Shown: positions 1-64,000 of the stretch, piece by piece
How positions within the stretch are numbered: position 1 is the stretch's first letter
Layout of the letters: every line of letters begins with the position of its first letter
NCBI RefSeq assembly: GCF_014280035.1
Contig: NZ_CP047957.1
Location: 124,001 to 188,000, forward strand
DNA: 64,000 bases
Source: Synechococcus sp. A18-25c
GTDB taxonomy: Bacteria; Cyanobacteriota; Cyanobacteriia; PCC-6307; Cyanobiaceae
Direction: 5' to 3'
The notes under the pieces: generated by a model
Databases searched by the model: none
Seen by the model: only the letters and a program-made list of their open reading frames with translations
What the model was told of the DNA's origin: nothing
Made by a program: the position numbers and the translations under genes

Positions 1-2
1 AT

Positions 3-2138
<2,136 letters not shown>

Positions 2139-2454
2139 TTTTTTAAACTAAATGCATCGATAGTTTGCGATTGGTTGATCAGCAATGCAATTCATTGAAT
2201 TTTTGCGATTGTCAAAATCTAAAAGTCTTGCTTCTCCCAGGTCGAGTAGTCGGAGTGTTCCATATCTTCAAGGTCTAAGTCCATCTTTAATTATTGGCAA
2301 TAGATGGATAAGGTTGTGGCAAGAAATTAAGCAAAGTCCTTGTTAATATCCTTTGACTCTTTTCATTATGAAAATGTGTTTACAAATACATAAGATTTCC
2401 TGCGCAGAGAATATAATGAGCTGATGCATGGTAATTTCAGCAATTATTTGTCCG
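2139..2454. other. AT-rich intergenic stretch between secA and the first TPR gene
   Basis: About 316 bases, clearly richer in A+T than secA upstream. A small AT hairpin (7-bp arms with a 3-base loop) spans about 2135-2152, overlapping the secA stop; it could be a weak terminator but has no GC-rich stem. No RNA gene or convincing ORF was seen. The composition change marks the left edge of the TPR block. Confidence 0.4.
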
Positions 2455-4734
2455 GTGAGTCAAGAAAAAATCATGCTGCAGTTGCAAGTAGCAATTTCGC
2501 GGCACAATCAGGGAGATTTGGATCAGGCAGAAGAAATTTACAAGCAAGTCCTTTCTGATGACGCTGAAAATCCCTATGCATTGAGATTTCTGGGCTGTTT
2601 GCAATCTTCTCGAGGGTGTCATCATTCCGCAATTTCGCTTTTGCGGCAAGCTACAAGAGTCTCTGCGATGGATCCAGAGTGTTGGTTCAGCTTGGGAAAT
2701 GCATATAAATCTGATTACAGGTTTGAAGATGCAGTGGCTTCTTATCGCATGGCCGAAGAGTGTGGATCTTTAAATCCTCATGTTTTTAATAATTGGGGGA
2801 GATGTTTGCAAGAGATGTCTCGGCAGCAAGAGTCGATATCAGTTCTGGAGAAGTCGGTAGCTCTCGATAGTAGTTGTTTTGGGGCATGGTTGGCACTCGG
2901 CAATGGCTGGAGAGAGCTTGGCAATGTATCGCGAGCTATCTTTTGCTACAAGAAGTCAATTATTGCATCTCCTTCCTTTGCCGATGCATATTTAAACCTC
3001 GGTAGTCTTCTTAAAGACGAGGGGGAGTACGAGGCAGCGCTTGACAATTATCGCAAGGCAATCAAGCTAAAGCCGGATTTTGTGCAAGCTTATTTTTGTT
3101 TGGCAAATGCGCTGAATGAGCAGGGAGATATTGAGGCAGCGCTTGACAATTATCACAAGGCAATCGAGCTAAATCCGGATTTTGCGCAAGCTTACTTTTG
3201 TCTGGCAAATGTGCTGACTGAGAATGGGGATTTTGAGGAAGCCCTTGACAGTTATCGGAAAGCAATTGAGATAATGCCTGATTTTGTGCAAGCTTATTTT
3301 AATTTGGCAAATGGGTTGAAAAAGAAGGGAGTTATCGAGGAAGCTCTTGACAGTTATCAGAAAGCAATTGAGCTAAAACCAAATTATGTGCAAGCTTATT
3401 TTAATTTGGCAAACTTATTGATTGATGAGGGAAGAGTTCTGGAAGCTCTTGAAAATTATCAGAAAGTGATTGAGCTAGATCCCAATTTTGCAAGTGCTTA
3501 TCTAAATTTGGGCGCTTTGCTGAAGGAACAGGGAAAACTAGAGGATGCTATATTAAATTATCGGAAGGCGATTGCAGTAAACCCAGATTACGCGGACGCA
3601 TACTTTAACTTAGGTCTTGTATTGAAGGAAGTGGGGGAGTTGGCTGCTGCTGCGGAAGCTTATGCCCAGTATTATCGATTAAAACCAATTGCAAAGAGTC
3701 TATCCCTTCCTTCTCTTGATTCCAAGCAATCTTTCGGCACTTTATTGCAGATAAAGGTGCCTGAAAGCGTTGAGCTTATTCCTTCTTATGTTTCAGCCAC
3801 TATTCCTTTCGGCATGCACTTGATTTATGTGCACATCCCCAAGACCGGGGGTATCCGTTTCTCAAATCCTATCTTTGAGTGTATGCAACGTATGCTTTTT
3901 AGTGGAGGCTGGGAGAATTACCAGGATCTCATTGCCATTGCTAATATACAGAAAAACTTTTCTTTACTGGTCAGTCATCGGATTGATTCCGTCTCGATGC
4001 GAGATGGGATTGTCGCAGCTCTATCTTCTTACGATATTACCTCACTTGACTTTTCATTCTTGACTTCTCATGGCGTCTCTTCTCGTGAGCTTTCCTTGGC
4101 GATGAGGGATCATTTCAATGCGCAGCCTCTTCGCATCGCAACTTGGAGGGATCCTATGAGCCGCCTACGATCAGCTCTGGACTATTGGTATAGGTTGTCT
4201 GAGGGAGATTTGGAACTTGTGAAACAGAAGATTGATCAAAAAGATCCTTTTTTAGACAATGCGATCTATCGTGGCTGTTATAGTGATTTCTCATTTCAGC
4301 TGTCGCCTGATGAGCTGCATGAAGCCCAGATCGACTATCTGATTGATATTGGAGACTTCTCCGTGATGAACCAGATCATGAGCTGTTTCCTCTCTAGATG
4401 TCGTCTTCCTAATATCATTATCAACAAAAGGGTGAATGTCACCCCTTTTAAACAAAAAATAGATTTAGCTCTTTCTGATTCTTTGATTATGCAGTGCGTG
4501 GATTCCGACTTCCTGACACGAGATTCTAGTTCTGGTATTCTCAAGATGGTTTCTAGTGGATTACCAGCAGCGTTCGTTATGGAATTCGATCCACACTTAA
4601 CTTCTTTTCATCCCCTGACTTTTATTGTCAATGGGACAACTGATGTCACGACTTCAATGCACAATTGGTTGCTCCCAACAGAGTATTTAACTACTGACGA
4701 AGGGCAAGTATTTTTGCAGAAAATTTTCTCTTGA
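2455..4734 (+). CDS. TPR-repeat protein with C-terminal sulfotransferase-like domain
   Basis: The protein has about 759 residues. The first ~410 are consecutive 34-residue TPR units (recurring pattern A-Y-FNLAN-L...G...EAL..Y.KAIEL.P). The C-terminal ~300 residues carry HIPKTGG (near residue 460), the 5'-phosphosulfate-binding motif of the Sulfotransfer_2 / heparan-sulfotransferase-like family. TWRDPMSRLRSALDYWYR about 110 residues later resembles the 3'-phosphate-binding motif. A PAPS-dependent sulfotransferase acting on a glycan or protein, with the TPRs as docking scaffold, is the likely role; the substrate is unknown. Start: GTG 2455 makes the N-terminus align with the next TPR gene (both have IM at residues 6-7, then the first TPR); ATG 2428 and ATG 2473 are alternatives. 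AT-rich codon use differs from secA and cysE on either side, suggesting an acquired or fast-evolving block. Confidence 0.75.
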   Translation: MSQEKIMLQLQVAISRHNQGDLDQAEEIYKQVLSDDAENPYALRFLGCLQSSRGCHHSAISLLRQATRVSAMDPECWFSLGNAYKSDYRFEDAVASYRMAEECGSLNPHVFNNWGRCLQEMSRQQESISVLEKSVALDSSCFGAWLALGNGWRELGNVSRAIFCYKKSIIASPSFADAYLNLGSLLKDEGEYEAALDNYRKAIKLKPDFVQAYFCLANALNEQGDIEAALDNYHKAIELNPDFAQAYFCLANVLTENGDFEEALDSYRKAIEIMPDFVQAYFNLANGLKKKGVIEEALDSYQKAIELKPNYVQAYFNLANLLIDEGRVLEALENYQKVIELDPNFASAYLNLGALLKEQGKLEDAILNYRKAIAVNPDYADAYFNLGLVLKEVGELAAAAEAYAQYYRLKPIAKSLSLPSLDSKQSFGTLLQIKVPESVELIPSYVSATIPFGMHLIYVHIPKTGGIRFSNPIFECMQRMLFSGGWENYQDLIAIANIQKNFSLLVSHRIDSVSMRDGIVAALSSYDITSLDFSFLTSHGVSSRELSLAMRDHFNAQPLRIATWRDPMSRLRSALDYWYRLSEGDLELVKQKIDQKDPFLDNAIYRGCYSDFSFQLSPDELHEAQIDYLIDIGDFSVMNQIMSCFLSRCRLPNIIINKRVNVTPFKQKIDLALSDSLIMQCVDSDFLTRDSSSGILKMVSSGLPAAFVMEFDPHLTSFHPLTFIVNGTTDVTTSMHNWLLPTEYLTTDEGQVFLQKIFS
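3031..3438 (+). repeat. Tandem 102-bp coding repeats (four TPR units)
   Basis: Four consecutive 102-base units begin at 3031, 3133, 3235 and 3337, each starting GAGGCAGC or GAGGAAGC and each encoding one 34-residue TPR. The first two are near-identical at DNA level (for example CTTGACAATTATC in both). A more diverged unit follows from 3439. DNA-level similarity, not just protein similarity, points to recent duplication or gene conversion. Confidence 0.8.
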
Positions 4735-4865
4735 TGTGAAAGTTTATTTGATAACGCACGCATTAGATTTCTACTGGGAATCGTAGATACCATTTCCCAA
4801 GGTTGTGGGTGCTCTGCACAAATTAAATTTTTATTGGTCCTGTCTTTGAGGGTCAGGATCCCTAG

Positions 4866-4900
4866 ATGTCAAACATTTGTTGTGAGGTGATATTTGACGT
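4866..4900. promoter_or_regulatory. Imperfect inverted repeat upstream of the second TPR gene
   Basis: ATGTCAAACAT (4866-4876) and ATATTTGACGT (4890-4900) are inverted copies matching at 9 of 11 positions, separated by 13 bases and ending 27 bases before the GTG start at 4928. The arms are operator-like. A transcript hairpin is the other possibility, but no T-run follows. Function is inferred only from symmetry and position. Confidence 0.35.
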
Positions 4901-4927
4901 AAAATTGAAGTAGTAAAGAGGTGCCTT

Positions 4928-7027
4928 GTGAATTATGACAACATTATGAGGCTGCTCCAGCAGGGCATACAGGCATACCAGAGAATGGATCTTGATAATG
5001 CCGAGTGTATTTTTAAACAGATTCTTGCTCAAAATCCGAAGGAGCCGAATGCCCTTCATTTGATTGGCTGTATTTATAAAGACCTTGGACAGTACGAGCT
5101 CGCTGCTCAGATGATCCAGGCATCTATAAGAGAAGACGATAGAAGTCCAATTCCCTTTCTTAATTTAGGTAAAATTCTTGTTATAGTTGGTCAGCATGAG
5201 AATGCTATTAGTATTTTTCAGGAGTCATTGAAGAGAAATCAAGGTAATGCTGAGGCTTGGTTTTGTATTGGTAATTCTCTTAAGCAAATCATGAAATTAG
5301 AGGAATCCAAGCAGTCGTATCGAAATGCATTGCAATTAGATCCTTCTCATGTTGGAGCAGCATCTAACTTGGGGGCGATACTCACCAATGAAGGTGAGTT
5401 CGATCAGGCGGAGCACTTGTTTTTAAAAGCCCTTGAACATACCCCTGGCGATATTATTATTAGGAATAATTATGGAAAATTATTATTTGATAAGGGGCAG
5501 TACGACGCGGCAATTAATCAGTATCAATGTGCTCTTTCGTATGCGCCACAGTATCCTGAGCTCCACTACAACCTTGGTAATGCATGCGTCGAAAATCGAA
5601 ACTTTGGCAAAGCTATCATATGTTATCGAAGGTCGATTGAGCTTAAGCCGGATTTAGCTGATGCGTATTTGAATCTGGGAGTTGTTTTGAATATTGAGGG
5701 ATCTGTTGACGAAGCGATAATAAATTACCGGAAAGTGATTGAGCTTAAGCCGGATTTAGCTGATGCGTATTTGAATCTGGGCGGTGTGTTGAAGGATAAA
5801 GGGTGTGTTGAGGAAGCAATTGCAAATTACCTGAAAGCCATTGAATTGAATCCAGATTTAGCTGATGCGTATTTGAATCTGGGCGCTGTGTTGAAGGATA
5901 AAGGGTGTGTTGAGGAAGCAATTGTAAATTACCGGAAAGCGATTGAAGTAAAGCCAGATTTTGCAGTTGCGAAGCAAGCTTTAATGCTATGTCTTGCTGA
6001 GAATGGTATTCGAGAGAGTGTTTCATTAGAGGACTATCAGGCTTGCAGAGCGTTAGTTGAGCAGGCAGGCATTCTGATCGCTGCTTATGCATCTTTTGAG
6101 CAGATCCCATCAAGCAGGCGGTCGATTAATTCCTGGATTGAGGACAAAAATGCTGGTTATTTCCAAGGACAGATGTTTGCCACTGTTTTTGTCAATTTGC
6201 CTTGGGTGAAGTCAAAACATTTTAAAGAGATAAGCGGTTCGTTGATTCCAGAGCCTGGCGATGGCTACTTAGATGCTGTTGACGCTTGTTTGTCTTCAGT
6301 CCCGACTTTGCAAATTCGGATGTCTCAAGCGCCTGTAATTTCTTCTTTGGTGGAATCTGTCGCTCGAAGGAAAGGAGATCTCATTGACGTAATTGACGTG
6401 GGTGGATGGTCAGGCAATGCTCTGTTTCTTTCGGGATTTAACGATTCTTGGGATGCTGTGAACTCTTGGACCGTAGTGGAAACCCATGCTGTTTGTGCTC
6501 CTGCGCGTGAGCAGTTGCCTCGACTGCTTGAATCTTTGCCAGAAGAGTCGGGAGGAAAAAAAAATCTTGTTAAGCTTTCTTTTGAAGAGCTTAACTCATT
6601 TTATACTGCCTCTAGTGCTTCGCGTAAACCAGATTTAATCTGGTCAAGCACTGCGCAGCATTATAATGCTAACTTTCCTTGTGATTTGGATGCTTTGCTT
6701 TCATTTGGGGCGGATTTAGTTTATCTCGATACACTTCCTTATTTGTCAAGTTCCTGCTCAGCTTTGAACGTTTGTGAATTTACCGAATTAAGGGTTGCTG
6801 ACCAGATGGTATCTTTTCTAATGAGTTTAAAATACTTGAAAGAATTGATTGCAGAAGCAGCTTTGAAACACGGTTACTCTTTTAAAGTTTGGGATCAGCA
6901 TATTGAGCCAAAATTAGTTTTTTGGCAGCCGCAGGAAAACGATAGTTCACTGCCCAACATTGTGCAAAAAGATGCTAAGCCCTTGCTGATGAAAGTTTGT
7001 TCCATTCGTTTTGATAAGTTGGACTGA
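4928..7027 (+). CDS. TPR-repeat protein with C-terminal methyltransferase-like domain
   Basis: The protein has 699 residues. Residues 1 to about 350 are TPR units, several near-identical in DNA. The C-terminal part contains IDVIDVGGWSG at about residue 485, a glycine-rich SAM-binding loop, followed by WTVVETHAVCAPAREQLP. This layout recalls the TIGR04325 family of putative methyltransferases often found in sugar and surface-polysaccharide loci. The GTG start follows AGAGG with about 6 bases spacing and sits 193 bases after the upstream TPR-sulfotransferase gene on the same strand. The two proteins share the same architecture (TPR scaffold plus small-molecule transferase), so they may modify a common surface glycan or glycoprotein. 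The methyltransferase call is by motif only; the substrate is unknown. Codon use is AT-rich. Confidence 0.7.
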   Translation: MNYDNIMRLLQQGIQAYQRMDLDNAECIFKQILAQNPKEPNALHLIGCIYKDLGQYELAAQMIQASIREDDRSPIPFLNLGKILVIVGQHENAISIFQESLKRNQGNAEAWFCIGNSLKQIMKLEESKQSYRNALQLDPSHVGAASNLGAILTNEGEFDQAEHLFLKALEHTPGDIIIRNNYGKLLFDKGQYDAAINQYQCALSYAPQYPELHYNLGNACVENRNFGKAIICYRRSIELKPDLADAYLNLGVVLNIEGSVDEAIINYRKVIELKPDLADAYLNLGGVLKDKGCVEEAIANYLKAIELNPDLADAYLNLGAVLKDKGCVEEAIVNYRKAIEVKPDFAVAKQALMLCLAENGIRESVSLEDYQACRALVEQAGILIAAYASFEQIPSSRRSINSWIEDKNAGYFQGQMFATVFVNLPWVKSKHFKEISGSLIPEPGDGYLDAVDACLSSVPTLQIRMSQAPVISSLVESVARRKGDLIDVIDVGGWSGNALFLSGFNDSWDAVNSWTVVETHAVCAPAREQLPRLLESLPEESGGKKNLVKLSFEELNSFYTASSASRKPDLIWSSTAQHYNANFPCDLDALLSFGADLVYLDTLPYLSSSCSALNVCEFTELRVADQMVSFLMSLKYLKELIAEAALKHGYSFKVWDQHIEPKLVFWQPQENDSSLPNIVQKDAKPLLMKVCSIRFDKLD
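5648..5953 (+). repeat. Tandem 102-bp coding repeats (three TPR units)
   Basis: Units begin at 5648, 5750 and 5852, each opening CCGGATTTAGCTGATGCG or CCAGATTTAGCTGATGCG. The second and third are almost identical across about 70 bases (differences such as GGCGGT versus GGCGCT). A fourth copy at 5954 diverges quickly. This indicates very recent expansion of the TPR array and likely copy-number variation between strains. Confidence 0.8.
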
Positions 7028-7256
7028 AAGTCTTTGTTGTGTGAAAATGACCTAGTCAATAACATGTGTTCGGCGAATTAATTGCCATTTAATCTTACTT
7101 CCGATTAGAGAAGCCTTGCATTATATTTGCAGGATTCCTCATGTTAATTAAACACAGTGATGTATCCCTGCTTGTGGGGTGCGCGATCTTCAAGGTGGAG
7201 GCGTATTCGCAGCTATGCCCCTGTCTGGTGTGGTTCTCCTCATGCCCTAAAGCACG

Positions 7257-8000
7257 TTAGTCCCCCAAAAACTCCAGGATCTCCCGGTCTTTGAGGTTCT
7301 GGGCTTTGCCGCTTCGCACCTCGCGCAGGGTGCTGCCGTTGGCAGCGGCCATGGTTCTGAGGTTGTCCTGGAGGCTGCGCACCTGGCCCTCTAGCTGATC
7401 GATCCGCTCCATCAGGTTGCGGATCACGTTGGCTTCAGCATCGGGCAGCGCTGAGTGGGCCAGAGGATTGATTCGCACGCCGCTTTGGTGGACCACCCGG
7501 CCGGGGATACCCACAACCGTGCAGTCAGCTGCCACGTTGCGCACCACCACGGATCCCGCGCCGACGCGGGTGTTGGCGCCCACTTCAATGGCCCCGAGCA
7601 CCTTGGCGCCGGCACCGATCACCACGTTGTTGGCAAGCGTGGGGTGCCGTTTGCCGTGATCTTTACCCGTACCGCCCAGGGTGACGCCCTGATACAGCAG
7701 GCAGCGGTCGCCCACCTCGGCGGTTTCGCCGATCACGACACCCATGCCGTGGTCGATGAACACCCCGTGGCCGATGGTGGCGCCCGGGTGGATTTCCACG
7801 CCAGTGAGTCCCCGCCCCAGTTGGCTGAGCAGGCGGGCTGGCAGCTTTAGGGGCAGCCTGGAGCGCCACAGCCGGTGGCTGAGGCGGTGCAGCGTCAAGG
7901 CTTGGAAGCCTGGATAGCAGAGCAGGATTTCCAGCGGCCCACGCGCTGCGGGGTCCCGTTCACGAATGATCGCCAGGTCGGCGCGGAGGTGGTTAAGCAT
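7257..8000 (-). CDS. cysE: Serine O-acetyltransferase
   Basis: Transfers acetyl from acetyl-CoA to L-serine, the first committed step of cysteine synthesis in the cytosol. The N-terminal helical part ([16 protein letters not shown]) is followed by the left-handed beta-helix hexapeptide domain with [21 protein letters not shown], where the active-site histidines lie, then GVTLGGTGK and [13 protein letters not shown]. The C-terminal ~60 residues form a predicted helical tail. ATG at 8000 gives the family-typical N-terminus [10 protein letters not shown] (about 247 residues); an in-frame GTG at 8024 would add eight residues. No strong ribosome site is visible at either. The gene stands alone on the minus strand, with the GntR regulator gene upstream in the same direction. 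Confidence 0.93.
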
Positions 8001-8055
8001 GCCTGGGCGCCGCGCTTTCAGCACTGGAGGGCGTCATTGTGGCAGCTGGCAGTGC

Positions 8056-9045
8056 TCAGCTGGTTTGGAGACCAATCTCCTTGCGCAGCTGCTCGATCGT
8101 GTCGCCGCTCAGGTAGCTCTCGGCGCAGTGCACTTGGGGCATGCGCATCAGCTGGGAGCGGTTTTGGCGCAGGCTCTGCTCCACTAGGGGCATACTCGGG
8201 CGATCGCACAGCACGTGACTGGAGGCCCGCAGTAGGGCCAGCAGGCGGCTCTGCACATCGGGTGTTGCGGTCATTAGCAGCAGTTCGTTGCCGCGCATGC
8301 TGTGCAGGATCACCTCCGCAGCGCGCAGGATGCCGGGGCTGATGCTCACCAGGCCTACGCAGCTGCCTTGGCGCAGCTCCTTGAGCATGGCCAACTCGCC
8401 GCGGAAGTCGTTGAGATCCACGGCCACAGCTCGCACGCCGTGTTTTTTGGCCAGCTCTTCTACGGGTTGCAGGAAGTAGCGGCTGGTCACCACCGTGCCG
8501 TTGCTGGCGCTGTCCAGCACGCTTTCCAGCTCCTCCATTGGCACCACCTCCACGGGCACGTCCAAGCAGGGCTCCAGCTCTTCGGCGATCAACATCGAGG
8601 CACCGATGTCTTCCCGGGGGGTGCTCACCAGCACGCGGGCGCCGCAGCGCAGGCGCCAGTCGATTTCACGGGTGAGCAGGTCGCGGGTCTGCTGCAGGGT
8701 GCAGCCGGCATTTAGGAGTCCATCCACGCACTTGCGCACCTCCCGGTCGATGTCGGTGACCCCGCGGTTGCGCATGGTCATCGGCGAGCGGATCTCCCGC
8801 GGCTTCTGCTGGTCGCGCACGTAGATGCCCGAGCCGGCCATGGCTTCCACCACGCCATCGGTTTCCAGCTGGCGGTACACCTTGCTGATCGTGTTGCGGT
8901 GCAGTCCGGTCTGCATCGCCAGCTGACGGGTGCTAGGCAGGCGATGACCCGGGGGGTAGTGCCTGGCGGCAATGGCGAAACAGATCTGGTTGTACAGCTG
9001 GGTCGACGCGGGGATATCGCTTTCCTGCTGGATGTGGAATCGCAC
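8056..9045 (-). CDS. GntR-family transcriptional regulator
   Basis: About 329 residues. The N-terminal winged helix-turn-helix of the GntR family is clear: PASTQLYNQICFAIAARHYPPGHRLPSTRQLA, then LHRNTISKVYRQLETDGVVEAMAGSGIYV (shown in two parts). The ~240-residue C-terminal domain is not the aminotransferase-like MocR type; it looks like a cyanobacterial effector domain I cannot name. GTG 9045 is chosen because it places the HTH about 10 residues in and leaves a short divergent promoter region to the hydrolase gene; in-frame starts up to 9216 would run into that gene. It is divergent from the dienelactone hydrolase (about 80 bases apart) and might regulate it, but this is inference. Confidence 0.82.
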   Translation of the reverse strand: MRFHIQQESDIPASTQLYNQICFAIAARHYPPGHRLPSTRQLAMQTGLHRNTISKVYRQLETDGVVEAMAGSGIYVRDQQKPREIRSPMTMRNRGVTDIDREVRKCVDGLLNAGCTLQQTRDLLTREIDWRLRCGARVLVSTPREDIGASMLIAEELEPCLDVPVEVVPMEELESVLDSASNGTVVTSRYFLQPVEELAKKHGVRAVAVDLNDFRGELAMLKELRQGSCVGLVSISPGILRAAEVILHSMRGNELLLMTATPDVQSRLLALLRASSHVLCDRPSMPLVEQSLRQNRSQLMRMPQVHCAESYLSGDTIEQLRKEIGLQTS

Positions 9046-9124
9046 GCCGGTGGGCCGGATCAAGATGCGGCCACCATAAGGAGTGAACGGCTCGGTGACA
9101 ATTGGCTGGGTGGTCAGTGTCCCT

Positions 9125-9934
9125 ATGCCAGTTCCCGTCACACCGGAAATCGAGTCCCGTTGGTGCGTGGTGGATGGGGGGCCTGTGCCCTTGCGCTGCT
9201 GGTGGTCGCTGCCCAAGTCATTGCGTGGCGATAAGGTGATGACGATACGAAATAGTAACCAGGGCGGTACGAGAAAGGAACATCAACGTGCCATCTTGGT
9301 GCTTCCCGAAGTGTCTGGTGTGAATGCTTGGGTGCGCTCCGTGGCCGATCGCTTCGCGTCCATGGGCGTACCTGCCCTGGCGATGCCCCTGTTCGCACGC
9401 ACGGCTCCTCAGCTCGATCTCGGTTATGGCGAGATGCAACTCGCGCAGGGGCGGGAGCACAAAAACGCCACCCAGGCCGATGAACTTCTGGCCGACCTGC
9501 AGACGGCGATCGCTTGGCTCCGGCGCACCCTGGAGGCTCCGAATCTGGAGATCACCGTGGTGGGGTTCTGTTTCGGGGGGCATGCAACTTGGCTGGCCGC
9601 CACCCTGCCGGAGGTGGCCCGCAGCTTTGCGTTTTACGGAGCTGGTGTGGTGCAGGGGCGGCCCGGTGGTGGCGCTCCCACCCTCGAGCTCTTGCCGCAG
9701 GTCACAGGCGCGTTCACTTGCCTATTCGGCCTCGACGATCCGCTGATTCCCGCCAGCGATCGCGCCGCGATTGAAGCGGCCTTGCAGGTCGCCGATCCAG
9801 AAGGGCGACGCCTGCGCGCATTCAGCTTTGCCGGCGCTGATCACGGCTTCATGTGTGACGCCCGCGCTGCCTTTGACGACAAAGCCGCCAGCGCGGGCTG
9901 GCGGCTGTTGAAGGACTCGCTTGGCCTTAACTGA
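9125..9934 (+). CDS. Dienelactone hydrolase family protein
   Basis: Alpha/beta hydrolase of about 269 residues. It has the DLH triad: nucleophile Cys in GFCFGG (near residue 153), Asp in FGLDDPLIP and His in GADHGF near the C-terminus. The cysteine nucleophile rather than serine marks the dienelactone hydrolase family. The N-terminal strand (SRWCVVDGGPVPLRCWW) belongs to the fold, so the start must lie upstream of the ATG at 9240; ATG 9125 is preferred over 9083, which would reach further into the divergent promoter region. Soluble, substrate unknown; marine picocyanobacteria commonly carry such a protein. It ends 10 bases before the convergent infC stop. Confidence 0.82.
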   Translation: MPVPVTPEIESRWCVVDGGPVPLRCWWSLPKSLRGDKVMTIRNSNQGGTRKEHQRAILVLPEVSGVNAWVRSVADRFASMGVPALAMPLFARTAPQLDLGYGEMQLAQGREHKNATQADELLADLQTAIAWLRRTLEAPNLEITVVGFCFGGHATWLAATLPEVARSFAFYGAGVVQGRPGGGAPTLELLPQVTGAFTCLFGLDDPLIPASDRAAIEAALQVADPEGRRLRAFSFAGADHGFMCDARAAFDDKAASAGWRLLKDSLGLN

Positions 9935-9943
9935 GCGAACGGA

Positions 9944-10600
9944 TCAGCCGTTGTTGCTGGGTTTGCCCACGGTGCGCACGGCGCGTGGGGGTGCGGTGAT
10001 CGTGCGCACCGCTTTGTTCGCCACGTCGTCTTTGTCGTCTTTTTTCACCAGCGGCGTTTTGCGAGGTGTGAGGAACATGATCATGTTGCGGCCTTCCCGT
10101 TTGGGAGGCTGCTGGATCTCGGCCGGTTCCTCCAGGTCTTTGGCCATGCGGCGCAGCAGCGTTTCAGCCAAAGCGGTGTGCTGAATCTCGCGGCCGCGGA
10201 AAATCACCGTGCACTTCACCTTGTCGCCGGCCTTGAGAAAGCGCTGGGCCTGACCGATCCGCACGTCGTAGTCGTGCTGGTCGATCTTGTAGCGCATCTT
10301 GACCTCCTTCACTTCGGTCTGGTGCGACTTCTTCTTGGCCTCCTTGGCTTTCTTTTCCTGTTCGAATTTGTATTTGCCGTAATCCATGATCCGGCACACC
10401 GGCGGATCGGCCTTCTCGCTCACCAACACCAGGTCGAGCTCTCGCTCCTGTGCCACGGCCAGAGCCTGTTCCCGGTCGATCACCCCGAGCTGGGTGCCAT
10501 CAGCATCGACCACCCGCAGTTGGGGGTAATTGATGCGTTCGTTGATGTTGGGAAGCTCCCGAACGGGAGCGCGGCGGTCAAAACGAGGACGTGGTGGCAT
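9944..10600 (-). CDS. infC: Translation initiation factor IF-3
   Basis: Binds the 30S subunit, blocks premature 50S joining and proofreads initiator tRNA. The protein has 218 residues: N-domain with [16 protein letters not shown], then the linker with [21 protein letters not shown], nearly the full IF-3 signature, and C-domain with [13 protein letters not shown] and [12 protein letters not shown]. Compared with E. coli IF-3 (180 residues) it has about 15 extra N-terminal residues and a basic, low-complexity C-terminal tail of about 40 residues ([18 protein letters not shown] onward). It lies 53 bases downstream of miaA on the same strand, so both may be co-transcribed. Confidence 0.97.
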
Positions 10601-10653
10601 TCAGTGGGAGCAAGGGCGGCTTGGCCACAATCAGCCAAGCAATGTTGTAAGCC

Positions 10654-11586
10654 TCACCCTAGACCCGCCTCGATCAGCTGGGTGGCTTCCTTAAGGGCAT
10701 CAGCATCTCCCAGCCAATGCGGTTGGTGCTGACGCCGGAACCAGGTGCGCTGGCGTTTGGCGAATTGCTGGGTGCGTTGGGTGGTCTGACGGATGGCCCG
10801 GTCCTGGTTGAGGCGGCCATCCAGCACTTGCAGGGCTTCGCCATAGCCGATGGTTTGCAGCAATGGCAGCGCGGCGCCGTAGCGCTCCTTGAGTTGACGG
10901 GTTTCCTCCAGCAGGCCACCCGCATACAGCTCTTCAGTGCGCTGGCTGATGCGCTGGCGCAGATCCGCCGGGTTCAGGCCCAGTTCCAGCACCCGCCAGG
11001 GTGGTGGCTCGGCGCTGGTCTGCTTGCTCATCGGCTGGCCTGTCGCATAAAGCACCTCCAGGGCTCGCTGGGTGCGCACGGCATCCGCCGCGGCGATGCG
11101 TTGGCCGGCGGCGGGGTCGGCTTCCTGCAGCAATTGATGGCAGACCGATTGGCCCAGGTTGGCCAGCTGCTGTCGCAGTGCGGGCTGGGGTGGAACGGCC
11201 GGAGGGCGCAGGCCACTGGTGAGAGCCTTCAAATACAAACCGCTGCCCCCCACCAGGAAGGCCATGCCGCGTTGTTGCAGGCTGCCGTTGATCGCTTCAT
11301 TGGCTTCCTGCTGGAACTCCTGGAGGGTGATCGGTTGATCGGGGCGTCGCAGATCCAGCAGGTGATGGGGGACGCGCGCCTGCTGGGCGGCGGTGGGCTT
11401 GGCTGTGCCCACATCCATCTCGGCGTAAAGCTGGCGTGAATCGATGTTGAGGATCTCCAGTTCGAAGCGTTCCGCCAGCTCCAGGGCCAATGCCGTCTTG
11501 CCGCTGGCGGTGGGTCCCAGCAGCACCACCACCAGTGGTGGATCCAGCGCTGCATCGGGCGCTGCAGGTGGGCTGGAGTCGGGCAT
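10654..11586 (-). CDS. miaA: tRNA dimethylallyltransferase
   Basis: Adds the dimethylallyl group to N6 of adenosine-37 in tRNAs reading UNN codons. The protein has 310 residues. The P-loop [15 protein letters not shown] lies near residues 25-40, [16 protein letters not shown] binds substrate, and [13 protein letters not shown] and RTWFRRQ near the end are MiaA hallmarks. ATG 11586 gives a short Pro/Asp-rich leader before the P-loop. It is divergent from gyrB (116 bases between the starts) and followed by infC. Confidence 0.96.
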
Positions 11587-11621
11587 CGAGTGAAAAGGGG
11601 GTGCACCCCTGCAAAAAATGA

Positions 11622-13669
<2,048 letters not shown>

Positions 13670-13670
<1 letters not shown>

Positions 13671-14008
13671 TGAATCGCTCAGCTGCCGCGATGCTGCGCT
13701 GGAGCTGGTTGCTTGGCGTAGCGCTGCTCGGTCCTGCTGCTCTTCCGGCGGGCGGTGCGGAGCGCCGCTTGCCGCAGGTGCGTCGTCACCAGGCCGGTGG
13801 GTCGCTACTCAGCGGTGATCGTTGGACGTTACTGGCCAGCCCGCGCGTGGCGGCCCCGGCATTGCGTCGCCTTGAGGTGGGCACACCTCTGCATTTGCTG
13901 CGCCACTGGCGCAGCGATGATGGCCGTGACTGGATTCAGGTGAAAGTATCCAGTGGCTCAGCTTTGCCCATGGCTGTGGATGGGCAGCGCGGATGGATCC
14001 ATGGCTGA
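13670..14008 (+). CDS. Small exported SH3-like protein
   Basis: 112 residues. The N-terminal hydrophobic segment (about residues 9-27) ends with alanine-rich sequence and looks like a signal peptide. The rest resembles a bacterial SH3 fold: [20 protein letters not shown], then [11 protein letters not shown] and GQRGWIHG. Such domains often bind cell-wall peptides; that role is inference. ATG 13670 overlaps the gyrB stop (TGATG) and the 3' end overlaps crcB by eight bases, so it is translationally coupled on both sides. Confidence 0.65.
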
Positions 14009-14417
14009 GCTCGCTGCGGTGGATGCCACCTTCCGTCAGGCGGTGTTGGTCGGGATCGGAGCGATTCCCGGAGCCTGGTTGCGTCTGCGGGTGGTCAACC
14101 ACCTCGAGCCGATGGTGCCGCGCAAGCACTGGGGCACGTTGTTGGTCAATCTCACCGCCGCCTTCGCTTTGGGGTTGGTGCTGGGTCTTCAACGGTCCGG
14201 CCGCTGCGTTCTTTCGGCTGGTATCTCCCCGTTGATCCTGCTGATCGGTGTGGGTTTCTTCGGCAGCCTCAGCACCTTCTCCACCTTTGCCGTGGATGTG
14301 CTCAATACCCTGCGCGATCGCCGCTGGGGGGAAGCCCTGCTGCTTGGGGCTGGTTCGGTGATGGGCGGTTTGCTCGTTGCGGCAGCGGGCTATGGATTGG
14401 GGCTGACCGATGGCTGA
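14001..14417 (+). CDS. crcB: Fluoride channel protein CrcB/Fluc, first subunit gene
   Basis: CrcB (Fluc) forms dual-topology dimers that let fluoride leave the cell. The protein has 138 residues with about four hydrophobic segments. Family motifs: [28 protein letters not shown] (the conserved Asn region) and [15 protein letters not shown] with the phenylalanine-box / STFST element. ATG 14001 fits the family N-terminus; the longer in-frame start at 13953 would sit deep in the previous gene. The overlap with the previous gene is ATGGCTGA. A second crcB follows immediately; such pairs usually encode a heterodimer with opposite topologies. No fluoride riboswitch is seen; expression probably depends on the gyrB transcript. 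Confidence 0.9.
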
Positions 14418-14799
14418 CAAGACCCTGTCGATGCGCGACGAGTTGCAGCAGCTGCTGTTGGTCGCCGCCGGTGCCGTGCCGGGGGCGCTGTTGCGCTGGC
14501 AGCTTGGTGCTGCGCTTCACGATCGCGACGTGCTGGCCAATGTGCTCGGGGCGTTGATTCTTGGACTGTTGTTGGGTTTGCCCTGTGGGCCCCGCCTGCA
14601 GCTGCTGATTGGCGTTGGTTTTTGCGGCGCCTTCACCACCTTCAGCAGCTGGATGGTGAACAGCGTTGATCTGATCAGCACAGGTCAGCCTTGGGCAGCT
14701 GTCGGTTTAATCGGGCTCACCTTTGGGCTGGGCCTCGGTGGCGCAGCCCTCGGGTTGTTGGTGGGTCGAGCGCTCGGGCGCCTGACGCTCAGGCCTTGA
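14410..14799 (+). CDS. crcB: Fluoride channel protein CrcB/Fluc, second subunit gene
   Basis: 129 residues with about four hydrophobic segments. Motifs: [28 protein letters not shown] (Asn region) and [15 protein letters not shown] (the TTFSS element equivalent to STFST). It differs clearly in sequence from the first copy, as expected for a heterodimeric Fluc pair. Its start overlaps the upstream crcB stop with the same eight bases (ATGGCTGA) found at the preceding junction. The 3' end overlaps the convergent glutathione peroxidase gene by 11 bases. Confidence 0.9.
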
Positions 14800-15268
14800 G
14801 AGCTGCCTCGATTGCGCCGGTGAGTTCGGCGTCTTCCGGTGCCACACCGCTTTTGAAGCGGTTGATCACGGTGCCATCCTTGCCCACGAGGAACTTCTCA
14901 AAGTTCCAGGCCACATCGCCGGCGGGCTCGGTGGTGTTGAGGGTGGTGTAAGGCTCTGTGGTGCTGCCGCTGGCATGCACCTTGTCGAACAACTCGAAGC
15001 TGGCACCAAAAGTAGTGGAGCAGAACGTTTTGATTTCGTCCAGAGTGCCAGGTTCCTGGGCGCCGAAGTCGTTGCAGGGGAAGCCGAGAACGCACAGGCC
15101 TTCAGGGCCGTACTTGTCCTGCAGGGCCTGGAGCCCGGAATACTGCTTGGTGTAACCGCAGCGGCTCGCCACATTCACGATCAGCAGCACTTTGCCGGCG
15201 TAAGCGCCAAGGGACTTTTCGCTGCCATCGGGGGTGCGCACGGACACGGAGCTGATGCTGGGAGCCAT
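14789..15268 (-). CDS. Glutathione peroxidase family protein (cysteine type)
   Basis: Thiol peroxidase of 159 residues that reduces hydroperoxides. The tetrad is visible: Cys in NVASRCGYT (in place of selenocysteine), Gln in GFPCNDFGAQEPG, and Trp/Asn in WNFEKFLV. Enzymes of this non-selenium type in cyanobacteria and plants generally use NADPH/thioredoxin and act on lipid peroxides; that is family knowledge. ATG 15268 gives the usual short N-terminus MAPSISSVSV; the upstream extension to 15376 is spurious because it runs into the divergent mgtE gene. Confidence 0.93.
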   Translation of the reverse strand: MAPSISSVSVRTPDGSEKSLGAYAGKVLLIVNVASRCGYTKQYSGLQALQDKYGPEGLCVLGFPCNDFGAQEPGTLDEIKTFCSTTFGASFELFDKVHASGSTTEPYTTLNTTEPAGDVAWNFEKFLVGKDGTVINRFKSGVAPEDAELTGAIEAALKA

Positions 15269-15342
15269 GACGGTCGGGAACGTTCGGCGCAGACGATAAC
15301 CGGCTTGGGTCGATCTACACTTTGGTGCGCTGGAGACGGGGC

Positions 15343-16824
15343 ATGGATCAGGCACCGGACTCCCGTGAGAGTGCACTGCTCACTGAGGCTTCGGGCAGCG
15401 CAGCGTCGGCGCAGCTGGTGGTGGAGGTGGTGGCGCGTCAGCTGGAATCCATGCTGAGTGTCAGCAATTACGACGGCGTCAAGCTGTTGCTGGCTCCGGT
15501 CCAGCCTGTGGACGTCGCCGAAGCGATCGGCAGCCTTCCTCGCACCCTGCAGGCACTGGCCTTCCGCTTGCTGCCCAAAGACGAGGCCATTGAGGTGTAC
15601 GAGTATCTCGAGCCTCCGGTGCAGCAGAGCCTGCTGGAGCGGCTGCGGTCCAGCGAGGTGCTGGAGTTGGTGGAGGAGATGTCTCCGGATGATCGGGTGC
15701 GCTTGTTCGATGAGCTTCCCGCCAAGGTGGTGCGCCGGTTGCTCGCGGAGCTCAGCCCGGCGGAGCGCCGAGTGACGGCTCAGCTGCTGGGGTACGCCAG
15801 TGAGACCGCTGGTCGCCTGATGACGACCGAATTCATCGATCTCAAAGAATTCCACAGCGCGGCGCAGGCGCTGGCAATCGTGCGCCGCCGGGCCCGCGAC
15901 ACCGAGACGATCTACAGCCTCTATGTCACCGATGCTGAGCGGCATCTCACCGGCATTTTGTCGTTGCGAGATCTGGTCACCGCGGACCCGGAGGACCATA
16001 TCGGTGATGTGATGACCCGGGATGTGGTGAGCATCAACACCGACACCGACCAGGAGGAGGTGGCCCGGGCAATTCAGCGTTACGACTTTCTGGCTGTGCC
16101 GGTGGTGGATCGCGAGATGCGCCTCGTGGGCATCGTTACCGTCGATGACGTGATTGACGTGATCGAGCAGGAAGCCACCCGTGACCTCTACGCCGCTGGT
16201 GCTGTGGAAGCGGGCGATGAAGACGACTACTTCCAGAGCAATCTGTTCACCGTGGCGCGCCGCCGGGTGGTGTGGCTGTCGGTGTTGGTCGTGGCCAGCT
16301 TGGTCACCTCCGAGGTGATCGCCGTCAACGAAGACGTTCTTAAAGAAGTGGTGTTGCTGGCCGCCTTCATCCCACTGCTAGCGGGAACCGGCGGCAACGT
16401 CGGCGCCCAGAGCTCCACGGTCGTCATCCGTGGTCTCAGCACCCAGAGCATCTCCTCTCTCGGGCAGCTCAAGGCTGTGGCCCGTGAAGCCATGGCCGGT
16501 TTGCTGCTGGGTCTGCTGATGATGCTGCTGGTGGTGCCGTTCGCTTGGTGGCGGGGCCAGAGTCCGTTGGTGGGCTTGTCCGTGGGCACCAGCCTCCTGG
16601 CGATCACCACCCTGGCAGCCACGGCGGGCGCAGGCTTCCCGTTGCTGTTCAACCGCATGGGGCTGGACCCGGCCTTGATGTCGACGCCCTTCATCACCAC
16701 CTGCACCGACGTGGTGGGCACGCTGATTTACCTGAAGACGGCGCAGTGGCTTCTGGTGCATTGGCCCCAGCTTCTGCAGGGGGCAGGTATTTCTACCCAT
16801 TTCTTCGCTGCCACCCTTTTCTGA
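15343..16824 (+). CDS. mgtE: Magnesium transporter MgtE
   Basis: 493 residues, membrane Mg2+ channel gated by cytosolic magnesium. The N-terminal superhelical domain (DVAEAIGSLPRTLQALAFRL, EMSPDDRVRLFDELP) is followed by a CBS pair (SLRDLVTADPEDHIGDVMTR; VDREMRLVGIVTVDDVIDVI), then the five-helix pore domain. The pore contains the conserved LLAGTGGNVGAQSSTVVIRG, and GLDPALMSTPFITTCTDVVG near the end. ATG 15343 is preceded by GGAG about 8 bases upstream; the in-frame TTG at 15322 is less likely. The divergent gene is the glutathione peroxidase. Confidence 0.96.
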   Translation: MDQAPDSRESALLTEASGSAASAQLVVEVVARQLESMLSVSNYDGVKLLLAPVQPVDVAEAIGSLPRTLQALAFRLLPKDEAIEVYEYLEPPVQQSLLERLRSSEVLELVEEMSPDDRVRLFDELPAKVVRRLLAELSPAERRVTAQLLGYASETAGRLMTTEFIDLKEFHSAAQALAIVRRRARDTETIYSLYVTDAERHLTGILSLRDLVTADPEDHIGDVMTRDVVSINTDTDQEEVARAIQRYDFLAVPVVDREMRLVGIVTVDDVIDVIEQEATRDLYAAGAVEAGDEDDYFQSNLFTVARRRVVWLSVLVVASLVTSEVIAVNEDVLKEVVLLAAFIPLLAGTGGNVGAQSSTVVIRGLSTQSISSLGQLKAVAREAMAGLLLGLLMMLLVVPFAWWRGQSPLVGLSVGTSLLAITTLAATAGAGFPLLFNRMGLDPALMSTPFITTCTDVVGTLIYLKTAQWLLVHWPQLLQGAGISTHFFAATLF

Positions 16825-16876
16825 GAGGACGTTTACGTTTCTTAGGAGTACGCTTCACACAACTCAAAGAAGCGAT

Positions 16877-17965
16877 ATGGCTCCCGCTCTCGCCGCTGCT
16901 TCCGTTGCGAACGCTGCCAAGATTTCAGCCAAGGGTGTGGCATCCGCCAAGGCCTCCACGGCTAAGACCTCCCCGTCCAAAGGGTCGTCGTCCAAGGCTG
17001 TTGCCGTCCGTCCTTCCGGCACCGACGTGGACCTGGTGCGCTCTTATTTGCGGGACATCGGTCGTGTGCCGCTGCTGAGCCATCAACAGGAGATCACTCT
17101 GGGCCGTCAGGTGCAGGAGCTGATGGATCTGGAAGCGCAGGAAGCGGAATTGAGCGATCAGCGTGGCGGTGACCCGGTGCCTGCGGCCGAGTTGGCCAAG
17201 GCGGCGGGATTGAGCCCGGTGCAACTGAAGCGCAAACTGCAGGCGGGCCGGCGTGCCAAGGAGCGAATGGTGGCGGCGAATTTGCGCCTGGTGGTGAGCG
17301 TCGCCAAGAAATACACCAAGCGGAACATGGAATTGCTGGATCTGATCCAGGAGGGAACGATTGGTTTGGTGCGGGGTGTGGAGAAGTTCGATCCGACTCG
17401 GGGCTACAAGTTCAGCACCTATGCGTACTGGTGGATCCGTCAGGGGATCACGCGCGCGATTGCGGAGAAGAGCCGCACGATCCGGCTACCGATTCACATC
17501 ACCGAGATGCTGAACAAGCTGAAGAAAGGCCAGCGTGAGTTAAGTCAGGAGCTGGGCCGCACACCATCGGTGACGGAATTGGCAGCGTTTGTGGAACTGC
17601 CGGAAGACGACGTGAAGGACCTGATGTGCCGGGCGCGTCAGCCGGTGAGCTTGGAGATGAAGGTGGGCGACGGTGATGACACCGAGCTGCTGGATCTGCT
17701 GGCGGGTGAAGGCGAGCTGCCAAGCGAACAGGTGGAGGGTGAGTGCTTGAAGGGCGACCTGCGGGATCTGCTGGGTCAGCTGCCGGAACTGCAGGAGCGT
17801 GTGCTGCGGATGCGTTACGGGATGGACGGCGAGGACCCGATGAGTCTTACCGGCATTGGTCGTGTGATTGGCATCAGCCGTGATCGCGTGCGCAACCTGG
17901 AGCGTGACGGTCTGGCTGGTTTGCGTCGTCTCAGCGATCAAGTGGAGGCTTACGTCGCCTGCTGA
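16877..17965 (+). CDS. Group 2 (primary-like) RNA polymerase sigma factor
   Basis: 362 residues. The first ~45 residues are Ala/Lys/Ser-rich and unstructured-looking. Then come region 1.2 (DLVRSYLRDIGRVPLLSHQQE), region 2 with AANLRLVVSVAKKYTKR, DLIQEGTIGLVRGVEKFDP and YKFSTYAYWWIRQGITRAI, region 3 and region 4 ending in an HTH (ISRDRVRNLERDGLAGLRRL). It lacks the large acidic N-terminus of the principal sigma factor, so it is one of the several group 2 factors that cyanobacteria use in stress and circadian responses. I cannot say which Sig subgroup. It follows mgtE by 52 bases and is convergent with the hydrolase gene. Confidence 0.93.
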   Translation: MAPALAAASVANAAKISAKGVASAKASTAKTSPSKGSSSKAVAVRPSGTDVDLVRSYLRDIGRVPLLSHQQEITLGRQVQELMDLEAQEAELSDQRGGDPVPAAELAKAAGLSPVQLKRKLQAGRRAKERMVAANLRLVVSVAKKYTKRNMELLDLIQEGTIGLVRGVEKFDPTRGYKFSTYAYWWIRQGITRAIAEKSRTIRLPIHITEMLNKLKKGQRELSQELGRTPSVTELAAFVELPEDDVKDLMCRARQPVSLEMKVGDGDDTELLDLLAGEGELPSEQVEGECLKGDLRDLLGQLPELQERVLRMRYGMDGEDPMSLTGIGRVIGISRDRVRNLERDGLAGLRRLSDQVEAYVAC

Positions 17966-17983
17966 ACCGACAGTTCTCAGGCG

Positions 17984-18982
17984 TCAGAGCGATTTCACTT
18001 CGCGCATGGCTTCGAGAAGGTCCAGAAGCCGGGCATTCACCAGATCGGGAGCTTCATCGTGGGGACAGTGCCCAACGTTTGGCAACACCCGTAACGATTG
18101 GATGCAGCGGAAGCGGTCAGCCCAAGCGCGTGCTTCCGCTACCGGTTCCCAGGGATCCCGTTCGCCCCAGATCAGATGGACCGGTTGCTGGAGAGTCTCC
18201 AGCAGGTCAGGGGCCAGGTGGTCGTCAAACAGATTGATGAAACCGCGAAAGGCCTCTGCTGCTCCCGGTCGCTGCGTCGGTTGATAGAGCAGTTCAACAA
18301 GTTCATCGTCGATGTTGGCGCCACTGGGATAGGCCTGGTCGAGCACGCTGCGGATCACTCGCGGTCGGGCTGCGTTGCGGAAGAGTGCGGTGCTCAACCA
18401 GCGCTGGCTCACCAGCGTTTTGAGCAGGGGCCGGATCCAGGCCATCCAGGCCGGTTGGGTGGCGAGTTGCTTGTCATCCATGAGCCGCTGGGCGCAGTCG
18501 ATCAGCACCACACCCCGGCAGCGTTGCTCCAGCAGCTGCGCCGCCCGCAGAGCCACCACGCCACCGATGGAGTTGCCCACCAGCAGCACAGGGCCTTGCA
18601 CCACCTGCTGGCAGAAGTCGGCCACCTGCTGCCCCCAGAGATCAAAGCCGTAGCTCAGGGCGCTGCTGCGTGATGGAGGCTCGGTTGGATCTGATTCTCC
18701 TGCGAGCAAGGCCCGGGGCTGGCTGCTGGCGCCGAAGCCGATCAGGTCGAGCGCGTAGGTGTTGGTGCAGCTTCCCAGCACCGGCAAGGCGTGGCGCCAG
18801 TGACCGCTGCTCGCACCAAAGCCGTGCACCAGCACAACCGACGGGGTGGATCCAGACGACTGCGAAGCTGCGACGCCGTGGCCTGCATGGCGCCAGGCGA
18901 CGCTCAGCTCACTGCCATCGGCTTGCGCCCAAGACCAGAACAATTCAGCTGGCACCAGCGATTGCTGCGTCGTCGCCCTCAT
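17984..18982 (-). CDS. Alpha/beta fold hydrolase
   Basis: 332 residues. Oxyanion region LVHGFGASSGHW, nucleophile elbow GNSIGG (Ser), Asp probably in IWGERDPWEPV and His in NVGHCPHDEAPD form a complete catalytic set. The family with this PxxGHCPHDEAP end includes plant and cyanobacterial chlorophyll-related esterases such as pheophytinase-like proteins, but substrate assignment is not safe. ATG 18982 lies inside the 3' end of the RND pump gene (38-base overlap in a different frame), so it is probably the last gene of the efflux operon. A shorter start is possible, but the N-terminal strand is needed for the fold. Confidence 0.85.
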   Translation of the reverse strand: MRATTQQSLVPAELFWSWAQADGSELSVAWRHAGHGVAASQSSGSTPSVVLVHGFGASSGHWRHALPVLGSCTNTYALDLIGFGASSQPRALLAGESDPTEPPSRSSALSYGFDLWGQQVADFCQQVVQGPVLLVGNSIGGVVALRAAQLLEQRCRGVVLIDCAQRLMDDKQLATQPAWMAWIRPLLKTLVSQRWLSTALFRNAARPRVIRSVLDQAYPSGANIDDELVELLYQPTQRPGAAEAFRGFINLFDDHLAPDLLETLQQPVHLIWGERDPWEPVAEARAWADRFRCIQSLRVLPNVGHCPHDEAPDLVNARLLDLLEAMREVKSL

Positions 18983-21900
18983 CTTGCTGGTTGGGACCGA
19001 ACCACCGTGCCTCCAGCCCCTTGATCACCACATAAAAGGGCGGCACGACCCCGAGTGAAAGCACCGTGGCCACCACCAGACCGCCGAAGATCACCGTGCC
19101 CAGTGATTGCTGGCTCTGGGCACCAGCGCCGTTGGCGACCACCAGGGGCAGAAATCCCGCGAGGGCGGCGATGGCGGTCATCAGGATGGGGCGCAAGCGT
19201 GATTCAGCCGAGGCCACCACCGCTTCGGTGGGCGACAGTCCATCTTCCAGATGTTGTTCGGCTACTTCCACGATCAGGATGCCGTTTTTGGCGGCCAAAC
19301 CGATCAGCGTCACCAGACCCACCTGGGCGTAGATGTTCAGGTCGATCGAGCGGATGGCCAGAAATGCCAGGGCACCGAGCATGGCCAGGGGCACGGTGGC
19401 CAGGATGATCACCGGCGTGATGTAGCTCTCGTACTGGGCCGACAGCACTAGATACACGATCACGATGCCCAGGCCAAACACCAGCACGCTGGCATTGCCT
19501 GCCGACAGCTGCAGCAACGCCAAACCGGTGAAGGCCGAGCCGATGTTGTTAAACGACTGCTGGCTGAACAGCGACTGGATCGTCTGCAGCGCTTGTCCGG
19601 AGCTCTTGCCTACGGCTTGCGCGCCCTGGATTAGCACCGTTCGGTAGAGGTTGTAGTGGCTGATGATCGGTGGTGCGCTGGAGAGCTCCACCTGCGCGAA
19701 CTGAGACACCTGCACCAGTTCGCCATCGCGACTGGTGACGTAGTAGCTGAGGATGTCGTTCACGTCGGCCCGTTGCTCGGCGCCGGCCTGCAGATAGACG
19801 TTGCGGACCTGACCGTTCTCGTAGGTGAGGCCCGTGTAGCTGCCACCGGCCAGTGTAGCGACGGTGGTCATCGCCTCTTTGTAGTCGACGTTCAGGGCAC
19901 CCATCACGACGCGGTTGATGGTCAACTCGAAGGCCGGCGCGCTGGGGATGAACTGGGTGTAGAGCGTGGAGAACATGCCGCTTTCACGCCCCGCTTTGAT
20001 CAGTTTCTGGGCTTCATCGTTCAGCTCGTTGAAGCTGTAACTGCCGGTGAGGTCGTTGAACTGGAAGTAGAACCCCCCCTGGGCGGAGAAGCCGGGCACC
20101 GCCGGGGGCTGTCCCACCACCGCCATGCCGCTGCTGAGCTGGGAGAGCTTGGCGTTCAGCCGGTCGGCGATGGCGAAGGAGCTGTTCTTGGCTCCGGGGC
20201 GTTCACTCAACGGTTTCAGGCCGATCAGAATCGTGCCCTGGTCAGGGCTTGAGCCATTGAAGCCATAGCCGCTGATCACATTGGCGTTCAGGATGTCGTC
20301 CTCTTGTTTAAGGATGGCGGCGATCTCTGCACCCATCGCTTCGGTCTCGTTTAAGGAGGCGCCGTTCTGAAGCTGATAAATCCCTGCGAGATAGCCCTGG
20401 TCTTCATCAGGAATGAACGCGGAGGGGAGGGCGGTGAAGGCAAGCGCGGTGATCACGATGCCGCTGCCGAGGGCCACCATCACCCAGCGTCGGGCGCCGA
20501 TCAGGGTGTGGACCAAGCGGGCATAGGCGCTTTGCAGACGATTGAACTGTTGGTTGAACACTCGGAAGATCAAGGGCAGATTGGCGCCGGCCAGGCCCCC
20601 AACCACAACGCCGAGTAGATAGGTCCAGCTGCCGAAGGAGGCGGCGCTGAAGCGTCCGAAGGCCAGGCCCACGATCACGCCGGCCACTGGCCACACCCAG
20701 CCTTTCGGTGTGGGTGCTTCACCACTTTTCAGGATCAGGCCCGAAAGCATCGGCGAGAAGGTAAGTGCATTGAAGGCGGAGATGGCGATTGAAAAGGCGA
20801 TCGTCAGCGCGAATTGCTGATAAATGATGCCGATGCTGCCGGGGTAGAAGGCCACTGGCACGAACACGGCCATCAGCACCAACGCCGTGGCTACTAGTGC
20901 GCCGAACAGTTCACCCATGCAGGCCAGGGCCGCCTGCCGAGGCTTCATGCCCGCTTCGATGTTCTTGGAGACGGCCTCGATCACCACGATGGCGTCATCC
21001 ACCACGAGGCCCGTGGCCAACACCAGTCCCAGCAGGGTGAGTTGATTGATCGAAAACCCGAACACCTTGATGAAGGCGAAGGTGCCCACCAGTGAGATGG
21101 GAATTGCCAGGCTGGGCACCACGGTGGCGCGCCAGTTCTGCAGGAACAGAAACAGGATCAGCAGCACCAGCACGATCGCCAGGCCCAGGGCATCGATCAC
21201 GCCATCCACCGAGGATTCGATGAACTGGCCGATGTTGTAGATCTGCTTGACCGTGACGCCCGGCGGCACATCGACGGCGAACGACTCCAGCTGCTGCACC
21301 ACCGCGTCGGCCACATCCAGCGCATTGCTGTCCGGTGTTTGGAACACCGCGACGGAGACCGTGTCGTGGTTTGACGCGTCGACGGCGGAGCTGGTGTAGT
21401 TGTTGAAGCCGTAGCGCACTGCACCCACATCCTTCAGCAGAAGCAGGTTGCCGGTTTCGCTGCGACCGACGATCAGATTGTTGAACGCCTCGATCGAGAG
21501 CAGGTTGCCGTTGTCCTCCACCAGCAAGGGATAGGTGTAGGCCTGATCGCCTGCCGCGGGGGGACCGCCCACCAAGCCACCGATGGAGGTGCTGTTCTGC
21601 GCCTGCACGGCGTCCACCACCTCGCTGGCGGTCAGTTGATTGGCTGCCAGTTTGTTGGGGTCGACGAAGAGCCAGTAGGCGGGGGTGCTGCCGCCCAGGA
21701 TGTTCACATTGGCAACCCCTGGCACCCGCTCCAGGGGGTAGTAGAGCTCTTCGTAGACGAGCCCATTCAGATAAGCGGCGTCGTATTGGCCTTCGGTCGA
21801 CGACACCTGGTAGGCCAGCAGGATCGATGGTGTCGACTGCTTGACCGAAACGCCAGTGTTGGAGACTTGCGGCGGCAGCTGCGGCATCGCCAGGGAGACG

Positions 21901-22235
21901 CGGTTCTGCACGTTCACCTGGTTGATGTCGATGTCAGTGGTCTCGTCGAAGTAGACCTGAATGATGCTCTGCCCCTCCATGTTGCTGGTGGAGGCGATGT
22001 AGGAGGCGCCCGGGACGCCATTGATCTGCGCTTCGATGGGGTTGGTGACCGCTTGCTCGGTGACCAGGGAATTGGCACCGCCGTAAGTCGCCGTCACTGA
22101 GATCAGCGGCGGCGCGATGTTGGGCAGGTTGGCGATCGGCAGCGTGGGGATGGCAATCACCCCCATCAACACAATCAGGATGCTGCAGACGGTGGTGAGC
22201 ACCGGCCGCTTGATGAAGTTGTCGGAAAACGCCAT
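18945..22235 (-). CDS. RND efflux pump, HAE1 (AcrB-like) family
   Basis: 1096-residue inner-membrane proton-driven exporter. The N-terminus MAFSDNFIKRPVLTTV is typical, with TM1 directly after. Also visible: GLVVDDAIVVIEAV, the TM4 proton-relay aspartate pair; two large periplasmic loops; and QVGLVTLIGLAAKNGILIVE in the second half. Slightly longer than AcrB (1049), owing to a hydrophobic insertion near residues 500-560 (GWVWPVAGVIVGLAFGRF). It lies eight bases after the adaptor gene stop and overlaps the hydrolase start. No outer-membrane TolC gene is present in the window. Exports drugs or amphiphilic metabolites; substrate unknown. Confidence 0.95.
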   Translation of the reverse strand: MAFSDNFIKRPVLTTVCSILIVLMGVIAIPTLPIANLPNIAPPLISVTATYGGANSLVTEQAVTNPIEAQINGVPGASYIASTSNMEGQSIIQVYFDETTDIDINQVNVQNRVSLAMPQLPPQVSNTGVSVKQSTPSILLAYQVSSTEGQYDAAYLNGLVYEELYYPLERVPGVANVNILGGSTPAYWLFVDPNKLAANQLTASEVVDAVQAQNSTSIGGLVGGPPAAGDQAYTYPLLVEDNGNLLSIEAFNNLIVGRSETGNLLLLKDVGAVRYGFNNYTSSAVDASNHDTVSVAVFQTPDSNALDVADAVVQQLESFAVDVPPGVTVKQIYNIGQFIESSVDGVIDALGLAIVLVLLILFLFLQNWRATVVPSLAIPISLVGTFAFIKVFGFSINQLTLLGLVLATGLVVDDAIVVIEAVSKNIEAGMKPRQAALACMGELFGALVATALVLMAVFVPVAFYPGSIGIIYQQFALTIAFSIAISAFNALTFSPMLSGLILKSGEAPTPKGWVWPVAGVIVGLAFGRFSAASFGSWTYLLGVVVGGLAGANLPLIFRVFNQQFNRLQSAYARLVHTLIGARRWVMVALGSGIVITALAFTALPSAFIPDEDQGYLAGIYQLQNGASLNETEAMGAEIAAILKQEDDILNANVISGYGFNGSSPDQGTILIGLKPLSERPGAKNSSFAIADRLNAKLSQLSSGMAVVGQPPAVPGFSAQGGFYFQFNDLTGSYSFNELNDEAQKLIKAGRESGMFSTLYTQFIPSAPAFELTINRVVMGALNVDYKEAMTTVATLAGGSYTGLTYENGQVRNVYLQAGAEQRADVNDILSYYVTSRDGELVQVSQFAQVELSSAPPIISHYNLYRTVLIQGAQAVGKSSGQALQTIQSLFSQQSFNNIGSAFTGLALLQLSAGNASVLVFGLGIVIVYLVLSAQYESYITPVIILATVPLAMLGALAFLAIRSIDLNIYAQVGLVTLIGLAAKNGILIVEVAEQHLEDGLSPTEAVVASAESRLRPILMTAIAALAGFLPLVVANGAGAQSQQSLGTVIFGGLVVATVLSLGVVPPFYVVIKGLEARWFGPNQQDEGDDAAIAGAS

Positions 22236-22243
22236 GGCTGCCC

Positions 22244-23386
22244 TCAGTCGCTGGCGCCCTTGCTGGAGTCCGTGGCGATTTTTACCGGAACGCCATTGCT
22301 GAGTAGAGCGGTGTTGCTCACCACCACCCGGTCACCCCGTTGCAACCCTGACTGAATCAGATAAAGATTGTTCTGCAGGTCGCCCAGGGTGACGGCGCGC
22401 TGCACCACGATTGGCGTGGTGCCGGGCAATTTGGCCAATTTCTGCTTCTGGACTTCGGGCACGGAAGCCGATGCCTTGATTTTGGGTAGGGCACGGCTCA
22501 ACGACACCGTCACGTAGACGAAGGGTTGCTGGGCTTGCATGAACACCGCCTGCACCGGCACCGCCAAGGCCTGCTTTTCGCCGATCACGATTTCACTTTT
22601 CACAAACTGACCGGTCTTCAACTGGCCGCTGAGGTTGGGGAAGGTGGCTTTCACCATCAGCGTGTTCGGCGACTGGTTGTTGCCACTGATGCCGAAGTAG
22701 GGAGAGATGAAACTCACGGAGCCTTCACCCGTCACCGGTGGGTTGGTTTGGGAGGACACCTTCACCGTTTGACCGATCGCCACCTCGCTGGCGCGGGTGG
22801 CGGGCACCTGCATCAGGGTCCACAGGGTGGAGTTGTTGACGATGCCCGTGATCGCCTGGCCGGTCTTCACGTAGTCACCCAGCCTCACCGTGTCGAGATC
22901 GCCGATGACGCCATCGATGGGAGAGCGTACGAATTTGTAGCCGAGGTTGGCCGCGGCGGTCCGCGCCTGATCGCGAGAGGCAATCGCCTGAGTGGCGTAT
23001 CGGTCCCGTTGCTTGGCGGAAGCGGCGCCGTTTTCGTACAGAAACTGATAGCGCTCGGCGTTGATTTGGTCGGTCCGGGCTTGCGCTAGGGCTGAATCCA
23101 GTGCTGCGCTCAGCTGCACATTGTCGAGCACCAGAATCGGCTGACCGGCCTTCACCTGCTGCCCATCCTTGGCCAGCACTTTCACCACGCGGCCGTCGGT
23201 TTCCGGTCGCAACGACACCGTGGTGGTCGATTCCAGCAGGCTGATGGCCTGGATGCTGGGCTGGAAGGTGGCCTCACCAATCGTGGCGGTCTGCACCGTC
23301 ATGATTTTGGGCGCTGCTTTGGGTTGGCCGCAGCTGGTGAGCAGAGCTGTGGCGGCCAGAACGGAAAGCAGGAGCGGTCGCCGCAC
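22244..23386 (-). CDS. RND efflux periplasmic adaptor (membrane fusion protein)
   Basis: About 380 residues. GTG 23386 is chosen because GCGAGGG lies about six bases upstream and it begins a lipoprotein signal: VRRPLLLSVLAATALLTSC with the lipobox LLTSC. The mature part shows the barrel-sandwich halves (ETDGRVVKVLAKDGQQVKAG ... KFVRSPIDGVIGDLDTVRLG) flanking an alpha-hairpin, then the beta-barrel (ATFPNLSGQLKTGQFVKSEI), as in AcrA/MexA. It links the RND pump encoded next to an outer-membrane channel. The longer open frame to 23692 has no support. Confidence 0.9.
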   Translation of the reverse strand: MRRPLLLSVLAATALLTSCGQPKAAPKIMTVQTATIGEATFQPSIQAISLLESTTTVSLRPETDGRVVKVLAKDGQQVKAGQPILVLDNVQLSAALDSALAQARTDQINAERYQFLYENGAASAKQRDRYATQAIASRDQARTAAANLGYKFVRSPIDGVIGDLDTVRLGDYVKTGQAITGIVNNSTLWTLMQVPATRASEVAIGQTVKVSSQTNPPVTGEGSVSFISPYFGISGNNQSPNTLMVKATFPNLSGQLKTGQFVKSEIVIGEKQALAVPVQAVFMQAQQPFVYVTVSLSRALPKIKASASVPEVQKQKLAKLPGTTPIVVQRAVTLGDLQNNLYLIQSGLQRGDRVVVSNTALLSNGVPVKIATDSSKGASD

Positions 23387-23847
23387 GGAAGCCCTCGCAA
23401 GTTGGCCGGACGTTACTGGGTTTTTCAGGGCGAAACCGGTCCGGTCGTGGTTCCGTCGCAGGGGGCTATGGGTTGGATGTCTTAATGGTGCGGATGGGCG
23501 ACTGATCAGGAGCTGTAAACAGCGCGTCAATCCACGGTGATCGCCGCATTTTTCACAGGTTTTCCACAGATCGGTGATCTCGGATCCCATCACTGATCGG
23601 GGCTTTAGCCAAGGCACGGGGAAAAGTGGTTCTCCCCTTGACGCCGAGGCTGTTGGTTGTCGCCGATTCCGGGCTGGTGTCCCACCGCGCACTCAGAAGC
23701 CTTGCAGGCACTGGGTTTTTGTTTTTGGCTGCTTGCAAGACGGAGTGATTCCGTTGTTTGACACCGTTTCCGTCTTCATGGCCTGATAGACACGTTGACA
23801 GCGAGTGGCTTGAGTTGCGCGAGACGCCTGATGCGATTCCGATTCAC
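23387..23847. other. Intergenic region with two DnaA-box-like sequences
   Basis: 461 bases between the divergent efflux operon and the DUF2811 gene. TTTTTCACA (23549-23557) and TTTTCCACA (23560-23568) occur back to back, 11 bases apart; TTTTCCACA is the DnaA-box form used in cyanobacteria. Only these two copies were seen. They might bind DnaA as a regulator. The promoter of the efflux operon should lie in the right-hand part of 23387-23500. No other feature was recognised. Confidence 0.35.
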
Positions 23848-24063
23848 GTGAGTGTGGAAAATCAGATGCCGGAAGACCTCCATCGCGCCATGGCGGCATT
23901 CATTGCCGACCATCCCCAGTGGGATCAATACCGGCTCGTGCAATCCGCGATCGCTGGTTTTTTGTTTCAGCAGGGATGCAAGGACCCTTCGGTGATTCGC
24001 CATTATTGGGGTGGACTGTTCCGCCGGGAGCCCTTCTCCAAGGGCGGGAGCGTTCTGCAGTGA
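23848..24063 (+). CDS. DUF2811 family small protein
   Basis: About 71 residues. The pattern ENQMPEDLHRAM, HPQWDQYRLVQSAIAGFLFQ, then GCKDPSVIRHYWGGLF fits the short cyanobacterial DUF2811 family (function unknown), which usually starts a few residues before an E-(I/M)-P-E motif. GTG 23848 or 23854 is therefore preferred; the frame is open back to 23758 without a good ribosome site. Predicted small, helical, soluble. Neighbours give no functional hint. Confidence 0.7.
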   Translation: MSVENQMPEDLHRAMAAFIADHPQWDQYRLVQSAIAGFLFQQGCKDPSVIRHYWGGLFRREPFSKGGSVLQ

Positions 24064-24528
24064 TACCCACGACCAGCCAAGCTTGGGAGGACGCCAACAT
24101 CGAGGATGTGAACCGTGATGGACTCCCGCTTGATTCAATGAAATCGAGTTTCGTAACACTTGAGCTTCGTTTCAGCGGTCACAGTCGTGTCAAAATCGTT
24201 AGTTTTTAAATTTGAAAATCATCCGTCTTGATCCTCTCCATCACTTCTGTATTGATCCAACGCTCTGGCGTGCAGTAAGAACACTAGCCAAGGCACTCAT
24301 TTGACTGCGGTGTCCACAATCATGGCTGGTTCATCTTGACGATTTTGAAGCTTAAATCTTTCGTATTCCTGCGATCAAATGGAAGCATGGTTGTGCTTGT
24401 TGCACCTCCATGCCGTCGCTGGCCATTGGGGGATGGAAGCCAGCAGGGATGCGCTGAGGTGCGTTGGTCTTCACTGCTTTGCAGCCTTTCAGGCGCCGTA
24501 TGCTGAGTCCTAAGAATTGCGTTTTGTC
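24064..24528. other. Intergenic region, nothing recognised
   Basis: 465 bases, with an AT-rich patch at about 24190-24370. No ORF with protein-like composition, no tRNA signature, no strong hairpin with T-run. It must hold the promoter for the small gene/TIM-barrel pair and could hide a small RNA. Confidence 0.3.
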
Positions 24529-24696
24529 TTGGACAACAGTCCTGTTGTGGATGCTCGGCGGCAGCAGTTGATTGCATCGCTCCGCCAACGGTTTCGTTTG
24601 GCGCAGGACCGGGACGATTCTCGCGCCAAGCAGGAGTTGTTCCGCGAAGCGATTTATCTCGGCATCCAGCCTCACCTGTTCACCGACGGCCTTTGA
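24529..24696 (+). CDS. Small conserved-looking protein, 55 residues
   Basis: TTG start (24517 TTG is an alternative). It encodes a hydrophilic helical protein beginning MDNSPVVDARRQQLIASL and ending AIYLGIQPHLFTDGL. I do not recognise the family. Coding is supported by composition unlike a shadow frame and by the four-base overlap TTGA of its stop with the TTG start of the next gene, which suggests translational coupling to the TIM-barrel protein. Confidence 0.55.
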   Translation: MDNSPVVDARRQQLIASLRQRFRLAQDRDDSRAKQELFREAIYLGIQPHLFTDGL

Positions 24697-25559
24697 CCTC
24701 CGCCCTACTGCTGTTCAAGACCCTCTGGGGTTGGACGGATTCCCTGGATCAGGCCTGTGAATGCTCCCAGCGGGGCGGGTTTGACGGGTTGGAAGTCAAT
24801 TTGGATCATCCCTGCCTGGAGGCTTTGCCAGCCGCTGCGATCCGGAGTCGGTTGGATCGGTCGCAGCAGCACTTGATTCTTGAGATCGTTACTGGTGGTG
24901 ATTACACCCCGTCGCTGCAGTGGAGCCCTGCTGATCACCTGGCGCAGTTGGACCAAGATCTGCAGCGAGCCGCAGGCCTCGAACCCCTGAAGATCAACCT
25001 GATCACCGGCAGCGACAGTTGGTCGGATGACGTTCAGGACGATTTTCTGGACGCCCTGCTCGATCGACTCGATGCAGTGCCGGTGGCGGTGATGCTGGAA
25101 ACCCACCGCAGCAGGAGCCTGTTTGACCCTTGGCGTCTGCCAACCCAGCTGCAGCGGTTCCCGCGGCTGCGTCTAACGGCTGACCTCAGCCACTGGTGCA
25201 CGGTGAGCGAACGTCTGATGACCCCCGAGCTTTCGCCGGTGCAGGCGATGGCCCCTCGGGTTGATCACATCCATGCTCGGGTCGGTCATGCCCAAGGCCC
25301 CTCTGTTAGTCATCCCTTCGCACCGGAATGGGCTGAGGCCTTGGAAGCCCATCGCCGCTGTTGGCAATTGTTTCTGGATCAATCCGCCCGGCTGGATCAA
25401 CCCTTCACGATCACGCCGGAGTTTGGGCCTGATGGCTACATGCCGCAACTTCCCTTCAGCGCGAAGCCGTTGGCTGATGTTCAGGCTCTTAATGCTGAGA
25501 TGGCCTCTTGGCTGCGGTCCAGCTTGAGCATGCCCGCTTCCGATAGCTGTTCGCTGTAG
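24693..25559 (+). CDS. Sugar phosphate isomerase/epimerase-like TIM-barrel protein
   Basis: 288 residues of the xylose-isomerase-like (AP endonuclease 2) superfamily. Metal ligands are plausible at Glu in GGFDGLEVN and LETHRS, Asp/His in TADLSHWCTV and His in HIHARVGHAQG. PLKINLITGSDSW resembles strand 3 of hydroxypyruvate-isomerase-like members. Soluble; reaction unknown. The TTG start overlaps the small upstream gene (TTGA). Its last 79 bases overlap the convergent Rieske gene, an unusually long antisense coding overlap. Confidence 0.8.
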   Translation: MTSALLLFKTLWGWTDSLDQACECSQRGGFDGLEVNLDHPCLEALPAAAIRSRLDRSQQHLILEIVTGGDYTPSLQWSPADHLAQLDQDLQRAAGLEPLKINLITGSDSWSDDVQDDFLDALLDRLDAVPVAVMLETHRSRSLFDPWRLPTQLQRFPRLRLTADLSHWCTVSERLMTPELSPVQAMAPRVDHIHARVGHAQGPSVSHPFAPEWAEALEAHRRCWQLFLDQSARLDQPFTITPEFGPDGYMPQLPFSAKPLADVQALNAEMASWLRSSLSMPASDSCSL

Positions 25560-26566
25560 AGGCTTTGCCAATGCAGGATGCGCTGTTCGAGTTGATGAGC
25601 GGGTCCTGGCTGGAAGTTCTCGTCGTACCCCCGTTGAGCAGCCTCCACGAGGGCTTTGTCCTCGTCTAAAAAAATCAGCAATTGCTCCAACCAGGCTTCA
25701 GCCTCCACGGTGTTGACGGCCCCAGTCGGTGCGAGGAGCTGAAGCTGCATCGTGCATTGCAGAGGCTGCTCCGGCAGAAACTCCAGCAGGGCGATCCGTC
25801 CGTCAGGCCAGATCAGCACATGGGTCCAGGGCGGCAGGCCAAAGGTCTGAAACGGTCCCCCATCCGGGTGTGGCGTTTCGAGCAGGTTGACGTAGCGACT
25901 GAAGTGATGGACGTAATCGCGAACTGGTCCCTGTTCGCGGTGCAGGGTCGTTGGATGGGCAATCGCGACGTGGTAGTCGTCGAGTGTGTTGTCGTGGGCG
26001 ATCTTCCAATTGCAATTCAGGCTGCGTCGCGTCCGCCCGCAGGCTTCCACGGCTCGGCTCCAAGCGGCTGCGGCCGTGGTTTGGATCAGAGCCAGTTGCT
26101 GCTCCAGCGGGATCGGTTCTTCAGCGAGGGCGACCCAGATGAAGGGTCCTTGGATCCGACATGACAGTTCGCTCAACCCCCAGGCCTGGCGATCAAACCC
26201 GGTCTCAAACCCCGACTCTCTGGCCGCCGATTGCAGAGTGCCATCCAGGTTGTAGGTCCACCCGTGATACGGGCAGATCAGTCGTCGGCATGACCGAGCG
26301 GTTTCTCGATCCGCTTGAAAGGCGACTCCGCGATGGGGGCAGCGATTACGAAAAGCCCGGGGTTTGCCGTTGTCCGGCCAGGTGAGCAGCAGAGGTTGAT
26401 GCAGCAGCGTGATGGCCAGGGTCTGCCCGGGACGGAGAGCGGTGGCTGCTGCAACTGGATGCCAGAAGCGGTTGGCATAGACACGGCAATCCCACTGATG
26501 CATCGCTTCGTGGCGATACATCCATCCCGGCAGAAACGGCTGATTCAGCCTCGGGCTCTTCAACAC
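25481..26566 (-). CDS. Rieske non-heme iron oxygenase, alpha-subunit type
   Basis: 361 residues. Rieske [2Fe-2S] ligands CPHRG and CPYHGW (about residues 75-100) match CxH-x(15-17)-CxxH. The catalytic domain has NWKIAHDNTLDDYHVAIAHP, containing the bridging Asp and the two iron-binding His of ring-hydroxylating oxygenases, with a distal Asp/Glu further on. No reductase or ferredoxin gene is adjacent, so electrons would come from general ferredoxin. The start overlaps the ABC ATPase stop by seven bases and it is the last gene of the guanidine operon. Role inferred: oxidation of an N-substituted guanidine or related nitrogen compound brought in by the transporter; the actual substrate is unknown. 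Confidence 0.88.
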   Translation of the reverse strand: MLKSPRLNQPFLPGWMYRHEAMHQWDCRVYANRFWHPVAAATALRPGQTLAITLLHQPLLLTWPDNGKPRAFRNRCPHRGVAFQADRETARSCRRLICPYHGWTYNLDGTLQSAARESGFETGFDRQAWGLSELSCRIQGPFIWVALAEEPIPLEQQLALIQTTAAAAWSRAVEACGRTRRSLNCNWKIAHDNTLDDYHVAIAHPTTLHREQGPVRDYVHHFSRYVNLLETPHPDGGPFQTFGLPPWTHVLIWPDGRIALLEFLPEQPLQCTMQLQLLAPTGAVNTVEAEAWLEQLLIFLDEDKALVEAAQRGYDENFQPGPAHQLEQRILHWQSLYSEQLSEAGMLKLDRSQEAISALRA

Positions 26567-27315
26567 AGTGAAGGCTCCAGCTCACGCATGGTTCCCGATA
26601 GGGATTGCCGTAGGGCCAGAAAGTCGCTGCTCACGCGGAGCTGATCGAGATCACTTTTGTTTAAGTCAACATCGATGGATCGGATGATCCGCCCCGGGTT
26701 GGGGGCCAGCACGTGGACGCGCTGGGCAAGCACCAAAGCCTCCTCCACGTCATGGGTAATCAGCAGAACTGTGAGGCCTGTTCGTTGCCAAAGCTTGAGC
26801 AGGAAGTCCTGCATCGATTCCCGGATCTGGAGATCCAGAGCGCCAAAGGGTTCATCCAGCAGCAGGACGCTGGGGTTGGTGGCGAGGGCGCGAGCGATGG
26901 CCACCCGCTGCTGCATGCCGCCCGATAGTTCGCGCGGCAATTTGGTCGCGGCGTCACTGAGCCCGACGACTTCCAGGAAATAGGCGGTACGCGCCTTGAT
27001 CTCTGCTGCTTTCATCCGTTGAAGACGCATGCCGAAGGCGACGTTGTCAGCAGCGTTCAGCCAGGGAAAGAGGCTGTACTTCTGAAACACCATGCCCCTG
27101 TCTGGCCCAGGGCCAGAAACGGGGGTGCCGTCGACAGCGATGCTGCCGCTGCTCGGTTGATCCAGGCCAGCTATCAGCCGCAGAATGGTGCTTTTTCCGG
27201 ATCCAGAGCTGCCGACTAGGGCCATGAAGTCTCCGGATTGCATGGAAAACGACAAGTGATCGAGGATTAATTTTTCCCCGAAACGTTTGCTGAGGTTGTT
27301 CACAATCAGCTCCAT
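26560..27315 (-). CDS. ABC transporter ATP-binding protein (SsuB/TauB/NrtD-like)
   Basis: 251 residues. Walker A GSSGSGKST, signature LSGGMQQRVAIARAL, Walker B LLLDEPFGALD and switch His in LLITHDVEEAL are all intact. Belongs to the nitrate/sulfonate/taurine ATPase family. It follows the permease gene by three bases and overlaps the Rieske gene. In the Synechocystis gdmH region a similar transporter accompanies the enzyme, so guanidine or a guanidine derivative is the likely cargo. Confidence 0.93.
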   Translation of the reverse strand: MELIVNNLSKRFGEKLILDHLSFSMQSGDFMALVGSSGSGKSTILRLIAGLDQPSSGSIAVDGTPVSGPGPDRGMVFQKYSLFPWLNAADNVAFGMRLQRMKAAEIKARTAYFLEVVGLSDAATKLPRELSGGMQQRVAIARALATNPSVLLLDEPFGALDLQIRESMQDFLLKLWQRTGLTVLLITHDVEEALVLAQRVHVLAPNPGRIIRSIDVDLNKSDLDQLRVSSDFLALRQSLSGTMRELEPSLC

Positions 27316-27318
27316 GGT

Positions 27319-28146
27319 TCATACCGCCCATTTGCAGCTGAGGCGAAGCAGGAGCCGGAATCCCATGTCGATGGCGAAGCCGATCAAGCCCAGCACGATC
27401 AACTCGGCGAAGATCTGATCGGTGCGGAAAAAGCGCTGAGCCAGCTGGATGCGTTTTCCAAGGCCCACTTCCGCGGCCACCAGCTCCGCCACCACCACGA
27501 GGTTCCAGGAGGTGGCGATGTTGATTCGCAAGGTGTCGATGATGCTGGGCAGGCTGTAGCGGGCGACGACTTGCACCAGCACCTGCCGGCTGCGACCACC
27601 CAGGGTGAGTGTGGTTTCAATGAGTTCTTTGGGAACGAACTTCACCGCATCCATCACCATCAGGATGTTGAAGTAGATCGTGCCGAGAAAAATCAGAGCG
27701 ATCTTGGGTTCCTCCCCGATGCCGAGGTAGATGATCAGTAGAGGGATGAAGGCCGCTGCAGGCATGTAACGCAGCATGGCGATCAGCGGCTCGCAGATGG
27801 CGCAGATCGCCGGGTAGACCCCCATGCAGATGCCAATCGGCACCGCCAGAAGTGTGGCGAGAAGAAATCCTGCGAACACACGGCCGGTGCTCGCCACAAT
27901 GTCTTGAAAAAGAATTCCGCTCTCCGCCATGGAGGCCAGGGAGCGGAACACGGCCTGCGGCGAGGGCAGGAATTTTTCATCCACCAAGCTGAGGGAGGCG
28001 ATGGTGGTCCACAGCAGGAGTGGCACCAGCAGTGATGCCACCTGCAGACCGCCCCGCACGGCCTTGGATGGCATGGCACCCAGGGTGAACAGGGAGAGAA
28101 GTCCAGTGCTTCTCTCCTTGTTGGCAGCGGCGGCCGTCGCAGTCAT
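27319..28146 (-). CDS. ABC transporter permease (SsuC/TauC-like)
   Basis: 275 residues, about six membrane segments, with the EAA-type loop region LVQVVARYSLPSIIDTLRIN typical of nitrate/sulfonate/taurine permeases. TGATG links it to the binding-protein stop (one-base overlap). It forms the membrane channel of the putative guanidine importer with the ATPase downstream and the lipoprotein upstream. Confidence 0.92.
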   Translation of the reverse strand: MTATAAAANKERSTGLLSLFTLGAMPSKAVRGGLQVASLLVPLLLWTTIASLSLVDEKFLPSPQAVFRSLASMAESGILFQDIVASTGRVFAGFLLATLLAVPIGICMGVYPAICAICEPLIAMLRYMPAAAFIPLLIIYLGIGEEPKIALIFLGTIYFNILMVMDAVKFVPKELIETTLTLGGRSRQVLVQVVARYSLPSIIDTLRINIATSWNLVVVAELVAAEVGLGKRIQLAQRFFRTDQIFAELIVLGLIGFAIDMGFRLLLRLSCKWAV

Positions 28147-29147
28147 CAGGAGGCGGCGACCTTCTTGATGAAGCTGTCATCAAACAGCGAACTCATGTCG
28201 GGTTTCTCGGGAATGAAGCCCACCGAGACCATGAAGTCAGCCATCGACTCCGCTGCGTAGGGCATGAACTTCATGCCCTCACCATCGCTGAACGCTTGGA
28301 GGTTCTCCTCGATGGAGAAGAAGCGGGTGCCGTCTTTGTACTGCTCGTATTCTTCGGTCGGAATGCCGGCACGCTTGGCCATGATGGCCTCAGACTTTTC
28401 GGGGTTCTTCTCCATGAACTCGCGAACGTCCCACCAGGTCTTCACAATCTTCTGCACATCGTCGGGACGCTCCTTGATCAGATCAGCGCTGACGGTGAGC
28501 AGATCAGGGATTGCTCCGGGGTACTCCTTCGAGCTGGCAATCACCTGAGCACCTTCACGCTGCATGGCGGTGCCGGTGTAGGGAGGGAAGGCGCCAACGG
28601 CATCCACCTGACCAGCCGCGAAGGCTGTGGCTGCCTGATCGGTGGGCATGCCTTTAATCACCACGTCATCGCGGCTCAGGCCCGCATCTTGGAGGGCCAG
28701 GCTGAGCAGGTAGTCGTCCACGACGCCTTCCTCGACAGCCACGGTCTTGCCTTTGAGATCGGCGATGGAGGAGATGGATGCGTCAGCAATGATCTGGTCA
28801 TTGCCGGCCGAGTTGTCGTTCACCAAAACCACCACTTCACCGCCGTTCTCGCCCGGCAGGAAGGAAATGGTGTCGTTCAGGGTTTGGGAGTTGCCGTCGA
28901 TTTTGCCGGCGGCGAAGGTTTCCATCGACTGCACATAACCGTCGAACCACTTCATCTCCACATTCACGCCGTTCTTTTCAAACAGCTTTTCTTCCACGGC
29001 GATGGCCCAGGGCCACCATCCGGCCCAGTTGCTGTAGCCCAAAACGATCGGTGGGCCCTCCACTACTGGGGTGGAGGGCTTGGAGCAGGCGACGGCCAGC
29101 ACGATGGCGAGGCCGGCGAACAGAAGGTTGCGCAGTTGTTTGGTCAT
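28146..29147 (-). CDS. ABC transporter substrate-binding lipoprotein (SsuA/NMT1-like)
   Basis: 333 residues. The N-terminal signal ends in a lipobox around LAVACSK, so the mature protein is lipid-anchored in the periplasm. The fold motif GYSNWAGWWPWAIAVEEK and the hinge KGKTVAVEEGVVDDYLLSLA are typical of the nitrate/taurine/thiamine-precursor binding family. Aromatic residues in the pocket region (WAGWWPW) would suit a planar cation such as guanidinium, but that is inference. It lies 38 bases after hypB. Confidence 0.9.
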   Translation of the reverse strand: MTKQLRNLLFAGLAIVLAVACSKPSTPVVEGPPIVLGYSNWAGWWPWAIAVEEKLFEKNGVNVEMKWFDGYVQSMETFAAGKIDGNSQTLNDTISFLPGENGGEVVVLVNDNSAGNDQIIADASISSIADLKGKTVAVEEGVVDDYLLSLALQDAGLSRDDVVIKGMPTDQAATAFAAGQVDAVGAFPPYTGTAMQREGAQVIASSKEYPGAIPDLLTVSADLIKERPDDVQKIVKTWWDVREFMEKNPEKSEAIMAKRAGIPTEEYEQYKDGTRFFSIEENLQAFSDGEGMKFMPYAAESMADFMVSVGFIPEKPDMSSLFDDSFIKKVAAS

Positions 29148-29185
29148 GGCATGGGCGGGAGGGAGGAGATGTTGGATTGATCTGC

Positions 29186-29890
29186 TCAGGCGGTGGCCAG
29201 AGCAGGGGCTGTGGTGGTCCGGCTGGCGAGGGCTTGCCGCACCCAGATGTGCCAGGCATCGAGGCCCTCGCCTGTCAGGGCGGAGACCTCGATCACCGTG
29301 GCGTTGGGGTTGATGCTGTGGATGTTGCGGCGGATCACCGCCACATCTATTGGCAGGTGGGGTAGGAGATCCACCTTGGTGATCAGCACCACATCTGCGT
29401 TGCGGAACATCAGGGGGTATTTGAGCGGCTTGTCGTCGCCCTCGGTGACGCTGAGCAACGCCACTTTCTGATGTTCCCCGACGTCAAATTCCGCTGGGCA
29501 GACGAGGTTGCCCACGTTCTCCACAAGCAAGAGATCAAGCGCGGAAGGGTCGAGTCGCTGTCGCAGCAACGTCAGGCCACCACTCACCATGGCCGCATCA
29601 AGGTGGCAGGCTCTGCCGGTGGTGATGGGCACGACCGGAATGCCAACGGCTTCCAACCGGTCGGCATCCAGTTGGGTGGTCATGTCGCCCTCCAGCACGG
29701 CCATGCTCAGCTCGCGAGCCAAGACGGGGAGGGACCGTTCGAGCAAGGCGGTTTTGCCTGCGCCTGGGCTGCTCATCAGGTTGAGGCACAGCAGATCCCA
29801 GCTCTGGAAGTGCGCGTTGTTGTGCTCGGCTTGATGGGTGTTGGCTGCAAGCAGATTACGGCTGAGGTTGTCCTCGAGAGGCATATGCAT
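29186..29890 (-). CDS. hypB: Nickel-insertion GTPase HypB
   Basis: About 235 residues. [12 protein letters not shown] is the P-loop, and [30 protein letters not shown] (metal-site Cys in switch II) and [13 protein letters not shown] (NKxD-like) are all HypB/UreG-type features. No N-terminal CxxCGC motif or histidine-rich stretch is seen. ATG 29890 begins at MHMPLEDNL, 22 bases past the hypA stop; the open frame to 30016 overlaps hypA. No hydrogenase gene is present in the window, so this copy most likely serves the neighbouring nickel enzyme GdmH, as reported for the Synechocystis homologue. Confidence 0.92.
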
Positions 29891-29912
29891 GGCAAAAGGG
29901 GAGGTATTGGTT

Positions 29913-30311
29913 TCAGCGCTGACGCTGGATTGGAATGGACTCAAGGGCAGCGGCGGCATCGCTGCGGTAATCAATGCTGCGGATGCGTAATTCCCTGCCG
30001 CTGACGATCTCTTCAAGTGGGTGATCGCAGCAGGGAGAGCGGTAGGCGTTTTCGGGCACGGGGTCGTAGGTGCCGTTGCAGGTCAAGCAGCGGCCCACAA
30101 AGGGGATCTCCGTGATCGTGAGCCGGGATCCATCCAGCCAGGTGCCCTGCACCGCAGCCTTGTAGGTGGTCACCAGCTGATCGGGTTCAACGCAGGTGAA
30201 TCGCCCCACATCGAGATGAACGGTCTCGACCATTGCAGAGGTGTCTTCGCGACGGTCGCGCCATTCATTCAGGGAGATCAGCAGGCATTTGGTCATGTCA
30301 ACTTCATGCAT
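29913..30311 (-). CDS. hypA: Nickel metallochaperone HypA
   Basis: 132 residues. The N-terminus [10 protein letters not shown] keeps His2, the nickel ligand. The zinc site is CLTC followed by a PCCDHP element about 20 residues on, compatible with the CxxC...CxxC-type HypA zinc finger though slightly altered. It lies three bases after the guanidine hydrolase stop. It is expected to hand Ni2+ with HypB to GdmH. Confidence 0.92.
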
Positions 30312-30314
30312 GGT

Positions 30315-31505
30315 TTATCTCCACTTCTGATCAACGGTCATGTTGCAGCTGTCGCTGATCCACTCCGGCTTCTCTTTGCGGGGCAACTGACCGCTCACCA
30401 CGAGGTGGGCCATGGTGTCGCAGATCACCCGGGTGGCCATCAACGAGGTCATGTCACTGATGTCGTAAGGCGGTGACACCTCAACGATCTCTAAACCGCA
30501 AACGGGAACGTTGCGCACGATCAGTTCCAGCAGCTTGAGCGCCTCACGGGGCATCAGGCCGCCGGGCTCCGGCCAGCCAGTTCCCGGTACGAAGCCGGCA
30601 TCGATGCAGTCAATGTCGAAGGAGATGTAAACGCAGTCCGTGCCATCGGTGGCTCGTTCAATGGCGTATTGGGCGGCGGCCTCCAGCCCCATTTCGGTGA
30701 TGTCGGTCACCGTGAGCACATTGGTGCCCCGTTCTCGGCAGATCTTGACGCCTTCCCGAGGCACTTGCCAGCCACCGATGCCCAGCTGCACCAGGTTTTC
30801 AGCCGGAGCGTTGGCCATGTTGGTGGCATGGAACCACGGGCAGGTGTGCATCCGCTCGTCCAGATCGATCTCCTGGGTGTCGACATGGCGATCGAAATGG
30901 ATGATTCCCACCTTTTTGTCGCCGAGATGGCGACAGACCCCGCGCACCGTGGGAAAACCGATTGAGTGGTCGCCACCGAGAATGATCGGGAAGGCACCGC
31001 TTGAGAACACGTGGGCGATGCCTTTGGAGATCTGATCGAAGCTCTTTTCGTTGTTGGCGGGGATCGTGAAGATGTCACCCACATCGCAGAGGGTGATTTG
31101 TTCGCGGAGGTCCACCCCCATCTCGTAGTTGTAAGGGGTGTAAAGCGCTGAAATGCGTCGGATGCCCTGAGGCCCAAAGCGTGTTCCGGGCCGGTAGGTG
31201 GTGCCGCAGTCGTGGGGAACGCCAACGATGGCGACGTCGTAGTTGCCCACGTGATTGACGTCTTCCAGGTAGGGAGCCTTCATAAAGGTGTTGATGCCGG
31301 CGAAATGCGGCAATTCACCCCGGGAGAAGGTGGAGATGTTGCGGTCGACGATGCTGGCCGCCGCCTCAAGGCCGAAGCGCTTGGCTTGATCGACTTCTTG
31401 TTGCCAACCGGTGAGGGGAAGTTTGCGTTCTTTTTCCAGCGCATCCATGCCTTCGCTGGGGTGCGAACGCTGGAATGCCCCTGAGGAATCAGTCGTCGAT
31501 GCCAT
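30315..31505 (-). CDS. gdmH: Ureohydrolase, probable Ni2+-dependent guanidine hydrolase
   Basis: 396 residues of the arginase/agmatinase superfamily. Metal ligands: GGDHSIGFP, HFDRHVDTQ (DxHxD) and ISFDIDCIDAGF (DxD). An N-terminal extension of about 80 residues precedes the fold (DVAIVGVPHDCGTTYRPG), giving the length of Synechocystis Sll1077, shown to hydrolyse guanidine to urea and ammonia with nickel. Older databases would call it agmatinase. Three independent context signs favour GdmH: a guanidine-I riboswitch in the leader, hypA and hypB directly downstream, and an SsuABC-like importer after them. The DRHVD variant (Arg rather than Ala in DAHxD) also separates it from agmatinases. First gene of the operon. 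The urea product would feed urease, which is not in this window. Confidence 0.9.
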   Translation of the reverse strand: MASTTDSSGAFQRSHPSEGMDALEKERKLPLTGWQQEVDQAKRFGLEAAASIVDRNISTFSRGELPHFAGINTFMKAPYLEDVNHVGNYDVAIVGVPHDCGTTYRPGTRFGPQGIRRISALYTPYNYEMGVDLREQITLCDVGDIFTIPANNEKSFDQISKGIAHVFSSGAFPIILGGDHSIGFPTVRGVCRHLGDKKVGIIHFDRHVDTQEIDLDERMHTCPWFHATNMANAPAENLVQLGIGGWQVPREGVKICRERGTNVLTVTDITEMGLEAAAQYAIERATDGTDCVYISFDIDCIDAGFVPGTGWPEPGGLMPREALKLLELIVRNVPVCGLEIVEVSPPYDISDMTSLMATRVICDTMAHLVVSGQLPRKEKPEWISDSCNMTVDQKWR

Positions 31506-31530
31506 AAAACGAGGGAGTGGGCTTGGGGGC

Positions 31531-31620
31531 GGTCTCCCGGGCTTTTATCCCTCCGTGCGCCGGCGAGCCGGCTGAAACCTCTTGGACCAGTCGTCCCGAA
31601 GGACCGGAACCCTAGATCTC
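31531..31620 (-). promoter_or_regulatory. Guanidine-I riboswitch (ykkC class)
   Basis: Read on the minus strand: CTAGGGTTCCGG from 31615, then GACTGGTCCAAGAGG, GCGCACGGAGGGATAAAAG and CCCGGGAGACC ending at 31531. These match the conserved blocks of the guanidine-I aptamer in order and spacing. It ends 25 bases before the gdmH ATG. A possible expression platform: GAGGGA within the aptamer (31553-31548) can pair with TCCCTC (31516-31511), which is followed by GTTTT and the ATG. That would form either a short terminator or a start-blocking stem when guanidine is absent. Confidence 0.93.
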
Positions 31621-31660
31621 TTCCGCGGGCTCACTCTCCGATTCCGCCTGGTGCACCGGT

Positions 31661-31674
31661 GTGTCAGCTGCTAC
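31661..31674 (-). promoter_or_regulatory. Candidate NtcA site upstream of the guanidine operon
   Basis: Minus strand GTAGCAGCTGACAC fits GTAN8TAC with one mismatch (CAC for TAC). NtcA activates nitrogen-scavenging genes in cyanobacteria. No clear -10 element was found about 22 bases downstream, so the site is tentative. Confidence 0.3.
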
Positions 31675-31808
31675 GGAATCTTGATGTCGAAGTTGATGGT
31701 CAATTCATCCTGGTGTGAATCAAGCTGTTGACATCATTCAGCGCCATTGTGGGGTCGATTTCGGTTATTGAGACCTTTGAAAGTGAGGTAATTGTTTGGT
31801 TCTATGTC

Positions 31809-32081
31809 ATGCATTCTTCGAACAGGTGGTTGATATGTTTGTCCCTTTGCTCGTGTTTAGATCGGGTCGAGATTTTGATCGACATTGTTCGATTGGCTGA
31901 TGCCAAACGGATACATGTGGGTTCTGCTGAGACTCTATTGAATCGGCTCAACGTTGCCCCTGAGTCCTGTTGGTGGCGATTTCTTGATCAGGAGGGCGTT
32001 GAGGCCATGGCCAGTTCATCGCTCTTCACACGGCTCAACACGTGGTTTGATGCAGGTTGTCTTCACCTGATCATTTCTTGA
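31809..32081 (+). CDS. Hypothetical protein, weakly supported
   Basis: Up to 90 residues from ATG 31809. The part from RVEILIDIVRLADAKR to SLFTRLNTWFDAG looks protein-like (amphipathic helices, balanced charge), but the start lacks a ribosome site and no family is recognised. It lies in the roughly 600-base gap between the guanidine leader and the ORF before mutY. May be a real small gene or chance. Confidence 0.3.
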   Translation: MHSSNRWLICLSLCSCLDRVEILIDIVRLADAKRIHVGSAETLLNRLNVAPESCWWRFLDQEGVEAMASSSLFTRLNTWFDAGCLHLIIS

Positions 32082-32219
32082 TTCAGGTTGGTTTGCGCGC
32101 TTTTGACCGCACTAAGACAAACTGTCAACGACTACAAACTGCCAACGACTGCACGCACTCGATCTTGAAGCGCAACGGGCCGCAGTGGAAGTCATCACCT
32201 CTGCGCGGGGGCTGTCGTC

Positions 32220-32474
32220 GTGACTGAATTCCTGGAATCCAAAAGTGATCCCAAACCCAATCGACCTCAGTTCGCTGCGGTCCTGGCGCAGGCTCGTCAT
32301 GCAAGCGTCGTTTTGAAGCTCGCCAAGGAGGCCCAGAAGAACGGGCTGGGTGGCGTTGTTGGTTGCCACTGGTTGGATAGGAATGCCACCACCGGTGGTG
32401 GTCGGCTCCTCCGATGCTTCGGTTTGTCTGGACAGCTGTTGGGCCGTGACCGGGTTTGGGTCGCTGCGACATGA
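32220..32474 (+). CDS. Hypothetical small ORF overlapping the mutY start
   Basis: 84 codons from GTG 32220. The stop overlaps the mutY start as ATGA, a typical coupling. The N-terminal half is helical-looking; the C-terminal half is Gly/Leu-rich with no recognised domain. It could be a coupled leader gene or only an open frame. Confidence 0.3.
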   Translation: MTEFLESKSDPKPNRPQFAAVLAQARHASVVLKLAKEAQKNGLGGVVGCHWLDRNATTGGGRLLRCFGLSGQLLGRDRVWVAAT

Positions 32475-33664
32475 GTCAACAAAGCAACGTCGAACATCCC
32501 GACCTCAGCGCACTAGCGCCTGACCTCTCTCTGTCGCTGTTGGCCTGGTGGGACGTCAATGGCCGCAAGAATCCTGCGCTCAAGCCATGGATGTTCACCA
32601 AGGATGGACGGTGGCCCGAGCCTCATGAACAACTCTCTGCGCTGCAGTGCTGGATTGCGGAGGTGATGCTCCAGCAAACCCAGCTGCAGGTGGTGTTGCC
32701 CTATTGGCAGCGTTGGATGCAAGCTTTCCCCACCCTCGTCGCTCTGGCTGAGGCTGATGAGCAGTCGGTGTTGTTGCGCTGGCAAGGCCTCGGTTATTAC
32801 TCCCGCGCGCGCCGCCTGCATGGCACGGCTCGGTTGCTTTTGGCTCAAATCGATGGTGATCCTTCGAAGGTTGAGCTCTGGCCCCAGGATCTCGACAGTT
32901 GGCTGGCCTTGCCGGGGATTGGCCGCAGCACGGCGGGCGGCATCTTGTCGTCGGCGTTCAACAGTCCGCTGGCGATTCTTGATGGCAATGTCCGTCGCGT
33001 GCTGGCGCGTTTGATGGCCCATTGCCGCCCTCCCATGCGTGATCAGGCGCTGTTCTGGACATGGAGTGAGGCGCTGATTGCGGCCCTTCCTCAGCGCAGT
33101 CGCGATCTCAACCAGGCTCTGATGGATTTGGGCGCCACGCTGTGCACGCCGCGCAATCCTTCCTGCGACCATTGTCCCTGGCAGACCAGCTGCGCTGCGT
33201 ACGCTGCTGGCACTCCAGAGTTCTATCCCGTGAAAGAGGCGCCCCGCAGCATTCCTTTCCAGGTGATCGGTGTCGGCGTGGTGCGCAATGGGGATGGTGA
33301 GGTGTTGATCGATCAGCGGCTCAATGAAGGTTTGCTGGGAGGACTTTGGGAATTTCCAGGGGGAAAGCAGGAGCCTGGTGAGGCCATTAACGACACCATC
33401 CGCCGCGAGTTGCGCGAGGAGTTGGCGATTGAGGTGGAGGTTGAGGAGGAACTCATCACCGTGGAGCATGCCTACAGCCACAAAAAGCTTCGCTTTGTGG
33501 TGCATCTCTGCCGTTGGCTTTCGGGTGAACCCCAGCCCCTGGCCAGTCAGCAGGTGCGTTGGGTGCACCCCGAAGGGCTTGGTAACTTTCCCTTCCCCGC
33601 CGCCAATGCCCGGATGATTGCAGCGCTGATGGATCACCTAGGGCTGCCATCTATTCACGCTTGA
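32471..33664 (+). CDS. mutY: Adenine DNA glycosylase MutY with Nudix-type C-terminal domain
   Basis: 397 residues. It removes adenine mispaired with 8-oxoguanine. Catalytic Glu in EVMLQQTQ, helix-hairpin-helix LPGIGRSTAGGI with the following Asp in ILDGNVRRVLAR, and [4Fe-4S] ligands C-x6-C-x2-C-x5-C in CTPRNPSCDHCPWQTSC are intact. The C-terminal domain (about residues 270-390) keeps a nearly complete Nudix box: G-x5-E-x7-REL-x-EE in GGKQEPGEAINDTIRREL and following REE, with Ala for the last Gly. ATG 32471 overlaps the preceding ORF stop. Confidence 0.95.
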   Translation: MSQQSNVEHPDLSALAPDLSLSLLAWWDVNGRKNPALKPWMFTKDGRWPEPHEQLSALQCWIAEVMLQQTQLQVVLPYWQRWMQAFPTLVALAEADEQSVLLRWQGLGYYSRARRLHGTARLLLAQIDGDPSKVELWPQDLDSWLALPGIGRSTAGGILSSAFNSPLAILDGNVRRVLARLMAHCRPPMRDQALFWTWSEALIAALPQRSRDLNQALMDLGATLCTPRNPSCDHCPWQTSCAAYAAGTPEFYPVKEAPRSIPFQVIGVGVVRNGDGEVLIDQRLNEGLLGGLWEFPGGKQEPGEAINDTIRRELREELAIEVEVEEELITVEHAYSHKKLRFVVHLCRWLSGEPQPLASQQVRWVHPEGLGNFPFPAANARMIAALMDHLGLPSIHA

Positions 33665-33717
33665 GTCGTGGACCTTCGCCTGGTAGTGGGGTTCTAACCA
33701 CTGGCCTCATCCTTCAG

Positions 33718-35313
33718 TCATGCCAACAACAGTTGGTCGATCCACTGTCGCCAGCTCAGTCCTTCTGGATGATTGGCATAAACAAGATTGGTTTCTGCGC
33801 TGGTCAAGTTGGTCTGGCCCAAGCTGCGCAGCAGCCGATCGAGCTCGTTCGGCTCAAGATGATCATCGCCATTGGCATCCATGGGGATCAGGTAAAGCCG
33901 CAGCCGGTCTTCGCCGTCCCGTAACCGTTGCAGGTGCTGGATGAAGTGGCCGAATTCCATCCGGTTGATTTGACCATCTCGGTTGAGATCCATCGCTGCC
34001 AGGACCGTGTTCAGTTGATCGTCCAGCAATGGATCGTTGTTTTCGGCCTGCCTTTGAATGAGGTTGCTCATGAGGGCATGGCGTAGTTCAGCAATGCTGA
34101 GACGTCCATCCTGGTCGCGATCAAGTTCGGCAAACAGCTCTTGGGTTTGGTGATTGAGTGGTTCTTCCAACACCGGTGGAGCGCTGATGGTTGGGATGCC
34201 GGCCAGTCGTTCTTGCAGGTGACGACGGAACCTCTCCAGGAGCACACGGGTGACGCCATAGCGCTGGCGATGTTCTTCAGGGCTGACCACAGCGTGTAAG
34301 CAGATAGGAATCAGGGCCGGCAGCCTGCGCTTCGCGAGGCGTTGCAGGCACCAGGTCGTGATCACGAAGCTCAGGGTGAGTGGCGGCAGGATTCCGATCA
34401 TGCGGATCTGCAGCACCTGAAGCAGTGTGGCCAGGCTGGCTCCGAGCATGGCCAGCAGAATGCTTCTGCTGCTGGGAGTGTGGAAAATGCCGCCGAGGGC
34501 TATGGCGGTCAGCACGCTGTTGTATCCCCAGAGGCCTTGGGCGACGGCGCTGGCGTCAGCACCTTGGATCAGGCTGCTCGTCATGCCGATGATCGCGCCG
34601 ATGACACCCAACCCAGCCGCTATGGGGCTGGCGATGACAACAGCGATGGCCACCAGGCACCCACTGGTGAGACTTGAGCAAAGAAACACCTGCCCAAAAC
34701 TGTGCGGGATTCCGAGCAGCAGCGTTTCAAGCGGTGTCGTCGCGGCAGCGGGCTGAATGGCTTCGAGTGGTGTGGTGAGCGAAGGAGGAACGACAGCGAG
34801 CAGAACCCAGGTGATCAAACAAAACGGAAGGGTGAGCACCGGCGGATCGCCTCGACGGTGAAAACGCAGCCGCCAGAGTTCAATCATCCAGGTGGTCAAT
34901 CCACCACCGATCGCCACCAGCAGCGTCAGTTGTGCCGCGTTTGCGGCTGATGGCATTGGGGTGTTCGCCAATGCTGCGGTGGCGCATCCCACCAACACAC
35001 CGTTGAAGCCATGAATGCCCTGGTTACGCAACTCCGGGGACAACCGCATCCAATGGGAGACGCCATTGGCTGCAGTCATCCCCACTAAAGCCCATCCCGC
35101 CATCCAGGGCGAGCTGAGCCAGAACGCCAGCAGCAGCAAAGCGCCGCTGAGGGGATGGTTGATGAAAATCACCTGGGACACACTGCGCAGCCCGCGCGCC
35201 CAAGGACCCTCGAGGGCCCGTGCTCGATTCAGCCAACCCGTTGGTTCGATCGGTTTCGGCGCAGGCAACAGGGTCTGCAGCCTCTCGTAAACCGATGGGG
35301 ACTCAGCCTGCAT
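33718..35313 (-). CDS. Urea transporter (UT family) fused to a C-terminal four-EF-hand domain
   Basis: 531 residues. The N-terminal ~350 are hydrophobic with the internal repeat of UT urea channels: GIHGFNGVLVGCATAAL and, later, GLWGYNSVLTAIAL, plus VIFINHPLSGALLLLAF near the start. After a basic linker come EF-hand loops DRDQDGRLSIAE (398-409), DLNRDGQINRME (442-453) and DANGDDHLEPNE (479-490), then a degenerate fourth (around 514-525). Bacterial UT proteins are normally about 330 residues without such a tail. Passive urea passage gated or sensed by Ca2+ is the inference. The start overlaps the arginase stop by 11 bases, so the two are one operon. It could export urea made by the arginase or import external urea. 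Confidence 0.9.
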   Translation of the reverse strand: MQAESPSVYERLQTLLPAPKPIEPTGWLNRARALEGPWARGLRSVSQVIFINHPLSGALLLLAFWLSSPWMAGWALVGMTAANGVSHWMRLSPELRNQGIHGFNGVLVGCATAALANTPMPSAANAAQLTLLVAIGGGLTTWMIELWRLRFHRRGDPPVLTLPFCLITWVLLAVVPPSLTTPLEAIQPAAATTPLETLLLGIPHSFGQVFLCSSLTSGCLVAIAVVIASPIAAGLGVIGAIIGMTSSLIQGADASAVAQGLWGYNSVLTAIALGGIFHTPSSRSILLAMLGASLATLLQVLQIRMIGILPPLTLSFVITTWCLQRLAKRRLPALIPICLHAVVSPEEHRQRYGVTRVLLERFRRHLQERLAGIPTISAPPVLEEPLNHQTQELFAELDRDQDGRLSIAELRHALMSNLIQRQAENNDPLLDDQLNTVLAAMDLNRDGQINRMEFGHFIQHLQRLRDGEDRLRLYLIPMDANGDDHLEPNELDRLLRSLGQTNLTSAETNLVYANHPEGLSWRQWIDQLLLA

Positions 35314-36811
35314 GCGTTGCTGAGGTGGGCGTGAAGCGTTCCGCGAGCACTTCCATGCCGGCCCGATAGAGGCTTAGAGACATTTCGGCCAGGGTGTTAA
35401 GCACATCCAGATGGGGATTGATCTCACAGATTTCCCAGCAACACACCCGTGGGTCCTTCAGCAGGGTTTTGATCAGCAGCATCACCTCATGGGCCCAGAG
35501 CCCATTAGGAACCGGAGTTCCGGTTCCTTTGCAAATGGTGGAGTCCAGTGAATCCACATCCAGGCTCACGTAGATCAGGTCCACATCGGAGAGATGCGTC
35601 AGGCATTGTTTGGCGGCCTGTGTGGCGCCATTCCTCCGCACCTCTGCGGTGGTGATCACCGGGATTTCATGCTGGGCCAACGTGATGTCTTCAGCAGCTT
35701 CCGTGTCTCGAACGCCGACATAAATCAGATCACGCAGGGAGATGGCTGGTGATGTAGAGCCATGCAGTTGCTTGAGGCTGTTCCAGAGCGATCGTGTTGT
35801 CGCGTCGGGATCATTGATGGCTTCTGGCAGGTTGTCGTGCTGCGCAGCAATGGCCAGCGGCATCCCGTGCATGTTTCCAGAGGGTGTAGTGAAGGGCGAA
35901 TGAATGTCGGCATGCGCATCGATCCAGATCACCCCCAGTCGTTGCTCAGGGTGTGCCCGTCGAATTCCCGCGATGGTGGAGGCAGCCGTTGAATGGTCTC
36001 CGGCCAACACCAGTGGGAAGCTCCCCTGGTCCAGGGTTGTGGCCACAAGGTCGGCCGCTTCCTGCATCACCTTGGTGATCTTTTCGATATGACGGGCGTG
36101 GGGTGTGGTGGTCGTTGCAGCGTTGTCATCTGCGCGGGCCCTGGGAGAGCGATCGTCGTGAATCTCTTTGATTAAGCCGTCGCTGAGTTGGCTCAAATCG
36201 TGTTGCCGCTGGACCGCGTTTTTGAGAAGTTCAATGCCTGAGCCTGCTCCAGGGATGCCTGCGCCGAGGTCACAGTCCACCTCCACCAAGGTCACGCCGT
36301 CCAGACGTGCCGCACTCTGAACCTGAACCAAATTCTTTTTCAGGCGTTTGAGATCGGCCAAGGAACACGGCAGTTCCAGGGTCTTGTCCAGAAGGTCAAG
36401 AAACTCATTGGCGCTGATCTGAGCATCACCATTGCGATCCAGTTGTGTCGTCAGTGTTTGCGCGTCGTGAGGGGACTTGGCTGAATACAGCATGCGCATC
36501 ATGCGGTCGAGCTCTTCTCGACTGAGCCAACCGTTGTGGTCGGCATCCACCAGATCAAACAGGTCCCGCAGCAGTTGATGCCGTCCAAGCTTGGGCTGCT
36601 GTTGCGCCCACCGCAAAAAATCATCACGACGGATGATTTTTTGCTCGTGCAGCAACTGTCTGAGGGCATCCGCTTCTTCGGGGGCAATCACCGCTGCCAT
36701 GGATGTCAGCACTTGCTCGACCTCTTGTGCTGTGATCGACCCATCACCGTTGACCTCAAACTGTGCAAAGAGCGAGGACAGCTCGTTCATCAGCAGAGGC
36801 GTGGTTGTCAT
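35303..36811 (-). CDS. Arginase-family ureohydrolase with N-terminal four-EF-hand domain
   Basis: 502 residues. Residues 1-150 form a calmodulin-like module: loops EVNGDGSITAQE (19-30, Glu at position 1), a degenerate second near 55-66, DADHNGWLSREE (89-100, canonical) and DRNGDAQISANE (125-136, Ala for Gly at position 6). From about residue 170 the arginase fold follows: VEVDCDLGAGIPG, GDHSTAAS (~270), WIDAHADIHSP (~297) and VSLDVDSLDSTICKGTGTP (~422) supply the Mn2+ ligands. GTGTPVPNGL is arginase-like rather than agmatinase-like. Likely reaction: arginine to ornithine plus urea, with calcium control inferred from the fusion. It shares an operon with the EF-hand urea channel. No signal peptide, so cytosolic. 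Confidence 0.88.
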   Translation of the reverse strand: MTTTPLLMNELSSLFAQFEVNGDGSITAQEVEQVLTSMAAVIAPEEADALRQLLHEQKIIRRDDFLRWAQQQPKLGRHQLLRDLFDLVDADHNGWLSREELDRMMRMLYSAKSPHDAQTLTTQLDRNGDAQISANEFLDLLDKTLELPCSLADLKRLKKNLVQVQSAARLDGVTLVEVDCDLGAGIPGAGSGIELLKNAVQRQHDLSQLSDGLIKEIHDDRSPRARADDNAATTTTPHARHIEKITKVMQEAADLVATTLDQGSFPLVLAGDHSTAASTIAGIRRAHPEQRLGVIWIDAHADIHSPFTTPSGNMHGMPLAIAAQHDNLPEAINDPDATTRSLWNSLKQLHGSTSPAISLRDLIYVGVRDTEAAEDITLAQHEIPVITTAEVRRNGATQAAKQCLTHLSDVDLIYVSLDVDSLDSTICKGTGTPVPNGLWAHEVMLLIKTLLKDPRVCCWEICEINPHLDVLNTLAEMSLSLYRAGMEVLAERFTPTSATHAG

Positions 36812-37019
36812 GGCTGGACGGCAGGTGATGGGGGCTGTGAGGAGGTCGAGTTGCGTTGGTTGATGACATTCCGAAGAAAAGTCGTTCCTCTATGGCGTGT
36901 TTTGAGTGGCGTTGCTACTGGGCATTCTTGTCACTATTTCAGCTCTTGCGACACGGTCTCATTGTTTTACTAGCATGAGAATCAGGCGCTTCATTGTCAT
37001 GCAATTCAAGGGAAGCCTG

Positions 37020-37241
37020 ATGGCTTTGCAGGTCCTTGTTGAGCGACTGGGTGTCCCCTGTCATTGGCAGCATCGCGGCCCATTTGAAATGGCGGTGTTT
37101 GACGACGGCGTTAGTAATTTGAAGCTCAATTGGTGGCCTGAGACCGGTGAATTGAGGCTTGTGGGAGATCCCGAGGTGCGTGATGAGTTGGCCAAGCGCC
37201 TTGAAGCATTGTTGGCAGAGCATGCTTCAAGCGCGTCTTGA
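37020..37241 (+). CDS. Small conserved-looking protein, 73 residues
   Basis: ATG 37020 has AGGGAAG about five bases upstream; in-frame ATGs at 36975 and 36999 are alternatives. The sequence MALQVLVERLGVPCHWQH ... LKLNWWPETGELRLVGD, then an amphipathic helix, suggests a compact alpha/beta protein. I do not recognise a family. It is divergent from the EF-hand arginase, with about 208 bases between the two starts. Confidence 0.6.
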   Translation: MALQVLVERLGVPCHWQHRGPFEMAVFDDGVSNLKLNWWPETGELRLVGDPEVRDELAKRLEALLAEHASSAS

Positions 37242-37571
37242 TGGTTTGTTGATGGGGTTGGGGTGTTGACGTCATCGTCTGCTGGCTCCGGGGCCCATTT
37301 GGTGTGAACCATGTCGCGTGCCGATTGTTTGAGATTGGGTTTCAGACATTGAGAGATGGTGGTCAGACGAGTCAGCCCTAGAGAGTGGTTGTTGCTCGTC
37401 TGTTGGTTGACCGGTCAGGAATCGTTGAGTCCGCTTGTTGGATGTCATCTAACGGGTGATGTCATCGCGATGGGCTGATGGGCTTCGGCCATGGGCCTGA
37501 TCGGTTGAGTGGTTTCCTTGGTTGGCAGTTTTGGTGCTGCTGGCCACGCTGCAGTCAGTTGATCCGGCCCA
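37242..37571. other. Intergenic region, nothing recognised
   Basis: 330 bases between a small gene and the first PfkB kinase. GT-rich, with no RNA gene, no clear terminator and no protein-like ORF on either strand. The promoter of the kinase should be here. Confidence 0.3.
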
Positions 37572-38615
37572 ATGGCCATATCTGCAGGCGGTGCTCCCCT
37601 GGTGCTCTGTTTGGGTGAGGCTCTGGTGGATCGATTGGGTCCCCTGGGTGGTGACCCCGCCACGGCGGCGCCGGCGGACTGCGACGACCGACTGGGGGGA
37701 GCTCCGGCCAATGTGGCCTGTGCCCTGGCGCGACTGGGCACGCCGGTGGGCTTCATCGGCCGTCTGGGTCTGGATGGCATCGGCGACAGTTTTCGCGAGC
37801 TCCTTGCAGATCGCGGCGTCGATCTGCGCGGCTTGCAAAGTGACCGTCACCGGCCCAGCCGCGTGGTGTTGGTGCGACGGGACGCCACCGGTGAGCGGGT
37901 GTTTCAGGGTTTCACCGGGGATCTGGGTGAGGGCTTCGCGGATCAGGCCCTTGATGCCCAGAGCCTTGGGCTGGTCTGGTCTGCCTTGGCGGATCAGGCG
38001 TTGTGGCTGTTGGTCGGCACCATTCCCCTGGCCACAGAGGCCTCGGCGCTGGCATTGCAGGCGGCGGTGCAGCAGGCCGCGGCATCCGGGGTACGTCTTG
38101 CTCTGGATGTGAACTGGCGCCCCACCTTCTGGGATGCCGCTGCCGATCCCGCTGCCGGCCCCGGGCCTGTTGCATTGACGCAGATGCGTCCGCTGCTGGA
38201 GCAGGCGGCCCTGATCAAGCTGGCGCGCGAGGAAGCCGAGTGGCTGTTCAGCAGCAGCGATCCTGTGGTGATCAGTGCAGGTCTGCCTCAGAGCCCCGAT
38301 GTGCTGGTCACCGATGGTGGTCAGCCGGTGCGTTGGTGCATGGCGGGCCATGGCGGTTCGATGCCGGTGTTGGCGCCGCCACGGGTGGTGGACACCACTG
38401 GTGCCGGTGATGCCTTCACTGCAGGGCTGCTGCATCAGCTGGTGGCACTGACGCCATCGGCTGGGCAGCCGCTGCGGCTTAGCGAGGCGGTGGTGGAGCA
38501 GGTGGTGCGTTACGCGGCCGCCTGTGGTGCGCTGGTGTGTGCGGGTCCCGGAGGGATTGACCCCCAGCCCTTGCCCCACCGCGTGATGCAGTTTCTCAAC
38601 CAGCTCAACGACTGA
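37572..38615 (+). CDS. PfkB-family carbohydrate kinase, fructokinase-like
   Basis: 347 residues. PfkB signature 1 region LGGAPANVACALARLG and signature 2 DTTGAGDAFTAGLL, with the catalytic base Asp in TGAGD, are intact. VLCLGEALVDRLG at the N-terminus and FIGRLGLDGIGDSFRELL are typical of fructokinases. Phosphorylates fructose or a related sugar in the cytosol; substrate is by similarity. It is convergent with a second, different PfkB kinase 14 bases away. Confidence 0.9.
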   Translation: MAISAGGAPLVLCLGEALVDRLGPLGGDPATAAPADCDDRLGGAPANVACALARLGTPVGFIGRLGLDGIGDSFRELLADRGVDLRGLQSDRHRPSRVVLVRRDATGERVFQGFTGDLGEGFADQALDAQSLGLVWSALADQALWLLVGTIPLATEASALALQAAVQQAAASGVRLALDVNWRPTFWDAAADPAAGPGPVALTQMRPLLEQAALIKLAREEAEWLFSSSDPVVISAGLPQSPDVLVTDGGQPVRWCMAGHGGSMPVLAPPRVVDTTGAGDAFTAGLLHQLVALTPSAGQPLRLSEAVVEQVVRYAAACGALVCAGPGGIDPQPLPHRVMQFLNQLND

Positions 38616-38629
38616 AGCGCAGGTCCGTT

Positions 38630-39577
38630 TCAGAACACTTCCACAGGGAGCGGGTGGCAGGCCATGAATTGCAGAGCTTCCTCGCGGTTGAACACGCTCG
38701 CGGTGGCTGAGCTGCTGCGCACGCAGCTGGCGCCAAGGGCGCTGCCCCAGCGCAGGCAGGTCGGCAGGTCTTGGTCGTCCAAGAGCGCCGCGATGAAGCC
38801 GGCATCGAAGGCATCGCCCGCACCGGTGCTGCCGACAACGTCCGTGCTGTAAGCACCGATGCGTAAACGCGTGGTGTCGCTCACCAGGTGATCGCCATAT
38901 TGTCCTGAGGTGATCACCACCGTGTGAGCGCCTGCGGCCCGAAAGGCATCGGCTTGCTCCCAGGGGTGGCGGCAGCCCGTCAGTTCGGCGGCTTCCTCGT
39001 TGTTGGGCAGAAACCCGTCCACGTGGGGAAGGATGGCGCTGAGCCGCGCCATGGCGTTCGCATCCGCGACTTTCACCACATCCAGCACGATGCGCGTGCC
39101 GGCTGATCGGGCCAGTGCCAGTCGCTCAAGCATGTCCGGGCTCTCCAGACCATTCAGCATCAGAAATCCGCCGATGTAGAGCACGGCCACCGTCTCGATC
39201 AAATCCTCTGGGATCAGGGCGGGCGACAACAGCCTGTTGGCGCCGGCGTGGGCGATGAAGCGTCGGTCCTCTCCGCGCACATTGATCACGGCTGCCGTTG
39301 CGCTGGAGGCGTCCGTTGCGTGCACTAAGCCAGCGGTGTCGACACCTCTGTCTTCCAGCGTTTGTCGGATGAAAGTACCGAAGAGATCCTTCCCAATACA
39401 GGCGGCGATGCCCGTGCTCACATCCAACCGGGCCAGATTGAAGGCGGTGTTGGCGGCGCAGCCGCCGAGGCTGAGTTCGATCCCGTTGGTTTCGACCAAC
39501 TGCCCCTGAGCCGGCAACGCCGGGATGGGCTGGCAGACCAGGTCAGCGCAGACACCGCCAAGGCAGAGGCAATCCAT
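38630..39577 (-). CDS. PfkB-family carbohydrate/nucleoside kinase
   Basis: About 315 residues from ATG 39577 (MDCLCLGGVCADLVCQP); the open frame to 39676 overlaps tsaE and is not needed. Sugar-binding motif LGGCAANTAFNLARL and catalytic VGSTGAGDAFDAGF are present. It is closer to ribokinase/adenosine-kinase-like members than to the fructokinase next door; substrate unknown. It begins two bases after the tsaE stop, suggesting co-transcription. Confidence 0.88.
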   Translation of the reverse strand: MDCLCLGGVCADLVCQPIPALPAQGQLVETNGIELSLGGCAANTAFNLARLDVSTGIAACIGKDLFGTFIRQTLEDRGVDTAGLVHATDASSATAAVINVRGEDRRFIAHAGANRLLSPALIPEDLIETVAVLYIGGFLMLNGLESPDMLERLALARSAGTRIVLDVVKVADANAMARLSAILPHVDGFLPNNEEAAELTGCRHPWEQADAFRAAGAHTVVITSGQYGDHLVSDTTRLRIGAYSTDVVGSTGAGDAFDAGFIAALLDDQDLPTCLRWGSALGASCVRSSSATASVFNREEALQFMACHPLPVEVF

Positions 39578-39579
39578 CG

Positions 39580-40062
39580 TCAGCGCATCAGCGTGGCGCG
39601 CCGGCCCCCATCGCTGCGATGGGCCAGTGTCAGCGTCCAGGCCTCCGGCAACGGCAGGCTGAGCCGTTCCGGCCACTCCACCACCAGAAGGGCTCCCATG
39701 CTCAGCGCTTCCTCTTCCTCCTGCAGAAACAGATCGTTGGCGGCCGCCGGTATCTCCAGCCGGTAGAGATCGAGATGCACCAGCGGCGGTGAACCCTGTG
39801 GGTAGTGCTGGGAAAGGGCGAAGGTGGGGCTAGTGATCGGTTCATCAATGCCCAGCGCGGCTGCGATGCCTTGGACGAGTGAGGTTTTTCCAGCGCCGAG
39901 CGGACCCTCCAGCATCAGCAGGCACGGTCGATCCGGCTGTTCCACCAACCAGCGGCCCAACGCGCGGGTGGCCTCCAGGTCCGCTAACACCCAGGACCGA
40001 TCGGTAGATTGCGTGTCAAGCGAGCCCGAAGCCTCGGCGTCTCTGCAGAGATTCAACTCCAC
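39580..40062 (-). CDS. tsaE: tRNA threonylcarbamoyladenosine biosynthesis ATPase TsaE
   Basis: 160 residues. It works with TsaB and TsaD in t6A37 synthesis. Walker [18 protein letters not shown], then [22 protein letters not shown] and VVEWPERL are diagnostic for the YjeE/TsaE family. GTG 40062 is the longest start; GTG 39990 ([12 protein letters not shown]) would give a more family-typical N-terminus. Divergent from ahcY with only about 24 bases between starts if 40062 is used, which favours the later start. Confidence 0.92.
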
Positions 40063-40086
40063 GTTTTTTTAGGGAGCACCGAAACC

Positions 40087-41517
<1,431 letters not shown>

Positions 41518-41530
41518 TCGGTTGACGGTC

Positions 41531-41561
41531 AGCCAGGTCGCTTCGACGGCCTGGCTTTTTT
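41531..41561 (+). terminator. Rho-independent terminator of ahcY
   Basis: AGCCAGG (41531-41537) pairs with CCTGGCT (41550-41556) around a 12-base loop, followed by a run of six T. It starts 14 bases after the ahcY stop. Confidence 0.88.
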
Positions 41562-41742
41562 GATACCCATTTTCAGCAGTGGCAGAACGGCTGATGACTC
41601 AGCGGTGGTTGGGTCTTTTGGGGCATCCGGTGTCTGACACAGTTGCTGCGGCTCTCCGGCGACCCGGCTAGCTCGCTTCCTTGCACCTGAGTGTCATTCA
41701 TAGTCTCTTCATGGAAGACTTGCCCGGTCTTCCAGTGCACGC

Positions 41743-42402
41743 ATGGGGCTCACCGAATTTGTCACTCAGCTGCCGGATTGGATCGGTGAGGCGGTAAAGG
41801 CCAATCCCTGGGCTGGGTATGCCGCCATCTTCGCGGCGATGTTCTTGGAGAATCTGTTTCCGCCCATTCCTTCAGAGCTGATCATGCCCCTAGGTGGCTT
41901 CTACGTGCAGCAGGGGCAGCTGCAGTTAATTCCGGTCGTTCTGGCTGGCTTGCTGGGCACCGTCCTTGGCGCGCTGCCCTGGTACGGGATCGGTCGTCTG
42001 ATCAATGAGGAGCGAATTGAGCATTGGCTCAGTCGTCATGGGCGTTGGATCGGCATCAGCCCGGAAGAACTGGGGCGCAGCCGGCGCTGGTTCAACCGTT
42101 ACGGCACGGCCCTGGTGTTCTGGGGGCGCCTTGTGCCCGGCATCCGCACCTTGATCTCGGTGCCGGCAGGGATTGAGCTGATGCCGATTACCCCGTTCCT
42201 GATTTGGACCACGGCCGGCAGCCTGATCTGGACCTTGCTGCTCACTGTTGCCGGCATGGTGCTAGGTGAGGGTTACAGCAATGTGGAGACTCTGATCGAT
42301 CCGATCAGCAAAGGGATCAAGGTGGTGCTGGTGATTGCAGTGCTCGCCGGCGGAATCTGGCTTGGCCTGCGCATCTGGCGTCGTCGCAACGCCGCCGATT
42401 AA
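41743..42402 (+). CDS. DedA-family membrane protein
   Basis: 219 residues, several membrane segments. Motifs FLENLFPPIPSELIMPLGG and FWGRLVPGIRTLISVPAG mark the DedA/SNARE-associated family, including the conserved Arg of the second. Members act in membrane homeostasis, some as undecaprenyl-phosphate or phospholipid flippases; the role here is not defined. Stands alone; convergent with ssb. Confidence 0.92.
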   Translation: MGLTEFVTQLPDWIGEAVKANPWAGYAAIFAAMFLENLFPPIPSELIMPLGGFYVQQGQLQLIPVVLAGLLGTVLGALPWYGIGRLINEERIEHWLSRHGRWIGISPEELGRSRRWFNRYGTALVFWGRLVPGIRTLISVPAGIELMPITPFLIWTTAGSLIWTLLLTVAGMVLGEGYSNVETLIDPISKGIKVVLVIAVLAGGIWLGLRIWRRRNAAD

Positions 42403-42425
42403 TCCTTCGAACCCTCCGCCAAGAT

Positions 42426-42453
42426 GCTGGCGTTGCCATCCGGTAACGCCAGC
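42426..42453. terminator. Perfect hairpin between convergent dedA-like and ssb genes
   Basis: GCTGGCGTT (42426-42434) is the exact reverse complement of AACGCCAGC (42445-42453), with a 10-base loop. No T-run follows on either strand, so it is either a T-less bidirectional terminator or an mRNA 3'-end stabiliser. Confidence 0.55.
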
Positions 42454-42467
42454 GCCCTAACGGCTGA

Positions 42468-42863
42468 TCAGAAGGGCACTTCCTCCTCGCTGGGGGCGCC
42501 GCCGCCGAAGTTTCCGCCACCGAAATTGCCGGAGCCGGCCTCGTTGTCGCGCTTGGATCCCAGCAGTTCCAGACGATCCACCCGCACCACCGGCTTGCTG
42601 CGCTCTTCGCCGCTGTTGCGGTCCGTCCAGCGATCCAGCTTGAAGCTGCCGATGATGCCGAGCAGCGAGCCTTTTTTCACGTAATCGGCAGCGACCTGTG
42701 CTTGCTTGCCCCAGATCTCGAGATTGAACCAATCGGGTTCGTCATCGCGGCTGCGTCGGTTCACGGCGATCGTGAGGTTGGCCACCATGCTTCCGGATTC
42801 GAAGTAGCGCACTTCGGGGTCTCGGCCTGCCCGGCCGACGAGGGTCACGGAATTGACTCCCAT
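42468..42863 (-). CDS. ssb: Single-stranded DNA-binding protein
   Basis: 131 residues. OB-fold motifs NSVTLVGRAGRDPEVRYFES, VANLTIAVNRRS and WFNLEIWGKQAQVAADYVKK are followed by a Gly/Asn-rich tail and the acidic tip EEEVPF, the partner-binding peptide. ATG 42863 has AGGAG seven bases upstream; the open frame to 42890 is not the start. Divergent from mreB. Confidence 0.96.
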   Translation of the reverse strand: MGVNSVTLVGRAGRDPEVRYFESGSMVANLTIAVNRRSRDDEPDWFNLEIWGKQAQVAADYVKKGSLLGIIGSFKLDRWTDRNSGEERSKPVVRVDRLELLGSKRDNEAGSGNFGGGNFGGGAPSEEEVPF

Positions 42864-43016
42864 TGAATTGCTCCTGTTAGTTGGGTTCATGATGCGCCAC
42901 GGTTGCCGGAATTGACCGTTGTCGTGGCTGCTTTCAAGGAGTTCCCCCGTCGTGGCCAGACGTAACAGATGGGTCTGGAAACTGCTCCTATGATTCGCCG
43001 AAATGTGGTTCCGCCA

Positions 43017-44069
43017 GTGCTCTTCCGCCGCTTCCAGTTGTCCCGCGACATCGGCATTGACCTGGGCACGGCTAACACCCTGATTTACGTCTCCGGCAAG
43101 GGGATTGTGCTGCAGGAGCCCTCGGTGGTCGCCCTCGATCTTGAGCGCGGCGTCACCATGGCGGTAGGTGATGAAGCGAAGTTGATGCTGGGGCGGACGC
43201 CCGGCAACATCCGCGCAGTGCGTCCCTTGCGCGATGGCGTGATTGCTGATTTCGATGCCGCAGAGCAGATGCTCAAGACCTTTATTCAGAAGGGCAATGA
43301 GGGCCGCGGCATTGTTGCGCCAAGGTTGGTGGTGGGTATTCCTAGTGGTGTGACCGGGGTCGAACGGCGGGCCGTGCGCGAAGCCGGTCTAGCCGGCGCC
43401 CGCGAAGTGCACCTCATCGATGAGCCGGTGGCAGCTGCCATCGGTGCCGGTCTGCCGGTGACCGAACCGGTCGGAACGATGATTGTTGATATTGGTGGTG
43501 GCACCACCGAGGTCGCTGTGCTCAGTCTTGGTGGCACGGTGCTCAGCGAGTCGGTGCGGGTCGCAGGCGATGAAATCAGCGATTCCATCGGTGTGTATCT
43601 CAAGAAAGTGCACAACCTGGTGGTGGGCGAACGCACCGCAGAAGAGATCAAGATCCGCATCGGCTCTGCCTTCCCCGATAACGAGTTCGACCAGACTGTG
43701 ATGGACGTGCGCGGCCTGCACTTGTTGTCCGGTCTGCCTCGCACCATTCAGCTCCAGGCCGGCGACCTCAGAGAGGCCATCGCCGAGCCACTCAATGTGA
43801 TTGTGGAAGCGGTGAAGCGCACCCTGGAACGCACGCCGCCCGAACTGGCCGCCGACATCGTCGATCGCGGGATCATGCTGGCTGGAGGCGGTGCCCTAGT
43901 GCGGGGCCTTAGCGACTTGATCAGCCATGAGACCGGCATTTTCACGCACATTGCTGAAGACCCTCTGCTCTGCGTGGTCAAGGGATGCGGTCAGGTGCTT
44001 GAGGATTACAAACGTCTCCAGCGGGTGCTTGACACCCCTGAATTCGTTCGAGCCGCGGCTGCCGTCTAA
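43017..44069 (+). CDS. mreB: Rod-shape-determining actin homologue MreB
   Basis: Forms cytoplasmic filaments that guide side-wall growth. About 350 residues from GTG 43017 (LFRRFQLSRDIGIDLGTANTL); ATG 42990 and ATG 42969 are in-frame alternatives. ATP-binding motifs IGIDLGTANTLIYV, MIVDIGGGTTEVAVLSLGG and IMLAGGGALVRGL are intact. First of mreB-mreC-mreD, five bases before mreC. Confidence 0.96.
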   Translation: MLFRRFQLSRDIGIDLGTANTLIYVSGKGIVLQEPSVVALDLERGVTMAVGDEAKLMLGRTPGNIRAVRPLRDGVIADFDAAEQMLKTFIQKGNEGRGIVAPRLVVGIPSGVTGVERRAVREAGLAGAREVHLIDEPVAAAIGAGLPVTEPVGTMIVDIGGGTTEVAVLSLGGTVLSESVRVAGDEISDSIGVYLKKVHNLVVGERTAEEIKIRIGSAFPDNEFDQTVMDVRGLHLLSGLPRTIQLQAGDLREAIAEPLNVIVEAVKRTLERTPPELAADIVDRGIMLAGGGALVRGLSDLISHETGIFTHIAEDPLLCVVKGCGQVLEDYKRLQRVLDTPEFVRAAAAV

Positions 44070-44074
44070 CCGCT

Positions 44075-44818
44075 ATGGGTTCTTCCCAGTGGCCGCAGGG
44101 GTCGCGGCTGCGTTCGGTTCAGCGCCTGTGGCCCTGGTTGCTGCTGCTCGTGGCGCTTGGCTTGGTGCGATTCAGTAAAGGTGCCGGTTTCGCCGATGCC
44201 TTTGCGTTGATTAGCCGCCCGTTCTGGCCCGGTACGGCGCAGCGCGAATGGGTTCAATCCGCCACAAAGCAGGAAGAGGCTGCCCGACTGATGCTGCTGG
44301 AGGAAGACAACGCTCGCCTTCGGGGCCTGTTGAAACTAAACCAGCAGTCGTCTGGCGATTGGCTTCAAGCCGCTGTGATTTCGCGTGCCGCGTCCGGTTG
44401 GTGGCAGCAGCTGGAGCTCGGCACGGGATCGATCCAGGGTGTGGCCAAAGACGATGCGGTGGTGGGTCCCGGTGGTCTGGTCGGTCGTGTGCAGAGCGTG
44501 ACGCCCACCACCAGTCGCGTGCGTTTGCTCACGGCTCCTGGTAGCCGGATCGGCGTCTGGTTGCCCCGCACCCGTCAGCATGGCCTGCTGTTGGGGCTGG
44601 GCACGGCTCGGCCTCAGTTGCAGTTTCTCGACAAGGAAGTTCGGGTGAAGGAAGGGGATCTGGTCAGCACCTCTCCTGCTAGCACTCTCTTGCCCCCCAA
44701 TCTGCCGGTGGCGGTGGTGCAATCGATCAACCTGCGGGCTGTGCCAGCTCCCACGGCTCTGGTGCAATTGATTGCTGCTCCTGATGCCATCGACTGGGTT
44801 CAGGTGAAGGTGCGCTGA
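44075..44818 (+). CDS. mreC: Rod-shape-determining protein MreC
   Basis: 247 residues: short cytoplasmic N-terminus, one membrane helix (about residues 14-30), a coiled coil (KQEEAARLMLLEEDNARLRG) and the periplasmic beta domain with VGPGGLVGRVQSVTPTTSRV and GDLVSTSPASTLLPPNLPVA. Scaffold between MreB and the wall-synthesis enzymes. It lies five bases after mreB and three before mreD. Confidence 0.94.
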   Translation: MGSSQWPQGSRLRSVQRLWPWLLLLVALGLVRFSKGAGFADAFALISRPFWPGTAQREWVQSATKQEEAARLMLLEEDNARLRGLLKLNQQSSGDWLQAAVISRAASGWWQQLELGTGSIQGVAKDDAVVGPGGLVGRVQSVTPTTSRVRLLTAPGSRIGVWLPRTRQHGLLLGLGTARPQLQFLDKEVRVKEGDLVSTSPASTLLPPNLPVAVVQSINLRAVPAPTALVQLIAAPDAIDWVQVKVR

Positions 44819-44821
44819 TCC

Positions 44822-45325
44822 ATGACCCCACTGCATCGCCAGCCCACCTGTGTGGCCTCCGTGTTGCTGGTGCCTCTGCTTCAGCTCGCAGGACCGTCCT
44901 GGCTCACTTTGGAGGGCGTCCCTCCCAGCTGGGCCATGCTCTGGTTGCTGCCCTGGTCTTTGGTGGATGGACCCGTCCCCGGTTTGATTGCTGGAGCCGG
45001 CCTGGGGATGGTGTTGGACGGGCTCAGCCTGGGCGACACCACGCAGGTGCCGGGATTGATGTTGATGGGCTGGTGGTGGGGACGACTGGGACGTCGCGGG
45101 CCACCGATTCAGCGCAGCCTCAATCTCGGTTTACTGGCCTGGATCGGCACGGTGGTGCTTGGGTTGAGCCTCTGGCTGCAGTGGCTGGTGCTGGGGGTAC
45201 CGGAAGCGATGATCCAGGCTTGGGCACTGCACACCACCGTGGCGCAGTCGCTGATCACTGGACTGCTGGCCCCGATGGTCGGATCCTGGCAACTGCTCCT
45301 CTGGCGACGCCGGTCCCCTGCATGA
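44822..45325 (+). CDS. mreD: Rod-shape-determining protein MreD (probable)
   Basis: 167 residues, nearly all hydrophobic, with about five predicted membrane segments. Sequence is poorly conserved in this family, so the call rests on size, topology and position right after mreC. Its stop overlaps the next start as ATGA. Confidence 0.8.
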   Translation: MTPLHRQPTCVASVLLVPLLQLAGPSWLTLEGVPPSWAMLWLLPWSLVDGPVPGLIAGAGLGMVLDGLSLGDTTQVPGLMLMGWWWGRLGRRGPPIQRSLNLGLLAWIGTVVLGLSLWLQWLVLGVPEAMIQAWALHTTVAQSLITGLLAPMVGSWQLLLWRRRSPA

Positions 45326-46629
45326 CTGAATTCAAACAACGGCGGTTGGTCCTGGTCGGTCTGGCGGTTGCAGGCCTGGCGACCATTGGCTGGGGCTGTC
45401 GTAGACCCGCAGCTCCGGAGAGCACGCTGCAGCTCTGGACTCTGGAGCTAGCGCCCAAATTCAACCCCTATATGACATCGGTGATTGAGGCCTGGGAGAC
45501 CCGTTATCCAGATGTCCCGGTGCGTTGGACCGATCTCCTCTGGGGGACTGTGGAACGCAAGCTGCTGGCCGCGGTGTTTGCCCGCACGGCACCGGATCTG
45601 GTGAATCTGAATCCTCCTTTTGCTGCCAACTTGGCCAGCAAGGGAGGACTGACGGATCTCACCCCGCTGTTGCCCGATGGTGCCTCCGAGCGCTACTTGC
45701 CTTCGGTCTGGGATGCAGCTCGGGACCCAAAGGGCGGGCAGATTGCGATTCCCTGGTACCTCACGGTGCGTCTGAGCCTGGTGAACCGCGATCTGCTGCG
45801 CGGTGCTGGGCTCGAGCAGGCTCCTCAGCGCTGGGAGGACGTGCCCGCTTTTGCCAGACAAATCCGCGAACGCACCGGGCACTACGGAGTGTTTGTGACT
45901 GTGGTGCCGGATGACTCCGCCGAACTGCTGGAGTCGATGGTGCAGATGGGTGTGACCTTGCTCGATGACCGCCAGAGGGCTGCCTTCAATACCCCGGCCG
46001 GTCGCAAGGCTTTCGCCTTCTGGACCAATCTTTACCGGGAGGGTCTCTTGCCGCGGGAAGTGGTCAGCCAGGGACAGCGGCGGGCAGTCGAGCTGTTTCA
46101 GAGCGGTGAGCTGGCCTTGCTAGCCAGTGGTGCGAAGTTCCTGGGCAACATCCAGACCAATGCACCCGGGGTGGCAGCGGTCACCGAGCCACGACCGCCG
46201 CTCACCGGGACTGATGGAGTGGCCAATGTGGCTTTGATGACCCTAGTGGTCCCGCGGCAAAGCGACAACGCTGCGGATGCGGTGCTGTTTGCTCTCTTCC
46301 TCACCAATGGCGAGAACCAGGCCCGCTTCGCGCGCGAGGCGCTGGTACTGCCCTCGTCGACGCAGGCCCTGGCGGCGGTGAGGGCGGAGTTGGAGGCAGA
46401 GCGTCCCTCGGATCCAGGCGCTGCTCAGATTCGTGAGGCACGGTTGCTGTCTGCTGAAACCCTGGAGCGGGCACGGGTGCTTGTGCCGGCTACACCAGGT
46501 GTGAAGCGGCTTCAAAGCATCATTTACACCCAGCTGCAGCGGGCGATGCTGGGCCAGATCAGCAGTGATCAGGCCGTGCGTGAGGCTGAAGAGCAGTGGA
46601 ATCGCTACGCACGCTCACGCTGGCCTTGA
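45322..46629 (+). CDS. Extracellular solute-binding lipoprotein, family 1 (sugar type)
   Basis: 435 residues from ATG 45322. Signal with a lipobox-like TIGWGC gives a lipid-anchored periplasmic protein. STLQLWTLELAPKFNPYMTSVIEAW and RTAPDLVNLNPPFAANLASKG are typical of sugar ABC binding proteins, near the MalE/GgtB group. No permease or ATPase genes lie beside it; its start is coupled to mreD (ATGA). It may serve a transporter encoded elsewhere or have a wall-related role; the location after mreBCD is notable. Confidence 0.85.
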   Translation: MTEFKQRRLVLVGLAVAGLATIGWGCRRPAAPESTLQLWTLELAPKFNPYMTSVIEAWETRYPDVPVRWTDLLWGTVERKLLAAVFARTAPDLVNLNPPFAANLASKGGLTDLTPLLPDGASERYLPSVWDAARDPKGGQIAIPWYLTVRLSLVNRDLLRGAGLEQAPQRWEDVPAFARQIRERTGHYGVFVTVVPDDSAELLESMVQMGVTLLDDRQRAAFNTPAGRKAFAFWTNLYREGLLPREVVSQGQRRAVELFQSGELALLASGAKFLGNIQTNAPGVAAVTEPRPPLTGTDGVANVALMTLVVPRQSDNAADAVLFALFLTNGENQARFAREALVLPSSTQALAAVRAELEAERPSDPGAAQIREARLLSAETLERARVLVPATPGVKRLQSIIYTQLQRAMLGQISSDQAVREAEEQWNRYARSRWP

Positions 46630-46752
46630 AAGACTCGGATTTGGCGAGATCTAATCCTTAAGAGAAGGCAAAGTCTGCGCTCCTTAGCCAATCAAAAGTC
46701 TCGATCTGCTCACCCCGAACGGTAGGGTTGCGACTCTTCAAGTAGGGAGCGC

Positions 46753-47559
46753 ATGCCAGAAGGGCCATCACAAACCAGAGGTGATGGGCCGCTTCAGCTG
46801 GCTCCTGAGCCCCACAAAGCCACCGTGCTGGTGGTCGACGATGAGCCTGCAGTTCGTCGCGTTTTGGTGATGCGGCTCCAGTTAGCTGGTTACCGAGTGG
46901 TCTGTGCCGAAGATGGCGAGCAGGCCTTGGAAATGTTCCACAGCGAGTCACCGGACCTGGTGGTGCTCGATGTGATGCTGCCCAAGCTCGATGGCTTCGC
47001 TGTTTGCCGTCGCTTGCGCGCCGAGTCTTGTGTACCAATCATTTTCCTCTCCGCGCTGGAAGCCATTTCCGAGCGGGTGGCGGGACTTGATCTTGGGGCT
47101 GACGATTACCTTCCGAAACCCTTCAGCCCGAAGGAGCTGGAAGCGCGCATCGCCACCATTCTGCGCCGGGTGGGCCGCGGCTCTGCCACCGCCGAACCCA
47201 GGGAGCTGCCAACCGGTCAGGGCGTGGTGCGCGTCGGTGATCTGGTGGTGGACACCAACCGTCGACAGGTGACGCGTGGTAACGAACGCATCTCGCTCAC
47301 CTACACAGAGTTCAGCCTTCTTGAGCTGTTGTTCCGCGAGCCCGGCCGTGTGGTGCCTCGTGCCGAAATCCTGGAACAACTCTGGGGTTACCCACCCCGC
47401 CGTGCCGCTGATCTGCGTGTGGTGGACGTGTATGTGGCCCGCTTGCGTGGCAAGTTAGAGCCCGACCCTCGCAACCCGGAGCTGATTCTCACCGTCCGTG
47501 GCATTGGTTATTCCTCTCAGCGCATGGGCGATGGTGCTCCTGCTGCTGCAGCTGGCTAG
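46753..47559 (+). CDS. rpaB: OmpR-type response regulator RpaB
   Basis: 268 residues. Receiver domain: VLVVDDEPAVRRVL (acidic pocket), phospho-Asp in LVVLDVMLPKLDGF, and the Lys in DDYLPKPFSPKEL. C-terminal winged helix: LTYTEFSLLELLFREPGRVV and RAADLRVVDVYVARLRGKLE. This is the Ycf27/RpaB type that binds HLR1 elements to control high-light and photosystem genes with the kinase NblS. A 20-residue Pro/Gln-rich leader precedes the domain. AGGGAG lies a few bases upstream of ATG 46753. Confidence 0.93.
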   Translation: MPEGPSQTRGDGPLQLAPEPHKATVLVVDDEPAVRRVLVMRLQLAGYRVVCAEDGEQALEMFHSESPDLVVLDVMLPKLDGFAVCRRLRAESCVPIIFLSALEAISERVAGLDLGADDYLPKPFSPKELEARIATILRRVGRGSATAEPRELPTGQGVVRVGDLVVDTNRRQVTRGNERISLTYTEFSLLELLFREPGRVVPRAEILEQLWGYPPRRAADLRVVDVYVARLRGKLEPDPRNPELILTVRGIGYSSQRMGDGAPAAAAG

Positions 47560-47646
47560 GCCTTTGCAGGGTGTGTTTGATTGTTGAGGGTCGCCTTCGG
47601 GTCCCATCGACCGGCAGAGTGGCGCCCGACTGCATCCCGCTCCCCT

Positions 47647-49116
47647 GTGTCTGAACTGCGTGAGACCCGCCTCGAGAAGGCGAATGCACTCAGAGATCAG
47701 GGCCGTGAGCCCTACGCCTTGCTGTTTGAGCCGACCCATCGGATGGCTGCGCTGCAGGCGAACCATGCTGATTTGCCCAAGGGTGAGGAGCGGGACTGCA
47801 CTGTGGCGGTGGCCGGCCGGGTGATGACCCGTCGGGTTATGGGCAAGCTCGCCTTCTTCACTCTGGCGGATGAAACTGGCACGATTCAGCTGTTTCTCGA
47901 GAAAGCTGCCCTGGGGGAGGCTTTTGCCCAGATCACGTCCCTAGTGGATTCAGGGGATCTAATCGGGGTCCAGGGCATCCTGCGCCGCACCGACCGCGGT
48001 GAATTGTCGGTGAAGGTGAGTGAGTGGACGATGCTCACCAAGGCTTTGCAGCCTTTGCCAGACAAGTGGCATGGCCTGGCGGATGTGGAGAAGCGCTACC
48101 GCCAGCGTTACCTCGACCTGATCGTGACGCCCCAGTCCAGAGAGACCTTCAGGCGCCGGGCGAACACGGTGAGTGCCATTCGCCGCTGGTTGGATGACCG
48201 TGCGTTTCTGGAGATCGAGACTCCGGTGCTCCAGAGCCAGCCCGGTGGTGCCGATGCCCGTCCCTTCGAGACCCATCACAACGCTCTGGACCTGCCGCTG
48301 ACGTTGCGGATTGCCACGGAGCTGCACCTCAAGCGTCTCGTGGTCGGTGGATTTGAACGGGTTTACGAGCTGGGGCGCATCTTCCGCAACGAGGGCGTCA
48401 GCACCCGCCATAACCCTGAATTCACCTCGGTGGAGATTTACCAGGCCTACAGCGATTACATCGGGATGATGGAGCTCACCGAGCAGATGGTGAGCTCGGT
48501 CTGTCAGGAGGTCTGCGGCACCACCACCCTCACCTATCAGGGAACCGAGATTGATCTGGCCCCGCCTTGGCGTCGCGCCACCATGCATGAGCTGGTGGAG
48601 GACGCCACCGGACTGGATTTCAACAGCTTTACTCGCCGTGATGACGCAGCGACCGCGATGCAGGCGAAAGGCCTGCATGCACCTGAGCTGGCTGATTCGG
48701 TGGGTCGATTGCTGAACGAAGCCTTTGAGCAGTCGGTGGAGTCGACGCTGATCCAGCCCACATTCGTGATCGATTACCCGGTGGAGATTTCACCCCTGGC
48801 GCGCCCGCATCGCAGCAAGCCTGGACTGGTCGAACGCTTTGAGCTGTTCATTGTGGGTCGTGAACATGCCAATGCGTTCAGTGAGCTCACCGATCCTGTG
48901 GATCAGCGCCAGCGCCTGGAAGCGCAGCAGGAGCGCAAGGCTGCCGGCGATCTCGAGGCCCAGGGTCTGGATGAAGATTTCGTCACGGCCTTAGAAGTGG
49001 GCATGCCGCCGACGGGCGGGCTTGGCATCGGCATTGATCGGCTGGTGATGCTGCTTACCGACAGTCCTTCGATCCGCGATGTGATCGCCTTCCCGCTGCT
49101 GCGGCCCGACGCTTAA
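47647..49116 (+). CDS. lysS: Lysine-tRNA ligase, class II
   Basis: 489 residues. OB-fold anticodon domain ([19 protein letters not shown]) then the class II core: motif 2 region [21 protein letters not shown] and motif 3 [16 protein letters not shown] 47647 begins [16 protein letters not shown], the usual N-terminal helix; the longer frame from 47581 is not needed. Confidence 0.96.
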
Positions 49117-49194
49117 AGCAGTCCTTCAAGCCGGAATTGGCCACCCTGAACCCTCAGGGTGGATAATGGTTCACAGTGGCATGGTCCCTTTCCC

Positions 49195-49458
49195 ATGAGT
49201 GGTGAGCGCGTAGGTTTCCGCTTCAAGCACGCCGATGCGGTGGTCAAGCGCAATCCCCAGGGGCGCTCCCGCCGTGGCTGGGTGATGGAGCCGGTGGAGC
49301 AGACCACCAGCCGAGGCACCAAAATGCCCGCCTATCGCATCCGCTGGCGAGACAGTGAGCGTCCTGAGATCGTGTTGCAGCACATGCTGATTGCCGATCC
49401 TGACCCCACGCCTCCACCCGAAAATGTGAGTCTCGAGCCCCCTGCCCCCAAGGCTTGA
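49195..49458 (+). CDS. Conserved-looking small protein, 87 residues
   Basis: ATG 49195 begins MSGERVGFRFKHADAVVKRN. Basic and beta-rich with MPAYRIRWRDSERPEIVLQH, ending in a proline-rich tail. It resembles small SH3/Tudor-like beta barrels but no family is certain. It ends ten bases before the convergent ergothioneine-linked gene. Confidence 0.6.
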   Translation: MSGERVGFRFKHADAVVKRNPQGRSRRGWVMEPVEQTTSRGTKMPAYRIRWRDSERPEIVLQHMLIADPDPTPPPENVSLEPPAPKA

Positions 49459-49467
49459 GGGTCGCTT

Positions 49468-49953
49468 TCAGCTGAGGCCCTGACGGCGCCTCAGCTCCTC
49501 CAGCTCCTGGTGGGCCTCGAACAAGGCCCAGTCTTCATCCAGGCTGCGTTGTCCCGATTGTTGACTGGCCTGCTGGTTGAGGTCAGAGATCTGACGGTCG
49601 AGGTCCTTGAAGCTCTGTCCGAGCCGATCCAGCTCTGTCCAGAGAACTCTGCCTTGATTCATCAAGGTGCTGACGTGGTCTTTGGCCCGCTGCGCCAGGT
49701 CATCGGCACCGGCATCGCGGGCTTTGTCGCTGCGTGCACCCCAGGCCTGCACCTGTTCGGCAAGCGACAGCAACTGGCGACGTAGGTCCCGGGCTTGCAG
49801 CTGCATCTGATCGCGTCTTCGGCAGAGATCGCGTTGCCGGTCCTGCAGGTGCTGCTCCTGGAGCAGACGATCTTGATCGGGATTGGAACGCAGAAACGCG
49901 TCCAGGCGCTCTTCCAGATTGCGCTCCAGTTGATCCAGCCAGGTGGGGGCCAT
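49468..49953 (-). CDS. Coiled-coil protein linked to ergothioneine genes
   Basis: 161 residues, almost wholly helical and rich in Gln, Arg, Leu and Asp (for example DQDRLLQEQHLQDRQRDLCR). To my recollection such cyanobacterial proteins next to egtB/egtD are named hercynine metabolism protein; the function is not established. Its start overlaps the stop of the 80-residue gene upstream. Last gene of the egt operon. Confidence 0.65.
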   Translation of the reverse strand: MAPTWLDQLERNLEERLDAFLRSNPDQDRLLQEQHLQDRQRDLCRRRDQMQLQARDLRRQLLSLAEQVQAWGARSDKARDAGADDLAQRAKDHVSTLMNQGRVLWTELDRLGQSFKDLDRQISDLNQQASQQSGQRSLDEDWALFEAHQELEELRRRQGLS

Positions 49954-50195
49954 CAGTTGGTCTGGCCGGCCTGGTCCGGTGCTCGGGTGATTAATGGTGC
50001 TTCGATCTCCTCCTGGAGCGGCGTGATCGCTGCTTCGCGGGAACGCAGCATCAGCTGCGTCAGCCGCGCCACCGCCCCTTCCCCCATTTCGAGTTGGCCG
50101 ATCCGCTCGAACGCTCCCATGTAAATCGCCTCCAGTTCGCTGATCAGCTGCTCACGCTGGGCCTTGATCGTCTGACGTCGTTCTTCAAGTCCCAT
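49953..50195 (-). CDS. Small helical protein linked to ergothioneine genes
   Basis: 80 residues: MGLEERRQTIKAQREQLISE, LEAIYMGAFERIGQLEMGEG, then RLTQLMLRSREAAI. To my recollection annotated as hercynine metabolism small protein in picocyanobacteria, on the basis of gene neighbourhood. It lies between egtD (25 bases upstream) and the coiled-coil gene (one-base overlap). Confidence 0.65.
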   Translation of the reverse strand: MGLEERRQTIKAQREQLISELEAIYMGAFERIGQLEMGEGAVARLTQLMLRSREAAITPLQEEIEAPLITRAPDQAGQTN

Positions 50196-50220
50196 GGCTG
50201 TGCTTCAGCGGCTCTAATGT

Positions 50221-51192
50221 TCAGTCTGCCGGTTCCAGCCAGTGCAGGGAGAGGTCGTCGGCCGGGTCGTGCCAGCGGCGACACCAGCGCCAACCTGCGG
50301 CTTCAGCCAGATCACAGGCCATCTCGGGTGAATACTTGACGCTGTATTCCGTCACCAGCGGTTCACCAGCGGCAAAGCGCCAGGAGCTGGAACCGATGGA
50401 GACGGTCTGTTCGCAGTCGCTCACCAGAACCATCTGCACGCGGCTGTGCGCCGCTTGCCATTGCGCCTGATAAGAGAATCGTTGGGGCTGAAAATCGGCG
50501 CTCAGGTCCCGGTTCAGGCGCTGCAGCAAATTGCGGGCGAAGGCGGCGGAGATGCCTGCCGCATCGTCGTAGGCGGCTTCCAGCCTTGTCTGCGATTTGG
50601 GCTGATCCAAACCGAGCAGCAGGGGGCCGCCATCCAGCAGCAGGCGGAAGCGCCGCAACAGCCGAACTGCTTCCTCCTGCGTGAAGTTGCCGAGGGAGCT
50701 GCCAGGGAAAAAGCCCAGACGTCGCTGCCCTTGCAGCAGCGGGTGGTCAGGCAGGACCTCCAGCCGGCTGTGATCGCAGCAGATGCCCAGCATCGGCACC
50801 CCGGGGTGCGCAGCTTGCAGTGCGGCTGTGGCCTGCTGGAGATGGGCTGCACTGATGTCGAGTGCCACATAGGCCGCGGGTTGCATCGCGTTCAGCAATG
50901 GCCCCACCTTGCGGGCGCTGCCGGCACCGAATTCAACGATCACGCCAGAGCCCATGGCGGTGGCGATCTCCTCGGCTGACTGCTCCAGGAGGGCAATTTC
51001 CGTGCGCGTGAGGCTGTATTCCGGTTGTTGGCAGATTTGATCGAACAGCTGCGAGCCCTCAGCGTCGTAGAGGAACCAGGCGGGGAGCTGTCGGGGTTCC
51101 CGTTCCAGGCCTTCTTTCACCAATCGCTGCATGTCCGCCGCGGGCGGATGCAGGTCGATCAAGGTTGGCCGTGTGGCGGTGGTAATTGTCAT
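50221..51192 (-). CDS. egtD: L-histidine N-alpha-methyltransferase EgtD
   Basis: 323 residues. It trimethylates histidine to hercynine with SAM. RELPAWFLYDAEGSQLFDQI, TRTEIALLEQSAEEIA and the SAM site VIVEFGAGSARKVGPLL are diagnostic of the DUF2260/EgtD family, and FFPGSSLGNFTQEEA follows. It starts nine bases after the egtB stop, same operon. Confidence 0.94.
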   Translation of the reverse strand: MTITTATRPTLIDLHPPAADMQRLVKEGLEREPRQLPAWFLYDAEGSQLFDQICQQPEYSLTRTEIALLEQSAEEIATAMGSGVIVEFGAGSARKVGPLLNAMQPAAYVALDISAAHLQQATAALQAAHPGVPMLGICCDHSRLEVLPDHPLLQGQRRLGFFPGSSLGNFTQEEAVRLLRRFRLLLDGGPLLLGLDQPKSQTRLEAAYDDAAGISAAFARNLLQRLNRDLSADFQPQRFSYQAQWQAAHSRVQMVLVSDCEQTVSIGSSSWRFAAGEPLVTEYSVKYSPEMACDLAEAAGWRWCRRWHDPADDLSLHWLEPAD

Positions 51193-51201
51193 GGGGGGTG
51201 G

Positions 51202-52419
51202 TCATCGCGCCAGACGTAGACCTGCGGCCATCCACCGGCTCACTGGGGGGAAGAAGTTTCGGTAGGTGTCGCGGGCATGTCCAGGGGGGGTGAGCCGGCT
51301 GCTGCCACGCAGCACGAACTGGGAGGTCATGAATTTGCCGTTGTATTCGCCAACAGCCCCGGCCGCGGGATGAAACCCGGGATAGGGCCGATAGGGGCTG
51401 GCGGTCCATTGCCACAGCTGGCCATGGCTCTGGAGCAGGTTTTCTCCATGCTGAACCCTGGCGAATTCCCATTCTGCTTCGTTGGGTAACCGTGCCCCGG
51501 CCCAACGGGCAAAGGCATCAGCTTCGAACCAGCTGAGGTGACGCACTGGCCGGTGATCCTCTAGTGGGCGTCGGCTTCCCAGAGTGAATTCCCAGCGCCA
51601 GGGCCCCTCTCCATCGCGATCCCGCCGCCAGTAGCGGGGTGCTTGCCAGCCCCGGCGTTGGCACTCCGCCCACCCCTCGCTCATCCACAGGTCTGGGCGG
51701 CGGTAACCACCGTCGTCGATGAAGCGGCGATAGGCCCCGTTGCTCACCAGCCGATCGGCGATGGCAAAGGGGTCGAGCCAGGTGCGGTGGCGTGGTCCTT
51801 CGTTATCGAAATGGAAGCTATCCCCTTGGTGGCCCACCTCCACCAGCCCTCCCCGGCAGTGCAGCCAGGGACCATGGAGGTCGTCGGCGCAGGTCGGGCC
51901 GCTGTCAGGCAGATCCTCATCTTGCTCACACCAGTCGTCGCGATAGGCGGGCTCCAGGGGTTGCCGGCTGAAGCCATCGAGTAGATCCATCAGGAGCAAC
52001 TCCTGATGCTGCTGCTCGTGCTGCAGTCCCAGCTCCACCAGCTCCCGCCAGGGGCCATCGGCGTGATGCACTAGCAGCGTCTCCAGGGCCTGGGTAACCC
52101 GTTGTCTCCAGGCCGCAACGTCGGCCATGGGTGGTCGGCTGAGGAGGCCTCGCTGCGGCCGCGGCTGGCGAGGACCGACCGTGTCGTAATAGGAATTGAA
52201 CAGGTAGCTCCAGCGGGGATCTGCCGGTGTGTAATCCGGCTGATGGGGCTTCAACACGAAGGTTTCAAAAAACCAGGTGGTGTGGGCTAGGTGCCATTTA
52301 GGCGGGCTGGCATCGGCCATGCCCTGCAGATTGAGGTCCTCTGCGTCGAGCGGAGCGATCAAGGCTTCGCTGGCCTGACGCACCTCCAACAGTCGATCCA
52401 GGAGGGAGCCAGCGGCCAT
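51202..52419 (-). CDS. egtB: Ergothioneine biosynthesis iron-dependent sulfoxide synthase EgtB
   Basis: About 405 residues from ATG 52419; the frame stays open to 52482. It joins hercynine with a cysteine thiol source using Fe(II) and O2. The DinB-like part has the three-His iron site: WHLAHTTWFFETF and HEQQHQELLLMDLLD. The C-terminal FGE-sulfatase-like domain has FWARWAGARLPNEAEWE-type sequence (RLPNEAEWEFAR) and GSSRLTPPGHARDTYRNFF. First gene of the minus-strand egt operon, divergent from the kinase gene. Confidence 0.94.
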   Translation of the reverse strand: MAAGSLLDRLLEVRQASEALIAPLDAEDLNLQGMADASPPKWHLAHTTWFFETFVLKPHQPDYTPADPRWSYLFNSYYDTVGPRQPRPQRGLLSRPPMADVAAWRQRVTQALETLLVHHADGPWRELVELGLQHEQQHQELLLMDLLDGFSRQPLEPAYRDDWCEQDEDLPDSGPTCADDLHGPWLHCRGGLVEVGHQGDSFHFDNEGPRHRTWLDPFAIADRLVSNGAYRRFIDDGGYRRPDLWMSEGWAECQRRGWQAPRYWRRDRDGEGPWRWEFTLGSRRPLEDHRPVRHLSWFEADAFARWAGARLPNEAEWEFARVQHGENLLQSHGQLWQWTASPYRPYPGFHPAAGAVGEYNGKFMTSQFVLRGSSRLTPPGHARDTYRNFFPPVSRWMAAGLRLAR

Positions 52420-52512
52420 GGGATGGAGTCGTACCCGAGTGACCCTAGGGAGATCCTCAGCAAGTTCAGCGAGACACTGCACTTAGCATCAGCCAACTCT
52501 GCAGCCCCATTC

Positions 52513-54582
52513 GTGATCGGCACGTTGTTGGCTGAGCGGTATCGCCTGGATCGGTGTTGCTCCAACGATCCTGATCGATCGGATGCTGTGCTCTGGCGTG
52601 CTGCCGACCAGATGGCCGGGGATACGGCTGTGGCACTCAGGCAGTTGAAAACTGATGCGGCTCAGCAGCGATTTCGCCAGTTGTGGCCAGCGATCCAGTC
52701 GGTGCTGCATCCTCAGATTCCTCGCTTTGGAGGGCTGATTGAGTCCCACGACAGCTTCTGGCTGGTGCGCGAGTGGCAGGAGGGGTCGACCCTCCACCAG
52801 ATCCAGGAGCAGCGGCTTCAGCGCCAGCTGGTGTTTGGTGCTGGTGAGGTGCTGCTCTTGATGCGTCAACTGCTCTCACCTCTGGCGGTGCTTCACGGCC
52901 ATGCGCTGGTGCACGGCGACATCAATCCCCGCAATCTCCTGCGCCGCGATCATGACGGGTTGCCGGTGCTGCTCGATTTCGGACTGTTGCAGCGCTCTGG
53001 AGCCCAGCCCCTCGAGGGTGCCTCAGCGAGCTATGCCCCGCGAGCGCAAGGCCGGCGGGAACCGGCTGCGGCCTGGATGGATCTTCATGGGCTCGGGGTG
53101 ACGGCGCTCACCTTGCTCACCGGGCGGCCGCCGGAGCAGTTATTGGATGCCGAAGGTCTCCACTGGAGCGCGCCCGCTGATCTTGAACTGGCCCCCCCCT
53201 ACCGCCAAGTGCTGGAGCGTTTGCTGTCGGAGCAGCCGGACCAGCGCTTTGATGAAGCCTCTGAAGCCCTCCGCGCTCTCCAGGCGGTAACGATGCCTGA
53301 ATCGACGGGGCCGCAGCCCCGCGCCGATCGCACCGTGGTGTTGGCCCCTGTGGTGGCGGCTGATCCCGACCCTGAATCCATCGCAGCCCACTCACCGGAT
53401 CTGCCGACGTTCACGCCGCCAGCCAGGCAGGCCTCGCGCCGCCGCCCGCGGGCGGAGGAACGTCAACAGGCAGCGGAAGGACGCCTCTGGCCTGTGGTGG
53501 CTGCCTTGCTGATCTCGGCTGTGTTGGGGACGGCCATTGGTTGGTTTCTGCTCAGCAGGGGTAAATCACCGGCTGAGGCGCCTTCCACCGATCGTGATCT
53601 GATCGGTCGTGGGGCCACCAGCCTGCCCCCCGCTGAGGTGGATCAACGACAGCAGTTGCTCAGTCGTCTGCGGGCGTTGCAGGTGGATCGCAGTTGGTTC
53701 CTGCAACTGGTGGATGCCAGCCTGATGGCCCGTTTCCCCGAGCGTGGTGGTCGCCTGCCCAGTGATTCCCTCGACGATGCCCCACTTCGGCGGGTCTGGA
53801 ATGACCTGGCCGATGAGTGGCTGGCTCGGGTGGAACGACTGCCGCCCGCCCTGCGCAGTCGCCTGGGTCAGCTCAAACCTGCCGACTGGCAAAGTCAGCG
53901 ACAGGCCTTGGTCGATCAAGGGGTGAACGCCAGGGTGGTAGAGCAACTTGTGAGTGCTTCAGCCCAAGCGCTGTTGCCGGGTGCACCGGCAGGGGTCAAA
54001 CCGCCGGAGCCTTACCGGCAGCTCTGGATTGCTGCGGCGTTGCGCAGCCTGGAGGACGTGCAGATTGAAACCGTGAAGGCCCGGCAGCTCACGCCCACGG
54101 TGCTCACCAGCCGGGTGCCTGCAGGTGGGGCACGATTGATTTCAATTGCGGTGCCGGCCGGGCGCCGTCTGGTGCTTGGCATCAATGGCACCCCACTGAT
54201 GCAGATGACGGTCTTTGCAGCCGACGGTGCAGTGATGGCGGACCGTGGACCGCTTCGGGTGGTCACCCTTCCGGTCGAGGCGGGATCACCGGTGCAGGTG
54301 CTCGTCACCAACGACGGTGTGTCCTCGGGACTGCTGACGCTGTCTTGTCGTGCCGATCTGCCGGGATCTCAACCGTTACCGGAGGTGGACCTGGATCCGA
54401 TTCCAGACCCGGCCACCGGCGTGCAGGGCCCTGTCGAGGCGCTTCCGGAACCGCCCGGTCCGAAGCCGGCGGGTGTGGAGGAGCCTCCGACTCAGTCCGA
54501 TGCATCTGGCGAAGCTGTAGAGCCCAGTGCACCTCAGGCTCTGCCGGCACCGGCTGGCATCGCTTCACCGCCGCCGCCCTAA
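52513..54582 (+). CDS. Membrane-anchored Ser/Thr kinase-like protein, degenerate
   Basis: About 690 residues from GTG 52513 (VIGTLLAERYRLDR); ATG 52423 is an alternative but lies three bases from the divergent egtB start. Kinase-like domain, residues 1 to about 280: HGDINPRNLL (catalytic loop) and LDFGLL (DFG) are kept, but the glycine-rich loop is lost and the VAIK lysine is Arg in AVALRQLK. One membrane helix (VVAALLISAVLGTAIGWFLL) follows a basic linker, then about 340 periplasmic residues ending in a Pro-rich tail. It may be a pseudokinase or an atypical kinase. No known sensor motif in the outer part. Confidence 0.8.
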   Translation: MIGTLLAERYRLDRCCSNDPDRSDAVLWRAADQMAGDTAVALRQLKTDAAQQRFRQLWPAIQSVLHPQIPRFGGLIESHDSFWLVREWQEGSTLHQIQEQRLQRQLVFGAGEVLLLMRQLLSPLAVLHGHALVHGDINPRNLLRRDHDGLPVLLDFGLLQRSGAQPLEGASASYAPRAQGRREPAAAWMDLHGLGVTALTLLTGRPPEQLLDAEGLHWSAPADLELAPPYRQVLERLLSEQPDQRFDEASEALRALQAVTMPESTGPQPRADRTVVLAPVVAADPDPESIAAHSPDLPTFTPPARQASRRRPRAEERQQAAEGRLWPVVAALLISAVLGTAIGWFLLSRGKSPAEAPSTDRDLIGRGATSLPPAEVDQRQQLLSRLRALQVDRSWFLQLVDASLMARFPERGGRLPSDSLDDAPLRRVWNDLADEWLARVERLPPALRSRLGQLKPADWQSQRQALVDQGVNARVVEQLVSASAQALLPGAPAGVKPPEPYRQLWIAAALRSLEDVQIETVKARQLTPTVLTSRVPAGGARLISIAVPAGRRLVLGINGTPLMQMTVFAADGAVMADRGPLRVVTLPVEAGSPVQVLVTNDGVSSGLLTLSCRADLPGSQPLPEVDLDPIPDPATGVQGPVEALPEPPGPKPAGVEEPPTQSDASGEAVEPSAPQALPAPAGIASPPPP

Positions 54583-54591
54583 GCGCATCGC

Positions 54592-55086
54592 TTAATAACG
54601 GGCGATGGCGGCCCGGGTTTCTTTCTTAATCTGCTTGTCTTTTTCGGCGGCACGCTTGTCGTGCAGCTTGCGGCCTTTACCAAGGCCAATTGTCAGCTTG
54701 ATCCAGGAGCCCTGCAGGTGCATGTTCAGCGGGATCAGCGTTAACCCCTTCTGATCCAGCTGACCGCGCAATTTGTCGATCTCCCGGCGATGCGCCAGCA
54801 GCCGCCGCACTCGGAGGGGGTCGTGGTTGTAGTAGCCGCTGGCGTGGGTGTGAGGGGAGATATGCACGTTGTGCAGTTGCAGCTGGCCGTTGCGGATCAG
54901 ACAAAAGCCATCGCGCAGGTTGGCCTGACCGGCCCGGATCGACTTCACCTCGGTCCCCACCAGCTCAATGCCGGTTTCCAGGGTTTCGAGGATGTCGTAT
55001 TGGTGCCTGGCCAGCCGGTTGTCCGCCAGTAGGCGATTGGCGGCAGCCCGCGCTGCTGCGTTCTTTTTGCCTCCACCCTTGGCCAT
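54592..55086 (-). CDS. smpB: tmRNA-binding protein SmpB
   Basis: 164 residues. It carries tmRNA to stalled ribosomes. [39 protein letters not shown] and the basic C-terminal tail [20 protein letters not shown] are typical. Convergent with the kinase gene (nine bases apart) and divergent from ruvB (65 bases). Confidence 0.97.
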
Positions 55087-55151
55087 GGACCGTTCGGCTC
55101 CTCAGCCGCTTGATTCCCCGACCCTATCCAGGGCTCGGTACCCTTCCAACC

Positions 55152-56234
55152 ATGGCGATCGTTTCTTCCAACGCCGCAGCCCCACGCCCCCGGCCGGAAC
55201 GGCCGACTAGCCGGGTCGTGGATGGTGCCCGGCAAGCCGGAGACGATCTGGATCCAACGGCGGCCCCTGGTCGCGATGACGGCCTCAGACCTCGCCGTTT
55301 GGACGACTACATCGGTCAGCGCGAGCTCAAGCAGGTGCTCGGTATCGCCGTGCAGGCGGCCCTCGGTCGTGGTGATGCGCTTGATCACGTGCTGCTCTAC
55401 GGACCGCCGGGTCTCGGCAAAACCACCATGGCCATGGTGTTGGCCGAAGAATTGGGGGTGAACTGCCGCATCACCAGTGCTCCTGCTCTGGAGCGCCCCC
55501 GTGACATCGTTGGCTTGCTGGTGAATTTGCAGCCTCAGGAGCTGTTGTTCATCGATGAGATTCACCGGCTCAGTCGGGTGGCAGAAGAACTGCTCTATCC
55601 CGCGATGGAAGATCGGCGCTTGGATCTCACCGTGGGTAAGGGCAGCACCGCCCGAACCCGTGCCCTTGAGCTGCCACCTTTCACTCTGGTGGGAGCCACC
55701 ACCCGGGCCGGTGCGCTCAGCTCGCCGCTGCGCGATCGCTTCGGTTTGATTCAGCGGTTGGAGTTCTACGGATTGGACGACCTGCAGGCAATTGTGGAGC
55801 GGGCTGCGGGACTGCTGGAGTTAGACCTCAGCCCTGAGGCCTGTGCTGAGATCGCCCGCCGCTGCCGGGGCACGCCGCGGATTGCCAATCGTTTGCTTCG
55901 GCGGGTGCGTGACGTGGCCTGTGTGCGTGAGTGCACCGGCTGCATCGATCGCGACCTGGTGGATGAGGCCCTCACACTGCACCGGGTGGATCAAAAGGGC
56001 CTGGATGCCAGTGATCGCAGGCTGCTCGAGCTGCTGATCCAGTCCCATGGCGGTGGCCCTGCAGGGTTAGACACCCTGGCGGCAGCCCTCGGAGAAGATC
56101 CCACCACGTTGGAATCCGTGGTGGAGCCCTATCTGCTTCAGCTCGGCTTTCTGCAGCGCACACCGCGCGGACGGGTGGTGACGGACGCGGGGCGATGTCA
56201 TCTTGGCTGGTCGGATCAGGAGGCAGCGGCATGA
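55152..56234 (+). CDS. ruvB: Holliday junction branch-migration helicase RuvB
   Basis: 360 residues. Walker [12 protein letters not shown], Walker [12 protein letters not shown], sensor [19 protein letters not shown] and arginine-finger region are intact; a C-terminal winged helix has [15 protein letters not shown]. The N-terminal ~45 residues are a low-complexity extension. ATG 55152 is preferred to the frame start at 55110, which reaches toward smpB. The stop overlaps the next start as ATGA. Confidence 0.97.
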
Positions 56235-57025
56235 ACTGGCGGAGACAGCTGATCGCATGGTTTCTGCCGGTGCTGCTGCTGGCGTCCTGGCCTCCAACGG
56301 CGGCCTGGGCGGCAGCGGACGATCTGCCAACTCTGTTCGATCGCGCCCTGGCCCTCAGCCGACAAGGCGATCCTGAGCAGGCGCTGCCGATCTGGGATCA
56401 GGTGCTCGACCTCGCTCCCAGGGATGCGGCGGCCTGGAGCAATCGCGGCAATGTGCGCTTGATGCTCGGGGATCCGGAGGGGGCGATTGCAGATCAGACC
56501 CGCTCCATTGAATTGGCTCCCGATGACGCTGACCCGCATCTGAACCGCGGGACCGCGGAAGAAGCCCTGCAGCGCTGGCCCGAGGCCGCGGCGGATTACG
56601 ACTGGATTCTCAATCGTGATCCGAGCGATGCGTCGGCGCTTTACAACCTTGGCAATGTGCGTGGTTCGGAAGGCGACTGGCGGGAAGCCCAGCGTCTCTA
56701 CCGCCTGGCTGCCGATGCCAGGCCGGGTTTTGCCATGGCCCGTTCCAGTGATGCCTTGGCTCTGTATCAGCTGGAGGATCTTCAGGAAGCCGAACGCCAG
56801 CTTCGCAATCTGATCCGTCGGTATCCCTTGTTTGCCGATGCCCGCGCTGCCCTTAGTGCTCTGCTCTGGCGCGTGGGTTCCCGCGGTGAAGCCGAAAGTC
56901 ATTGGGCGGCAGCTGCTGGATTGGATCCCAGCTACCGCGATGCTTCCTGGCTGGCACAGGTGCGCCGCTGGCCGCCAGGCCCGATTGCGGATCTTGAGCG
57001 CTTTCTTGCGCTGGAGGTGGCATGA
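56231..57025 (+). CDS. Exported TPR protein
   Basis: 264 residues. The N-terminal signal peptide has a long hydrophobic core and AWAAADD as a likely cleavage site, so it is periplasmic or thylakoid-lumenal. Five or so TPR units follow ([60 protein letters not shown]). Overlaps ruvB and the M20 gene by ATGA on both sides. Scaffold role; partner unknown. Confidence 0.88.
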
Positions 57026-58197
57026 CGACCCTCGCTCCGTCTTGGTCCGAGCGCCTGATCCAGCTGCTGCCGGAGTTGATCGAGTTCCGGCGTCATCTGC
57101 ATGCCCATCCGGAACTCAGCGGTGAGGAACATCAGACAGCAGCGCTGATTGCCGGTGAGCTGCGCGAGGCCGGTTGGCGAGTGCGTGAGGGGGTGGGACG
57201 AACCGGTGTTGTGGCGGAGCTGGGGCCTGGGCAAGGGCCAACAATCGGCCTGCGGGTCGACATGGATGCGTTACCGATTGAGGAACGCACCAAACTTCCT
57301 TATTCATCTGTTCGCCAGGGCGTGATGCACGCCTGTGGGCACGACCTGCACAGCACCGTTGGCGTGGGTGTGGCGCGACTGCTGGCTGCTGAAGCGTCGT
57401 TGCCCTTTGGTATCCGTCTGCTGTTTCAACCGGCGGAGGAGATTGCCCAGGGTGCGCGCTGGATGCGTGAAGCCGGCGCCGCGGATGGTCTGGCCGGCCT
57501 GTTCGGGGTGCACGTGTTCCCCTCGTTGCCTGTGGGCAACATCGGCGTGCGCTGCGGCAGCCTCACTGCCGCTGCCGGTGAGCTGGAAATTGAAGTGATC
57601 GGTGAGGGCGGCCACGGAGCACGACCGCATCAGTCGGTGGATGCGATCTGGATTGCATCCCGGGTGGTCACTGGTTTGCAGGAGGCGATCAGCCGCCGGC
57701 TGGATGCCCTGCACCCGGTGGTGGTGAGTTTCGGCCGGATCGAAGGGGGCAAGGCTTACAACGTGATTGCCGATCGCGTCACCCTGCTGGGCACCGTTCG
57801 CTGTCTCTGCAGCGATCTGCACGATCGATTGCCCGGTTGGATTGAGGACACGGTGCAGGCCATTTGCTCGACCTTTGGGGCGACGGCCGTGGTGCGTTAC
57901 CGCTGCATCGCGCCGCCTGTGCACAACGACCCTCGGCTCACGGCGCTGTTGGAACGATGTGCCATCGAGCAGCTGGGATCGGATCAGGTGCTGCGGTTGG
58001 AGCATCCATCGCTCGGAGCGGAAGATTTTGCTGAGCTGATTCGCGATGTGCCGGGAATGATGTTCCGCCTGGGAGTGGCAGGTCCCGACGGATGCGCTCC
58101 CCTGCACAACGGTCATTTCCTGCCGGATGAGCGTTGTTTGGAGACAGGTATCCGGGTGTTGACCGCTGCGATCCTGGCTTGGGAGCCGGTGTTATGA
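57022..58197 (+). CDS. M20-family N-acyl-amino-acid amidohydrolase
   Basis: 391 residues of the HipO / IAA-amino-acid hydrolase family. Two-metal site: LRVDMDALPIEE, HACGHDLHSTVG, PAEEIAQGARWM and the late His in APLHNGHFLPDE. It frees amino acids from N-acyl conjugates or related peptides; exact substrate is unknown. ATGA-coupled to genes on both sides. Confidence 0.93.
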   Translation: MTTLAPSWSERLIQLLPELIEFRRHLHAHPELSGEEHQTAALIAGELREAGWRVREGVGRTGVVAELGPGQGPTIGLRVDMDALPIEERTKLPYSSVRQGVMHACGHDLHSTVGVGVARLLAAEASLPFGIRLLFQPAEEIAQGARWMREAGAADGLAGLFGVHVFPSLPVGNIGVRCGSLTAAAGELEIEVIGEGGHGARPHQSVDAIWIASRVVTGLQEAISRRLDALHPVVVSFGRIEGGKAYNVIADRVTLLGTVRCLCSDLHDRLPGWIEDTVQAICSTFGATAVVRYRCIAPPVHNDPRLTALLERCAIEQLGSDQVLRLEHPSLGAEDFAELIRDVPGMMFRLGVAGPDGCAPLHNGHFLPDERCLETGIRVLTAAILAWEPVL

Positions 58198-58424
58198 CCC
58201 GCCCATCGCGTTTGCCCGTGTCTGTGTTGCTGTCTTTAGCAGCACCGTTGCTTGTGTTGTTGGGCTTGGTTGGCCTGGTTCAGAGGGAGGGGACCGATCG
58301 TTGGCAGGCTCTACCTGCCATCCTTGTGGGCTCTGGCCTGGTGATCCATGCGGTCGTGGGTCGCCGGCGCCGGCGCCACAAACTGCTGGTGGCTTTGCGC
58401 AGCAGTCGATTCGAGGAGCACTGA
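58194..58424 (+). CDS. Small two-helix membrane protein
   Basis: 76 residues from ATG 58194, overlapping the M20 stop as ATGA. Two hydrophobic segments (SVLLSLAAPLLVLLGLVGL; AILVGSGLVIHAVV) and a strongly basic RRRRRHK turn. No family recognised; translational coupling and composition support coding. Confidence 0.65.
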   Translation: MTRPSRLPVSVLLSLAAPLLVLLGLVGLVQREGTDRWQALPAILVGSGLVIHAVVGRRRRRHKLLVALRSSRFEEH

Positions 58425-58428
58425 GTCC

Positions 58429-59055
58429 ATGGCATCCACACCGCCATCGCCTGCGGATGACGCTCCCGATCTCGACGCGCTGCGCACAGCGATCGGTTCT
58501 GGAGACCCCACCCTGGCGATGCCGGCTCTCACCCAGCTGCGCTTCTGCACCGACGAGGAGGCGGTGCCTTTGTTGGTGCTGGGCAGTGAGCAGGAGGCCT
58601 TCCTGGTGCGTTCCCTGAGTTGCAGCGGGCTGGGTTACAAGCGCACGGAGCAGGGTTGGTCGGTGCTGGAGAAGCTGCTGCGAAATGACAATGACAGCAA
58701 CGTGCGAGCTGAAGCCGCCAATTCCCTAGCCAGTTATGGCGTGGAGCGGGCCTGGCCTCTGCTGAAGGCAGCGTTCCTGGCCGATGACGCTTGGCTGGTG
58801 CGCTGCAGCATCCTCTCGGCTCTAGCGGAGCAGCCCCAGATCAACTTGGGTTGGTTGTTGGACCTTGCCTCCGTCGCCATCACCGATGCCGATGGCACCG
58901 TGCGGGTCAGTGGCGCCGAGATCCTGGGTCGGATTGTGCGTGAGGGCCGGGATCAACCGGTCGGTGAGCAGGCGCGGACGTTGTTGCGGCCCTTGCAGCA
59001 GGACGGCGACCATCGGGTGGTGGCGGCGGCACTGAACGGCTTGCAAGCGACCTGA
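58429..59055 (+). CDS. HEAT-repeat protein
   Basis: 208 residues. Helical repeats of about 31 residues (VRAEAANSLASYGVERAWPLL; VRCSILSALAEQPQ; VRVSGAEILGRIVREG). Cyanobacterial HEAT proteins of this size include CpcE/NblB-like bilin lyases and phycobilisome-related factors, but no direct evidence links this one. It starts four bases after the small membrane protein. The TPP riboswitch of thiC follows. Confidence 0.82.
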   Translation: MASTPPSPADDAPDLDALRTAIGSGDPTLAMPALTQLRFCTDEEAVPLLVLGSEQEAFLVRSLSCSGLGYKRTEQGWSVLEKLLRNDNDSNVRAEAANSLASYGVERAWPLLKAAFLADDAWLVRCSILSALAEQPQINLGWLLDLASVAITDADGTVRVSGAEILGRIVREGRDQPVGEQARTLLRPLQQDGDHRVVAAALNGLQAT

Positions 59056-59090
59056 CCCCTCCACTTTCGGAACGCTTGCTACGGTTCAAA

Positions 59091-59185
59091 CACCACTAGG
59101 GGTGCCTGAGGTCGTTCGCGGCCGGAAGGGCTGAGATCACACCCTCTGAACCTGATCCGGGTCATGCCGGCGCCAGGGAAGTGAC
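59091..59185 (+). promoter_or_regulatory. TPP riboswitch (THI element) of thiC
   Basis: Conserved blocks ACTAGGGGTGCC (from 59095), GGGCTGAGATCACACCC (from 59128) and TGAACCTGATCCGGGTCATG (from 59147), then CGCCAGGGAAGTG, appear in the standard order. It ends about 58 bases before the thiC ATG. It should repress thiC when thiamine pyrophosphate is plentiful. Confidence 0.95.
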
Positions 59186-59194
59186 CACATGTGA

Positions 59195-60646
<1,452 letters not shown>

Positions 60647-60656
60647 GCGTTAAGAA

Positions 60657-62639
60657 TTAGGGCAGGCTTTCCATTGTCTGCCCGAGGAATTCACCTGTCT
60701 GCGCGTTGACAATCCAGATGTATTGAATCCCTTGCTTTATGTTGCGATCGGTGATGAATAGGCTGCCATCATAATCATCATTTAACTCGGCTTTGACAAT
60801 TTCAAAATCACCTCGATCGGAATTCACTGGCGCATCGTTTCTTGAAATCAAAATCCAAAGTGAATTCGCTTGTCCTTTGGTTTTAAAATAAAGACCGCTG
60901 GATTTAGAACCAATTAAAAAATCTCCATTGTTGAGAAGTATGTTTTCGACGCTTTTGGTTGTAATCGTCATATAGTCTTCAGGATCTCTGAGTGATGCAC
61001 TTCCTTCGCTGTTTAACGTTGCGACGCACCAGCTGTTTGTGTCGTTGACGGCACGTGCTTCGTGATGGTTTTTATAACTTGCGAGCTCAATCCATTGAAA
61101 GGCGTTTCGTCCGGATGGATTGGTGAACGGCCATTGGTCCCGTGGAAAATGTCCGCTGTAGCCGTTAGCCGTGGGGATACCTGTGCGCTGTTGGGCATGC
61201 ATCGCCAGAACATGTGCGCGCCATGGAACTTGTTCACTCCATTGATACCAAAATGCAGAGCATTGGCTGCTGCTAAGCGATGCGGTGAGAGTGTTCAGTT
61301 CTTTTTTCCATTGCTTCAGCGAAAACGATGGCCAATTAATGGGCCAGATCCCCGCAAAGCTCCCAAGCATTGCGAGGAACCCAACCAATGTTGCCCTGGT
61401 GAGATTGAGCTCAAGTTTCCAGCGCTGCGCCGCTATTGCCAGTGCAGGAGCAGCGAAGAGGATGATCATCATTCCAATCCTGCTGGATGCTCGCAGTGAG
61501 CTTGCCCCTGGCAAAAGCTTGCTAATCAGGGGCCAGGCGCTAATCCCGCTCCATGAAAGGCTGAAAAGTACCATGATCGCGATCACGCAAAGCCACTGAA
61601 TCAACCCATTAGGTGTTTTTCTGTTTCTGCGGACTGCTGTGATTATTGCTGCGGTCAAGAGGATGAGAAAAATCCAGCCTGGAAAGAGCTCTTGCTCGGC
61701 TCCATAAATGAGTTCCGTGGGGCGATTATCGGGAGTCCAGGGTGCATGCAACAACCAGATTTTACTGCTATAGAAGTAGCTCAAAGGTTTTGGCAGATTA
61801 TTGAGAATTTCACCTCCCGGACGCTTTCCAAATATTTTTAATGTTTGAAGGTACGGCCAATAAATAATTAAATTTGCACTTATAATTGAGATAAAGATGA
61901 CTACGTTTCTTTTAAAGTGTTGACCAACTCTTATGATTCGATTCTTGACCCTTAATCGCTCCCAAAGGTGAATAATGCTACAAATCAATGTGCCATAACA
62001 TGCATAGACACAGATATAAATATTGAAAAAACCGATGGAGAGTATCCAAGATGCTAGGCCGAGCCAGCATGTCGCCGAAAAATCTTCGCTTGGCTCTTGA
62101 ATCAAGCGGTGACAGAGAACCAAGATCGGTCCAATCAAGAAGAGGCTCAGGAGTTGAGGGTGTCCTAACTGTTGGGTGATCGTGGGGCTGAATGCTGTTG
62201 CCAGAGCGATGATGCTCATCCAGATGGCGGCAGTTGTTGGGGCGATCCGTTGAACGGCGACTCGGATGGAAATGTAATTAAGCGAAAGCGTTAAAATTAG
62301 CCAAGATACGTAGCTTTGAAAGGGATCCAGAAAAAATCTGAAAACCCCGTAGAGTACACTTGGTCCTAAAAGGTGATCACTCCACGACAAAGTATTTCTG
62401 ATCGGCCAGAAGAAATTAGGTGACCAGTATTGATCTGGATTGAGACTATTGGGTCCTGAGAAATGTTGAAAGGCGTGTTCTAGGAAGTAAAGATTTAAGA
62501 GCGTATCCCCAGGATCCGTTTGTAATTGTTCTAATCCGCTTGACAGTGTTGGCCACAACGTCATTGTCACTGCGATGGCAGGGACGATTAGATAGTGCAG
62601 CACAAGATGAGCCGCCTTGATGATTTGAATGTTGATCAT
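60657..62639 (-). CDS. Large polytopic membrane protein, glycosyltransferase-C-like
   Basis: 660 residues. About 11-12 membrane segments occupy residues 1 to about 450, followed by a ~200-residue soluble C-terminal part. The layout resembles GT-C lipid-linked sugar transferases or YfhO-type proteins. DPGDTLLNLYFLEHAFQHFS between TM1 and TM2 would be the loop where GT-C enzymes carry acidic catalytic residues. No definite family. AT-rich relative to thiC. It begins four bases past the stop of the SDR gene, so it belongs to the same polysaccharide operon. Confidence 0.65.
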   Translation of the reverse strand: MINIQIIKAAHLVLHYLIVPAIAVTMTLWPTLSSGLEQLQTDPGDTLLNLYFLEHAFQHFSGPNSLNPDQYWSPNFFWPIRNTLSWSDHLLGPSVLYGVFRFFLDPFQSYVSWLILTLSLNYISIRVAVQRIAPTTAAIWMSIIALATAFSPTITQQLGHPQLLSLFLIGPILVLCHRLIQEPSEDFSATCWLGLASWILSIGFFNIYICVYACYGTLICSIIHLWERLRVKNRIIRVGQHFKRNVVIFISIISANLIIYWPYLQTLKIFGKRPGGEILNNLPKPLSYFYSSKIWLLHAPWTPDNRPTELIYGAEQELFPGWIFLILLTAAIITAVRRNRKTPNGLIQWLCVIAIMVLFSLSWSGISAWPLISKLLPGASSLRASSRIGMMIILFAAPALAIAAQRWKLELNLTRATLVGFLAMLGSFAGIWPINWPSFSLKQWKKELNTLTASLSSSQCSAFWYQWSEQVPWRAHVLAMHAQQRTGIPTANGYSGHFPRDQWPFTNPSGRNAFQWIELASYKNHHEARAVNDTNSWCVATLNSEGSASLRDPEDYMTITTKSVENILLNNGDFLIGSKSSGLYFKTKGQANSLWILISRNDAPVNSDRGDFEIVKAELNDDYDGSLFITDRNIKQGIQYIWIVNAQTGEFLGQTMESLP

Positions 62640-62643
62640 GTGT

Positions 62644-63597
62644 TCAGCTTTTGTTCAAGCTTGTTCTGAACCAGTCAATGGTGGGTTGGAGCCCATCGTT
62701 CAGGGCCACTTTGGGTTCCCATCCCAATTCTTTTCGAGCGCGCTCGATGATCGGTTGCCGTTGCAAGGGGTCATCCTGCGGAAGTGGCTGTGTAATCAGC
62801 TCCAGGTTCGGATTGATCTGATCTCGCACCAGTTCAGCCAGTTGGCGGATGGTGAATTCGCCGGGGTTGCCAATGTTGATGGGACCTGTGTGGTCACCGT
62901 TCATCAGGCGAATCATGCCTTCGATTAGATCATCGACGTAACAGAAGGATCGGGTCTGGCTGCCATCGCCGTACAGCGTCAGGGGTTGGCCTTGAAGGGC
63001 CTGCACGATGAAGTTGCTGACCACACGGCCATCGTCGGGGAGCATCCGAGGCCCGTAGGTGTTGAAAATTCGCATCACACGGATTTCCGTCTCATGCATG
63101 CGGTGGTAATCGAAGCAAAGGGTTTCAGCGATGCGTTTTCCCTCGTCGTAACAGCTGCGAATGCCGATGGTGTTGACGCAGCCGCGATAGCTCTCAGGTT
63201 GAGGGTGCACCTCTGGATCGCCATAGACCTCGCTGGTGCTAGCCAGCAGCAGACGCGCGCCGACGCGGCGTGCCAGCCCCAGCATGTTGTAGGTGCCAAG
63301 AAAGCTGGTTTTGGCGGTTTTGATTGGATTGAACTGGTAATGCACCGGCGAAGCGGGACAAGCAAGATGCCAGATCCGATCCACCTCAAGGCGGATTGGA
63401 TCGGTGACATCGTGCCGAATCAGTTCAAATTTCGGGTGACCAATCCATTGGGCGATATTGCTTTTGCGTCCTGTGAAGTAATTATCGAGGCAGATCACTT
63501 CTTCGCCTGCTTCCATCAGGCGATCGGTGAGGTGAGAGCCAAGGAAGCCAGCGCCACCAGTGATCAGATTGCGGGTGAGACGCATGGAGGAATTCAA
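62644..63597 (-). CDS. NAD-dependent sugar-nucleotide SDR, UDP-glucuronate decarboxylase type
   Basis: 317 residues. NAD site [12 protein letters not shown], Ser/Thr in [13 protein letters not shown] and YxxxK in [11 protein letters not shown] are as in UDP-xylose synthase (UXS), as is [20 protein letters not shown]. It likely makes UDP-xylose from UDP-glucuronate for surface glycans. The start overlaps the glycosyltransferase stop by four bases. Confidence 0.92.
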
Positions 63598-64000
63598 CGT
63601 TTAGACCAAAGATTGTATTTGAGAATGCAGTAAATCGCCCTGAAGCCGTCTCTCCATCCAATCTTTTTACCTTCGTCGTAAGTGCGGCCGTAGTAGGAGA
63701 TGCCTACTTCGTAGATTCGAAGATTCATCTTCGCAACTTTGGCGGTCACCTCAGGCTCGAAACCAAAGCGATTTTCGCGAATATTGATCGATTGGATGAC
63801 TTCGCGACGGAATGCCTTGTAGCAAGTCTCCATGTCGGAGAGGTTCAGGTCCGTGAAAAAATTGCTCATTAGCGTCAGCACCCCGTTGCCGATGCGGTGC
63901 CAAAAATACACGACGCGATGTGGTCTTCCGCTTTGGAAACGGCTTCCGAACACGACGTCAGCCTTGCCTTCCAGAATTGGCTGGATGACCACCGGAAATT
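63594..64000 (-). CDS. Family 2 glycosyltransferase (C-terminal part; 5' end beyond window)
   Basis: About 135 residues. [35 protein letters not shown] and [26 protein letters not shown], given here in pieces, match dolichol-phosphate-mannose-synthase-like GT2 enzymes. The frame stays open to base 64000, so the gene starts outside. Probably transfers a sugar to a polyprenyl phosphate for the membrane protein downstream to use. Confidence 0.9.

Follow-up and report, generated by a model that had tools for sequence, protein, structure and literature searches.

Overlapping genes for an EF-hand arginase-type ureohydrolase and an EF-hand UT urea channel in Synechococcus sp. A18-25c

Within a 64,000-nucleotide stretch of the Synechococcus sp. 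A18-25c genome (the window), two overlapping genes each join a urea-related protein to an EF-hand module: an arginase-family enzyme with an N-terminal module and a UT-family channel with a C-terminal one. Both are variants of known families, and open full-text literature searches listed no earlier description of such a pair. On balance, we lean towards reading the two genes as one translationally coupled unit that places urea metabolism under calcium control, in which a Ca2+-switched ureohydrolase would work beside a Ca2+-gated urea channel. A sequence-only reading had proposed a Ca2+-sensor pair of this kind, and the domains, the co-occurrence of the genes and neighbouring loci give good support to the architecture and to its conservation as a genetic unit; switching by Ca2+ is plausible.

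Domain architecture of the enzyme and the channel

Coordinates and Pfam domains bear out the two-gene arrangement, with the start of the channel gene overlapping the end of the arginase gene by 11 nt. The features of the locus, in window coordinates, are:

35303..36811, minus strand: EF-hand arginase gene, 502 aa (PF00491 with PF13499/PF13405/PF00036)
36722..36757, minus strand: arginase EF1 loop EVNGDGSITAQE, residues 19-30, Glu at position 1 (loop pattern)
36512..36547, minus strand: arginase EF3 loop DADHNGWLSREE, residues 89-100 (loop pattern)
36404..36439, minus strand: arginase EF4 loop DRNGDAQISANE, residues 125-136, Ala at position 6 (loop pattern)
36308..36361, minus strand: basic linker helix between EF module and catalytic domain, residues 151-168 (AF2 helix 151-168)
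35393..36292, minus strand: arginase catalytic domain, residues 174-473, metal ligands present (Pfam, fold, alignment)
33718..35313, minus strand: EF-hand UT urea channel gene, 531 aa (PF03253 with EF-hand families)
34345..35190, minus strand: UT channel domain, residues 42-323 (Pfam, fold)
34201..34281, minus strand: basic linker helix between channel and EF module, residues 345-371 (AF2 helix 345-371)
34087..34122, minus strand: channel EF1 loop DRDQDGRLSIAE, residues 398-409 (loop pattern)
33955..33990, minus strand: channel EF2 loop DLNRDGQINRME, residues 442-453 (loop pattern)
33844..33879, minus strand: channel EF3 loop DANGDDHLEPNE, residues 479-490, Asp at position 6 (loop pattern)
36999..37241, plus strand: small divergent ORF, 80 aa from this ATG, start uncertain (association with the pair)

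The catalytic domain of the first protein belongs to the arginase family (PF00491, E 2.7e-48; 165.3 bits against a cut-off of 22), which is its best match for both sequence family and fold. All six metal ligands (human H101, D124, H126, D128, D232 and D234) occur in 24 of 24 aligned members. The alignment leaves out L022 (stop codon), L062, G075 (frameshifted), L012 (broken) and the EF-less L011, and takes in the EF-less L108 and 11 EF-less Bacteroidetes-type sequences; these 11 were cut at the tblastn match, and their upstream parts were therefore checked separately. Judged from its sequence, the enzyme is a ureohydrolase, most likely an arginase, with L-arginine as the presumed substrate. 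The assignment of L-arginine is tentative, since the score against TIGR01229, the equivalog for strict L-arginine-specific arginase, falls below its cut-off (199.5 versus 227.6 bits) and two substrate-contact positions differ. The arginase substrate residues compared are N130, S137, N139, D183 and E186 (human numbering). Equivalents of N139 and E186 are found in 24/24 aligned members and of S137 in 22 (Thr in the other 2), and the N130 and D183 positions hold His and Glu, respectively, in all 24.

It is possible, though we think it doubtful, that the enzyme acts on a guanidino compound other than free L-arginine, which would otherwise be compatible with calcium control of the pair. The His and Glu substitutions throughout the alignment and the score under the equivalog cut-off favor this, and the loops at these two positions bear on arginase specificity according to PMC9224512. 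However, arginase is the best match by family and fold, and the enzyme retains the metal ligands, N139, residues equivalent to His141, T246 and Glu277, and a loop A of unchanged length. Peptide arginases such as OspR, which the abstract of PMC10028609 describes as having little in common with conventional arginases, were set aside as a substrate class, since the window enzyme scores best with the conventional ones.

The second protein appears to be a UT-type urea channel and is predicted to conduct urea. It matches PF03253 (E 6.2e-64; 216.4 bits against a cut-off of 25), and its fold matches UT-A, UT-B and the UT of D. vulgaris, with E values between 4e-12 and 4e-15. Its score against the Yut equivalog TIGR03441 is below the cut-off (153.9 versus 274.6 bits). 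Pfam places EF-hand pairs at residues 10-69 and 81-140 of the arginase (best E 1.5e-16) and EF-hand matches from residues 391-457 and beyond in the channel (best E 1.3e-15), whose module is most likely cytosolic. Each module had been described as having four EF hands, several of them canonical. The helices do give room for four hands and three loops per module are of canonical type; only these three fit the loop pattern, and the fourth (EF2 in the arginase, EF4 in the channel) is degenerate.

Conservation of the EF-hand loops and linker helices

This layout, with three loops of canonical type and a single degenerate hand, is kept in 12 of 12 full-length EF-arginases aligned and in 16 of 16 channels aligned, the latter being 16 of the 17 channel genes with a full-length match (all but L142, the channel of G545). 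Using a pattern that is lenient at position 6, only 1 of the 36 arginase loops in register, and 2 of the 48 in the channels, were scored weak. The weak arginase loop is the window's own EF1, with Glu at position 1 where the other 11 of the 12 aligned have Asp. Ligands at loop positions 1, 3, 5 and 12 of the EF-hand domain PF13499 are present in three of the four hands per module. Within each module, conservation is higher at the Ca2+-ligand columns than elsewhere (permutation 0.00125 in the channel; 0/20000 in the arginase), homologues with as little as 29% protein identity retain the loops, and dN/dS in the modules is ~0.1-0.4 in the 7 of 8 pair comparisons that allowed dS to be estimated, the eighth being saturated. 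Retention in distant homologues, conserved ligand columns and low dN/dS together argue that the modules are not chance features, and both would be expected to bind Ca2+.

Binding alone could serve a different end: the hands might hold Ca2+ (or Mg2+/Mn2+) permanently, for stability or buffering and without any switch, which we consider unlikely. One degenerate hand per module and the off-consensus EF1 and EF4 of the window arginase fit such a role. The arginase module also diverges faster than the catalytic domain (26-73% versus 51-83% identity to the window), so part of it may be structural. The conserved ligand columns speak against this role, though a structural site would need them too. Furthermore, two unrelated neighbours share the module in a genome where the EF-hand-pair model matches three proteins in all, one of them besides this pair.

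The linkers bear on the same question. In the arginase, the basic helix between the EF module and the catalytic domain aligns in the EF-bearing members; among the 80 best arginase loci, its pattern occurs upstream at the 3 loci with EF hands and at 0 of the 77 others, and thus accompanies the module. In the channel linker, P345, E346, E347, H348 and R351 are invariant in 16/16. Both linkers are basic in the members scored, a score taken on the linker windows alone. The AF2 models that delimit the helices are of moderate confidence (pLDDT 76-78) and are uninformative on Ca2+ state and domain contacts. As modelled, the linker helices suggest a sensor (switch) role rather than a buffer.

Distribution and genomic neighbourhood of the pair

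The channel occurs in 8 of 31 genomes of the genus. Arginase matches are found in 7 of these 8 (one frameshifted, one as fragments only) and in 0 of the 23 others (Fisher 3e-6, for genomes that are not phylogenetically independent). The sequence-only reading had called for a search for the same pair elsewhere, and at 12 of the 16 channel loci inspected the arginase gene immediately precedes that of the channel. Across 291 cyanobacterial genomes, 10 UT genes exceed the family cut-off; 8 carry EF hands, and the remaining 2 have an M23 peptidase domain instead. As had been anticipated, ordinary relatives lack EF domains. Of 571 arginase loci found, the 80 best in named genomes include only 3 with in-frame EF loops upstream, in Cyanobium, Symploca and a MAG of doubtful name; in Moorena the arginase EF loops are present but the gene is broken. 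Among 453 plasmid records with an arginase-like match, coverage of the query never reaches 80%, and the 8 UT matches on plasmids all stop at or before residue 352, short of the EF module. In these records no plasmid-borne copy spans both domains.

This close association could also reflect docking, in which EF-EF or EF-helix contacts hold the arginase on the channel and urea is handed to the pore, with Ca2+ being structural or controlling assembly rather than catalysis. We regard this as improbable. The adjacent overlapping genes with matching domains are in line with it, as are the basic helices in both proteins, which the partner's EF module could bind, and the correlated divergence of arginase and channel over 11 loci (r 0.857, 0/5000 permutations), although shared descent alone suffices for such a correlation, which fits the calcium-controlled unit as well. 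However, the channel keeps its EF module where an arginase match was not found (G163), is present only as fragments (G151), lies on a different contig (G362) or is itself EF-less (G005, locus L108). A further EF-channel (G298) has no neighbouring arginase, and in G075 the arginase is frameshifted inside the EF module. The exceptions in G005, G151, G163 and G298 indicate that the two modules are not strictly dependent on each other. Moreover, the profile match between them (98% probability, 65 columns, 26% identity) is at the level that ordinary EF-hand pairs give, so we do not claim a common origin either.

A guanidine-I riboswitch (31532-31626) followed by genes for a GdmH-like ureohydrolase, HypA, HypB and an ABC transporter begins an operon ~2 kb from the channel gene, but it is very improbable that the pair exports urea from this guanidine hydrolase operon: mutY sits between them on the opposite strand, the GdmH matches listed for 20 related stretches (at most ~21 kb each) fall on the arginase gene itself, a search before the pair found no guanidine riboswitch, and the link is thus not conserved in the loci tested.

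The small divergent ORF has no Pfam match. It is found in 7 of 8 channel-bearing genomes of the genus versus 2 of 23 others, with tblastn matches at L103, L105, L106 and L117. NtcA control found no support, as the NtcA motif GTAN8TAC has no exact copy in the window; weaker sites may occur.

A candidate calcium-controlled route for urea nitrogen

In the calcium-controlled unit that we favor, a rise in cytosolic Ca2+ would be the trigger, as in early nitrogen starvation or the light-dark and osmotic shifts reported in cyanobacteria. Both modules would bind Ca2+: the N-terminal, calmodulin-like one of the cytosolic ureohydrolase, a likely arginase converting L-arginine to ornithine and urea, and the C-terminal one of the channel. 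Each is joined to its effector by a conserved basic helix, which would be released or seized depending on the direction of each switch, so that enzyme activity and channel opening would be altered together. The cell's urease would then split the urea, whether produced from arginine or taken in from outside. Weighing against this reading are the exceptions among relatives described above, the Glu at position 1 of the window's EF1 and the faster divergence of the arginase module. The urease alpha gene is present in the genome, which makes internal recycling at least as likely as the nitrogen overflow suggested earlier. Cyanophycin breakdown, the other suggested context, is unlikely for this genome, as the best cyanophycin synthetase match reaches 95.6 bits against a cut-off of 850. 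More tentatively, the two proteins may form a metabolon in which a Ca2+ transient simultaneously turns on the urea-producing enzyme and gates the docked channel, with the product of the small divergent gene as a possible partner. If true, this would amount to fast, non-transcriptional calcium control of cyanobacterial nitrogen recycling.

PMC7065334 describes Ca2+ as signalling nitrogen deprivation at an early stage, also in unicellular species. Cyanobacterial Ca2+ signals are on record, but this paper calls the signalling mechanisms 'virtually unknown'. It also describes CSE (Asr1131), likewise an EF-hand Ca2+ sensor tied to nitrogen status, as almost exclusive to filamentous cyanobacteria; it is small, with two putative hands and no fusion to an enzyme or channel, whereas the window modules are fused. 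Our comparisons suggest that calcium signals may directly control nitrogen recycling in some cyanobacteria, in which the pair could supply the gene for arginase-type urea release. Because one pathway's enzyme and channel each carry a conserved sensor, the Ca2+ signalling question becomes testable with two purifiable proteins.

Among known systems, RocF/ARG1 arginases (PF00491, TIGR01229) share the fold, the binuclear metal ligands and the SGNxHGMP loop with the window enzyme, which differs in its extra EF module and basic linker, in the His and Glu at N130 and D183 and in its TIGR01229 score. UT/SLC14 channels (PF03253; D. vulgaris UT, mammalian UT-A/UT-B) have the same channel domain and fold without the additional C-terminal EF-hand module; to our knowledge, the window protein would, if its gating is borne out, be the first Ca2+-gated UT-family urea channel. 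The GdmH/Sll1077 operon also involves a ureohydrolase that yields urea (PMC8390497), but it is riboswitch-controlled, includes HypA/HypB and has neither EF hands nor a UT channel. Among the fold matches of the channel model outside the UT family, CDPK1 comes first, though weakly (E 4e-4, rmsd ~17), with CDPK4 at 1.7e-3. In CDPKs, a helix connects a four-hand module with the effector domain. That effector is a kinase, whereas those in the window are a channel and a ureohydrolase, making this a likeness in working rather than in membership.

Gene architecture and EF-hand modules

The source genome is a single contig of 2,511,360 bases, in which an arginase gene and a UT urea-channel gene, both encoding EF hands, overlap by 11 nt on the minus strand.

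35303-36811, minus strand: EF-hand arginase gene (502 aa; EF hands, then a Pfam arginase domain at residues 174-473)
33718-35313, minus strand: EF-hand UT channel gene (531 aa; Pfam UT urea-transporter domain at residues 42-323, then EF hands)
36999-37241, plus strand: small divergent ORF adjoining the pair, without a Pfam match

By sequence, the arginase matched bacterial and animal arginases in the PDB, and its N-terminal part calmodulin and centrin; the channel matched UT-A, UT-B and one bacterial UT, and its C-terminal part SCaMC and calmodulins. AlphaFold2 models of the arginase (24-sequence alignment; mean pLDDT 75.9) and the channel (16-sequence alignment; mean pLDDT 77.9) retrieved arginases and UT channels, respectively, in Foldseek. 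Within the best 80 of 571 loci, the closest named-genome match to the arginase query is Cyanobium sp. T1B-Tous; the source is probably a picocyanobacterium of the marine Synechococcus/Cyanobium type.

We called EF loops with a pattern scan that is lenient at position 6. The scan finds three canonical-type loops per module; the one degenerate hand is the second in the arginase and the fourth in the channel. The three loops are kept in all 16 aligned channels and all 12 aligned full-length EF-arginases, with 2 of 48 channel loops and 1 of 36 arginase loops scoring weakly; the latter is EF1 of the window protein, which begins with Glu, against Asp in the other 11 sequences. The majority residue has a mean frequency of 0.882 at the arginase ligand positions (1, 3, 5, 12) versus 0.530 elsewhere in that module (permutation 0/20000), and of 0.828 versus 0.599 in the channel module (permutation 0.00125). 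Module dN/dS is about 0.10-0.38 in 7 of 8 comparisons, the remaining one, a channel comparison, being saturated in dS. Genome-wide, an EF-hand-pair model at E 0.001 finds three proteins: the arginase, the channel and one 159 aa reading frame at 1.23 Mb.

In both proteins, alignments and AlphaFold2 models place a basic helix at the junction of EF module and effector domain (arginase residues 151-168, channel residues 345-371). Such basic linker helices look like calmodulin targets and the CDPK junction, and the first non-UT Foldseek match of the channel model is CDPK1, a weak one (E 4e-4, rmsd ~17). Net charge in the best 18-residue linker windows is +2 to +6 for the arginases (12 proteins) and +1 to +4 for the channels (16 proteins), and their hydrophobic moments are 0.32-0.54; these figures are descriptive, since the best window was chosen per protein without control windows. 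Among the best 80 of 571 arginase loci from named genomes, three (L008, L009 and L010, all with in-frame EF loops) carry the linker pattern upstream and none of the 77 others does; 76 of the 80 have room for fewer than 60 residues ahead of the catalytic domain. By PDB sequence match, the channel linker begins with a segment equivalent to the usual C-terminus of UT proteins. UT termini are generally cytosolic, and the positive charges at channel residues 148-154 and 328-330 fit a cytosolic C-terminus.

Linkage and distribution of the pair

The arginase gene lies immediately upstream of the channel gene, in the same direction, in 12 of the 16 channel loci examined (the window and loci L008, L009, L103, L104, L105, L106, L107, L108, L110, L112 and L114). 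Two of these deviate: the L108 arginase lacks the module, and the L104 arginase is frameshifted inside it. The latter (7955-9459, genome G075) breaks between EF2 and EF3 and may reflect a sequencing error, a pseudogene or a split gene. L109 has an arginase remnant, and L111, L115 and L116 have no arginase within the stretch examined. EF-arginases without a nearby channel occur in L010 (Symploca MAG), L012 (Moorena MAG, broken gene) and genome G362, whose channel is on a different contig.

The intact pair adjoins mutY in the window and L114. Genomes G154 and G075 have an extra partial EF-channel gene 5-8 kb from mutY (L113 8543-9133; L117 8779-9042) and an intact channel elsewhere. With its linker and three EF loops retained in an open frame of 236 codons, the G154 copy could encode a free EF-hand protein, or it could be a remnant. 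Arginase and channel distances are correlated (r 0.857 over 11 loci; 0/5000 permutations), as shared descent predicts. Nine of the 12 pair loci have the small divergent ORF (80 aa from its ATG, start uncertain) beside the arginase, one of the nine, in genome G101, having a stop within the match; within the genus, it is present in 7 of 8 genomes with the channel and 2 of the 23 others.

The channel query matched 8 of 31 genomes in the genus, 8 of 291 in the phylum and, at full length, 3 of 145 in family f7, where one more is in pieces. The arginase query matched 7 of 31 in the genus, 7 of 151 in the window's family, 2 of 145 in family f7 (one with the EF module) and 25 of 291 in the phylum. Six of these 25 align from the EF module onward, genome G005 (locus L108) gives a strong match without the module, and the matches of the remaining 18 are confined to the catalytic domain (residue 166 onward), 17 of these genomes being outside the class. 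All 7 arginase genomes in the genus fall within the 8 channel genomes (G151 with fragments only, G075 frameshifted), and none of the 23 channel-less genus genomes has an arginase match (Fisher 3e-6, indicative, the genomes being related).

Pfam UT proteins over the cut-off occur in 10 of the 291 phylum genomes. Eight are EF-hand channels; thus, in the cyanobacteria sampled, the UT channel is rare and an EF-hand tail is its usual state. In the remaining two, from other cyanobacteria (G300, G235), the UT domain is followed by an M23 peptidase domain. This domain order is read at L153 310-2448 and L154 301-2466, and these genes adjoin an apparent ornithine/diaminopimelate-type decarboxylase, judged by eye.

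Substrate and a candidate Ca2+ switch

Active-site residues were read from an alignment to the Thermus enzyme and are given in human arginase numbering, with the loops as defined in PMC9224512. All six metal ligands and the equivalents of H141, T246 and E277 are kept in 24 of 24 aligned arginases. The positions of N130 and D183 hold His and Glu, respectively, in the same 24, including the 12 EF-less sequences, so substrate binding may be somewhat altered in the whole clade. Arginase is the best-scoring family, yet the score is below that family's cut-off, and loop A is of arginase length, ungapped against the Thermus enzyme. L-arginine is therefore the likeliest predicted substrate.

We favour a Ca2+ switch acting on both proteins. 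Counting against it, sequence divergence in the arginase is faster in the EF module than in the catalytic domain. A Ca2+-activated arginase would convert arginine to ornithine and urea, the urea would yield ammonia through urease already in the cell, and the channel gate would decide whether urea is retained or admitted. Sequence gives no prediction of the direction of either switch. Urease alpha is present in the source genome, the one genome checked, and no cyanophycin synthetase scores over cut-off there. Docking of the arginase on the channel is possible; however, the channel retains its EF tail where the enzyme has been lost, which favours separate sensors. According to PMC7065334, nitrogen deprivation in cyanobacteria, unicellular species among them, is signalled early by Ca2+. 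Among the matches listed from open full-text literature, which leaves subscription papers and preprints largely outside, none describes an arginase or a UT channel with EF hands, or the two as a pair.

A neighbouring guanidine operon and other features

A separate operon begins about 2 kb past the channel gene, beyond the opposite-strand mutY.

25481-31626, minus strand: guanidine operon, with a guanidine-I riboswitch at its head (31532-31626), genes for a GdmH-like ureohydrolase, HypA, HypB and an ABC transporter (SsuA-like binding protein, permease, ATPase), and last a Rieske-type ring-hydroxylating oxygenase gene

The set of riboswitch, GdmH, HypA/HypB and ABC transporter matches guanidinase operons as described in PMC8390497. 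As a guess, a substituted guanidine might be the substrate of the oxygenase. The related stretches compared showed no GdmH gene; we therefore rejected the operon as part of the pair and regard it as a neighbour.

Two long TPR-repeat proteins are encoded at 2428-7027 (plus strand) in a low-G+C stretch (~0.41 versus ~0.6), perhaps a recent island. A TPP riboswitch lies at 59088-59196 (plus strand).
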